From contig CM038232.1 of the NCBI GenBank assembly GCA_021442155.1, positions 64,895,555-64,959,554 of the forward strand: 64,000 nucleotides of DNA, written 5' to 3'. Below, one piece after another: positions 1-64,000 of this stretch. Under the pieces are notes generated by a model that searched no databases, was not told where the DNA came from, and worked only from the letters and a program-made list of their open reading frames with translations. This DNA comes from Cymbidium sinense (lineage: Eukaryota > Streptophyta > Magnoliopsida > Asparagales > Orchidaceae). The position numbers were made by a program, and so were the translations under genes. Every line of letters begins with the position of its first letter. Positions within the stretch are counted from its first letter, which is position 1.

Positions 1-420
1 GATATGGAATATAGGGTATCTTAAGACTTCCATCCTCGCAACCTCACCAATCTCATGACATCTTTATCACTCTCAGTGACATTATTTTATGAATTATGTG
101 AAAAAGGATTAACAATGTGTTAATGATTATTCAAAAATTTTAAATTTTATTTAATATTTTATGATTTTATTTGAATTATTCAAAATTATCTAATTTCTAC
201 ATCAATTAATGAGTCATTAATCATCTTACAAATTGAATAGTACAATTTTATATCAAAATTGAATTCAAATCATATAAAATTAAAACCAAAGACTAGGAAT
301 TGGCAGAGGGTTATCCCATAGAAATTTGAAGTAATTTGAAGTTCATTTTAATTTCATAAAATTCTTTAACTTTGTGGGATTCTTGGGTTTTCCCATTGCA
401 AATAATGCTGTCAAAAATGC
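1..420. other. Unassigned AT-rich DNA
   Basis: AT-rich sequence with stop codons in all frames and no repeat, protein motif or RNA signature that I recognise. It is probably old intergenic or decayed transposon sequence. Confidence 0.4.
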
Positions 421-925
<505 letters not shown>

Positions 926-1740
926 GTAAAGATGGCATTATACAGTTTATTGCGTTGTGGTAGCACAAGGAAGGGCCTTCTTTAGTGAGCAAATCAACAA
1001 CAAAATGACATCTTCTACTTGTTTTGTTGTAGAAAAGAGATTGCATCTGGATTTGATTTTGTAGAACTATTTTTTTTCTTTGATTGATATAAAAAAATGT
1101 CATATATAGTAACATTTTCTCATTTAATAATGCTAATTATAAGGAAATGTTCCTTCCATCAATTGGTTTATTTAACCATTGAAATTTTTTATGCTTCACT
1201 ATTGGGTCCAAGATTTGGTTTTAAACAATTTCCTCTTAAGCTACTCATCAAGCATGTGCCATATTTGATTAGGAATTTTTATTTTAAAAAATCACACTAT
1301 GTGGACAAATAGAGAGAGGACATGAGTATTTTGAATGTTCAATTTTGTTCAACAAAGATTGAAAGTTATTAAATATAAGTTGTATTTACTTATGTAGAAT
1401 AGTAGGTAGGTTGTACTAAAATTTTCTAATTATTAAGAAGTTAAGTTGTGAGGTAAACTTCAGCTTAGTAGAACCTTACCTTGAGTTAACATAGACCAGG
1501 TTGGAGGTAAAACCACCAAAAAAAAACCATCCATATTGCCTCATTTTCTTTTAAGTTAATTTGCATGTTTACTTTAATTTTTTTTTATTTTTCACTTAAA
1601 CTATGCAGCTAGCTTAGTTAATTAATTTTTCTCACAAATCATTAATATTAGTGTGTGCAAGTTTTGAATATCATAATATTCACACACTTCACATCAATTT
1701 TTAATACAACCAACGCTTATAAAAAAAATCCCAAATCTTG
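926..1740. other. Unassigned DNA
   Basis: Short overlapping reading frames on both strands, none with recognisable domains or codon bias. Nothing supported here. Confidence 0.35.
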
Positions 1741-1824
1741 ATCCCCATGCTTAGGTGGCAAATTTACCGAAGTTCATATTTGTTAGAGATATTATATTTA
1801 TGGTCATGAGGTGTGGTATAATCG

Positions 1825-2085
1825 AACATGCTAGGAGTGTCAACGTGTTTAAATCCATAAGGACAAAACTATCCCTATTTATAGCTATTGAAGGTCCATC
1901 CGTATGTGCTAGGAGCATTAATGTGCTTAAATCCATGAGGGGAGATATGTTCCTATGTCTAAGAAGCATCCATCAGTTTAAAGCCACTAGGGATGATGTG
2001 TATTTATTAGCTAGGGATGTTGATGTGCTTAAACCCACAAGAAGAGGTTTGCTCCTATATGTTAGGAGCTCTTCAATTCTATGAA
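1825..2085 (+). repeat. Degenerate minisatellite, about 51-54 bp units
   Basis: Four to five degenerate units begin near 1829, 1911, 1961, 2012 and 2062. Each has the pattern GCTAGGAGYRT-N-TGTGYTTAAA-CCA-N-AGG. The unit length is close to a multiple of three, so one plus-strand frame stays open for about 109 codons and reads as a repeated peptide of the type ARS(I/V)NVLKS-R-(D/G). A protein product is unlikely: the open frame is a by-product of unit length, and no promoter or second exon is evident. I know of no function. Confidence 0.6.
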
Positions 2086-2760
2086 GCATGGAATGTTTAA
2101 TTTGATAGGAATGTTAGCTCACAGTAAATGCCATCTGTCAGCCTACTAGCCAAATCACCTGCAGAAGATGCGTTCTTGTGTGAACATTTTGAGTGTGAAT
2201 AGTAGTATACATAATATGACATTAACTTTTGCAAACTTGGTTTATCATTAAATTTGTCACCTTCGATAAATAACAAAGATGAAATTATTATTGTTATTAT
2301 TATTTATAATAAATTTTTATTTAATTAATTTTCTTATTTTAAAATTTTCTTCAATATTTAAGGTTAATGGGAATTTCACTTAACATTGAAGATTTTAGAA
2401 AATTTTGATAATAGTAAACCCCTCCCATCGATATTCTCAATCAACATAGCTGTCATCGGGGTAAACCTTGTCAACTCTGCTATTTTATTAACAGAGGATC
2501 AGGTCTACAATTTGCATTTAAAAATTTGAATTTATGATATAATGATTATGATTTAAAAATCTAAATAATAGTAATCCCCTTGAAATTCACACTCGCCGCA
2601 GCCATCAGTGGAGAAGTTAATTGATTATATTGAATATATTTGAGAACTTTATACCATCTCAACTCTATTTAGTTCCTAATAGAGAATCAGATCTATAAGT
2701 TAAAATTTGTAGCTGTATTTCATGACTTAGCAACCAAATATCTTTTGTATTTAAAAAAAA

Positions 2761-2819
<59 letters not shown>

Positions 2820-3321
2820 TAAACTCTGATTTTTCAAATTGTTAAATTTTATTTGATATATTTAAAATCTGTGTCGTCAGAGGTGCTAAAAACTGCTTAT
2901 TCATTTAAAATTAATTTAAACAAGTTACAAGATATTACTTTGTCGATTCATATCTTCAGATATTAACATTGTATTGTGATCACAAATAAAGTGTGAGAGC
3001 ACCATTTATTTTCAAGTTTGTGGTTTTAGTTTTAGCAAATTTTGTGATGCTATTGTCTCAATTAAATTTTGTTTTGTTTATCTAATATAATTACTTTGAT
3101 TCTTTAAACTTTGTAACTTGATTTGGGTTATATTCTCTCATATAAGAGTGTGATTAAATTAAATTAAATTAAAATTCTCTTATAATTGAATAGTGATATT
3201 TGCAAGATAAGTTTCAAGGAGTTCTGGTTGGTGAGCTAAGTTGGTGAGCCACGTTAAAATAGCATATGCTGTATCGTAGTTATGTTAACCTCATAAGCTT
3301 TTTTTTGTTGTATTAAAATCT
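2086..3321. other. Unassigned AT-rich DNA with one microsatellite
   Basis: No gene or transposon domain seen. The only clear structure is the TG/TA microsatellite at 2758-2817. Confidence 0.4.
2758..2817. repeat. Compound (TG)n(TA)n microsatellite
   Basis: About 14 TG units run directly into about 15 TA units. Confidence 0.95.
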
Positions 3322-3530
3322 GGGATTTACATATCTAACACTTATACTTCAATTTTTACATATATATAACACCCCAATCATTAATATCACATCAAACAAT
3401 ATTATTATTACTCACTTTTTAAAAGTGAAATGCATTTTTTTAATCATAGAAAAGTATTATATAAGAAAATAACTAACTTTAGGTGTTATATATGTAAACA
3501 CATAAGAATTGTATGGTATGTATGTAAATT
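3322..3530. mobile_element. Small MITE-like palindromic element, copy 1
   Basis: It begins GGGATTTACATA and ends with the complement of AATTTACATACATACCATAC, so the ends are inverted repeats. A second, inner inverted pair, TTTACATATATATAACACC and GGTGTTATATATGTAAA, gives a nested palindrome. The core around ACTCACTTTTTAAAAGTGAAAT is shared with 60835-61075, about 57 kb away. There is no coding capacity. The left terminus is shortened relative to copy 2. The superfamily is not determined. Confidence 0.65.
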
Positions 3531-3689
3531 TTCTTAAAATATTTTGATAATCTTAAATATAAGTTGGTATGTGCCAATAATGTTTAAATAAGTATTGTGC
3601 ATCTCTGAGTATTAATATCTTTAAGTAGTAAAAAAATTTCATGTTATAAAGATACTCAAAAATAGAAGCAAGATTCAGAGGAAGCGTAT

Positions 3690-6600
3690 AGTTCAAACAA
3701 AATGCTGGTATATTATCAAAGAAGATTTGATTAAAGTTATTCTGGACTTTTTCAAGGGAAGTATCCTCACCAAATATTTTTCTAGCACCTCCATTGTTCT
3801 AATCCTGAAAATAGAAAATCCTGAACTTTGGAGCCATTTTAGGCCAATTAGCCTTTGTTCCTTTTTTAATAAGCTTATCTCTAAGATTTTGGCCAAAAGA
3901 TTAAGTATCCTGCTTCCTAAAATTATCTCCCCAACCAAACGATTGTTAAAGGATCTATTTTAATAATGTTCATTAGCTAAGAGATGATTCATGATTTAAA
4001 CACTAAGTTTTGTTGTGGTAACCTACCTTTAAGTTGGACATTTCCAAAGCTTATGATAACATTGGTTGGGCTTTCCTATATAAAATTTTGACTCTATTTG
4101 GATTCTCAAGTCAATTTATTACTTTAATTAATAATGGTATTGAGAACTCTTGGTTTTCCTTACTTATTAATGGTGAAGTCCATGATTTTTTCTCTTCCTC
4201 CCATGGGCTAAGGCAAGGGAATCCCCTTCCTCCGGCTCTTTTCATTATTGTTGTGGAATACCTCTCCAAAAGTCTTGAGCAAATGTTTTGTAAAATGCCT
4301 AATATGTACTACAAAACTAGAGGTGGTTTTCTTATTTCTCACCTCATCTTCACTGATGATTTCATTATATTCTGCAATGGTTCTACTCTCTATATTAAAA
4401 AGTTATATAAATTCCTTACTTTGTTTGGTAGGGAAAGTGGTCAAGATTAACCTTGATAAAGTTGTTTTATCTCTAGTTCATTTCATCATCTAGGATTTAT
4501 GCTATTAAGAACATTTACGCCCTTTGCCCATCAAACCCCAATAAGTATCTGGTAATTTTATATCGAGGAATGAAAAGATCTTCCTTATTTGATGGTGTTA
4601 TTAAGAAAATATATAAGAAAACTTCCTCATGTGAGTTCCATTTACTTTCCTTTGGTGCTAGACTTATCCTGATCAAAAATACTCTTTCCTCTTTGCCTTG
4701 CTATCTTTTGTCCACTTTTGTGTTTACCATTTCTATTATTAAATTTTTTTGAGGTTCTACATCTTCTTCTAAAAAAGTTCATTGGGCTAGTTGGCATAAC
4801 TATTGTGGGACTTTGAATGAAGGTAGTTTAGGTTGTAAATCTTTAGAAGATTTTATTAAATGTTTCTCTTACAAAATGTGGTAGAATCTTAGAAATAACC
4901 ATAGCTACTGATCGCAATTTATGCTTACCAAATACTATAAGGAGAAACACCCCCTCACTTGTACTTACAAACCTGGGGATTCTCCAGTGTGGAGAAGACT
5001 TTGTAATATCAAGTGGCTACTGAGAATCTGATCTCTTGGGGTGTGAACTCGGGATCCTCCTTCTTTTGGCAAGATAATTGGCTGGGATAAGGTTCTATTG
5101 ATTCTTTCCTTAATACTCATTCTACTGAGAGGCATAAGGTTAATCAGTTCATTATTCAAAATACTTGGGGTGTTGATCAATTAATTTCTATTGTCCCATG
5201 TGTGATTGTTAACAAAATCCTTAATATATGTCCACTACCTAATAAATTTGATCAAATCCTCTTTAAAAATTCCTCCTCTGGAGATTTTATTTTTAAGGAT
5301 GTTTGGCATTCTTTCAGACTAAAATCCCAAGAGTCATTAGTTTTCTATAAAATATAGAGTATTTCTATCCCTACCTCCTTCTCAATTTTAACTTGGCGTA
5401 TTCTAAAGCACTACATTCTTGTTGATGCTACCCTCCTCAAAAAAGGTTTCCATCTCCCCTCTAAATGCAAATGTCATTTTCACATTAAAATTATGGATCC
5501 TGTGTTTGTGAATGTCCCTATTACTGTTAAGGTTTGGAGTTGGTATGATAGTATGTTTAATACTCTCTAATTCAATGGATCATTCTTTATCATGCAACTC
5601 CTTGAAACTTGTTTCTCTAATACCTCTAAAGGCCATGTCAAAGTTGTTCTTGCCACTACTCTTCTGAGGTATATTTGGTGGGAAAGGAATGATGCAAAAT
5701 ATCGTGATATCCCTATGAACTTTCATCGCATTATTGCAAGAGTCAAATGTAAATTTAGGTCTCTTTATAACGTTGATCTCCTTACTTCCTCTAATTTCAA
5801 AGGATATAAATATATGGCCTTTAACTTTGGAATTAATCTTCCTTGTTCTGGTATTGAACCTCTAGAGGAAGCCAAATTTTCATGTCATTAAGGTTAACAC
5901 TGATGGTTCAGTTTCTAATGGCTTTTATGGTTGTGGGGATTTTAAGAGATCATAGTGGACAGGTGATCTCTCTTCGCTCCTCTACATCCCTGCTCTATTT
6001 TATTTGCTGAGCTTTATGGTTTGCACTATGGGATTTCTGTTTGCCTCTAGAAAGGATTTCAGAAAATTTGATTTGAAGTTGATGCTCTCCTTCTTCTTGA
6101 AATGTTAAATTCAAAAGCTCATGGCAATGCTGAAATATTTTATTTACTTAGTCATTCGAGGAGACTTCTTGCCAATCTAGACTATTATATTTCTCATATC
6201 TACCAGGAAGGTAACTCATGTGTCGATTGTCTTGCTAATTGGGGAGCAAAGTCCTCCTCATTGAATATGTTCTCCAATGATGATATCCCCTCCCTCTTAA
6301 GGTGGCTTGTGAATCTTGATAAAACTGGATTGCCTTATGTTAGAAGTTATTAGCCATTTATCCCTTTTGTTTTCCGATGGATACTATTGCTAGTGTTTGT
6401 TTTGCGGGTTAGTTATCTATGCTATTAATTCTATTTCCTTCTATGGGTGTTTTGTTTTTATGATGCATTTCCCTACACCTATTTTTTGGATATAATGTAA
6501 TGGTGAATCTTATTGTTGTAACCCCAACTGTTATTTAACTAGCAGTTGCTTTACTATATGCGGGTCTTTCATATCTATTTTTCCCTTATGGTATGGTACT

Positions 6601-7970
6601 GGGCTGCCTATTTTTTTGATCCGCTGGTTGGTGCTTGATCTTCTCCCATTCTGTAGGTATGGTGAGCTATTATGGTTGTTTTCTGAATGTCTTTTTTGTT
6701 GACTGCTGGGTGGTTAACCTTCCTAGTGGAGCCTTATGGTATATGTTAACATCTATTTTTTGCTGATCCTTTTGGCTTGCTATCACTTTACTTGATATGA
6801 AGCCCATTACTATTGTTATTTTCATGAATCTTACCTCCGCTCTATTATGCCCTTACGGCCCACTATTCATTTTCAACTTTCTGGCTTAGTTTTCTTTTTT
6901 TTTTTTTTCTTTTATTTAATATTTGAATGGTTCTTTATTTATTCTTCAGGCTACCTAATGTGGTTGAATTCTTCTTGGCTCTATGGTCTGTTCATTGCCA
7001 TGTGGTCATCCTTATTAATTATGAACTTGATGTATGGAAATATCCACTATTTCACTCTGTATTTATCTCTTTTAAAAATGCAAATAAATTATTGTATCAT
7101 GTTATTAATATGGTGGATGATTCCATCTGTTCTGCTGACCCTGTTGGGATTTTCTCATTATGGGGTGATCTATGGGTTCGATTGTTGTGGGCTGTGCATT
7201 CTGATATTATGTTGCCTCTGCTTGGGTGTCATTTTCTTAAAAAAGAGTTGTGCCATCCCTTTACCATTCTGATTTATGTTGTCTTCTATCCCATGTGTAT
7301 GTGGTTGTGGCTTGCAAGTAACTCTGATTGTGATTCTCTGGGTTTGGGTTTTTTTTCTATTACTTACTTGGGTATTGTTTGGTGTTTATTATCTTAGAAA
7401 GGAGTGGTGTCATCCCTTGTCATTAGGACTTGTGGTGACTTCTCCTCCATTGTGTTTGTGGCTATGTTTTGTATGTGGATTCAAGATCACACGACTTTCA
7501 TCCATTGTTGCCATTCCTAGGTTTGTAGGCTATGATGGTTGGGATGTTTTCACCCATTCCTTGGTGGTAGCACGCCCACATGTACAACCCTTCCTTTGAA
7601 GTTTGATGTTTTCATGTTTACCCAATTTTGGTGACTGAGCCCTCTCTCTATTTAACTATACCTTTACTTTCAACTAGATTGTATCACCTTGATGATGCTA
7701 ACTCTTTCTTTTATTGGTTGCGATTCTGTATTGTTCTTTGTGTTCTTTCTCTCCGGAGGCATAGATTTTCTCATCCTCAAGATTTTATTGATTCCGGCTT
7801 TCTTTAGCTTTATTTGTATTTTTCTTTCTTTTCCATTTTCGCTTGTTTATTATTTTATTATTATTTATTATTATTAAAGCTCTTATATTGAGTTTATCCC
7901 CTTTAAGGATCTTGTAACCATGTAGCAATAAAATTCCACACATGGGGTTTTTTTAAAATCAAAAAAAAAA
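3690..7970 (+). mobile_element. 5'-truncated LINE (L1-type non-LTR retrotransposon)
   Basis: The element keeps the reverse transcriptase, the zinc-binding linker and RNase H, followed by about 1.6 kb of T-rich untranslated tail (6354-7930) and an A-rich 3' end (AAAAAAAAAA near 7960). No ORF1 and no apurinic endonuclease precede the RT, so it looks 5'-truncated, the usual outcome of target-primed integration. The tail sequence GTAACCATGTAGCAATAAAATTCC just before the A-run carries an AATAAA polyadenylation signal. I could not identify a target-site duplication. The A-tail stops about 20 bp from the MULE terminal repeat. Confidence 0.85.
3700..6353 (+). pseudogene. LINE ORF2 remnant: RT, zf-RVT and RNase H
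   Basis: A decayed reverse transcriptase that copied LINE RNA at its target site. Visible in order: the RT entry motif FRPISLCSFFNKLISKILAKR (3840-3900); the palm segment MDISKAYDNIGWAFLYKIL (4034-4090); the HGLRQGNPLPPALF motif (4203-4245); and the catalytic box as FTDDF in place of the usual YADD (4348-4365). After a frameshift near 4450 come a SFFWQDNW-type zinc-binding linker (about 5050) and RYIWWERNDAKY (5665-5700). An RNase H domain starts VNTDGSVSNGFYGCG (5890-5935) and ends near the NSCVDCLANWGAKSS box (6208-6255). There are many stops and at least four frame changes, so it is not functional. The domain order is that of plant L1 elements with a C-terminal RNase H. Confidence 0.88.
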
Positions 7971-7992
7971 ATCAATTATTTGATGATTAGAC

Positions 7993-8100
7993 AATTGTAA
8001 ATTTTAAAGTAGGTGTAATTAAAATATTAAGTACGTAATTAAGCATTGGAAAAAAATTTAAAAATAGGTCCAGTCGCCCATTCAACAGGCGACTGGGCTT
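7993..8100 (+). repeat. MULE left terminal inverted repeat with internal hairpin
   Basis: It matches the reverse complement of 18367-18471 over nearly its whole length, including the shared stretch TAATTAAAATATTAA. Its inner end carries a perfect 9-bp stem, CCAGTCGCC / GGCGACTGG (8070-8096), with a 9-base loop. Confidence 0.85.
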
Positions 8101-8134
8101 AGCTTAAATTTTTTTAAAAAAATTTAGATCCGCA

Positions 8135-8440
8135 GTGATATTTTGCCCATATCGAAGTCATCCAATGTCGGAATCGAGCAAGATTGGTATCATTGGAATT
8201 GTAATGAAATTTCTCATGACTTTTATGTTGACCAAAAACTACGATTGTGGCCGATGCAACAAGAGCCAATGCTTGCAAAAACAATTGTGGACCAAAAAAA
8301 ATTAGACCAGCCGTGGTATTTTTCCCGTATCGGAGTCATCTGGTGTCCAAATCAAACAAGCTTAGTAGCGTTGGAATCATAACAAAATTCTCCATGGCTT
8401 TTATGTTGACCAAAAACTATGATTGTGGCTCGGTACACAG
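8135..8440. repeat. Tandem direct repeat, 177-bp period
   Basis: The block from GATATTTTGCCCATATCG (about 8138) is repeated from GGTATTTTTCCCGTATCG (about 8315). Both blocks run through TTTTATGTTGACCAAAAACT and ATGATTGTGGC-like ends. It lies between the transposase 3' end and the left terminal repeat, so it is a duplication of subterminal, probably non-coding, MULE sequence. Confidence 0.75.
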
Positions 8441-8656
8441 CAACTTTTGTGAATTCTCACAAAATTTGCGGCTCGAAATATACTCTGCGTAGCTGCTAGT
8501 AATGATGTTCTCTGGCCGCTCATCACAATTAGGGATGACATGGAATTCTCCCTGGTGGGTGCTACTATAAAATTGCAAAGTGTAATTGACAAAGGCATAT
8601 TGCATATGACTAAGATGCCGCTGTCCCAAGATAGAAATTACATGAGGATAGGGGAT
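8430..8656 (-). pseudogene. Probable C-terminal (SWIM) remnant of MULE transposase
   Basis: On the minus strand this follows the main transposase once the solo LTR and one ATGGT copy are removed. It reads, in two frames, a degraded SWDSGI then SHMQYAFVNYTLQFY and GEFHVIPNCDE. That order resembles the end of MuDR transposases, where a CxC-KWQ-GIPCSH zinc-binding SWIM motif is followed by VNY-Y and a conserved VIP-D box. The first cysteines are not evident. Position relative to the split gene is the strongest argument; the sequence match alone is weak. Confidence 0.45.
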
Positions 8657-8661
8657 ATGGT

Positions 8662-11600
8662 TGTGGAGCTCTGTATTGGAGGAAAATATGACACCACATA
8701 TAGTTTAGAAATATTTTATTTAGATGAACAAATACGATATTAAGAAATAAACATATTATCTTGAAAGATAAACATATTTTTCTATAATGGATTCGATCAT
8801 TTCAATAAAAGACTCATAAGGCTAATAAGTCTTTCGTGTACCAGAGAATTTTCTCCTGAACTACATGAAAAAATAGAACAGAGTTTATTTTAACCTAGGA
8901 TCATGGTTCCCTATAAAGGCAAGCCTTTATAGTTAATTACATCTTAGGAAGGGTCTCTTCCTAATAATACTCTCGATTAAATAACTAAGTGGTTATTTCT
9001 AAAGACTTCTAAGGTAGCTTTCAAAGGATTGATTTTTGGAAATTCAATTGGAAGAGATCCGAATTAGAGAGAATTATATTAAAGTGTCAAATGGGAGAAA
9101 GTAGGAAATGCCTATTGATATTAGGATACCAGTAAACATTTCATCTATCTTATGATTGGGCTACAAATTTGGGATATAATTTTAGATTTCAAGTTATCAT
9201 TTTTTTTTTTTGAAATCTAGAACTTAGATTCTAGCAGCACAAGATTGCAAAAATGTCTAAGGTTGAAGACTTATTCTTGAAAAGGATACTTTAGAACCTA
9301 GTATGTGTTTGACACATATCGAAATCTATCTCATCACTTGAGGGAACTAACCTATCCCTGACTCTTCTAGACTTACAACTCACCTGGAGGAGGCTGCCAG
9401 CTAACACCACCTAAGCGCATTTTAAATTCATGAAGTCAAGTCATATGAATGAAAGATGGTTGGGATATTGCATTTTTAAGAAAAGAATCTTTGAACCTAG
9501 ACTCACTCCTTGATCCCTAAGATCATGTAAGGTATGAAGATGCATCTAACTAATACATATTTTAAGCTTTTTACAAATTTTGACTTAGGATTCATTTTAG
9601 GCCATAGGTATGCAATTTATGCCTAATGTCATGCAATTAAAATGGTTATGGGCCAAATCAAAAGAAAAACATGTGTTCTTCCATCGTATGCTCTCAAATG
9701 TTAAGCTATTCTATCGAGCAATGATGGAAGCCCTCCCTTAATAAGAGTGAAACAAGATGATTATGCATGATATTAAACATGCAACATTCGCCTAAATATT
9801 TTATTATCTTGGTTTAATGCCTAGCTTTTATATGAGGTTGATATTTATTTTTATGTTTTGATTGATTTAGTTGGGTAAAAATTTAGTTTATCCTATGAGT
9901 CTACATCTAGGCATTCATCATAGAGCAAACTCAACACTGAAAGAAACTTAGGAAAAGCATGTTATTGTTATTGCGCACCCAAAATAAATCATGCCAAATT
10001 AAATTAATAAAAACAGACCAATGAGGTCGGGTACCCCTGTACACCCCGGAAGAAAGAAGAATAGGCAACCGAGTTCTTTCCTTATACAACCCAGCCTAGA
10101 ACTACAAGTTTAGATCTATGGGTCTTCTTTCTAGGAAAGTCTCCTTCTTCAGGGACATCCATCGGGCTCCATAGGGGACCACTGCACCATCTCCTGGTAG
10201 GGTCAGCTCATGCTAATCCTAGACCAAATAGATCCTAACCTAATTCTAAGCTCAAATTTACATTTTAAAACTCAAAAAGAAATCCTAAGCCCTGCAAAAT
10301 AGATGTTAGAAAATACGAACAGCACACAATAGTTATATTTCATAAACATACGGGCTTAGCATTAGCTGCTTGCAAAGCCCACCTGTCTTATGGACTATGT
10401 TAAGGGATTTTTCAACATTTGCAAGCAAACAGTAATTTTATGATTTTTATTTATGACAGCGATCCCATTAACACAATCCCCTGCAAAAAATAGTGTTAAA
10501 CCTAGAAAGAACACCCTACCATCCAATCTAATGAGCAAATAAGCCTAGGCATCCAGTCTAAAGCAATACACCACATAGACATGTGAAGCACAGCACAACA
10601 TAACACAGAAAATTAAAGAAAATCACAAAATGATCTATCCCAGATCTAGAGTTCATGACCTAAATGATCTAGTGTGTGTAAAAGAAGGGATTGTGTGGCA
10701 AGGATTTGCTAGGCTCCTTTAAGTTTAAGTTTCAATTTAAACTTTGAATTTATTTAATTTTTACTTTTAGGTGGTTTCAATTCAAATGGTTTAGTAAGTT
10801 AATTCCCATTTTTATGTTCATTTTATTTGGTTAAAGTAATGTTTAGGTTTTCAAAATGAGAAGCAATGAATTTCATTTTAGGTGAAACTCACTTTATTTC
10901 ACATCCTAAATCCTAATGAAGTTTTCAAAAGTCTAACTAAGATCTTTAAGTATCTTCATTAATCCTTTTGATGTTATTTATGTTTCAATTAATTTTATTT
11001 ATTTTCTTTTCTTCAATTAAGTTTGATTTGATTCATTTAATTTGTTCTTTTGATATGATTCAATTTATTTCATTTAATTTGATTTATTTAAGTTTGTGTT
11101 GACTTTGTTTTATTTAATTTTAATTTATTTGATTTCAATTGTTTAATGAGTTTATAAAGTTAAAGTTGAATTATTCTTAATGTTTCATCAACCTTTGAGT
11201 TCTTTAACTTAAAAGTATTTTATATTTTCCTTTTTTAATGATATTTTATCTCATTTATTTTACTTATGATTTTACTAGCTTGGAATTCAATTAAAGTTTT
11301 AGTTCAAATTATTTCATTTCATTTCTTTAAGTTGCTTCACTTTTGTTTATTTTGATTAGTTCAATTTGTTTTATGTTGGTTTCATTTCATTTAGGTTGGT
11401 TCATTTCTTTTATTTGACTTATATCTTAACTTTACATTAAGTTTAGTTATGTTAGTTTCATTTAATTTGATTTATGTTTACTTGAAAATGTTTAAGTTAA
11501 AGTTTGACTTATGTCTTAACTTCAAGTTTGATTATATTAATTTCATTTAATTTGATTTATGATTGCTTGAAAAATGTTTAAGTTAAAGTTTATGTTTCAT

Positions 11601-14600
11601 TAATTTATCTTAATTCAAATTGTTTAGTTATGGATGTATTAAGTTCATTAGTTCTTATGTATGTGATTGTATTCTTTCATTTGCGTTTATTCAATGTTTA
11701 TGTTATTTTCATTCTATTTAAAGGTTTAAGTTATATGTTTATTTTTTTACATTACTTTATTTCATTTAAGTTGAATTGTTTTATTCTTTATTATTTATGT
11801 TTGATTTAATTAATTTGAATATGAATTTATTTATCCTAAGGTTTGATTAGATTTTCATTTGATTTAGCTTAAGCTTAAGTTGCTTATTAATTAATTTTCC
11901 TTAAATCTTAATCCTATGTTTATAAGTTTCAAGTCCTAAGATAATGCTTATTTGGTTTGGTTCTTAACATAATATTATGTTAATTATGCTATTTAGTTTC
12001 ATTTGCATTAATTTTCTTAAATTAATTTGATTTGTTAAATTTAATTTATGTTAAAAGTTTGTATTATCCTTCTAGATTAAGTTATTAAGTTGATTTAGTT
12101 CAGTTTATGTTAACCTAATATGCTTAGGTTAAGGTTTTATATTTATTTTTAGATTAGATTAATTGCAAGTGTTAAGATTCATTAAGTATTTGTTTAATTC
12201 TTTTTATCTTATTTCTCTTTATATGGATTATTAAGTTTTATTAATCCTTAAATGTGTAATTATTTAAGTTCTTTGGCATAAGATTGTTAATAAACATTCC
12301 CTAAGAGTCTTCTAATGTTTGATTAAGATTAGTTTAGGTTATCTAATGATTTAATGAATTAATGAGTTTCCTTAATCCATTTTTGATTAACATTGATCTA
12401 GGGATTTAGAAATTTAATAACTCCTAATCTAGAGGTTAATTGGGTTTGAAAAATTTCTGTCAAGTGGGGTTACATGGCAATTGCAAATGTTCAAAGTTTC
12501 ATCTTGATTAGATTTGTAATTTGGGAGTAATTAGGGTTTTAATTATTTTATTAAAACCTAAATTAAGTCTAATTTCATTAGATTCAATTAAAGATTTTAT
12601 TTTTCATGGATTCCTTACTGAAATATGTTCCCAATTAGGGTTCATTCGTAATTTTGGAACATTGGTTGATTAATTATATTTAATTAAGTTCTGGTTAATT
12701 ATTTGAATTATTTAATTCATTTAATTAGTTAATTAGGTCAAATTAAGGATTCTTAAGTTTAATTGAGTTTGAATGATTTTTTAATGTTCATTGAGGTTTA
12801 TTAAGTTGATTTAACGTTGTTTAGATCATTTTCATAAATTACGTTCATTAATTTTAATTTATTTAATTAAATTAGGGGTTTTGGATTGAAAATTCCATTT
12901 CTCTTAAATTACAGTGAATTAAATCATGAAAAATTTTCAAAGAGTGTGTTTTAAGGTTAATTTCATTTCTCCAAAGTTTCATATTAATTGGATTAGTGGT
13001 TTGAAAGTAACTAGGGTTTAATATTTTTCAATTAAGGCAAAAATATCCAATCAAAATTGGGGATTTTAATTTTTATGGATTTCTCTCATCAAGATGAATC
13101 CATATAGCCATTATTTACATTTTTTTTAGATTTTTATTTACTTTTCTATGATTTTAGAAGTTTTATGAATTTTATTAATTTTTTAAAACGTTGTTTAACA
13201 ATATTTAATGGTTTTAAGTGGGGAGGGGTCAAGGGTCGACGAGCACGCGTGGCCATGTGGCGCTGCCTTGCCGCATGGCATGCGTTGGTCCACGATCCGC
13301 GGGCATCCATCGAGGAAAAAAATGTGAGATTGAATAGACCGTCGATCAAAGATGGATGATCCATAGTTGATCCGCGTCCTATAGGTTGTAAATCGACGCC
13401 TACGCGATCAGCCAGCCCTCCTTTGAAGGAACAACGGCGGGATTTTATCTCCACCGACTGCGTAAATCGAGAGCCGTTGATGGTTTTTCCTGAATTTCTC
13501 ATGATCCAAGCAATGAAATTCAATGATTTTAATTGCAAAATGATTGTTGAATGATTCACTTTCGATCCATACGGCTTGATCTCACTTGAGATCAAGTTTA
13601 TTTCGAAAATGACCAAAGCCGAAAAGCTTGATAGAAATGAGGGGGCGTTAATGGCAAACCTCTATTCAGGCGATCAATAGCGACGGGATCGACTCCAATA
13701 GCTTCAAAACTTCGAGTGAAGTTTGCTTGCCAAAGGAATTGGATCAACTCCTCCTGGATTGCTCCCTAGACCAAGCTCCTCCTTCTACCCGTCGGCTTTG
13801 GTGGTTCTCCAGCTTCCCGGTGACGTGAGGAGTGGGGGAAGTTTCGTTTGGCTTTGATTTTGGCTTGTGAAGGTGATAGGATGGATGGTTTTTCTTAAGG
13901 TGAGGTGCTTGTAGTGATCCTTCTTGGTCGAACTCCCTCTTGCTCTTTTTTTTTTCATTTTCCTTGGATTGGGGCGGGGAAAATTACAATCCTTGGCACC
14001 TAGCTAACTGATTGCTTTCACTCTTAATGGAGGATGAGGAGTGGGTGTAGCAAATGGAACGACACCTTTGACTTTCTCCCCCCTTTTGCCATTTGAAGTT
14101 TAGTGTGGGATGATTATGTAGCTTAATTGGGATATAGGGTTTTAATCAATTCTTATTAAGCTTAAGAGGTTTCATTTCAATTTAATTTATTTGAATTATT
14201 TGGTTAATCCAAATTGATCATTTGAATAGTTTAATTCGTTGATCACTTGTTAACCTAGATTGCTCACTTGAGTTGGTTAACTCAAATTGATTGAGTTGAG
14301 TCCAAATCATATGTATTGATTCAAACTTGATCCAATTCAAAATTAATTTAAAGGAATTTGAAATTAAATTTAATTTGGATTTTAATCATTTTTATTAATG
14401 ATTAATTAAAGAGTTTAATTAATTAATTTTGAATTTTGTTTCAATTAAATTTCAATTTGAATTAATTGGATTTAATTTGAGTTAATCCAAATTGAAAATT
14501 TAAGTTGATTCCCTAGGACACCAAGTGTAGTATCCCAAGTCTTGAATTAGAAAGTTTGATTGAAATTAAACCTCCCAATCGATTTTAAGTTAATATTAAT

Positions 14601-15306
14601 CTAGTTCAAAAATGAGGTCAACAGTGGTAAGCTTTAGATTGATCCTCGGCACTTAGCTTACTTGCTGCCTTCACTCTTAATGGAAGATGAGGAGTGGGCT
14701 TAGCAAATGGAATGACACCTTTGACTTTCTCCCCCTTTTTACCATTTGAATTTTAGTGTGGGATGATTATGTAGCTTAATTGGGTTTTAGTTAGGGTTAT
14801 TTAATGACCTTAATCAAATCTTATTAAGCTTAAGAGATTTCATTTCAATTTAATCTATTTGAATTATTTTGGTTAATCCAAATTGATCATTTTAATAGCT
14901 TAATTTTTGATCACTTGGTTAACCTAGATTGCTCACTTGAGTTGGTTAACTCAAATTGATCAATTGAGTTGAGTCCAAATCATATGTATTGATTCAAACT
15001 TAATCCAATTCAAAATCAATTCAAAGGAATTTGAAATTAAATTTAATTTGGATTTTAATTATTTTGGATTAATGATTAATTGATTTAGAGTTTAATTAAT
15101 TGATTTTTAATTTTGTTTCAATTAAATTTCAATTTGAATTAATTGGATTTGATTTGAGTTAATCCAAATTAAAAATTTAAGTTGATTCCCTAAGACACTA
15201 AGTGTAGTATCCTAAGTACTGATTTAGGAAGTTTCTAATTGAAATTAGAACCTCCTAATTACTGATTTTAAGTTAATATTAACCTTATTTAAAAATGAGG
15301 TCAACA
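8662..15306 (-). mobile_element. Solo LTR A of the giant-LTR Ty3/gypsy family
   Basis: On the minus strand it starts TGTTGACCTC (complement of GAGGTCAACA at 15297-15306) and ends GAGCTCCACA (complement of 8662-8671), with TG..CA termini. It is flanked by perfect 5-bp duplications, ATGGT at 8657-8661 and 15307-15311. It aligns along its length with LTR1, LTR2 and solo LTR B: the terminal hairpin block, the TATA-like site (10081-10086), the long A/C-skewed segment and the GC-rich island around 13200-13900. No gag or pol is present, so it is a solo LTR left by LTR-LTR recombination. Without the later 683-bp duplication it would be about 5.96 kb long. It interrupts the MULE transposase. Confidence 0.88.
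8911..8964 (-). promoter_or_regulatory. Paired hairpins near the 3' end of solo LTR A
   Basis: The first is a perfect 10-bp stem CTATAAAGGC / GCCTTTATAG with an AA loop (8911-8932). The second is a perfect 8-bp stem TTAGGAAG / CTTCCTAA (8944-8964). The corresponding positions in LTR2, solo LTR B and LTR D also fold, with different bases in the stems. They lie between the TATA-like site and the LTR end, so they should be in the RNA leader or at the RNA 3' end. Confidence 0.6.
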
Positions 15307-15325
15307 ATGGTAAGCTTGAGGTTGT
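13991..15325. repeat. Direct duplication (683-bp offset) of LTR terminus plus flanking MULE DNA
   Basis: Copy 1 (about 13991-14640) and copy 2 (about 14644-15325) share GAGGAGTGGG, GACACCTTTGACTTTCTCCC, GGGATGATTATGTAGC and the rest at high similarity. Each ends with the LTR terminus GAGGTCAACA (14614-14623 and 15297-15306), then the target site and MULE flank: GTGGTAAGCTTTAG in copy 1 and ATGGTAAGCTTGAG in copy 2. Host flank is inside the repeated unit, so the duplication happened after the LTR inserted and is not part of the retrotransposon. Confidence 0.85.
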
Positions 15326-15369
15326 CTGCAGGTACACCTGCAATCATTATTTTGTAGCAGCTCAACTTT

Positions 15370-17500
15370 ATAGGTTCTGCTGAACCTATTAACACCTGAT
15401 ACTCATTAGTATTTATCCTGACAGGCTCAGGAAGTCTCCCTGCCTCAAGTTCATTTCTCTATAGAGTTGCCTTGACACATGGAGAGAATATAAAGTCATG
15501 TTGGCTGGCTAGATTTGTTATTGTTTTAAGGCACTTCATGATAAGGGAGACTATATTATAAATAATAATCGCGAATATGTGCCATGTGCTCTTCAATACA
15601 CCATTAAAGCATTCAGCTGTGTTCATGGTTATTGTGTCATACCTGTAGCCACCATCATGGGTTAAAGACCATAGCTGCACATCCCTTAAAACCAACCAAT
15701 CATAAGCCTCATGCTTAATATTCTTAATATCAGTCATATACCTTTTAAAAATCCTGATATCATAAGTATTACCTGCTACATACATTTTCTGGCATATGAA
15801 TTCCACATCCCCTATTCCAAGTTGCCTAACAGCTTTCTTGAAGTTCTCTCTCAAATGGGAGGCAAAAGCGCAGCAAAAGGGAATATTTCTCTATAGCCAC
15901 TCACTAGACCTGCATGCATATCAAATATGATACAAAGATCAGTTCTTGTACAAACCAGTGAGATTAAGTTTTGTAGTGTCCATAGAAACCAAATCCATGA
16001 CTCAATACATTCTGATTCAACAACTACAAAGGCTAATGGAAATAAACCATTGTTAGCATTAATGCAAACTGTGCTAAGCAGAATCCCCCTATACTTACCC
16101 ACGAGGAATATCATATCAAGACATAAACTGACGACCTGACGCCAACCTGAAATCAAGCTCAATCTATTGATTCTGTAGAGTGCACCTGGTATACAGATCT
16201 TGGCATAACTACACATACAACACCCATAAATTTCTCCAAGGTTTGATAGGATTCCTCCCAACTGTCAAAAATTACATTCACTGCCTTGCAGCGAGCATCC
16301 CAGGCCTTCATGTAAGACACCATAATATTAAATTTGGACTCTATATAGCCTATGATTTCTTTGGGTTTTAAATCCAATTGACGCCTAATAGCATGATGAA
16401 TGAAATAATTGATAAACTGAGAAGTGCATTGCTTGTGTCCAACATTGAGCACTGAATGACTGCAGGTATGAGGTGAGCCAATACTACCAATTCTCCATGC
16501 ACCACCCAATCTTCTACTTGAGCTTGCATGTAATCGCCACTTATAAGATTTAGTTAGATGAGCATGATACATGCATAACATAGTGAACTTTGTTTTGTTT
16601 GAAGAATAGATCACATATTCAACATTATTTAAGATAGAACATCTTTGAAGAGTGAACTAAAGTTGGTTTTTATCATGAAAGCACATACCTTCCAGCAGTT
16701 CTTCTGGAATGCTATTTTATGCTTCAAATGTTGACTCATCTAATGGCCCATCAAATGTAAGCTCCTCATCCCATTCTCTGGTTTCTTGAGCATAATGCAT
16801 ATACTCATTGTTAGATAACAAGTGATTTGTTCTGACTAAATCTTCCCTAATTAGATCTCCAATCCTGATAGATGGGTTTGTGGCCAATAAAGTAGCCTGC
16901 TCTGCATCACTATCATCATCAGCAGCAGTATCACTACTTGTTGCAGTAGGTATAGTTTCATACCCCTCATCTTCAGAAGATAGTTAATTTATGGAATCAT
17001 CTTGAGGATCACCCATAAAATCAGAACTTCTCCCAACAAAGTAGGCATGTTTTGATGGTGCAGATCTATATGCTTCAACTTGAGTGGTTACTTGAGATGT
17101 TGGTGCAATGTATTCAGTAACAACTAGAGCTCTCTGACACTCCTCAGTATTTTCTACCTCTCTTTCTTTATTTGACAGTTTCCCAACTTCAACATAGACT
17201 ACAATAGGCTGAGTGCATGCTACATTGATTATAGACTCGCATACTTCATCATTAGTAATGTGAGCTGTAATAAATCTAGCACCAATAGAAAACTAGGTTG
17301 TTAGACTAACAAAAAATTTTACTGGATCTAACTTCAATGACCTCATAATGCGTCTCTGTAAGTCCATGAAGGTAATTCACCTTGGGATTTGTATTGGATG
17401 ATTTTTCCCACCAATATAAGTAGGAATAAAATTATCACTTACAGTCAGTTCACAACCATAATATAGAACTATGCAAATAGTATATGAACTCATTTTTAAC
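15370..17500 (-). pseudogene. MuDR-type MULE transposase (decayed, interrupted)
   Basis: Cut-and-paste transposase of the MULE. Reading down the minus strand, an N-terminal segment with PIQIPR (about 17380) is followed by an acidic stretch rich in D/E/S (about 16990-16890) and EWDEELTFDG (about 16775). The MuDR DNA-binding region has YKWRLHASS, SPHTCSHSVLN and HKQCTSQFI (16540-16410), then AWDARCKAV and DSWEESYQTLEKF (16310-16230). The DDE core follows, with GKYRGILL (about 16090), NANNGLFPLAFVVVESE, CIIFDMHAGLVSGYREIF (about 15920) and DTITMNTAECFNGVLKS (about 15590), so the three acidic residues seem present. Stop codons occur near 17370, 17290, 16990, 16730, 15850 and 15450. The gene is cut at 15311 by solo LTR A, and the rest of the C-terminus would lie at 8656 and below. 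It is only lightly decayed but not translatable as one protein. Confidence 0.88.
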
Positions 17501-17579
17501 TCAGAATACCACAACACAGACAATCCTTTATCTCACCTGGACATTGAATAAATTCAATTTATTTTCAAATAATGGCAAA

Positions 17580-18200
17580 TGGATCCACAATTTAAACTAA
17601 CTATGTGAACCTAATCACTTACCAATCATAAATAACATTAACTGTAGAAATGAAGGTGGCAAAAAATATCTCAAAAAATAAATGGATCAACTATAAACTT
17701 TAGAAAAATATTTTAACACACATCCTAGATGATCTTAAACACACATCCACTTTAAAAGATATATTTTTACCTAATCACTTACCCATATATTTAAACACAC
17801 ATCTCAAACGTAGCATCTAAGCTTACAACTAGCATCTAAACCTACTAATCACACATTTAAACTAATAATTTATACTTAAACATTCAACAATCACAAATAA
17901 TAGTAATTTAAAATTTTAAGGTTAAAAAAATACCTAGAAAATAAATGAAACAACTCTAAATCCTAGAAATTAATTTAACCAAACATCACACACAATCTAA
18001 ATCACACATCCAAGTTTAAATATTTATTTTCCTCCTAAAATTGCAAACATAGCATAAAACCATATAGATCTAGCATATAAATTCACTAATCACACATATA
18101 AACTAATAAAACACATTTAATCACTTAACAATCACCATTAAATGAACTTCAAACTTTACAGTTGCAAAAAATACCTCAAAAAGTTGAGATCAACTCTAAA
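17580..18200. repeat. Three degenerate tandem repeats, about 215-260 bp, in the MULE 5' region
   Basis: Blocks near 17610-17780, 17860-18010 and 18090-18200 share AATCAC..TTAACAATCA-type openings, an AAAAAATACCT(C/A) box and an ACTCTAAA(C/T)CCTAG-type close. They lie upstream of the transposase and inside the right terminal repeat, a position where MULEs often hold subterminal repeats and promoter sequence. Confidence 0.55.
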
Positions 18201-18366
18201 CCCTAGATCAAGAATGTTAGGTGGCCGCCGGGCTGTGGCATGGCGGTGGTGGTGGCACCAAGAATGGTCGCATAACGCCAGGGAATTAATTGGGAGCAGG
18301 GTTGGGAGGGAGGAACGATCAGGAGAACAGTGCTCCCGATTGGGGGGTGCGGCCCAAGATTAGAGT

Positions 18367-18471
18367 AGAGCCAGTCGCCTGTTGAACGGGGGACTGGGCC
18401 TATTTTAAATTTTTTTTAGTGTCTAATTATGTAATTAATATTTTAATTAACCTAATTTAAAATTTTAGCCA
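18367..18471 (-). repeat. MULE right terminal inverted repeat with internal hairpin
   Basis: Counterpart of 7993-8100. The inner hairpin is CCAGTCGCC / GGGGACTGG (18371-18397), weakened by one mismatch. A short GC-rich patch (18215-18360) adjoins it on the inner side, unlike the AT-rich surroundings, and may be a captured sequence. Confidence 0.83.
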
Positions 18472-19349
18472 AATTTTATTTATACGATCAACCCAAAGCA
18501 CCAATTTCTTTAAATTCTAATCAAAGTATGAGATCACATGTTGAATTATAAAATTAGCTTCAATTTTAAATTAGATCTAGGTGACTTTATTAAATTAAGA
18601 TCTATTAATTAATAAAATTTAAAGTTAATATCAAACTGAATAGTATAAATTTTGGTATAAATCTAACACCTCAATTTGCATTACTTATAAGAATTTTAAA
18701 TTTAAATTAATCATATAATGTAATCATTACAAAAATAAATTTAGTCAATTCACATGATTTATGGACTCATTAATATAATTATGAAATACTGATTGTATTA
18801 TATGATTAAGATCATTCTATATCATCAATTAGAATGAATTTTAACCCTACTACATACAAGTTTTGGGTTTGAACTAATAGGTTATGCACTTTATTCAAAA
18901 TCAAATATTAAATTCTAAATGTGGGCAAGTGAGGAATGATTGCGCGAAACTAAGAGCAACTACTTACAAACCTCTAGAGAGGGAATTTTTGGAGAGCAAA
19001 AGTATGAGATTGCACCAAAAAAATCATTATTCTTCATCACAACAATTTTTGTTTCTCAATTTTGAAAATATAGTTGTTTGAGAGTCAATATTTGTTCTTG
19101 TTGGAGATCTCAAATTAGAAGAACAATTGTGATACTTGTGTAAATGATGATAGGGCTAGAGTTGGTGGCTTCTCACTTAGAGCTCTCTCAAAAAAAAATT
19201 ATAGTAATTCTAAACAGCTAAACAAATTAATGCAACCATCTTTATTTTGATTGTACACATTCTAATAAACTAACAAATAAATCAAACCAACATATGGTTA
19301 TAGGAAAAAAATACAAAGGGATTCATAACTTCATTATTTTAAATGACAT
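18472..19349. other. Unassigned DNA
   Basis: AT-rich sequence between the MULE and an LTR fragment. It has a 65-codon frame at 18884-19081 without recognisable features. I see no gene. Confidence 0.35.
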
Positions 19350-22300
19350 ATCCAAGAGAATAATGACCTATCCCAAACTCTCCTAGACTTACGTCCCACC
19401 TATAAAGGTTGCCAATTAACACCACCTAAGAAATTTTAAAATTATGATTCCAATCTTATGTTATGCAAGATAGGTAGGGTGTTATATTTTTGAAAGAAAG
19501 CGAAGAGCATCATAACTGACTCTCTAACCCTAAGATAATGACTAGTATGTTATGTACCAAACTAATGTAACAAATTTTATTTTTTATGTATTTTGACTCA
19601 CAATTTTATCTATGATTTTTAGTATGGAAATCATGGTTAAGATGAGATGCAATTAGAAAAAAGTTATGAGTCAAATCAATAAGAGAAGACACACTTTTCT
19701 AAAAAGGATGGTCATCCTCACAAACAGGTTAAATGCCCTCTTATGTGCAATGAGTAAAACACCTAATTCATAAGCATGAAGGAATATGCTCACTTGGTTC
19801 ACAAAGTCTAATTATTTTTAGTTACTTATAGTTGTTTATGCCTAGGGTTCTATTGATAGTAAGGTTGTGATTTCTTCATTTATTTTTGAGTTATTTTAAT
19901 TTAATGGGGTAGAAAATTAATTTCTCTAATAGGCTAATGTATCCAGGCTTCATGATAAAATACAACAATCACAAAAGAAATTTATTAAAAGCATGAAGTT
20001 CTATTACGCACCTCAAAATAAATTAAGCCAAAATTAAATAAATAAATTAGGGAATACGATAGGGTACCACTATACAGTGAAAATAGGGTAGTTGAGCTCT
20101 ACCCTTATACTGTCTAGCCTAGAACTAAAGTTTGATTTATAGGATCATTATTCATGTCATCGCTTTCTTCAAGGACCTCTTCAGGTTCCACAAATGATCA
20201 TAAAATGGGTACAGTCATCTCCTACTAATCCTAAACCCCATAAAGCCTAACTTAATTCTTCATTACTATATTTTAAATTTTATAATAAAATCTTAAATTC
20301 TATAAAATAAATGTTAGAAAAAGCAAACAACACACTGGCAATTAATATTTCAAACATAGGGGCTTAGCACCAATGGCTACTTATCTTATTGAGCTATGTT
20401 TAAGGACATAAGAAACACCTACAAGTGAATAATATTTATTATATTTTATGACAGTGGTTCTTTTAAGCACATTCTCCTACATAAAATAGTATTAACCTAA
20501 AAAAATGCCTTAGAATTCAGACTAGCTAGCAAACAATCCAAGTCATCTAATCTAAAATAGTACACCACAAAATAAGTAAAGCATCACATCACAATCAACA
20601 CATCGACCAAATCTAATTCTAGGGTCGGTGACGTAATATTCTAGCATGTGAGAAGAGGGTTAGTGTGGCAAGTCTGTACTAGGCCTTGTTTCAGGTTAAC
20701 TTTGATTTAAGGTCAAAGTTTATTCAATTTATCAATAGATGATTTTAATTTAAATGTTTAATTTATTCAAAATTATATTCTTGATTTCAATTTTTATGTT
20801 AAAATTGATTTTATGTTTTAAAGAGTATGAAGTAGATTAAACTCTGTCTATGACAAAGCTTTAATCTACTTAACACTATTCCTAGCAAAGCAAGTTTTTT
20901 AACAAAATGGTGGAGAGTTTCCCTAAAAGCTAAGCTTTCTAAACCTAATGAAATTTGATTTTCTTTAATTTACTTTTTGTAATTTTGATTTCACAAGTAC
21001 ATACCGTTGTTAAACCAGTGGTTCGAGGTATCGAGTCCTTCTTTGGACCAATAGTTCTATGACCTCGAGTGTCTAAAGATACTTAATTTATTTTTAAGAT
21101 TTTGTTACATAATTGAGTTTTCTTATAATTCATATATAAGATTTATTTAGTATGGGTTTATAATTCATTTATTTTATTTTAAGTAAATTACTTTGGTTGA
21201 ATTTGACTATGTTCAATTAAATTAGTTATGATTTAAGTAGATTTACTTTATTTGATTTGAACAATTGAATTAGTAATTATGTTTAGTTCATTTTGATTGA
21301 TATAATTAGACTTCAATTAATCTCAATTATCAGTTTTAAGTGATTTAAGTTAATGTTTGACTATTTTAGTTTATTTGAAGGTCATTTATGCTTTATTAAT
21401 TCAATTGGATGATTGATTTAGTTAAAGTTTTGTTATGGTTCTTTGTAATTTTGATCAAACAAATTGACTATTAATGGTTTAGTCCATAGTTATTTGAAAT
21501 CATTATAGTTAGTTTGATAAAAATATAATTGAATGTTCATAATGGATTTGATTAGCTAGTTAAAGTAAGATTACTGATTTTTTTATCTAAGTTAATTTTT
21601 TTCTAACTTGGGTCTCACTTGGTTAAGCATTTGATTGACTTAGTTTATTTAAGTAGATTTAAGTTCAATATAATTAACTTGATTAAGTAATTAGTTTGAT
21701 AAAGGGATTAATTATATATTAATCAAAGATTTAATTGGTGATGATTTTGATGAATATTAATTTATGATAAATTCCATTGAGTGTTTGGTTTAGTTAAACT
21801 TAATTTAAAGATTATTTTCATGTGTCTTGTTCGAATTTAATTGAATGATTGATTTAAAATTCAATTAAAATGTTTAAAGTTTTAAAGTTTTATTAGATAA
21901 TTTAACTTAATTAATTAAACTAAATGCTAAGTTCAATCGATTAGTTCAACTTAATTGGAAGTTGGTTGAATTACTTAATCAAATATTGATTGTTAATCAA
22001 TTGAGTTAACCACCTTAATTATAGTTCAATTATGTGTTTTTTGAATCAAAGTATAAATTAAAGTTAATTAAAGGTTTTTATTTAGTTTAATTAACTCATT
22101 AATATCACTTATTTTATTTTAATTTACTGATTTGATTAGAGTTTGATTCTTGGTTATTTAAATTTATCATAATTAACCTATTAAAATATGATGGATGATT
22201 AATTCAATCTTTATTAATTTAAATAATTAAAATTGTTATCACTGATTAATCTTAATTTATCTCATTTGAGTTAATTTATTCAAATTAGGCTTGGTGGTTA

Positions 22301-22950
22301 GATGTTTAATTAAAGATAATTTGGTCTTAATTTAATAAAATGATGGGCTTGATTAAAGATTTAATTAAATAAAAGTTAATGACTTAATTATCCATGAGTG
22401 ATTGACCTAATTTAATGAATGTTTATGATAACTTAATCAAGTGTTTCATTTAAGTTAAGTTGACTTAAGAATTTTTTTCATTGGATTAATTTAATTTAAT
22501 TTTGGTTTTGTTAAGTGGTTGATTATTTAATTTGAAGTTTCATTATTAAATGGATTAATGGTTAGCCTTAGTTAGAAGTTAATGAAATAATTATGTTTAA
22601 TTTATTTGAATAATTTATTCAATTAACATTGGACTAATGATTAATTAAGCCTTTGTTTTATTAAATTATGTTTGATTAAGAATTCAACTATGGAACTTAA
22701 TTTATTCAATAATTAACTAAATCAATTCTAATTAAGTGATTATCTGAATTAAAGGTTAATTGATAATTAATCATAATTGATTTGGTTAAATAGTTCATCT
22801 AATTAAGATCAAATCAATGGTTAATTGATCTTTAACTTAAGTGAATAATTAACTAAGTAGATAATCTAAATTATTTGTTAAAAAAAATTAACTTAAATAA
22901 TGATTGTTCTAAATTCATCCTATTGGTATATTAAATCAAGTCATCAGAAA
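19350..22950 (-). mobile_element. Decayed LTR fragment C of the same family
   Basis: Boundaries are approximate. Similarity to solo LTRs A and B is clear at CTCTCCTAGACTTAC with TTAACACCACCTAAG (19376-19432), at the CCCTTATAC TATA-like region (20102-20110) and at TGTGGCAAG..ACTAGGC (20662-20690). It continues into the long T/G-skewed tract. Neither terminus nor the terminal hairpins are present, and the right side fades before the TA microsatellite. It is more diverged than the other copies and probably older. Confidence 0.6.
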
Positions 22951-23113
22951 ATATCATTAAAATGTATCTAAATTCATTAAATCACAAATTTGGGTTTTTA
23001 AATTTTTCACATCTGAATATTTTCTTAATTTATTTATGAATGTGATGAGAGCAAATAACAATACCTATAATTAGTAATTATGCTGGCCTGCGGCTAAGAT
23101 CCTATTTATATTG

Positions 23114-23230
<117 letters not shown>

Positions 23231-24451
23231 GCATTTCTCATATCCACATGAAAAGATGCATTTTATAAAAAAATATTAATGATAATATTATTTTTAATGT
23301 AATATTAAAGATTTAAGTGTTATTTATGTAAATAGCAATTTAGATGTTAGATATATCAATATATAAAAAATGATATCTTATGAATGTAAATGTTTCAAAA
23401 AAAATAAAGTTTTAAAGTGACTTAGATTCCAATGAATCTATATTTCTTTCATATTATTTGGATTAATATTAGAGTTGATCCTACTAAAGAGAGATTGTGA
23501 AGACAGTGAATTTTAAGAGCAATAAAGAAAAGCTACTCGACAAATATCTCTATTGAAAATAGATGTAGAAATTATAATCAAATGGGAATGATTAGCCTTT
23601 TTCCACCCAACTATTTGTGTTAGATTTTAAAATTCATTCTCATCAAATTATTGATTGAGGTGTTAAATCTATGCTCTAGAAATATTTTTACATAATTCTA
23701 TTTGTTTATCATTTAGTCTACCGCACTTTATTTCAGCTCTTTCACTAATTTTATCAAAACCTTCTTTAGTTGTATTATCATGCATGAATCTGCAGCCATA
23801 AATTATGGTGAAAAACAAACTATAGTAAGATACGATGTCAACCTTAGATAAGTTAACAAAATTATAGTGAAAAGTAAACAAAAGCTGAATAGAGTTGAAT
23901 CTAAGATTAGATGTACCTCATGTGATCGAGGGATTTAATTTGATCTGTTACTTATCAATAGGATGATTGCTATCAAGACAAAAATTGGCAAGCAGGTTAT
24001 AAATATGGCTAATGCTTATGCTCTTTAAGCTAGATTAAAATGTAGTTTAAGAAATAATTTTAGTAAGCGATTTATAAATGCAACATATATATGTGAAAGA
24101 AATGATATTTACTAGAAGTGATTTAAATTTCATGCAAGCTCTAATTAGATAAGTTATAAAATAAGATTTAAAATATTAAATGTATAAGAGATATAATATA
24201 AAAAGAGAAGCTACACTTAATTTAATGATACCCAATGACCATGCAATAGTGAATATAAATTTTGAAAAAATGAGTAGAACACTTGATTACTTTCAAGAGA
24301 GTAGAGTCATCAAATCATTACTAGATTCCTTATTTACTTGAAAAGAACAGAAAACTCTCTTGGAAAATTTGTAAGGCAAATCCAATTGAGAGTTAGACCA
24401 CATGACATAGAATAATAGTTATGACTATAAATTTGAACTGGATAACAATGT
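23231..24451. other. Unassigned AT-rich DNA left of LTR1
   Basis: Short reading frames only; the 70-codon minus-strand frame at 23669-23881 has no family I recognise. The last bases (GATAACAATG) are the flank of LTR1. Confidence 0.35.
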
Positions 24452-24744
24452 TGTTGACCTCACTTTTGGAGTGAGCTTTTAACCTCTCCATCTTAGATAT
24501 AGGACTCCTCTTAGACATTAAGAGGTTCTTAGTCTTAAGACACTTCTAGTGATTAGGTGAACACTTAACCTAACCCAAGAGACTTAGAAGAGTTAGCCAC
24601 AAGATTAGGTTATGCCTTAGGGGTGTTAGGAAAACTTGCCCACCTTATAGCTTGAACCAAATCCTTACTCTCTTCTTTCAAGTCAAACTTCAAATTCAAA
24701 TCAACCTCAAATTCAAACCAATTCCAAATCAAAATTCAAATCAA

Positions 24745-24935
24745 ATTCCAACTTAAATGATTTTTCTCAAATCATTCAAATGTAATTCCAACTTAAATGA
24801 TTTTTTCTCAAATCATTTAAATCAAATCCCAACTTAAATGATTTTTTTCAAATCATTCAAATCAATTCCAAATCAAAATTCAAATCAAATTCCAATTTAA
24901 ATGATTTTTCTCAAATCATTGAAATCAATTCCAAA
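24745..24935. repeat. Four tandem units each containing an 8-bp hairpin
   Basis: Units of about 50 bp repeat the words AACTTAAATGATTT and AAATCATTCAAAT. Within each, AATGATTT and AAATCATT pair around a TTCTC-like loop. LTR2 keeps two such units at about 40915-41000. They lie in the U3 part near the LTR start. Confidence 0.7.
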
Positions 24936-27272
24936 AATCCTTCCTAAGTCACTTTGATTTCATCTTATGGACTTAGCTCAAATCAAATCCAAATCACTTC
25001 AAACTCAAGAGATTTTCCCATAACCCATCTATATTCTCATTTATATTCACAAATATAAATGAAATATAAATTCAAACAACCAAAACCAAATTTAAAACCC
25101 AAACCCAAATCTAACCTAAATCCAACCATACCCTTTCAAGTCAAATTCTTGAACTTAACCAAATCAAACTCAAATAAGTCCAAACCTTTAAATTTTCTAT
25201 TCAAACGATCAAATCCTTTATTCATAAGCCCAAAAATAAATACAAACTTCAATCATCAATCCAAAACTAAATTCAAAACTCAAAGCCAAATCAAACCCAT
25301 GTTCATCTTTTAAATTTAAAATTGTCAAATGAATCAAAATCCATTTGACTCCAAATCACTTGCAATTGGATTTATATTTCAATCATGAGTCCATATATGA
25401 GTTCAACCAAACTTGAATCAAGCCTTGATCAAGCCAATTGACCCATTTAGGCTCACTTGACCCGAAGTGACCTAAAGCATCTTTTTGAGCCAAATTCTAA
25501 TCCTGCTCAAATTAGATTGAACTAAGCCTAACTAAGCCTCAGATTGTGAGCAACAATCATCTTAAGATGATCAATAACCCAAATTGGGTCAAATCAAGTC
25601 AAACCCCTCCTTTGACCAAGTCAACACTTAACCCAAATGAAACCCAAATTAGCCAAAATCCACCATAGGCCAAATTGATTGAAACCATTGATATGAACTA
25701 GTTCATGATCAATGACTGAACATGATCAAGCCATCATTTGAGCCAAACCTAGTCCAATTGGCCACTTGACCCAAGTTGACCCAAGTTGACGTGAAAAGTC
25801 AAAATGTATCAAATCTTGATATAAGTCAAATTGATTGCACCCAATGGATCAAATTCATTCTAAATCACTTGTTGAACTTGACCAAAGCCTTAATTGGCCA
25901 ACTAGAATTAACCAGCCAATTGACCATGAACCCAACTTGACCTAAAAGGTCAAATCAAACCAAAATTGATTGAAATCAAAGCTTGCAAAATATTTTAATT
26001 GATCAACCAAGCCTAAACCAACCCTGACCTAACTCAATTGGGCTAAATGAGTCAAATTGATCAACTTGATGCATTTGACCTAAGTGAACTCAAATGAACC
26101 AAAACCAAATATAAATCAAATTGAACCAAACTAATGATACCAAAATATTTTAAATGATCATTGAACTTGACCTAACACATAGTTTGATCCAATTTGACCA
26201 ATGGTAACTTGACGCGAGTTGACCCATTTTGATCATATTCCAACTCAAGATAACTTGGCATCCTCCTAGTGGACTATTTGGACACCAAGAGAGGTGGTGC
26301 ACATGACCCAATGGGTTTCGGTTAGCCAAATCCAACCCAACGCCAAAATCGACCACTCCACTCAAATTTCTCCACATGGATCACCTCTCACACTCATTTT
26401 AGCACATGTGCACCTCCACACTCCCACTCCTCTGCCAAAACCAAACCACATGGCACTCCTAACAACCAAAACAACCCATTCCATCTCATCAATTTGATCA
26501 AAATGGCAAGCAGGCTCACGATCATCCGATCCAAGTAGGGGGAGATATACTCCCCCTCATTCATTCCAATTCAAGACTCTGGCATTCGATTGAGCTCATA
26601 GAATCATAGGCAAGCATCCACAAGCTTCCCCAAGGTTACCCAAGCTAATTCCAATTTCCCTTTCTCGATTTTGTCTAAGCCAAAAATAGGTGAGGTGAGG
26701 GAGATTTCAAACTCACTCCATTCTCAACTAAAGTTCAATTCCTCTTGCAAACACCATCAAGGGACTAAGTCGAGCACATCCAAAGCTTTTTCGAAGTCTA
26801 CAAGTCATGGGAAGGGGAGTTCGATCGAAGCCACAAGTTATTGAAGCAAGCTTTGGTCAATTAGAAGATTCATTGCAAATTGAACCTTCAAACCTTCAAC
26901 AGGGCTTTATCTCCACTAGACGAAGCTACCTCAACTGTTGGAAGTGCCGGTGATAGCCTCTGATGAGGTATGCCTCAAAACCAAGCTTAAGTTAGAAAAT
27001 CTTTGGTCATTTATGAAGGAAAGTGTAATCCCATTTAATTTCCACCATTGAATGTGCTTCTCCTTTTTTCTTGATGGTGTGGCTTGAATCTCTGCCCAAT
27101 CCGAGCTCAAGTGAGCTCAGATCAAGCCATGGAGGATGGATAGTCTCTGTCTCCCACAGGGGAGGGTAGGGATGACTCATGGACCATCCATCCCGTGTGT
27201 TTTGGATGGACGATCCTGATTAAAATGCGTAGATCTGCTGATTAATCCCTTTGAAACTGTAGGTTTAATCCT

Positions 27273-27299
27273 GACTGTCTGATCTTTGATCAGACGGTC
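27273..27299. promoter_or_regulatory. 12-bp hairpin in the LTR GC island
   Basis: GACTGTCTGATC, a TTT loop, then GATCAGACGGTC; all 12 positions pair if one G-T pair is allowed. In LTR2 (about 43493-43520) the sequence is partly degraded but keeps the CTGATCTTTGATC core. Function unknown. Confidence 0.55.
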
Positions 27300-27371
27300 C
27301 AAGGAGAAAATGTGTAGCACTGCTGGCTGATGCGACATATGATTTGATAACTTAAATAATCAATCCCATTG

Positions 27372-27413
27372 TGCCACGTGGAAAGTGCACGCCGCGTCAG
27401 CAACCCATGTGGC
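27372..27413. promoter_or_regulatory. G-box-like ACGT site and ATGTGG partner in U3
   Basis: GCCACGTGG is followed about 22 bases later by CCATGTGGC, in a GC-rich stretch including GCCGCGTCAG. A CACGTG core is the classical plant bZIP/bHLH target. It lies upstream of the TATA-like site, where a U3 enhancer would be. In LTR2 the core has decayed to CACATG. Activity is an inference. Confidence 0.4.
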
Positions 27414-30318
27414 ACCGATGGGATTTGTTAATTAATTAGGCTTTCTAATTACCTAATAATCACTGAAACTTCATAAATACATAATTAAATATAGAAAAAT
27501 TAGAAAAATGCAAACTTAACTTCATTTTAAAGATAATTCGGAGAGGAATCCAATAAAATTATTTTTAATTAATTTTGATAGTGGATTTTCCTTAATTAAG
27601 ATTTAATTAAAAATCTAATAACCCTAATTACTCCCTAAACATTTCATTAATTAATTCCAAACTTCTCATACATATTTAGGGGGATGACTTCTATTTCCCC
27701 TAATTTTCTTGGAATTTATTAATGAGTTAATTAGGGAAATCTATTAATTACCCCTTAATAAAATTAAGAGCAAGTAAGCATGTGAAAGGGTTTAATCACT
27801 TAATTGAAATAATTAAACATTGTTTAAGTGAATAGGAGGTTTATGGAATAGCTTTGGGGTATTTTCCCTAAGTTATTTCTTAAACTCTCTTCCTTCCTTA
27901 ATCCAAACATAATTAAGGATTAATCCACTAATTATCTTCTTAATTAATCTAATCAAACTTTTAAAATCCATCTGAACTTAATCAATCTACTTTTGGGTAG
28001 ATCCTTAGGTGTTCAATAACCTAAGTGGCTTTTAAGGAAATCATTTCCAACTCACATGCGTAGGAAAGTTATGAAAATACTTAATTAAACCCTTTAGCTT
28101 AATTAACCAATAATTGTGAGCCAATTACATTAGGCCCCTTTCTTTCTTAGGTGCATTGCTGATTTAAATTCCATGTGGTTGCATATCATATGTTGGCTCA
28201 CAATTATTTCAATAATTATGTTAAAGTGGTATAGGTAAGGGGTAATTAATGGACTTAATTCACACCTTAACCTAAACAAAATATAAAATCAACTTTATTG
28301 TTCTAAACATTAAACTAAATCAATCCACACATGGGGAAATGGGTTAGGACCAGCAAACTCTTCTCACTTTTCCTAAATCAAATTCAAATCTAAAACTAAA
28401 GCAAAAATCTTGTTAAGAAATTATGATTCACTTTAAATAATCTTATTTCATAGGATTATCTTTAGGAATTAATTGAGATGAAAGAAATCATATGCTTACA
28501 TCATTTTATCTCTTTCCAAGCATGTTAAATATTTTTTTCCATGTGAACTCATGCATTCATACCATTTGAAAAATCAAATTAACATGAAATATTTCTTTTA
28601 TGTCAAATTGCATGTTTTGGCTAAAGTAAGAATATGAATGGCTATTATCACTACTAATTCAAAAATTATTTTCAAAATCTATGAATCAAAGATCATAAAT
28701 GAAAGTATGCTACTTATAAATACTTATAATCTTGCATGTGTTTATAACATAAAATGTGCTATGTGATTTTCTTCTCTTTTCTTAACATTGGTTTGTATAG
28801 GATTTGCAAAGTGTATAGTTCATTAGAAAAGAACATAACACTTGCTTAAATTCATTCCTATGCACTCCCATGTCATGAATTAAGAAGGATCTTCATATTA
28901 CATATATAAACAAAATCAGACAAATAAACAAAAATCTTTTGCATGATTCTTCACCCATTCATTTGCTTTTATACATGGACATGTATTTAAGAAAAGTGGT
29001 ATATTAGTCTGGACATCATGGGGTTGTGAGGCTATAAGTAGCCCCAAGTAGGTCTTGTACCTTACACTCCTTATGTAAAGAATAATGGCATTGTACTCAC
29101 TTATGTCTTTCATACATGTAAATGTGCATTTGATTAATGGACAAGAGAATCCCTCTTTTCTACTTAAACAAAATCATGGATTCATGAAACATCCAAATTT
29201 TCCTAAACAACATCTCTTTGTATTCATCATTAAGGTGTGCTAAGATTTGCATTTGTATGTATAGCTATGCTTGGGATACATTCATGTGCATGGTACACAT
29301 GTTGGAAAGAAATAAAGAGTTGTGTGTTATGTGATAGTAATTCACCTTAAATAATCCTAAAATACCTTTCTTATTGAATAGGTTCATTTAAAGCAAATAT
29401 AAACTTAGGATTAATTAAAACACATAATAAAGCATTCACTAAATAAAAATCATTAATGAATCTACTTTACAAATTACTTAAGGTAGAGATGAAAGAGAAG
29501 TTTTCTTCTCTTTTCTTCTATTTACAATTTTTAGTAATTAAATCTAGGTTCTTTCAAACCAAATCAAATTATCAAATAAAATTAACTAAATCAACTAAAC
29601 CACTTAAAATGAAATCACCCTCTAAGTTGAATCCTTTCATACTTCAAAAACTCCAATCTTAAAGCCTAGTTAAGACATACCACATAAGCCTTAAATGGCA
29701 CACAGATTAAGCTAAGTCACCATTTCTAGCTCTATGTTAGAGCGGTGCATGGTTTGATTCTTGGTTTTTTTGTGATGTAATATTTAGACTGGATGTTAGG
29801 GTGTATGTGCATAGACTGAATGATAGGATGATCTTAGTCTAATTATTATCTTCTGCAGGAGATTATGCTTAAGGGGCGCTGTATTAAAAATATAAATACT
29901 TTTGCTGTGCAGGTTACTTATACCCCTAAGCATAATCCAAAATAGGCTAGGTGGACTTGATTACCCATGTGTGGGGTGCTAAGTCTAATTTATTCATATA
30001 CATTCTTGGGATGTGTGGTGTGTTTAGCTAATCTCTATTTTATAGATTTTAATAGATTTACTTTTTCCATTTTCATGTAATTTTTGCAATTAAGATTTGG
30101 AATGAATATTATGGGCAAGTGGAGGTGAACATTGACCATAAGACCAAGTCTTATGCACCATGTGAAGCTTTGGAGCCAACCACATTCCAACCAACTAAAA
30201 TGAAGGAAAGAAAAAAAGAAACCGAACATGAAAAAAGAAGAAATAAAGAATGAAGAATCAAGACTCCCATAACATAAATTCTTTCTAAATTATAATTATT
30301 CATTTATAATACGGGTTG

Positions 30319-30324
30319 TATAAG
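30319..30324 (+). promoter_or_regulatory. TATA-like box of LTR1
   Basis: TTGTATAAGGGTAGAGCTC. The TATA-like core and following GTAGAGC are kept in LTR2 (52560, TATAAGAGTAGAGC), solo LTR B (complement of 46216-46226, CTATATAAGGG), solo LTR A (10081-10086) and fragment C (20104-20109). Conservation in five copies inside otherwise drifting sequence supports a promoter. Start of transcription would be about 30 bases downstream. Confidence 0.55.
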
Positions 30325-31227
30325 GGTAGAGCTCAGCTACCCACATTTCTTTTTGGGTTTGTGCGGTGGAGCCCGACCACAAAGGCATTTTCTTCTTTTG
30401 CTCTAGCTTTATAAAATTACTTGATGTTTGTTTAGCTTGTGCATTAAGATGACATGTTTTTCCTAGTTTTCTTCCTTGCTTTGATGAATGGCCTAAATGT
30501 GATTAAGCACTTAAGAAAAAATAAATTTTCTATCCAATTAATGAACTCAAAATAAAAATATTAACAACTCATAACCTCACCTAAAGCCTACATCATAAGT
30601 CAAGAAATAAAAGATTTAGCAACCCCTTAGCTAGATGTTGTATGTCTCACATCATGCATAAAAAGCATCTTGCTTCGCTCTTGCTTATGGAGGGCTTCCA
30701 CCTTTTCCAGAGAATATGACTTGACCTTTGAGAGCTATGGTGGAAACACACCTCCTTCTTGCTGATTTTGGCCCATAACCAATTTCTCATGCATTAGGCA
30801 TATAAATCACATAGCTTGTGTCAAAATAATTGTCCAAAAATAAAAATAAATTTAACAAAAATTTCATTAGATTTAAGTCATTATTCATGCCCTACATGAT
30901 CTACTTAGTCTTCCTTCTAAATAAGCAATAGCCTGGCTATCTTACAAAAGCATAAGACTTGCCTACATGTATTTAAAATTATAGAGGAGTTAGTTGGCAA
31001 CCACCCCCAAGCAGTTGTAAGTCTAACAGTCGGGTGGTTCATCCTCTCTTGTGGAGGTAAACCATATGCCCATGTTTTACCTTCAATTTTGGTTGTGCTT
31101 TGACCCTCACCAAAGCTCCCTAGATTTAGATTCTGAGATTGTTGTTTCCCTTTGTGGGCTATAAGTATAAATCATCACCTCTTAGGTATTTCCATAATCT
31201 TGTATCATTGAGTTGTTTCCCTTTGTG

Positions 31228-31245
31228 GGCGACTCCACTAGGGAT
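31228..31245 (+). other. Primer-binding site 1 (tRNA-Arg type)
   Basis: GGCGACTCCACTAGGGA, close to the TGGCGACTCCRCTGGGGA form I associate with Ogre/Tat elements primed by tRNA-Arg. In a normal element it would sit a few bases after the LTR end. Here the LTR tail is missing, so it abuts the deletion join. Confidence 0.65.
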
Positions 31246-31599
31246 GGTTCCTCTCTCCATCTTTGGTAAATGATCATTGTCTCCAAGTATATATAGTGTG
31301 TTTATATTTTATATGAACCCAAGACTATCTTTATTTTCCATTGGCACTTAGCTCATTTCATTTTTGAGTTAAGCTAGCCAACATCCTCTAGGTTTTAGGA
31401 CCTCACTGCATTTAGATCTTAAAACTCCTATTGGGTTCCCCAATAAATAAAAATAAAAAATTAATAAAATGAAATAAATAAAGACTTCCTGCTCTACTTG
31501 TGGTAAAGAGGGAATGACAACCACGTAGCATTGTAGTTGTGCCATCACCACCACCATCATAGCAGAGCATGGAGTTAGCAGCAGGGTGGCAGAGATAGT

Positions 31600-33560
31600 A
31601 CCACTGTTCCCATGGCCATAGATTCTCCTAGGAGTACTACTCCACCCATATCCAGTGATAGCCAGGAGCATCTTTCTTCTAGTGAGCATTGCCCTCATAG
31701 GGTTAGCTCTCTAGTAGCAGCAGAAGTTAGATGTCTTTCGATTCATGACAGTGATCCCACCACTAGTCAGTCGCGATCATTTGTGCCCGAATAGTTGGAC
31801 TGTTCCCTCGATGATATTGTAGCACGGTATCTAGTGGAGAATAAGGAGATCCTAAGATATGACTGGTCTAGGAGGAGAAGTTCAGTTTTGATCCTAATGA
31901 AGATGATCTGTTAGAGGATTCAGCATGAGTATATATGGTTGATACCAAGGGTTCTCTCCTTTGTGATCAGTAGAATTTAGTAGGTGATGCGGCTGAGCAG
32001 GATGATACAGTCTACTTGACCCAACACCTCCTTCAATAACTTAAACAAAAGGATGAACAAATCAATAGGATGGGAAATAGGCTTGAAGATTTGTTAGCAG
32101 CTTGGCACTTCAGAACCAAGCCTCGGCAATGCATCCTACTATTGTAGAAACCGGTCAACCTGAGTTGTTGCATGTTTTGGATCAAACCAAGACTTCACCT
32201 CTAGTAGTGCAAGGTAGCACCAGCTTGTATAGGAAGGTAGTGTATAGTACCTCCGTATAAGAAAAGGACATTAAACTCATGATGGAGCAGCAAGTGAGAG
32301 AAGTGCTGGCGCAAGCCTGAAGAGGATCATCGATTCCAAAGGGTAGACCCTACCTAGAGGAATTCGATGTCATCCACTATCTCAAGGGTTTTATGCCACC
32401 TTCTTTCAGGAGCTTCGATGGCAGTGGAAACCCATAGCAGCACATAGCACATTTCAGGACCAACTGTTGCAATGTTGGTGGCAGCAATGCGTTACTATTC
32501 CATCTTTTTGTCAGCAGCTTAGCAGGCATATCCTTCGATTGGTATGCTAAACTCCTTAATAGTTCAGTGAAGACTTTTATTGAGTTGGAGAAACTCTTCA
32601 TTAAGAGGTTTGCTAGAGCTCAGCAAAGGGTGACTGTAGGCGATCTCATTGTGGCTCAACAACATTCTGGTAAGTCCCTCATTGATTATATTCTTAGATG
32701 GCATACTTTTAGTATGAAATGCGAACCACAACTATCTGAACAGCATGCCATTAAAATTCTACTAAAGAATATTCATGGCCCGATCGCCTTCATGCTCAAA
32801 GATTTTTCCATAAAAAATATTTGAGAAGCTAATCAACAAGGCGGTTAGCTTACAAGGAGAAGCCAAACAGTTGTATATTTCGGATCAATCAACAAAGCTG
32901 AAGCCATAGAAAGCTTATAAAAAAATAAGGGGTAGTAACAATAATGGACAAGGGGAAGCAACCGCTAGAGACCAATATGACAAACCTCGAGCTCCACAGC
33001 CATCGCTTCCACCTCCTCTAGCACTTTAGCCATCCGCCATATAGCGACCTCCATGGCATTCCGCCTCCCTCACATTCATAGCTGCAGTACATATACTAGC
33101 CGCTAGGTAGCTACCATCCACCTACTCTTTTGGATAAACTAAACAAACCTTATTCATTTAAGAGGGAGGTAGTTGGAAAAATCTTTAAGAATCTCTTAAT
33201 GAAACCTAACTTTCAGCTACTCGAACCTAGGAAGCTGGAGGAAGTGGGCAAGAGTAATGATCCTAACTTTTGCCCTTACCACCGCATGCTAGGCCATGTT
33301 TTAGAGGATTTCTTTACATTCAAGGATTGGCTTGAGCATAGCTACAAGACAGGTGCCATAGTTATCCCAAAGAAATACCTTGTGGAACAACCATCCAGTT
33401 CCATTAGGGTAATCCTTGGAGATACATGAATTCCTCTCAAAACCAAAGAAGGTTGGGATATCTCTTTATCCAAACCTCTAAAAGATTATTTCAAAAATCA
33501 AGAAACATTTCTTGCAGGTGACTGAGCTGGCTCGAACCTCTAACATCAAGGAAGGTTTGT
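31600..33560 (+). pseudogene. gag: gag of internal region 1
   Basis: Structural polyprotein remnant that would form the particle around the element RNA. The Retrotrans_gag core is visible at about 32385-32830: FRSFDGSGNP, then FDWYAKLLNSSVKTFIELEK, IKRFARAQQRVTVGDL, SLIDYILRWHTFSMKCEPQL and LLKNIHGPIAFMLKDF. A C-terminal part at 33130-33429 has YSFKRE, EEVGKSNDPNFCPYHRMLGH and FKDWLE. This is the CPYHR-GH type zinc-knuckle-like segment typical of Tat gag, although the usual next cysteine (EDC) reads EDF. The stretch 31612-31794, a serine-rich open frame, is homologous to 57850-58030 in internal region 2 and belongs to the N-terminus. There are several stops and frame changes, for example at 31793 and 32824. 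About 3.2 kb of upstream leader seen in internal region 2 is missing here. Confidence 0.82.
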
Positions 33561-33737
33561 AGGTTGCCAAAAATAACTTGGGGAAAGGGGAGCACATCAA
33601 CAGTAGTAGCAGTCAATGCCAGTCCGGGATAGCCAAGTAGCGCAACCATCAACCGAGCCCAGCCTCCAGTCCATAGTTGCAGCTACTACTTTAGCACTTC
33701 TACTTCAGCTTTCTCTTCTTTTAATATACATCTTGTA

Positions 33738-34160
33738 TTGGTGGATGAGGGTATTAAATCCCTCACCCCACATACTTTACTAGATTTCTACTATACAACT
33801 CCTTCAAAATCCAATAAATCGAGGGATAAAGCTAGTTTGAAGTACATCTGTGTCATTTCTGATTGGTTGTCTAACTCTACTCTTTTAGAAAACTCTCCAA
33901 GTCTAAATAATAATTATAAAAACTCCAGTCTTTCTCTTTCTTATTCAGAGTTGGACTTTCCTTCTCTGAATAATATGGGTTCACCTCTTGAGATAGACTT
34001 GGAATCATCTAATTTTGAGGGTCCTATAGAAGAAGTTATCGGTGAGCCTGATGAGCAGGTAGAACCTTCCACTAACCTGCCACAAGAGATCACCAAAGTC
34101 AACTTCCATAGTGGCAAGGTTCTACCTCCTAGTGCAGCACCTCAAGATAAGGAAAAATAA
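33738..34160 (+). pseudogene. gag-protease linker ORF (acidic, serine-rich)
   Basis: An open stretch of 140 codons rich in S, N, D and E, with a run of S-L-S-Y-S-E-L-D-F-P-S-L-N-N and an acidic C-terminal half (EVIGEPDEQVEPS). I recognise no domain. It is homologous to 59870-60149 in internal region 2, where the array is truncated inside it. Its position between gag and protease matches the low-complexity linker of Tat-type polyproteins. Confidence 0.6.
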
Positions 34161-34214
34161 GTCATTGGTTTAGATGATCGAGAAGCCTCTCCACAGGATG
34201 CTCCACGTATAGAT

Positions 34215-34870
34215 ATGTTTATGGAAGATCAACCCAAAGTGGATTACAATGTCCTCTCTCACCTAAGAAAGTTTCCATTTAAGTTAAGCATATATGATGA
34301 CCTTATCTTATCCAAAGAGATGAAGGAATCATTAATCAAGGCTTTTTTTGATCCAGAGATATGCTTAGCTCATTTGACTGCTATTGGAGAGGAGGCACAT
34401 TATTTCAAAGAAGCCTAGGGAATCACCTTCATAGATGAAGACCTTCTTCTGGTGGACATGGAGCATAACCATCCCCTCTACATCATAGTGGACATGGGAA
34501 AATTCAAACTTTCCAGGGTTCTTATTGAATCAAGTGCATCGGTGAACATTATGAGTCTAAAGACCCTTGATTACTTGAGGATTGACATCTCTACACTCCT
34601 ATGAGATCGAATGATGTTGAGAGGGTTCAATGAACAAGGAGTGAGGGCTTTAGGTTCCATAGTGTTACTTTTGGAAATAGGTGACTGGAAGACTGAATCC
34701 AAGTTCTACATAATTAATTCGAATACTTCATTCACTGCTTTGCTCAGTAGACCCTAGATACACCATAACAAGATGATTCCATCCTTCCTCCATCAGTGCA
34801 TCAAGTTCCAAAAGGATGGAATCGAATACTGTGTCAAAGGTGATGAAATGCCATTTCTAGTTAAATAGGT
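34215..34870 (+). pseudogene. Aspartic protease domain, active site altered
   Basis: It would cleave the Gag-Pol polyprotein. The entry segment VDYNVLSHLRKFPFKLSIYD (34240-34300) is followed after a stop at 34416 by GITFIDEDLLLVDMEHNHPL (34420-34480) and VLIESSASVNIMSLKTL (34517-34567). Then come RALGSIVLLLEIGDW (about 34650) and a TALLSRP-IHHNKMIPSFLHQC segment (34735-34800). In Tat elements the catalytic triad reads D-S/T-G within LIDSGSAVN; here it is E-S-S, so the catalytic aspartate and glycine are gone. Two stops near 34600 and 34755 also break the frame. The order of boxes makes the assignment firm despite the decay. Confidence 0.8.
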
Positions 34871-35065
34871 TGAGATATATGAAGATGTGACCTACTATCT
34901 TCTTCAAAACACCTTTTCCTGTGAACTTGGTCAAAAATTCAAATGCAAAAGAAAAATAAAAAGAAGCAAAAAAAATTATAAAAAATAGAAGAAAAAAATA
35001 CATGTGAATGAGAAAAGGACATTAAGGAAGAAGCAGAGCCGCATGACACATTCCACCCATAGTTT

Positions 35066-35386
35066 GTGCAACCATACGGACATATGGGTAGGATGACTTA
35101 TCCTCCACCAGGTAGAGGCAGGGGCAGACACAGAAGCAATTCTAAAGGTGGAAGACCCCCAGGTTGGCCACCAGCCAACAGATGTTATGTTCCAGTTAAT
35201 AAGAGTACCCCTACTATTCATATAAACTTAGAATCTAGCTCAGAGGACAAGTCTAATGTGTTTAGCATACCAGCCAACCCTTCTCAGTGGGATTCATTGG
35301 AAGTGACACTCGAGCCAGACAGTGATGAAGACCAAGCCTCCAAGCAAGCACAAATGTATTCAAATCAAGTTTATGTGAAATTATGA
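35066..35386 (+). pseudogene. Protease-RT linker with G/R-rich start
   Basis: An open frame of 106 codons between protease and RT. The N-terminal third is basic and glycine-rich (PPPGRGRGRHRSNSKGGRPP). The C-terminal two-thirds are acidic (ESSSEDKSN, LEPDSDEDQ). It is preceded by a lysine-rich stretch at about 34945-35000. No domain recognised. The basic start could have bound nucleic acid, which is an inference from composition. A further open segment at 35640-35845 leads toward the RT. Confidence 0.45.
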
Positions 35387-35959
35387 GGTAGCAATTAGGA
35401 ACCTTAGCTCTAACCTCACTTTCCTCTCAAAAAGTTGAAGGTTTAGTAGTTAAGGAAGCCCCTATGTCTTCCATTGATGTGAAGCCAAAGAGATTCCTAT
35501 TGGGATCATCATCCTCAAGTCTAGAAGCTGATGTAGAACTTGAGGATAATTCATTTAAAGAATTACTAGAATTTCCTTTTGATTGGTACTCACCTTATGT
35601 TTTTAATCTTACAAAAAAGGTTTAATTCCATATACATGATCTTAGCACAAGTCAGAATATGTAGAAATGTTATGGAACAACGAGGCAAGGATGCACAATC
35701 AAGATCAAGACTAGGATTCGGTACAGTGGGTCCAATCGATGATGATGATTACTGCTTAGTTGTCACCAATCATCTGAAGTTTGATAGGATCTTCTTAAAC
35801 AACACTAACTTTTATAAAAAAAGTGTGATTAGAAACTTCAGATGATCCAGATGATCTCTAAATCAAAGATGTACCACCACAATTCAAAAAAAAATCCATT
35901 CGATAATCGATAAGCTTAAAGAAATCAACCTCAGGATAAAAGAAAATCCACGCCTGACA

Positions 35960-37450
35960 TACATCAGTTCATTGCTAAATGAAGAAGAAATTAATGACTT
36001 AGTTAGGCTATTGATTGAGTTTAAGGACTATTTTGCATGGAGCTATGAAGAAATTTCTAGATTATCTCCTGACGTAGCAGTCCACAATCTAGCAATAGAC
36101 CCTGACGCTAACCATATCAAGCAAGCTCCTAGACACATGCGATCAGAAATTGAACAACAGATCATTTCTGAAGTCAAGAAACTGATCGATACTAGTTTTA
36201 TCAGGAAAGAAAAATATCCTACCTGGTTAGCCAGTTTTGTACTAGTTAAGAAAAAGAATATCCAAATTTGGATATGCGTCAATTTCAGGGACTTAAATTA
36301 GGCATGTCCTAAGGATGAGTTTCTTCTTCCTATACCAGAATTAATGGTGGACATCACCTCATCTCATGTAGTATTCCCCTGCATGGATGGGTCATCTGGC
36401 TACAACTAAATCAAGATGGCCCACAATCAAAATCTATTATTATAAGGTCATCTCATGAAAGAAACACTGCTTTTTGAACCCCGATTAGAATCTATTGTTA
36501 TAAGGTCATTCCTTTCGACCTTAAAAATACTGGTGCTACATACCAATAGGCCATGACACAGATCTTCAATGAACTCATTCATCATCAAGTTGAACGCTAT
36601 ATTGATGATCTAGTAGTCAAGAGCAAAGAAAAGGAAGACCATCTCTTTAACTTGAGAGTAGTTTTCAAATGATTAAGATAATTTAATCTCAAAATGAAAA
36701 TCCTGAAGTGTGCATTCGGAGTAGCTTCAGAGAAGTTCCTTGGTTTTATTGTCTGACACTGGAGAATAAAAATAGATCCAAAAAAGATCAAAGTTATCTT
36801 AGAAATGCAACCACCTAAAAGTTTAACTCAACTCAGATCTCTCTAAGGGTGGTTGGCATATCTAGGATAGTTTATCTTCAATCTATCAAAAAGATGCAAA
36901 CCATTTCAGCACTTATCAAAAAGGACATCAAGTTCAAGTGGGATGACAAGTGCTAACATGCCTTTGAAGATATCAAGCAGTATTTGGTGAAGCCACCAAT
37001 TCTAGTATCCCCTATCCCGGGCAGGCTACTTATCCTCTACACTGTTGCATTGGATGACTCCCTTAATGCTTTGTTGGCTCAAGCCAACGACAAAGGGAAA
37101 GAGAGTGCTCTCTACTACCTTAGCCATCATCTGATCCCTACTGAAGTGAACTACCCACCTATTGAGAAACATTGCCTAGCTTTAATCTCTGCATCCCAAA
37201 AGCTATGACACTATATGCTTTCTCACTAGGTGAACTTGAGTTCAAGAATCAATCCATTGTAGTATCTCATGACATGACCAATGTTATCTGGACGGTTGGC
37301 ACATTGGTCCATGATTCTCTCGTAGTTTGATATCACATTCGTACCCCTCTGTATGGTGAAAAGATAAGCACTAGCGAATTTCTTAACAACATACCCACTT
37401 TCTGCTGATTCTCTGCCTACCAAGGAGGATCATATCAGCTTATTGACTGT
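35960..37450 (+). pseudogene. pol: Reverse transcriptase and RNase H (pol) of internal region 1
   Basis: Copied the element RNA into DNA inside the particle. RT boxes in order: LIEFKDYFAWSYEEISRL (36010-36063), VAVHNLAIDPDANHIKQAPR (36077-36135), VKKLIDTSFIRKEKYPTWLA (36173-36230), WICVNFRDLN (36270-36300) and, past a stop, ACPKDEF..PIPELM. MDGSSGYN follows at about 36385, then the catalytic YIDDLVVKSKEKEDHL (36598-36645) with the two aspartates kept. Next are KCAFGVASEKFLGFIV (36707-36755), PPKSLTQLRSL and, after a frameshift, RNase H with ILYTVALDDSLNALLAQAND, SALYYLSHHLIPTEVNYPPI and EKHCLALISASQKL (37035-37207). Stops and frame changes are common. A small local repeat (AATCTATTATTATAAGGTCA then AATCTATTGTTATAAGGTCA, 36429 and 36487) adds extra bases before the catalytic box. 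No integrase or second RNase H follows. Confidence 0.87.
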
Positions 37451-37619
37451 AAATGGAAACACCTGATGCTTCTAATTAATGGGCTCTATTTGAAGAAATA
37501 TTACCCATAAAATCATGTTTGAAAACAATTATCATCAAAAGAATAAAATTTCATTCCAATTCATCAAAATCTTCACTTCATTCACATTGTTACTTGTCTA
37601 CGAATCTGCCATGACATTT

Positions 37620-40430
37620 TTAGGATAGCTGTAAGAGAACTCAAGAGGCATCCTATCCCTCTTTCACAACACAAACATAATTAAACACCCTCCGCTACTT
37701 AGGTAATAGAGAACCCAAGAGGCATCCTATTTAGACTAGCACAACTAAGCTAGGTGTAAGAGAACCAAAGAGGCATCCTTTCCTTGTGGGGATCATAACT
37801 TCCATTCATAGCACCATTTCATCAAATTTCCCAATGTGTTTAGGATAGGTGTAAGAGAACTTGGGAGGCGTCCTAATCCCTTTAACACAAGCACAAAAAC
37901 AAACACATATCTTTTATCTCATGCTATTTTGATGTCAAAGTAAGCCCCCTGTGGCACTCACTTATTAGCTACTCTATGTCGGTCTGATATGCTACATTGC
38001 TAGTACATCATCCTAGTGGTCACTTGTCCAACGGATGTGAGTACCCATGCTTTCTTCCTGACTTGACCATTGCAAACCAATGAATGACTTGTTAATTTGG
38101 TAGGCTTCACTGCCCAGCCAATAAGCTACCTCATGTTGATTTTGTTTAAGAAGATGTGAGTCCCCACGCTTTCTTCTTAAACTAACCACCATGCACTGCT
38201 AGGTTGAGTATATTTGAGATTTAGAATAAATTTCCTAGAGGCTCATCTTGACTACTTTTGAGCTAATCTAAGTTCCCTAGTAGCATTCACTCAGTAGTCG
38301 CCTTAAGTCGGATAGCACCTGTCGAGCCGAAGATAGACTATCCTGACGATCAGTTCCACTATAGAAGGATGTAAGTCCCTGATGCCTTCTTCCTAGATTG
38401 ATTATCGCAAACTGATAGGCACCTTAGGTTGGTTGATGTTTGCTATGCTGACAGTAACTCACCCAGTAGATACACCACTCAGATGTGAGTCCCCACGCTT
38501 TCTCCTTGAGTTGGCCACCGAATCCTATTATAAATTATCTTCTTGAGGGTGTTGGATAAAGCCTTTAGTGACCCCTTCCCCTGCGGGCACTCTATTTGGA
38601 TCACATCCTTTGTGACCTTATTTAGACACTACCCGATTTACTTTTGGATTGGGCAGTCCCCCTTTCCTAGTAGCCACCCTTGTGGTTGGAGAATTTATTT
38701 AGTGGTGCATAGATTCTCCCTTAGTTTAGTAAATCTGAGATAGGTCTAAGCTAATATAAGCTCCTTCTCAGTATGATCCCTCACAAACTAGTAGGGTCCA
38801 TGATAAATAAACAAAATAAAAAATAAATTAATTCACTTGTCTATTAGAAATTCAAGCCCCCAATGGCCCCTTTCCTAAGCAGGCATCCTATCTTTAGGGC
38901 AGTGTCAGCAGAACTCCCAATAGGAATTGCCTGACAACGCTTGAGTTGAGATAAGTCCCTGGGTTGACACTCTCTCCATAGTCGCCCTTAGGTCTGGTTC
39001 AATCTATTTTTCCACAAGCAGGTTACCATGACAGTCATTTCTCTTTGGAAGATATAAGTCTATTACACATTCTTTCTAGCATGACTATCTCAAACTGATG
39101 GGTAGCCCTAGATCGGGTTGACATGTTACCTCACTAATGTGTCACCCCAGTGGTCTTTTACTCAAGAAAGATGTGAGTCCCTGTCCTTTCTTCCCTGAAT
39201 TAACCACTGCAAACCAAAATGCACCCCATTGGTTGGATAGTTCTCCCCTCAGCCAAGAAACTACTCTCTTTGGATTGGTAAATCTATGTTAAACCAAGGA
39301 CCCTACCAAGGTACCCATCAAAATCAATGGGATCCATCAAAAATAATTTAAAAAAATGAAATTAACTTTGACTATCTTTGAGCTGATTTAAGTCCCTTAG
39401 TGGCATCCACTCAGTAGTCAGCCCTAGGTCGGGTTTGATTTGTTGTGCAAACAACCGATCACCCTAGTAGTTCCTCATTTTAAAAGATGTGAGTCCCCAT
39501 GCTTTCTTCTGAACTTGACCATTCCAAACTGAAAGGCACCCCATTTGTTGGATAATCTTACTATGTGGTTAGTAGATTACTCCTTTGGATTGGTAAACCT
39601 TAAGTAGACCAAGGCTAACATGGACTCTACTTAGTGCAGTCCATCACAAACCAATGGGATCCATCAAAAATAATTAAAAAATGAAATTGACTTTAATTAC
39701 CTTTGAGTTGATTTAAGTCTCCAGTGACATTCACTCAATAGTCATCCGTAGGTTAGGTTTGCTTTGTTGTGTCACCAACTGATCACCCAGCAATTGATCC
39801 CTACTTTGGAGGATGTAAGTCTACTATGCTTTCTTCCTAAGTACAACTGTTGCACACCGAAAGTCACTCCTTTGGTTAGATAGTCCTACTATGTGGTTGC
39901 TAGACTACCCCTTTGGATTAGTAAACCTGAAGTGGAGCAAGGCTGACATGGACCCTACTCAGTGCAATCCATCACAAACCAATAGGGTCCTTCTCAAAAT
40001 TGAAAATTTAAAAATCTGAAATAAATCAAACAACCTCCCTAGTGGTGTAAAATCTGAAACAAATTCAACCCTCCTCCCTAATAGAAACAAATCAAATAAA
40101 AAAAATCAAATCAAATCAACCACCTTCTCCTCAATGAGATACAAGTCTTTTTGATTCCTTAGCGGATCCTGAATTCTAATCTCTCAGCGGACTTCACAAC
40201 CCCTTTTCCTCAATGGATGATTTGAACTTGCTCCCCTAGTGGAGAGTTCACATTTTCATCCCCAATGGAACACCAAATCATAAATCAACAAAACAAATCA
40301 AATTTCTCCCAAGCGAGACACAAATCAAATCAAAACCTCTCATCCCTCAATGGATGACTTGAACCTTTTCCCTAGTGGAAGGTTCACATACTCAATCCCT
40401 AGTGGATTCCTCCTTCACTCTCTTATGTCG
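37620..40430 (+). repeat. 3' untranslated region of degenerate repeats
   Basis: Two families. At 37620-37900 there are four copies of a TAAGAGAAC-N-AGAGGC(A/G)TCCTA box. From about 38030 to 39990 there are about eight copies of GATGTGAGTCCCCAYGCTTTCTTC followed by a TTGACCA-TGCAAACYGA segment, at roughly 38036, 38155, 38370, 38494, 39053, 39170, 39485 and 39813. The last two sit in a near-regular unit of about 325 bp (39358-39684 and 39685-39990). No frame is coding. Tat/Ogre elements commonly carry such tandem repeats between pol and the 3' LTR. The expected integrase position falls here and is empty. Confidence 0.7.
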
Positions 40431-43400
40431 TTGGCATTAGTAGAGTCACATTGCACTAAGCTCTTGATTCTTTCCACACCTCAAGTTTAGGGGCAAACCA
40501 TTTTTGTTACTGCTTGTGATTGTTCAGATGTTGTTGATCATCTTGGTCAACACAAATATGTGTGGTATGCCTTGTCAGTCACACCACCTATTGGGCGCCC
40601 TTTGTTGACCACACTTTTGGAGTGAGCTTTCAACCTCTCCATCTTAGACATAGGACTCCTCTCAGAAATTAAGAGTTCTTTAGTCTTAAGACACTTCTAG
40701 TGATTAGATGAACACTTAACCTAACCCTAAAGGCTTAGAAAAGTTAGCCACAAGAATAGATTATGCCTTAGGGTTGTTAGGAAAACTTGCCTACCCTATA
40801 GCTTGAACCAAATCCTTACTCTCTTCTTTCAAGTCAACCTTCAAATCTAAACAAACTTCAAATTCAAATAAACCTCAAATTCAAACCAATTCCAAATAAA
40901 AATTCAAATCAAATTCAAACTTAAATGATTCTTTTCTCAAATCATTCAAATAAAATTCCAACTTAAATGATTTTTCTCAAATCATTCAAATCAATTCCAA
41001 ATCAAAATTCAATTCAATTCCAAAAATCCTTCCTAAGTCACTTTCATTTCATTTAATGGACTTCAAATCAAATCAAATCACTTCAAACTCAAGAGATTTT
41101 CTCATAACCCATTTATATTCTCATTTATATTCACAAATAAAAATGAAATATAAATTCAAACAAAAAAAAACCAAATTCAAAACCCAAACCTAAATCTAAC
41201 CTAAATCCAACCATACCCTTTCAAGTCAAATTATTGAACTTAACCAAATCAAACTCAAATCAATCCAAACCTTTATATTTTGTCTTCAAACAATCAAATC
41301 CTCCAATCATAAGCCCAAATATAAATACAAACTTCAATCATAAAACCAAAACTAAATTCAAAACTCAAACCCATGTTCATCTTTTGAACTTGAAATTGTC
41401 AAATGAATTAAAACTCATTTGACCCCAAATCACTTGCAATTAGATTTATATTTCAATCATGAGTCCATATATGAGTTCAACCAAACTTGAATCAAGCCTT
41501 GATCAAGCCAATTCACCCATTTAGACTCACTTAAACCAAAGTGACCTAAAGCACCTTTTTGAGCCAAATTCTAATCCTGCCCAAATTGGATTGGACTAAG
41601 CCCATCTAAGCCTCACATTGTGAGCAACAATCATCTTAAGATGATCAATCACCCAAATTAGGTCAAACCAAGTCAAACCAAGCCTTTGACCGAGTCAACA
41701 CTTAACCCAAATGAAACCCAAACAGGCCAAAATTCACCATAGGCCAAATTGATTGAAACCATTGATCTGAACCAGTTCATGTTCAATGACTGAATATGAT
41801 CAAGCCATCATTTGAGCCAAACTTAACCCATTTTCCACTTGACCCAAGTTGACCCAAGTTGACCTAAAAAGTAAAATGTGTCAAATATTGATCTAAGCCA
41901 AATTGATTGCAACCAATGGGTCAAATTCATTCTAAATCACTTGTTACGTATTGCTCAAATCTTATTATCAACTAGACCCAACCTAGCCTAATTGACCATG
42001 AACCCAACTTGACTAAAAGGTCAAATCAACTTGAAATTAAACCAAGATTGAAACTAAAAACATTTCAAATGATCAACCAAGCCTAAACCAACCATGACCT
42101 AACCCAATTAGGTCAAATGGGTCAAATTGGTCAACTTGACCCATTTGACCTAAGTGAACTCAAATGAACCAAACCAAATAAAAAACAAATTGAACCAAAC
42201 CAATGATACCAAAATATTTCAAATGATCATTTGAACTAGTCCTAACCCATGGTTTGACCCAATTTGACCAATTCATCAACTTGGCCCAAGTTGACCCATT
42301 TTGACCTAAATGGGTCAACATGAGCCAAATCATATCAAATAAACTCCAAATTCATTGAAAATTAGCACAACCCATTTTTCAATCATTCCAAATATGCCCA
42401 AATTAAAATCAAAGCCAAATGACCATTTTACCCCTAGGTCAAAGGGTAACTTATGATCAAATTCACTTGGAATTTGATCATATTCCAACTCAAGACCACT
42501 TGCATCCTCTAGTGGACCATTTGGACACCAAGAGGTGGTGCACATGACCCAATGGATTTGGGTTAGCCAATTCTAACCCAAAGCAAAATTGACCACTCCA
42601 TTCAAATTTCTCCATATGAATCACCTCCCACACTCATTTTAGCACATGTGCACCCACACTCCCACTCTACCAAAATTGAACCACATGGCACTCTAACAAC
42701 CAAAATAATCTATTCCATCTCATCAATTTTGATCAAAATGGAAAGGAGGCTCACGACCATCCGATCCAAGTAGGGGGAGATGTACTCCCCCTCATTCCAT
42801 TCTAATTCAAGACTCTAGCATTCGATTGAGCTCAAAGGATCAAAGGCAAGCATCCACATGCTTCCCCAAGGTTTCCCAAGCTGATTCCAATTTCCCTTTC
42901 TCAATTTTTTCTAAGCCAAAAATTGGGGAGGTGAGGGATATTTCAAACTCACTCAATTCTCAACCAGAGTTCAATTCCTCTTGCAAGCACCATCAAGGGA
43001 CTAAGTCGAGCTCATCCAAAGCTTTTCCCAAGTCTCCAAGTCACGGAAGGGGAGTTGATCGGCCAAGCTATTGAAGTAAGCTTTGGTCAATTGGAAGATC
43101 CACTGCAAATTGAACCTTCAAACCTTCAACAGGGCTTCATCTCCATTAGACGAAGCTACCTTAATGGTTGGAAGTGCCGGTGATAGCCTCCGGTGAGGTA
43201 TGCCTCAAAACCAAGCTTATGTTAGAAAATCATTGGTCCTTTATGAAGGGAAGTGTAATCCCATTGAATTTCCATCGTTGGATGTGCTTCTCCTTGCTCC
43301 TTGATGGTGTGGGTTGAATCCCTGCCCAATTCGAGCTCAAGTGAGCTCGGATCAAGCCATGGAGGATGGATGGTCTCCATCTCCAGGCAGGGCGGGGATG

Positions 43401-44916
43401 AATCATGGATCCCTCCATATTTTGGATGGGGTCTGATTAAAATGCATAGATCCGCTGATTATTCACTTTGAAATCACAGGTTTAATCTTGACCATCTGAT
43501 CTTTGATCGGATCCAAGAAAATGTGTGCGTGGTGCGACATATGATTTGACAACTTAAATAACCAATCTAATTGCCACATGGAAAGTGCACGTCACATTGT
43601 GGTGTGGAGTTAATTAATTAGGCTATCTAATTACTAATATCATTGAAACTTCATAAATACATAATTTAATGTAAAAATTTAGAAAATGCAAACTCAACTT
43701 CATTTTAAAGATAATTCAAGGAGAATCAAAATTATTTCTAATTGATTTTAAATAGTATTTTCCTTAATTAGGTTTAATTAAAATCTAATAACGTTACTCC
43801 TAATCATTTCATTAATTAATTCCAAACTTAAACATATTTAGGGGATGACTTCTATTTTCCTAATTTTCTTGGAATTTATTAATGAGTTAATTAGGAAATA
43901 AATTAATGAATCCCTAATTATCCCTTAATGAAATTAAGATAATTAAGCATGTGAACAATGGTTTAATCACTTAATTGAAATAATTAAACATTGTTTAAGT
44001 GAATAGGAGGTTTTTGGAATGGCTTCGGGGTATTTTCCCTAAGTTATTCCCTAAACCCCTTTCCTTTCTTAATCTAAACATAATTAAGGATTAATCTACT
44101 AATTATCTTCTTAATTAATTTAATCAAACTTTCAAAATCAATCTGAACTTAATCAATCTCCTTTTGGGTAGATCCTTAGGTGTTCAATAACCTAAGTGGC
44201 CTTTAAGAAAATCATTTCCAACTCATATGTGTGGGAAGGTTATGAAAGTACTTAATTAAACCCTTTAGCTTAATTAATCAATAATTATGAGCCAATTGCA
44301 TTAGACCCCTTTCTTTCATAGGTGCATTACTGATTTAAATTCAATGTGGTTGCATATCATATGTTGGCTCACAATTATTTGAATAATTATGTTAAAGTGG
44401 TGTAGGTAAGGGGTAATTAATGGACTTAATTCACACCTTAACCTAAATAAAATATAAAATTAACTTAATTATTCTAAAAATTAAACTAAATCAACAACAC
44501 ATAGGGAAATGGGTTAGGACCAGCAAACTCTTCTCACTTTTCCTAAATTAGATTCAAATCTAAAAATAAAGCAAAAATATTCTTAAGATATTTTGATTCA
44601 CTTTAAATAATCTTATTTCATAGGATTGTCTTTAAGAATTAATTAAGATGAATGAAATCATATGCTTACATCATTTTATCTCTTTCCAAGCATGTTAAAT
44701 GTTGTTTTCCATGTGAACTCATGCATTCATATTGTGGTGTTTATTTTTGAGAGGTGAAACACATAGATCTTAGGGGTACTTATTAAATTGATCGGGTACC
44801 ACATTAAGAATGATGTACTACCTTGAAAGATAGAAATCACCACCCTATAATGGACCTAATCACCTAATAAGGACTCCTAAGGCATGATGGGTCTTCGAAT
44901 ATACCAGAGATCTTTC

Positions 44917-45030
44917 TCCTACTTTACATGGAAAAGTAAAGTAGGATTTATTTTAAGCCAGGTTCATTAAGTTTCTTATGGAGGCAAGCCCCCATAGTTA
45001 ATTACATCCTAAGAAATGAAATTCCTTAGG
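44917..45030 (-). promoter_or_regulatory. Three terminal hairpins of solo LTR B
   Basis: 44917-44946: TCCTACTTTAC / GTAAAGTAGGA, 11 perfect pairs, loop ATGGAAAA. 44977-44996: TATGGAGGC / GCCCCCATA with one mismatch, loop AA. 45008-45030: CCTAAGAAAT / ATTCCTTAGG with one mismatch. They are the same three positions as in LTR2 and LTR D, with altered stem bases. Confidence 0.6.
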
Positions 45031-46215
45031 AATACTCTCGATTAAAGTAGGAATTAAAGTCTCAAAAGATTTCAAGGCTAAGACTATCAAAGGATTAGCT
45101 ATTTTAGAAAATCAAATGGGATAGATCAAGGTGAAGACTTATTTTTGGAATCCAAAGGGAGAAAGTAGGAAATGCTCATGAAACTAGGAAGCCTAGTGAG
45201 CATTCCAATATATCTTATAATGGGCTTTATATATTTAAAATTGAGGAGAGTTAATTGTTTGAGTTGACATTTTATTAGAACACTAGGACTTATAATCCCA
45301 CAACATAAGATTGCAAAAATGCCTAAGAGGTGAGGATTTATGCTTGTAGCCCGAAGGAAATAGCTACCTCAGATCCTAAGCTAGGGAGCTTTGGTACAAA
45401 CCACAAGCATGACCTAAATCTAAGCGAAAGGTGGACATAATTGTCTACCTCCACAAGAGAGGATAGGCCATCCAATTGTTGGACTTACAATCACCTGGAG
45501 TGGTCTCCAACTAACAACTCCTATGCTTTGAATTCATGTAGGCAAGTCATATGCTTCTGCAAGATGGCTAGGCTGTTATTTATTTAGAAAGGAGACTAAG
45601 TCCTTAAACTCACTCTCTAAGAGATTAGAGCATGAGTGATATGAATTCATGACTTAATCTAATGCAAATTTTATCAAATTTATTTGATTCTTTTGGACTC
45701 TTTATTTTGACACAGGCTATGGGATTTTGTATGCCTAAATGCATGAGAACTTGATTATGGGCTAAATCAAGAGAGAAAGGGTGTTCTTCCATCAAAGTCT
45801 CTCATAGGTTAAGCTTTTGTTCTCCGACAGATGGAAGCCCCTCTTAACAAGAGTGGAAGAATATGACATGCATGATATTATACATTCATTCATCCAGCTA
45901 AGGGATTGCTAAAAATTTTATTATCTTGATTTAATTTTTAGGCTTTTATGTGAGGTTATGAATTATTTTAAAATTTTAATTATGAGTTGTTAATTGGGAT
46001 AGAAAAATTAATTTCATCTTAAGAGCCGGTTGCATCCAAGCCACACATTCAAATATCAACCATGAAGAAACTAGGAAAGTATGCAATTCTAGTGCGCAAT
46101 CTAAACATAACATTAAACAATTTTATAGACTACCATAAAAGAATAAAAGGCCAGTGCGGTCGGGTTTCTCCATACACCCCAAAAAGGGAAAAAAAGATGG
46201 GTAGCCAAGCTCTAC

Positions 46216-46226
46216 CCTTATATAGC
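46216..46226 (-). promoter_or_regulatory. TATA-like box of solo LTR B
   Basis: On the minus strand CTATATAAGGGTAGAGC, the best TATA box of the family in this window. It lies about 1.48 kb from the LTR 3' end at 44733, which puts a probable R-U5 segment of about 1.45 kb in the RNA and leaves a U3 of about 4.6 kb. Confidence 0.55.
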
Positions 46227-49200
46227 CTAGATTACAAAATTAATACATGCTATGGGGGTCTTCTTTTCTTCATTTTTTTCTCTTCTTTTTTATTTGAATT
46301 GCTCCAAACATCACAGACACCCAGGACTAAGCCTTACAACTCATCTAATCCCCATAACACTAATCATAATTCATAATGTAAAATTACATTGAAAATAGGA
46401 AAAGTAAATCTAGCTACACCTACAAAACAAATGTTAGCTAAACACACCATGCAACCCAATTAGTTATATGAATAATTTGGACTTAGCACCCCACACATGG
46501 GTAACCAAGCCCACATGTCCTAATGTGGGTTATGCTTAGGGGCTAAGCAACCTGCACAATAAATGCATTTATATTTTTATTATAGCGACCCTTAAGCACA
46601 ACCCCCTATAGAAAATATGATTAGGCTAATCACAGCCTACCATCCAGTCTACGAAGCATACACCCTAACATCCAGTCTAAAATATTACATCATAAAATAA
46701 AACACAACATCATACATACATCATTGGCCTAACTAATTCTAGGGTGGTGACTTAGTACTCTAGTGTGTGAAAAGAAGGATTATGTAGCAAGACTTTACTA
46801 GGCTTCTTTAGTTTAAGTTTTACTTTGGAGTTTGAATTTGTTTAAATTTTACCTTTGGGTGATTTTAATTTAAATTATTTAATGATTTATTTTTCATTTT
46901 TATTTCACTTTTATTTGGTTAAAATGATGTTAGGTTTTCAAGAATGAAGAGTAGAATGAATTCCATTTGTAGACAAACTCACCCTATTCTACATCCTAAC
47001 TTAAAGAGTTTAACTAAGGTCCTTAAGTATCTTAATTAGCCCATTTGAATTTGTGTAATTTATTTGATTTAGATTTTTGAATTTGAATTTGTTTAATCTT
47101 CATGTATTTGATTAATTAATTTTGGATTAAATATGTTGATTTAATTACATCATGATAATTCAATATCCTTAATATCAAATGATGTTTAAGTTTATTTAAA
47201 TACATGTGTTTTATTTTATTGATTAATTTTAAATTAAATGTGTTGATTTAATTAAATCTTTATAATTCAATATCCTTAATCTCTAATGAAGTTTAAGTTT
47301 ATTTAAATCCATGTGTTTTGATTGATTAATTTTAGATTAGATGTTTTGGTTTAATTAAATATTGATAGTTCAATATCCTTTTAAATTAATATCTAATTCT
47401 TTTCTTTGATTATAGTTATGTGATTTAATTTTATGTTTATTTGATTTAATCAAGGTTCATTTATTTGTAGTTTGATTGGATTAGATTAATTGAGATTTTA
47501 TTTTGATTTTAATTGAGTTTGATTCTTTATAATTAGAATTTTATTTTTAATCTCATCCATTTGTCATGTTTATCAAAGTTTGATTTGTATTTTGATTTCA
47601 TACAATGGATAGTTAATTAGTTTATCTTATTTAAGTAGGTTGAATGAGATTTGATTACATATTAAATTGATGAGTCTTTCTTTAATTTGATTTGATTAGC
47701 TTTATTGATTTTGGGTTTGCTTAGGTTCAATGTGATTATTAGTTTAATTAAGAAGTGTGTTTAGGTTTATTATTAGATTAAATAATGATTTGTTTAATTT
47801 TTAATTTGGTTTCATATTTGTTTAAGTTTGATGATGTAATTAATGACTTAATAATTTAGGTTTAATTTAGGATTTGATTGGCATTTAATTGCACTTTAAT
47901 TATGTTTAAATTTATGTTTGATTAAGCTTAAGTTTAATATGATTAATTTGATTAACTTAATTATCTTATTTAAGAGGTGTGATCAATTTTTGAATTAAAT
48001 AAAGATTTGTTTAATTTTTAATTTGATTTCATATTTATTTAGATTAATGATGTAATTAATGACTTAATGATTTAAGTTTAAATTAGGATTGCACACTTGA
48101 ATTGCATGTGAGTGATTTAATTAAGTTAAGTGTTACACTTATGTTTGATTTGATTAAAGGATTATTATTTTTACCATCATTGTTATTAAGTGAATTAACT
48201 GTTTATTTTATTTCAATTAAGTTTGATTATTTATGATTAGAGTTTTATTTGATTTGATTCATTTATTATGTTTGCTTAATTTCATTAACATGTTTGGTTT
48301 AGTTATTATGTTGAAATATTTATTGGTTGAGTAACTCTCTTATTCCAAATGGATTGATTTAGATATTAAATTTGTTAAGTTCACTTTAGCTTCATTTGGT
48401 TTGGTTTGGTTTGATTAATTTTAAGTGATTATGATGTATTAGATTTATAATTAATTTATCTTTTTAGTTTACTTAATGATTAATTAGTTTCAATTTATTT
48501 ATATTCATTAAGGAGTTACATATGATTAAGATTCCATGCTTAGTGTAGGTTTAGTTATACTAGTTTGACCCATGTTAAACTTTCCTAGATTTGTTTAATT
48601 TTAAGTTTGATTTAAGATTTAATCATTTAATTGAGTTTTATTAACTTAAATAGGTTTAATCATATTTAATTTAATTTCCTCTGAAGATTACATAATATTT
48701 TTTTGATTTGAGGTTTGATTAATGATTGCTTAAGTGTTATTTCATTTATTTTTTTAATTTTATTTATTATTTAGATTATTATGAATTTCTTTTAATTAAT
48801 TCCTTAATTTGTTAAATTTTAACCCTAAATATTTATTGTAGGTTCACTAAGCTTCAGAAGATAATATTATTATTATTATTAGGATCTTAGATGTTAACTG
48901 AAATGATTTAAGCCATTTTGAAGATTTTTTGTAAATTTCTGGATTTTTATTTGATTTATTTTATTAAAATAGATAATATGAATTTCAAATTTTAATTTCT
49001 TCCAATCTAGAACTCTTTTTTACTTGAGAATTTTACCATAGGTGTGTTTTAACTTTAATATTAACTCTTGAAAATTTCAACTCAATCCGACATATATTTT
49101 TAGAGTAATTAATAAAACTTTATTTTCACTAGAACATAAATTAAGCTCAAACCATTCAGTGGAATTTGGAAATTTTTGGTTCTTCGGATTGCTTCTAGAA

Positions 49201-52200
49201 AGACAAATCCAATGAGCTTATTTGTAACTTTTCATTATGTATTTTATTTTCTATGAATTTTTAAAGTTTTGGATAATTTACTTAATTTTTAAAAGCAGGA
49301 AATAGGCCATTTTCATGCTTAACCAATCGACGCAAAGCTAGAAATGTGGCCACATGCATAGGTGCCATGTGATGTGCGAGCGATCGTGTGATTGGCCCAC
49401 GATCTGGATGGGAGCAAAGAAATTAGTGCGGGATCGATCCATGTAATTTGGACCCCGCGATAACAAATTAGAAATGCATAGTTGCGGATCTGAACCACGC
49501 GATCACGTGATCTGAGCCATCCAATCTCAAGGCGGGATCGAACGACTGGCAGGAAAATCTGGCGGAATATTGTTCATCCGAAGGGATTTTGTATTTTTTT
49601 GATGAATTTTCATCCGATTGGGCTCATTTCAACTACAATTTTCACTAAAAAACTTTTTAATTCGCATGGGGATGATATAAGATGAAAATGCAAGGGTAAT
49701 ATAAGAAATTTCTTAAGATTGAGTAAAATCATTACAAATAATAGATCTATGGTTTGATTTGATGAAATTACCTCACCGAGGATGGTTTCAGGTGGTGGTG
49801 ATGATCTGAGCATGCTCTTGAGCGAAGAAGAAGCTTTGAAATGAGTCTAGACCTCCGCCTTCACTTTAGAATGATGTATCTTCGATTCTTTCCATTTTCT
49901 CACCAAAATCAACCTAGGGTGATCAACAATCATGGTGGAAGGTTTTGGTGAGCTTGGTTCAATCCAACTTGGGTTGGATTGGAAGTTGGCTCAAATGGGT
50001 CCTTTAGGTTACTTTGGGTCAAGTGGACCTAAGTGGGTTAATTGGTTTGGTTTTAGTTTGATTCGAGTTTAGTTGAACTTATATATGAGCCCTAGATTGA
50101 AATATAAATTCAATAGCAATCAATTTGGAGTCCAATAAGTTTTGGCTCAATTGAAAGTTTCAAGTCAAAAGGGTTAAGTTAGGCTTGACTTGGGTTGACT
50201 TGAATTTGGTTTAATGATTATAGGTTTCAGTTATATTTGGGTAGATAATTGAATGAATGATTGATTCAAGAGAAAATCCATTGGTTTCGAGTTGATTTGG
50301 ATAGGATTTGGTTAAGTTTAAGAAATTGGCTTAAAGGGTTTAAATTGGATTTGGTCTTGTCCATTTGAAATTTTATTTCATTTATATTTTTAAATATAAA
50401 TGAAGGAATAATTCATTAATAAGGAAATCAATTGAATTTTATTTGATTTAAAGGGGGTTTTGGCTAAGCTTATAAAGGTGGTTCATATGGCTTAGGAAGG
50501 GTCTTAGGATTTGAATTTGATTTTGGGTTTCAATCATTTGGAGTCAAATTTGAAACTAGATTTAGAATTTGAATTTGAATTTAAGGTTTGGTTTGAGATT
50601 TGAATCTAGGTTTGATTTGAGAAGGTGTATATGGATTGGGTTTAGGCTATAGGGTAGGTGATTTCCTTAAGTCCTAAGGCATGGCCTAATCCTATGATTA
50701 ACCCTTCTAAGTCTCTAGGCTTAGGTTAAGTGTTCACCTAATCACTAGATGTGTCCTATGACTAAGGAAATCTTAGTGTCTAGAAGATTTCTAAGTCTAA
50801 GAGGATGGGGTTGAGAGCTCACTCCAAAAGTGAGGTCAACACATACCTTTTAAGAAATCAAATTAAAATGAAATGTTTCCTTTATGTCAAATTGCATGTT
50901 TTGGCTAAAGTAAGAATATGAATGGCTATTATCACTACAAAATCAAAAATTATTTTCAAAATATATGAATCTAAGATCATAAATGAAAGTATGCTACTTA
51001 TAAATACTTATAAGCTTGCATGTGATTATAGCATAAAATGTGTTATGGGATTTCCTTCTCTTTTCTTAACTTGGGATTTGTATAAGTGTATAGTTCATTT
51101 GAAAAGAACATAACACTTGCTTAAATTCATTCCCTATGCACTCCCATGTCATGAATTAAGAAGGATCTTAATATTACATATATAAACCAAATCAAACAAA
51201 CAAATAAAATCTTTTGCATGATTCTTCATCCATTCATTTGCTTTTGTACATGCACATGTATTTAAGAAAAGTGGTATATTAAGACATCCAGGGGTTGGGA
51301 GGCTTTAAGTAGCCCCAAGTAGGTCTTGTACCTTACACCCTAGTGTAGAAAATAATGCATACCAGTTATGTCTTTCATACATGTAAATGTGCATTTGATT
51401 AATAGATAAGAGAATCCCTCTTTTCTACTTAAACAAAAGCATGCATTCATGAAACATCCAAATTTTTTAAAACAACATCTCTTAGCATTCATCATCATTA
51501 AGGTGTGCTAAGATTTTGCATTTGTATGTATAGCTATGCTTAGGATACATTCATATGCATGGTATACATGTTGAAAAGAAATAAAGGGTTGTGTGTTATG
51601 TGATAGTAATTCACCTTAATTAATCCTAAAATGCCTTTCTTATTGAATAGGTTCATTTAGAGCAAATCTAAACTTAGGATTCATTAAAACACATAATGAA
51701 ACATTCCCTAAAGAAAAATCATTAATGAATCTACATTAGAAATTACTTAAGGTAGGGATGAAAGAGAAGTTTTCTTCTCTTTATAACTTTTAGTATTTAA
51801 ATTTAGGTTCTTTCAAACCAAATCAAATCAGTAAATAAAATTAACCAAATTAACTAAACCACTTAAAATGAAGTCACCCTCTAAGTTGAATCATTTCATA
51901 CTTAGAAAACTCCAACCTTAAAGCCTAGTTAAGACATACCACAAGCCTTAAATGGCACACATTAGGCTATCATCATTTCTAGATCTATGTTAGGGCGGTG
52001 CATGGTTTGATGCCTAATTTTATTTTGTGATGTAATATTTTAGACTGGATGTTAGGGGTATATGTGCGTTGAATTGATATGATGATTTTAGTCTAATTAT
52101 TATCTTCTATGGGATTGTGCTTAAGGGGACTATAATAAAATATAAATGCTTTTGCTATGGTTGCTTATACCCCAAGAATAATCCAAAATAGGCGGTGGAC

Positions 52201-52559
52201 TAGATTACCCATGTGTGGTGCTAAGTCCAATTTATTCAAATACATGCTTGGGATGTGTGGTATGTTTAGCTAATCTCTATTTTTAGGTTTTAATTAGATT
52301 TACTTTTCCTATTTTCATGTAATTTTTGCAATTAGGATTTGGAATGAATGTTATGGAGAACTGGAGGTGAACATTGGTCATAAAACCAAGTTTTATGCAC
52401 CATGTGAAGCCTTGGAGCCAACCACATTCCAACCAACCAAAATGAAGGAAAGAAAGAAAGAAATCAAACATGAAGAAAGAAGAAATGAAGAATGAAGAAT
52501 GAAGACCCCATAACATAAATTCCTTCTAAATTGTAATTATTCATTTGTAATTCGGGTTG

Positions 52560-52565
52560 TATAAG
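52560..52565 (+). promoter_or_regulatory. TATA-like box of LTR2
   Basis: GGGTTGTATAAGAGTAGAGC, the same position as in LTR1 and 1.52 kb before the LTR2 end. Confidence 0.5.
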
Positions 52566-53734
52566 AGTAGAGCTCAGCTACCCACATTTCTTTTTTTGGG
52601 TTTGTGTGGTGGAGCCTGACCACAAAGGTCTTTTATTCTTTTGCGTTAGCTTTATGAAATTATTTGATGTTTGTTTAGCTTGTGCATTAAGATGGCATAT
52701 TTTCCTAGTTTCTTCCTTGCTTTGATGAATGGCCTGCATGATTAGGCTCTTAAGAAAAAATAAATTTTTTATCCATATAATCAACTCAAAATTGAAAAAT
52801 TAACTAACTCATAACCTCACCTAAAGCCTAGGCCATAAATCAAGAAATAAAGATTTAGCAACCCTTTGGATGTTGTATGTCTCACATCATGCATAAAAGC
52901 ATCGTACTTCACACTTACTTATGGAGGGCTTCCACCTTTGCCAAAGAATATGGCTTGACCTTTGAGAGCCATGGTGGAAACACACCTCCTTCTTGCTTAT
53001 TTTGTCCCATAACCAATTTCTCATGCATTAGGCATATGAATCCCATAGCCCATGTCAAAATAATTGTCCAGAAATAAAAATAAACTTAACAAAAATTTGC
53101 ATTAGATTTAAGTCATTATTCATGCCCTACATGATATAGTCTCTTAGGGAGTGTGTTTAAGGACCTTGTCTTCTTTCTAAATAAGAAACATCCTAGCTAT
53201 CTTGAAAAATCATAAGACTTGTCTACATGTATTTAAAATCATAGGAGTTAGTTGGGTACCACCGAGGCTTGTAAGTTCAACAGTCAGGTGGTTCATCCTC
53301 TCTTGTGGAGGTAAACCATATGCCCATTTTTTTCTTAAATTTAGGTCGTGCTTTGGCCCTTGCCAAAGCTCCCTAGATTTAGATTTTGAGGTTGTTATTT
53401 CCCTTTGCAGGCAACAAACATAAATCCTCACCTCTTAGATATTTCTATAATCTTGTATCATAGAATTGTAAGTCCTAGATTTCTAATAAAAATTCAATTC
53501 AAATAAATAATTCTCTTCAAATTCAAAAATATAAAGCCTAACCATATGATAGTTTGGGATGCTCGTTAGGTTTCCTAGCATCGTGAGCATCCTATACTTA
53601 TCTCCCTTTGATTTTGATAATAACTCCCTCCTTTTGATCAATCCCATTTGATCTTCCAAAAATAACCAATTGATTGATAGTCCTATCTTTGAAATCTATG
53701 GAGACAATGATCATTTACCTTAATTGAGAATATT

Positions 53735-53847
53735 CTTAAGGAATCTCATTCCTTAAGATGTAATTAACTATGGTGGCTTTCCTCCATAGGGAACTTAACG
53801 AACCCAATTTAAAATAAATCTTGCTTAACTTTTTCATATAAAGTAAG
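53735..53847 (+). promoter_or_regulatory. Three terminal hairpins of LTR2
   Basis: 53735-53757: CTTAAGGAAT / ATTCCTTAAG, 10 perfect pairs with a 3-base CTC loop. 53768-53789: CTATGGTGG / CCTCCATAG with one mismatch, loop CTTT. About 53824-53847: CTTAACTTT / AAAGTAAG with one bulge. They lie downstream of the TATA-like site and 235-350 bases before the LTR end, so in R or U5. They could act in polyadenylation, packaging or translation; the sequence does not decide. Confidence 0.6.
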
Positions 53848-54089
53848 GGAAGAATCTTTGGTACATTCAAAGACCCATTGTCCTTAGGAGTCCTTATTAG
53901 GTGATTAGGTCCATTGTAGGATGGTGACTTTTGTCTCTTGGGATAGTACATCATTCATCAATATCATACCCAATCACCCTAATAAGAACATCTGTGAATC
54001 TACGTGGTGTCCAACAAAGAGTTTTATTTTTGTTTTCATTTAATTCATTTTAGATGAAGATAAAAAATAATAAACACTACAGATTTTTC

Positions 54090-54107
54090 TAGCGACTTCG
54101 CTGGAGA
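54090..54107 (+). other. Primer-binding site 2 (tRNA-Arg type)
   Basis: TAGCGACTTCGCTGGAGA starts 9 bases after the LTR2 end, where a PBS is expected. It is a diverged form of the TGGCGACTCCRCTGGGGA type. Its presence after LTR2 shows that an internal region starts here again. Confidence 0.65.
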
Positions 54108-54568
54108 TGGTTCCTCTCTCCATCTTTGGTAAATGATCATTGTCTCCAAGTATCGATAGTGGGTTTATTTTTTATAGGAACCCAAGACTATCTTTCTTTT
54201 CCATTGGCACTTAGCTCATTTCATTCTTGCGCTAAGCTAGCCAACATCCTCTAGGTTCTAGGACCTCACTCCATGTAGGTCTTAAAACCCTATTAGGTTC
54301 CCCAATAGGTGAAAATAAAAATTTAATAAAAAGAAATAACAAAAGACTTCTTCCTTACCATTTTATGATAAGGAAAGGTTCATTCCAAAAGTAAAATAAA
54401 TAAATCCTTTATAAAAAACATTACCTTCCAAAAAGCATTTTTTTTCAAAAAGTCCACATAATAAAATATTTTGCACCTCATCTAACAATCTTCAAGATTG
54501 TTACATTTAGGATCATTTCAAAAATCAAAATCAACAGTCATATTTTCAAAAAGCACAAATGAACATCC

Positions 54569-54588
54569 TCATTCAATTTATTGAATGA
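54569..54588. repeat. Perfect 9-bp hairpin before the leader repeats
   Basis: TCATTCAAT / ATTGAATGA with a 2-base TT loop. It resembles the later array hairpins with the loop removed, because the TTCAAT..ATTGAA core recurs at 54987-55015. Confidence 0.6.
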
Positions 54589-54594
54589 AGATTT

Positions 54595-54960
54595 CATTTT
54601 CAAATAAAAATCAACAATCATCTTTTCAAAAACAAAATCAACAATCATCTTTTCAAATCAAAATCAACAATCCTCTTTTCAAAAAAAAAATAATCATCTT
54701 TTCAAATCAAAATCAACAATCATCTTTTTCAAAAATGAAATCAACAATCATCTTTTCAAATAAAGAATCAACAATCATCTTTTCAAAAATAAAAATCAAC
54801 AATCATCTTTTAAAAAAATCAACAATCATCTTTTTCAAAATAAAATCAACAATCATCTTTTTCATAAAAAAATAAAAATAAAATCAATAATCATCTTTTC
54901 AAAAATAAAATCAACAAACATTTTTTCAAAAACAAAATCAAAAATCACCTTTTCAAAAAG
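54595..54960 (+). repeat. 25-28 bp tandem repeat in the leader, about 13 units
   Basis: Repeated AAAATCAACAATCATCTTTTC separated by variable A-runs. A frame stays open through it (54585-54875) but encodes only low-complexity S/Q/N/I/F sequence. It is absent from internal region 1 through deletion. Confidence 0.9.
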
Positions 54961-54986
54961 CATAATATTTTGAAAATGAACATCCT

Positions 54987-56550
54987 CTTTCAATATACCC
55001 AAACTTATTGAAAGGAGATTTCTTTTCCAAATAAAATCAAATCATAACATTGAAATTCCATTTCAACATATTCTACATATGTTGAAGTTGGAATTTCTGT
55101 CTTTTAAAAAAAATACAAACTTGAAGATAAGCCTCTCCATTCAAGATATCCAAATATACTGGATGGAGGCTTTATTTCTCAAATAAAATTACACCATTTG
55201 AAATTCCACTCAACACATCCCACATGTGTTATGTTAGAATTTCTTTCTTTTCAAAATGAAATAAATCACACAATCAAAACTTCATCTTTGAAAAATAAAA
55301 CTTAATTGACTAAAAAAAATGCTAAGTAAAGATCCCACTTTCCAAAATCAAAACATCAAAACTAAAAATACATTTGAACTTTATTTAGCATACACAAATT
55401 TGTTAAGTAAAGTTCTCATTTTTCAAAAATCAAAACATAAAAAAAGCCGAAAACACATTTTTGATTCTCCATTTATCATACCCAAATTTGCTAAGTGAAG
55501 ATCCACTTTTGAAAATCAAAACACATTTTGGATTCTTCATTTAGCATACCCAAATTTGCTAAGTGAAGATCCTCCTTTCAAAATCAAAAATCACAAATCA
55601 GAGCACATTTGAATTTCCTTTATTTAGCATACCTAAATTTGCTAAGTAAAGAATCATCTTTTCAAAAAATTAAAACAAAACACATTTGGATTTCCTTTAT
55701 TTAGCATACCTAAATTTGCTAAGTAAAGAATCATCTTTTCAAAAAATCAAAACAAAACACATTTGGATTTCCTTTATTTAGCATACCTAAATTTGCTAAG
55801 TAAAGAATCCTCTTTTCAAAAAAATCAAAACAAAACACATTTGGATTTCTTTTATTTAGCATACCTAAATTTGCTAAGTAAAGAATCCTCTTTTCAAAAA
55901 AAAAAAATCAAAACAAAACACATTTGGATTTCTTTTATCTAGCATACTTAAATTTACTAAGTAAAGAATCCTCTTTTCAAAAAAAATAAAAACAAAATCT
56001 ATTAGGATTCTTTATTTAGCATACCTAAATTTGCTAAGTAAAGATCCTCTTTTCAAAATCACCAAACACAAAAAACATTAGGATTCTTTATTTAGCATAC
56101 CTAAATTTGTTAAGTAAAGATCCTCTTTTCAAAAAACAACAAAACACTTGGACTTTATTTAGCATACTCAAATTTGCTAAGTAAAGATTCCACTTTCAAA
56201 TTCACACATAATTCACAAACAAGCAAACAAAAGAAGAAATTTTTTTTCAAACAACTCATTTAGCATACTCAAATTTTCTAAGTAAGCAATTCCAAATAAA
56301 ATCAAATGACCCGTTACTTTAACATATTCAAATTTGTTAAATGAATGGTCCTCAAACACAAAAATCAAATTCAAATATGAACCCATGGAAGCATCAATCT
56401 CTTCAAAATATTTGAACCCATTTTCAACATACATAAATTTGTTGAAAATGGATCTTAAATTCAAATAATCTCTCCTCCAATTCTAAACTCAAAAATCTCT
56501 CTCCAAATTCAAAGAGCCCCACTTAACATATCCAAATTATTGAGTGTGGG
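54987..56550 (+). repeat. Array of about 19 stem-loops with conserved loop
   Basis: Successive hairpins at 54987-55015, 55052-55097, 55129-55172, 55200-55243, 55377-55414, 55466-55502, 55530-55572, 55618-55651, 55695-55728, 55772-55805, 55849-55883, 55932-55966, 56005-56047, 56081-56123, 56153-56186, 56253-56287, 56308-56350, 56418-56451 and 56518-56550. The usual form is stem-CA, loop TA(C/T)NCAAAT, TG-stem. Stems differ: CTTTATTTAGCA / TGCTAAGTAAAG (eight near-identical copies), CCATTTTCAACA / TGTTGAAAATGG, CTTTCAATA / TATTGAAAG, GATTCTTCATTTAGCA / TGCTAAGTGAAGATC. Two units (55052 and 55200) share a GAAATTCC..GAATTTC stem with another loop. 55466 and 56253 pair poorly. A-rich spacers with TTTTCAAAA separate the units. 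The array lies between the PBS and gag, so in the 5' leader of the RNA. Confidence 0.8.
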
Positions 56551-56639
56551 TTCAAATTCTAAAAACAAATTAAAGCAAGAAATCTGATTCATACTTGTTT
56601 TCAAAATTGCAGTTCAACCCAGTTTGATCAATTTCTAGT

Positions 56640-57725
56640 TAAGTTAATCCAGTTCTAAATGGCACCAAAGTATGTGTTTACTTTTCTTTTGGGATGGATT
56701 TGGCCTTATCAGCCGACCTCCCTAGTCTAACTTGCCCACCTTATTCATTTTGCCATGGTTTTGGGATCACTTGTGAGGGACCATCCCTCACAACCATTAG
56801 AGGAGTATAATGACGGCAGCCTATCATTCACGTAGAGATGTTGTCAGACTCATAGTTTCCCTCACTAAAGAGGAAGGTTGTGGCAGTTCTGGTAGCAATA
56901 GCAGTTACAACGCCAGTGCATTTAGTGGTTCCCCTTTCTGCCCCTAGCACCCACTCATTGGCTCCTTAAGGGAAGATTACCCTATCTTAGGGATAGTCTC
57001 CCCACCGAGGTAGGGTCTAGTTCTCGTCTGCTCCTCTAGTAGGACCAGCACCCGATCAGATCGACATCATGGCGCATAAGTAAGGAGCTAGAGGCAGTTT
57101 CTCAATCTGCAGCTGAGGAGTTTCCCAGGATAGTCTCTCCTCTTATCATACAGAGAATAAGTTTCACCCCCTCTGTGTATCTGATGGAGAGGAAGATATT
57201 AGGAGGATCTCAATTTTGCCTCCACCTGTAGTTCACTTTGAGGCTCCTACTAGAGATAGGAGAAGGTTGTATGCCGATCTTAGATCGGTTCACATTGTAG
57301 TGGGGCTTCTGGATGTCAAAGTCCGAGGCTGGGTTGATTTATGTTTATCATCCCTCATAGCGTGGGAGCACCAGAGAGAGGGCGGAGGCCGGGTATGAGT
57401 ACAAGTTACTAGCCAAGAGTGGTGGAGGTATAGCGGTGCCGCTCGACCCTATGGAATTTCCGTGCACTACCCACGGTCATATTGTGACATTGTGATGGTA
57501 CTACCCATCATAGAAGAGGAGCTCATCTACAGAGAGAGTTGGTGGTGACTCTGCCACATTGCTCTACTCCACGGCCACCATCTCTAGTGCAAGTTCCATT
57601 ATCCACTATTCTAGCAAAAGCCATGAAGGAAGTATCTGGGGAAAAGAGAGCCCCACTTGTGATCTGGCTATGGACAAGAGATCCGATTCCATCACACCAC
57701 CGAGGCGGTGAGCTCTCCTGCTCAA
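56640..57725 (+). pseudogene. Coding-like region ahead of gag in internal region 2
   Basis: Base composition shifts from AT-rich leader to balanced, gene-like sequence. A start ATGGCACCAAAGTATG (56659) opens MAPKYVFTFLLGWIW, soon stopped. Later open pieces include 57216-57398, beginning MPPPVVHFEAPTRDRRRLY, and 57539-57769. I recognise no domain. It could be an N-terminal gag extension or the extra ORF that Ogre-type elements carry upstream of gag; which one cannot be decided here. Internal region 1 lacks it: 31488 joins directly to sequence matching about 57720. Confidence 0.5.
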
Positions 57726-57729
57726 CCTC

Positions 57730-60149
57730 CTACTCCAATTATGGTAAAGAGGGAATGATGACCATGTAGCATTGTAGTTGTACCATCACCACCACAACCA
57801 TAATAGATCATGGAGTTAGCAACAGCCGAGGGAGGAGGAGACAGTACCACTATTCCCATGGCCATAGATCCTCCTAGGAGTACTACTCCACCCGGATCTA
57901 GTGGAGTAAGAGCATCTTTCTGATGTAGCCCTCAGTGTTAGCTCTCTCTAGTAGCGGCATAGGTTAGATGTCTTTCTATTCATGAGTGATCCCACCACGG
58001 TCGACCATGATTTTGTGTATGCAGTTGGGTTCCCACGATGATATTATAGCAGAGTATCTAGTGGAGAAGAAGGAGATCCTAGGATATGACTGGTCTGACT
58101 TAGAGGAGGAGAAGGTTAGTTTTGATCCTAATGAAGATGATTTGAGGATTCAATAGGAGTACATATTATTGATACCAGGAGTTCTCTCCTTCATGATCAG
58201 TAGAATTTGGAAGGTGATACAGCTGAGTAGGATAATACAGCCTACTTGACCTAACATCACCTTCAACAACTTAAATAAAAGGATGAATAAATTGATAGGA
58301 TGGGGAAGAGGCTTGAAGATTTGCTAGCAGTAGTTTTGGCACTTCAGAACCAAGCCATAGTAGTGCATCCTACTATTGCAGAAATCGATCAGCCTGAGTT
58401 GTTTTATGTTTTGGATCAAGCCAAGACTTCACCTTCAGTAGAGCAGGGTAGCACCAGCTTGTATAGGAAGGTAGTAGATAGCACCTCTGTATAAGAAAAG
58501 GACATTAAACTCATGATTGAATAGTAAGTGAGAGAAGCGATGCAAGCACGAGGAGGATCATCATTCTAAGGGTAGACCAGGAATTTGATGCCATCCAATA
58601 TCTAAGGTTTTGTGCCACTTCTTTCAAGAGCTTGATGGTAGTGGAAACTCCACGACATAGCACACTTCAAGGCTATTGCAATCTTTGGTGGCGTGATGCA
58701 TTATTATTCCATCTTTTTATTAGTAGCTTGGTAGCATAGCCTTTGATTGGTACGTTGAACTCCCCAATAGTTCAGTGTAGACTTTTGTTGTGTTAGAGCA
58801 ATTCTTCATTAAAAGGTTTGCTAGAGCTCAGCAAAGGGTGACTGTAGGCGATCTTGTTGTGGCTTAACAACACCCTGGTGAGTCCCTCATTGATTATATT
58901 CTCAGATAGAGCAATTTGAGTATGAAATGTGAACCACAACTGTCTGAATAGCATGCCATTGAAATTCTACTAAAGAATATTCATGGCGTAGTTTTCATGC
59001 TTAAAGGTTTTACCATCAAGACATTTGAGAAGCTAATCAACAAGGTGACTAGCTTACAAGGAGAAGCCAAACAGTTGCCATTTCCAGATCAATCAACAAA
59101 GCCAAAGTCACAGAAAGCTTATGAGAAGAAGCTAGGGTGTAACAGTGGACAAGGGGAAAAGCAGGCCATTAGAGACCTCAAGCTCCACGCATCACTTCCA
59201 CCTCCTCTACTTGCTGGGCCATCCCTAGCCCACATCAACCTCCATGGCCTTCACGCCTCCTCCCTGCCACATTCATAGCTACACATACCACCCGTAGCTA
59301 CCATCCACCTATTCTTTTGGATAAACTAAACAAACCTTATTCTTTTAAGAGGAGGTAGTTAGAAAAATCTTTAAGAATCTCTTAAAAAAAAAGACTTTCA
59401 ACTAAGCCTAAGACGGAGGAAGTGGGCGAGCAATGATCCTAACTTTTCCCCTACCCATGTTAGCCATGTTTTGGAGGATTGCTTTACATTCAAGGATTGG
59501 CATGAGCATAGCTACAAGACAGGTGCCATAGTTATCCCAAATGAATACCTTAGAACAACCATCCAGTTCCATTAGGGTAATCCTTGGGGATACGTGCGAT
59601 CCTCTCAAAACTAAAGAAGGTTGGGATATCTTCTTATCCCAAACCTCTAAAAAGATTGTTTTAAAAATCAAGAAACTTTCCTTGCAGGTGCTTGAGGTAG
59701 CTCAAACCTCAAACATCAAGGAAGGTTTACAAGTTTCCAAAGACAACTTAGGAAAATGAGGAGCTTCAGCTAGCCTATGCAGGGGATAGCCAAGTAGCAC
59801 AACCATCGATCGAAGACCTCCAGTCCACTTGTAGCCTACTACTTCTAGCTCTTCATCTAGTAAACATCTTCTATCGGTGGATGAGAGCATCAAATCACTC
59901 ACCCACTTACTTTACTAGATTTATACTATGTATTCCTTCAAAAACCAAGAAATTGAGGAATAACGTTAGTTTGAATTACATCTGTCACTCGATGGATTGT
60001 CTAACTCTACCTTTAGAAAATCTCCAAGTCTAAATAATAATTATAATAACTCTGATCTTCCTCTTTCTGATTTAGAGTTGAACTTTCTTTCTCTGAATAA
60101 TATGGTTCACCTCTTGAGATAGAATTGGAATCATCTTATTCTAAGGGTT
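57730..60149 (+). pseudogene. gag: gag of internal region 2, 3'-truncated
   Basis: Homologous to 31500-34022. Recognisable: a serine/proline-rich N-terminus (57850-58030), RLEDLLAVVLALQNQA (58308-58355), FIKRFARAQQRVTVGDLVVA (58807-58866), SLIDYILR and MKCEPQLSE (58880-58950), LLKNIHG then FMLKGFTIKTFEKLINK (58965-59050). A C-terminal piece follows, with SSSIRVILGDTCDPLKTKEG (59555-59615). Stops and single-base losses are more frequent than in internal region 1. Homology ends at about 60149, right after the ATAGAATTGGAATCATCT stretch matching 33994-34011. No protease, RT or 3' LTR follows. Confidence 0.8.
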
Positions 60150-60834
60150 AGCTTAAAAAAAAATTTTCTCTCTAACATTATCTATGATCAACAAAACTCT
60201 TTTAAGTCACCTGCAGATAAATTTTTCTACCAACGTCTAGATTGCAAAGCAAAGGATAATATGGTTATAATTCTATAATTCTATGAGTAACTGTAAAATA
60301 GAACATTAAAATTGATCATTATTCTATAGTGATTTAAAAATAATTAAATCATAATTAAAGATTAGAATCTCAATTATGCAAACTTTGGTTGTTGTATAAA
60401 TCATTGTAAATTCTACAAATTTGAAGGAGCTTTATTTGTTGTGATTGAAATCATTGTGATGATACCAATTGATGTATTTATAGTGATCTTACAATAATTA
60501 AAAGAACTTGTTGTGGCTTTCAATGCTTCTAAATTATCTGAATTGATCAGATAATGTCATCAGTTTAGTAATTAACAATGGTTAAAACTAATGCTAATTA
60601 TTCAACTTTGTATTAATTAAAACCTCTAAAATTAATATTCATATTGGTTCCTAAACCCTTACAACAATCCTTCAAATTGGAAAGCATTGATTTTTTTAAT
60701 CATTTCAAATAAAGTTTCTAATGATTTTCATCATTGCAAACTTGTTATAGAACTCCCATAAAAAAATTAAGTCTTAATAATACCTCTTCTACAAATATAA
60801 ATATATCCATATTTTGAGTATAAATTATTTTTGT
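60150..60834. other. Unassigned AT-rich DNA after the broken element
   Basis: No homology to internal region 1 and no recognisable gene. The join at about 60149 (TTAGCTTAAAAAAAAATTTTC) is A-rich. Confidence 0.4.
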
Positions 60835-61075
60835 GGGATTTACATACATACCATACAATTTTTATGTATTTATATATATATATATATATAACACATAAAT
60901 TTAAATTTTTACATATATAACACTCTAATCTTCTATATCACATCAAAAATACTATCACTCACTTTTTAAAAGTGAAATACACATTTTTAAGTATAAAAAA
61001 GTATTAGATAAATAAATATCTAACTTTAGGTGTTAGATATGTAAATACATAAGAACTATGTGGTATGTAAATCAT
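60835..61075. mobile_element. Small MITE-like palindromic element, copy 2
   Basis: Left end GGGATTTACATACATACCAT; right end is the inverse of GATTTACATACCACATAG. The inner inverted pair TTTACATATATAACA / GTGTTAGATATGTAAA is kept. It shares CACTCACTTTTTAAAAGTGA and AACTTTAGGTGTTA with 3322-3530. A short TA run (about 60870-60890) lies in the left arm. The termini here are more complete than in copy 1. Confidence 0.65.
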
Positions 61076-61764
61076 CCATCATTTTATTTGTAGCATGCTA
61101 ATTTTAATAAAAGCACTTGAGCATCTTGAGTTTAGGAACATGAAATACTTTAAAATCACTTTATGATTTGATATTTAAAATTCTTTTTCATGAATATCAT
61201 ATCAAAAATTTATTATCTTACATACACACTAACCAAGTAGAGAACAAAAAGAAATTGATAGCATCACACCATAAAGCACACATTCACACAACTCAAAACC
61301 ATTGCATTGATAAAATACATTAAAAAAATGCATTCAAATCTCTCAATTATTATTATTGGAATTTTTTGAGTTCAATACTTCTCAATCTCCTCTTCTTGGG
61401 ATTCTCCCAGCAATCAAAGACCATCTAAAAATGATTAAACCATAGAAACAAAAAAGAAAAATATTTAAATTTTATGAAAAAAATTGAAAAAAATGGAAAG
61501 AGAATGTATGAATGTTTTTTATTTTACCACATACCTCTCTCCAATGAGCTTATACATCCTATTTATTAGATCAATCTCTTCCTCTGAAAACTCATGCTTT
61601 GAATTTTGATTCTTATCTTCTACACCAAATGTCATAAAGAAATTAAATAGGTAATCAACTATTAAGAATCTATAATTTTCTTCCAAATAAAAGTAAATAG
61701 TGAGCAATTTTCCTTTAAAGAAGCAATTCAGTAGGTAATGAATTTAAATGAACATCAATAGAAC
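61076..61764. other. Unassigned DNA
   Basis: AT-rich. The 62-codon minus-strand frame at 61519-61707 has a charged C-terminus (EFSEEEIDLINRMYKLIGERY) that looks somewhat protein-like, resembling the start of a plant Myb-type repeat (SEEEIDLI.RMYKLIGERW) as found in CPC/TRY-type single-repeat Myb proteins. On the minus strand it is followed by an in-frame VVK and a stop, so at most one exon or a fragment is present. Confidence 0.35.
61519..61707 (-). CDS. Possible exon of a CPC/TRY-like single-repeat MYB protein
   Basis: The minus-strand frame ends with KHEFSEEEIDLINRMYKLIGERYVVK. R3-type MYB inhibitors such as TRY and CPC contain a segment of the form EFSEDEEDLIIRMYRLVGERW followed by a basic helix. 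Acidic E-E-E-DL, RMYKL and GER match that pattern over about 20 residues, and the next codons after the conserved W position (here Y) would normally be provided by the following exon. A GT splice donor follows: on the minus strand ATGTGGTAAAATAAAAAAC (from about 61532), consistent with an intron just after GERYV. The rest of the gene was not found: the stretch 61440-61340 on the minus strand has no clear GRT-E-IE-YW helix, although LGIPRRGD is not present either. Codons upstream to 61707 could be an AT-rich first exon or intron. Known trichome-patterning regulators of this class repress bHLH-MYB complexes; that role is only inferred here. Confidence 0.4.
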   Translation of the reverse strand: MLTIYFYLEENYRFLIVDYLFNFFMTFGVEDKNQNSKHEFSEEEIDLINRMYKLIGERYVVK

Positions 61765-62010
61765 TTAAAGCTTAGTTCTCATCAACTGCTTACGAACAAG
61801 CTCGATTAAGATTGGATTAAAGCTTATTTATTTTATTAAATAAGATGTTCATTAATAGGCTCGATAATCCAATTTGAACTGAGCTCGTGAACAAACTCGA
61901 ATTGAGCTCAAGCTTGAACACCATCTTAAAAGCTAGAATCAAGTTCAAGCTCGCTAATGACAAGCAAGCTTAAACTTAAATATTCATGCTTGAATTCCTC
62001 GACTCAACTC
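61765..62010. repeat. GAGCTCG-rich repeat fragment
   Basis: Words such as GAACAAGCTCG, TGAGCTCGTGAACAAACTCG, GAGCTCAAGCTTGAACA and AAGTTCAAGCTCG recur in both orientations, the same word type as 421-925. It looks like a fragment of a related palindromic element with no clear termini. Confidence 0.5.
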
Positions 62011-62340
62011 AATCAATTCATTTGTAGCTCTTGCACTCAATGTGACATCTCTACCCGTACACGTGATGTGATCCTCTCAAATCAAATAACAATTGTGTCC
62101 ATCATAGTGATACGCAACCTCCATCTTTCAACTCTCATCGACCTCTTGATACCTCCAAAACTGTTGGCAACCCTTAGCTATTATGTGTCCTAGGTTCATT
62201 TTTTTCTTTAAATTTTGATTTATTTTACTTCTACTAAAATATAAAAAAATAATCTCTAGAATTGATTTTACAACCAATTAAGTATTGTTAAACTTTCGAA
62301 CAAGATGTCCTTTAGAAGTGATTTGAATTTTAAATTTTTC

Positions 62341-62344
<4 letters not shown>

Positions 62345-62410
<66 letters not shown>
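62345..62410. repeat. (TA)n microsatellite
   Basis: About 26 uninterrupted TA units, then TACATATACATA. Confidence 0.95.
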
Positions 62411-63059
62411 GTTTGAAAATTTATGTGAAATTTTTTTAATGATTATGGGTGTTCTTAGCTTTGGAGAACTAATTTGATTTAAAATCTCATTTTGACCCTC
62501 TTGATAAATTTCTTAGAGGCCCTTAAATGTCAAGGCATTTATAGGACAAGAAACTTCTTAATTAAGAGCATTAAATCCATTTTATTCAATAATTAATCTC
62601 TTTATAAATAAAAAAATATTAAGTTTCAATTTATTTTAAGGAACTCTTCTCTATTGTTTACTCAAAATGGTATGACATAAATTTTGTTGCTTAGGGTATA
62701 ATTAAACTATCTAAATCAATTTAATCTCTTTGGTATTAGTAGACCTAATTAAACATGCACTCTAATCCTATCATTATATGATTTGCTCTAAATGGGGTAT
62801 CTATTAATACATGATTACAAGGAACCATCCTACTTGCCTAAAAAAGATGGAATATAGGAAAGTCTAGGAGAGCGTTGTCTTCAAAAAAGTGATAAAAAAT
62901 ATATATAATATAAATTTAATATAATATATTTGAATTATTTTAAATTATTTGGTTGGAATCTCTACAAATACATGGGTTTATTTCTTCTTGTTTGGTAGAA
63001 TGAAAGTGATGTAAAGAACTTTTTAGAATTAATGGTGATGATATGATAGTATGACAATA

Positions 63060-63240
63060 ACCCCAAGATCTGCACAAAGTGAGCAGAGAAGTGATGGCGC
63101 GCTGAGGTGATGGGGGCACCGGTAGGTGATGGCCTGGTGGTGGTAGTGGTAATGACAATGGAGGTGGCAAGGATACAAGATGTGGTGACAAACAAGAGGT
63201 GGTACTGGGTGGTGATGATGATGGGCAACCTAGTGCAGGT
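63060..63240. other. G-rich, purine-skewed patch (GGTGGT/GATGAT)
   Basis: Much richer in G than its surroundings, with GGTGGTGGTAGTGGTAATGA and GGTGGTGATGATGATGGGC. The opposite strand reads as open proline/threonine/serine-rich frames (62940-63305), a composition artefact of the triplets. It may be a decayed GC-rich fragment from another gene or element; I see no domain. Confidence 0.4.
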
Positions 63241-63685
63241 TCTACTTTTACACTAAGCGGTGTATTTAGAATTCGTTCAATTTGGATGAATTTCAAATGT
63301 ACCATAAATCATAATTTTAATACTTTTCAAAAACACTAGAAATACTTTAAAATTTTACTTTATACCATACCAAACACTCAAAATGTTAAAATCCCTGCAT
63401 TTAATTTATTTGACACTTCAAATGCATCAAACCAAATAACCCCTAACTAGATTTCATTTGTTGATCTCATAATATACGATCGGGGGGCTTGTAAATTCCT
63501 TCAATAAAAACTATTCACCTGAGTAAATATGACACCAATTGGATTTGGATTATAGAAGAATTATGGAGATGTGATGCATGTAGATTAATAGTTGAATCTA
63601 ACTATCATGCATATTTCTATCACAAAGTATGAAATCATTGCGAAGGTCTTAGAGTTCAAGTAACAGTTTTGGATCCAAGAGATCT

Positions 63686-64000
63686 ATGGTGTTTATTTTT
63701 GGTTTGATGTGTTTATGTTTGAGGGAACACCAAACAGATTTGAAGATATACGTATTAAGGTGATAAGGTAATACATTAAGGAATAGTGTACTATCTCAAG
63801 AGATATAAGTCACTACCCTATAATGGACCTAATCACCTAATAAGGATCCCTAAAGCATGATGGGTCTTCGAATATACCAGAGATTTTTTTCCTACTTTAC
63901 ATGGAAAAGTAAAGCAAGGTTTATTTAAAGGTTCATTAAGTTCCCTATGGAGGCAAGCCTCCATAGTCAATTACATCTTAAGAAAGTTAATCCCTTAAGA
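63686..64000 (-). mobile_element. LTR D, 3' end of a fifth copy, runs off the window
   Basis: TATGGTGTTTATTTTTGG at 63686 matches the terminus of solo LTR B (TGTGGTGTTTATTTTTGA). The next 300 bases follow solo LTR B closely, for example ACCCTATAATGGACCTAATC and TGATGGGTCTTCGAATATAC. On the minus strand this is the LTR 3' end, so the rest of the LTR, or of a full element, lies beyond 64000. Hairpins: 63891-63919, 63945-63966 (perfect CTATGGAGGC / GCCTCCATAG, loop AA) and 63977-63999. Confidence 0.85.

Follow-up and report, generated by a model that had tools for sequence, protein, structure and literature searches.

The window, as we term the whole 64,000-nucleotide stretch of Cymbidium sinense DNA that was analysed, consists of decayed LTR retrotransposons in series, resolved by self-comparison into a first LTR (about 24448-31228), internal region 1 (31229-about 40602), a second LTR (40603..54081, forward strand, aligned with 24448-31216) and, directly 3' of the latter, internal region 2, which carries the array described below. 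The second LTR measures approximately 7.4 kb once a nested reverse LTR copy (about 44779-50842) is subtracted, and its presumed ends place TGTTG as its first bases and CTACA as its last. The nested copy apparently lacks an internal region, and the end of another LTR of the same family, likewise reverse-oriented, occupies the window edge (63744-64000). A primer-binding-site-like stretch lies at 54090..54106 (forward strand), related to a stretch in internal region 1 from 31229, and a decayed gag-side region of internal region 2 (57725..60148, forward strand) is homologous to 31484-34022 at 81% identity. No stop-to-stop frame longer than 175 residues is left in the window. The Pfam match to gag (PF03732) sits in a piece of internal region 1 (32438-32821), as do elsewhere in that region the RNase H pieces (PF17919 and PF17917); Pfam searches with pieces of 57725..60148 itself, with the piece 35855-36298 and with nine further coding pieces gave no match. 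By its long direct repeats, primer-binding-site-like stretch and gag and RNase H matches, the host element is an LTR retrotransposon, probably of the Ty3/gypsy superfamily. Its primer-binding site may resemble that of Tat elements. The available text of one source describes an extra RNase H domain in the OTA/Tat lineage of plant Ty3/gypsy elements (PMC6317226).

Internal region 2 contains, in the interval from its primer-binding site to gag (54565-56551), 20 two-armed inverted repeats and one half unit, all on the forward strand. The initial annotation had recognized this array as about 19 stem-loops; the count is corrected here to 20 two-armed units and the half unit (55320), and the four stem pairs it quoted are all present in the sequence. 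Grouping by stem sequence, in classes of our own (A to G), places 12 units in class A, two each in B and C, and one each in D, E, F and G, in agreement with the approximately seven different stems reported originally. The first hairpin, u01 (class B, 54565..54592), has lost its loop core and falls within a separate tandem array of 27-bp units (54512..54966, forward strand), which shows no excess folding and by eye resembles the spacers of the hairpin array; all remaining hairpins lie 3' of it. These begin with u02 (class B, 54984..55017), u03 (class C, divergent loop, 55052..55097), u04 (class D, 55129..55172, its loop core modelled as partly paired) and u05 (class C, imperfect and with a divergent loop, 55200..55243), followed by the half unit u06 (55320..55331), in which direct reading finds only the 3' arm of class A. 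The class A hairpins then run from u07 (55376..55415, 15 bp) through u08 (55467..55500, partly decayed), u09 (55534..55569), u10 (55618..55651), u11 (55695..55728), u12 (55772..55805), u13 (55850..55883), u14 (55933..55966, partly decayed), u15 (56009..56044), u16 (56085..56120) and u17 (56153..56186) to the decayed u18 (56254..56287). The array closes with u19 (class E, 56313..56346), u20 (class F, 12 perfect pairs, 56418..56451) and u21 (class G, one bulge, 56515..56551). From u07 to u21, neighbouring loops are spaced 59-105 nt apart.

A single type of loop is shared across these differing stems, as had been proposed. The consensus given at the time, TAYNCAAAT, fits only 8 of the 20 units as written, however, and is better rendered TAYNYAAAY, which describes 17 of 20 (the exceptions are u01, u03 and u05). 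The closing CA/TG pair, also noted earlier, is found in 15 of 20 units as the arms are cut here, and in u04 does not adjoin the loop core. A longer core, CATAYNYAAAT, is common to the class A units, u19, u20 and u21, in which the stems differ and pairing is kept. Eight central units had been regarded as recent tandem copies; their tandem origin is borne out, with a 77-bp period at 55513-56200, while their number was too low, 12 of the 20 units being variants of the CTTTATTTAGCA stem. Between classes, the arms still share an identity of 0.58-0.59 over 12 positions, which makes common descent of the stem classes likely. Similarity of spacers among class representatives is weak (mean z of 1.2 for 3' spacers and 0.3 for 5' spacers).

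Folding well beyond that of dinucleotide-shuffled controls, the check proposed for the leader, was obtained for 54972-55260 (z -7.9, 200 shuffles), for 55320-56230 (z -22.5, from only 20 shuffles) and for 56231-56570 (z -4.7, 100 shuffles), but not for 54505-54971, the segment that includes u01 (z -1.5, with 10 of 100 shuffles at least equal). In 54561-56560, 13 hairpins score at least 22, whereas 60 dinucleotide shuffles averaged 0.7 such hairpins and never gave more than 4. When hairpins were counted in 2-kb bins, 14001-16000, which contains another repeat, yielded 10 and 54001-56000 yielded 12. Hairpin number alone is thus not unique in the window, and it is the shared loop, together with stems that differ yet remain paired, that distinguishes the array. 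Mean local pairing probabilities are predicted to be 0.88 in arms, 0.11 in loops and 0.34 in linkers; 5'-arm pairing is predicted to be weakest in u18, u08 and u14, and the loop region of u04 to be half paired. In the minimum-energy structure of 55320-56230, arms of different units also pair with each other.

The arms of the stems have changed in matched pairs. With one hairpin chosen for each of the seven classes, the native arrangement pairs 76 of 84 positions, the sole best result among 5040 reassignments of 3' arms (mean 52.4). Since these representatives had been chosen by hand, the test was repeated with each of the 48 sets that take a single unit from every class, giving native totals of 70-76 pairs that were the sole best in 44; in the remaining four sets, which include the decayed u18, the native pairing is equalled or surpassed by one other reassignment. 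Comparison of the representatives over 252 cells shows 98 that have changed on both sides and 23 that have changed on a single side, pairing being intact in both units in either case, and 43 more differences in which one unit or both are unpaired. When the neutral decay of a single hairpin was simulated, the 5341 runs (of 24000) that were matched for arm identity yielded no more than 68 pairs. The native pairing being the best at 76 of 84, and neutral decay yielding at most 68, we conclude that the arms changed together.

Covariation was also assessed in a set of 13 hairpins of equal length (12 distinct rows), from which u01, u03, u04, u05 and u21 were omitted for unequal loops, and u11 and u12 as identical to u10. 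In this set 93.1% of cells are paired, compared with 82.9% in shuffles, and 8 of 12 pairs have changed on both sides, compared with 3.4 (0 of 500 shuffles), these shuffles, as in all our covariation tests, taking no account of the relatedness of units. Five less related hairpins, two of them from class A, gave a similar result (8 two-sided pairs versus 3.3; 0 of 500 shuffles). For four of the five covariation measures, none of 500 shuffles attained the native value; the fifth, the number of pair types, was not above shuffles, 153 of 500 attaining it with the 13-hairpin set and 84 of 500 with the five-hairpin set. Sliding the partner by 1-3 columns in the 13-hairpin set reduced paired cells from 93% to 40-50%, a control that favours structure by construction. 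Within class A, many one-sided changes break pairs; the sole clear two-sided change, in which two units have C-G in place of T-A at position 9 (one also having C-G at position 11), is accompanied by wobbles and breaks. This pattern fits duplication followed by neutral decay.

The initial annotation had read the paired changes as the mark of selection on RNA folding, or on a protein that recognizes loop and stem together, and had proposed a packaging or Gag-binding array or an IRES-like leader. The paired change itself is upheld by the reassignment, shuffle and decay comparisons; its attribution to selection does not follow, since template switching also pairs changes, according to the available text of PMC8794818, and the loops are not significantly slower to change than the arms. 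Between classes, loop identity is 0.70-0.78, a difference from the arms that falls short of significance in each of three row sets (p 0.20, 0.08 and 0.10). Nor is the folding strand fixed by comparing G-U with A-C cells, the counts of which are about equal (25 and 22, respectively); the sense strand is the more stable in 14 of 20 units, 10 of these being class A copies. The G content offers a further asymmetry. It is low in both arrays, at 2.0% for the 27-bp units and 8.2% for the hairpins, and the Gs of the hairpin array are concentrated in 3' arms (67 of 240 bases, versus 13 of 240 in 5' arms and 5.5% in linkers), such that G persists mainly where it is paired. The Gs of 3' arms may either be protected by pairing or reflect an origin of the 3' arms as copies of G-poor 5' arms.

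Relatives of the array were sought within and beyond the window. Internal region 1 aligns with internal region 2 as far as 54350 and again from 57725, and so is without both the array and the sequence that leads from it to the conserved part of gag. A covariance model built from 13 units found no match outside the array at E <0.19, and none was listed beside the LTR end at 63744-64000. In Rfam, 54000-57800 gave three matches with E no higher than 1 (0.29-0.56), none of them near its gathering score. Three patterns run against viral_contigs recovered no other copy of the array, and a hairpin pattern found no match in genome_contigs; protein-piece scans of both collections, and a plasmid scan, found no relative. 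A looser pattern against viral_contigs retrieved eight stretches (L001-L008) that we attribute to chance, each having one or two loop motifs and no blastn match to the leader. A protein search with the gag piece yielded one protein (P0001), labelled Klebsiella pneumoniae and lying on a 540-base contig, which covers 72% of the gag piece at 73% identity and probably represents contamination of that assembly. In the literature searched, by titles and the opening parts of abstracts with few subscription journals included, no such hairpin array was described.

To our knowledge, little has been established about the packaging signals used by plant LTR retrotransposons. The main text of a 2025 review, in the version available, uses "packag" 10 times, and "hairpin", "stem-loop" and "dimeriz" not at all (PMC12786077). 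The array had been considered unfamiliar from plant LTR retrotransposons; only its hairpin form is unusual, because retrotransposon UTRs with tandem repeats have been described before, as the accessible text of PMC7168160 records. The dispersed packaging signals of RNA viruses offer a close parallel, in that several differing stem-loops display one short recognition motif, although these are scattered over viral genomes and tied to coat protein, as outlined in the portions of PMC6281560 at hand, whereas the present hairpins are in tandem within one leader. One diagnostic feature of such signals, a single loop motif on differing stems, is found here, with TAYNYAAAY in 17 of 20 loops and arms that covary, though without significantly higher conservation of loops than of arms; binding by a coat or Gag protein that promotes assembly would be the other.

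The array of paired-arm hairpins is real, and our best guess as to its role, offered tentatively, is packaging or RNA binding, with mutational maintenance as its main rival. Retroviral packaging signals likewise sit between the primer site and gag, and the position of the array there supports a packaging reading. Retroviral leaders, however, are known for a few distinct hairpins, unlike the approximately 20 in tandem here. The packaging reading is further favoured by the paired change of the arms, by the predicted contrast of paired arms and open loops, and by Gs that persist mainly in paired positions; telling against it are the one-sided breaks within class A, loop conservation not significantly above that of the arms, the near-equal G-U and A-C counts, the number of pair types and the lack of the whole segment in internal region 1. 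The array would possibly represent a multivalent set of hairpins in genomic RNA, through which Gag or some other RNA-binding protein meets one and the same loop. In the leader of the full-length RNA of the element there would be tandem sense-strand hairpins, each with a stem of about 12-20 positions and an accessible loop, mostly UAYNYAAAY, separated by G-poor linkers; stem sequences would drift freely provided that the arms pair. A protein reading the loop on its stem, most plausibly the Gag of the element, would land on the array, and its landing might lead to the choice of full-length RNA for packaging. Under that scheme, we infer that the array is read as RNA and not as DNA, that its pairing is under selection, that the loop is recognized and that the partner is Gag. 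A more elaborate version, which we consider unlikely, envisions a tandem, expandable packaging array of some 20 interchangeable hairpins, the copy number of which tunes packaging strength while stems drift under selection for pairing alone.

The main rival dispenses with function: template switching at hairpins, during DNA replication or reverse transcription, would re-copy one arm from the other, so that stems drift in pairs while a tandem minisatellite grows and shrinks in a leader that tolerates it. In the available text of PMC8794818, a single template switch can produce both a perfect stem and paired changes, so that arms change together as they do here; that source concerns DNA replication, and the extension to reverse transcription is our own. 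The gathering of Gs in 3' arms, as if these were copied from G-poor 5' arms, is in line with this model, loops are not significantly more conserved than arms, and tandem copying is evident in the array. Against it, all 12 class A units retain a T-G wobble at stem position 7, with further G-U pairs elsewhere, and such wobbles are difficult to reconcile with re-copying, which should yield Watson-Crick pairs. The model of PMC8794818, moreover, would not by itself supply a shared loop on differing stems, as found in this array, in which TAYNYAAAY is kept in 17 of 20 loops (though 12 of the 17 are class A). Because the loop, class A and strand tests do not show selection, we regard template switching as a serious rival, if a somewhat unlikely one.

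Three other readings appear less probable than a packaging or RNA-binding array. A translation leader, in which hairpins and unstructured A/C/U-rich linkers drive internal ribosome entry or shunting to gag, would suit a 2.6-kb leader whose 20 ATGs and stable hairpins make a poor path for plain scanning, and the structured leader of a plant pararetrovirus supports a ribosome shunt. A highly structured leader in such a virus also serves RNA export, according to the available text of PMC12786077. The ATG count nevertheless lies within the range of shuffles (mean 25.4, range 15-37), with no depletion of upstream ATGs, and nothing ties the hairpins to ribosomes, leaving this reading improbable. Slightly less probable still is a double-stranded DNA array for a DNA-binding protein, acting as an enhancer or insulator, as the array of Su(Hw) sites does in the Drosophila gypsy 5'UTR. 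Retrotransposon UTR repeats do hold arrays of protein-binding sites, the gypsy insulator comprising 12 degenerate sites and resembling the present array as a repeated array in a retrotransposon 5'UTR (PMC7168160, in the text available); these are DNA sites for which that text describes no paired stem changes, whereas the hairpin array has them, and a double-stranded site would conserve letters rather than pairing. That the leader is an intron, the array marking unspliced genomic RNA, seems very improbable: an acceptor-like TTGCAG at 56607-56612 lies shortly 5' of an ATG at 56659, but the acceptor at 56612 ranks sixth in 54000-57500 by a rough splice matrix, and among the ten best donors of 53000-57500 only that at 54275 (6.7) falls between the primer site and 56650.

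Many covarying hairpins in one molecule would provide the replicate evidence that normally requires many species, and would make it straightforward to test whether stems are maintained by selection on RNA or by template switching.

Several other features of the window are recorded here in their own right. A perfect 21-nt complementarity (53699-53719 with 54128-54148) joins the LTR end to the leader and brackets the primer-binding site; the region containing it, 53560-54520, folds with a z of -7.9 (20 shuffles). The leader arm of this putative duplex (20 nt tested) is identical at 31265-31284 in internal region 1, and the reverse LTR copy differs at the site of the complementarity. Inside the LTR, 42105-42328 contains long inverted repeats of GGTCAA/TTGACC words with arms of 21-24 nt. 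Elsewhere, two adjoining direct copies of approximately 680 bp, 88.6% identical and rich in inverted repeats, occupy 13989-15324, a piece of MULE transposase (PF10551) lies at 15851-16264 on the reverse strand, and a piece of reverse transcriptase (PF00078) lies at 4022-4450 on the forward strand.
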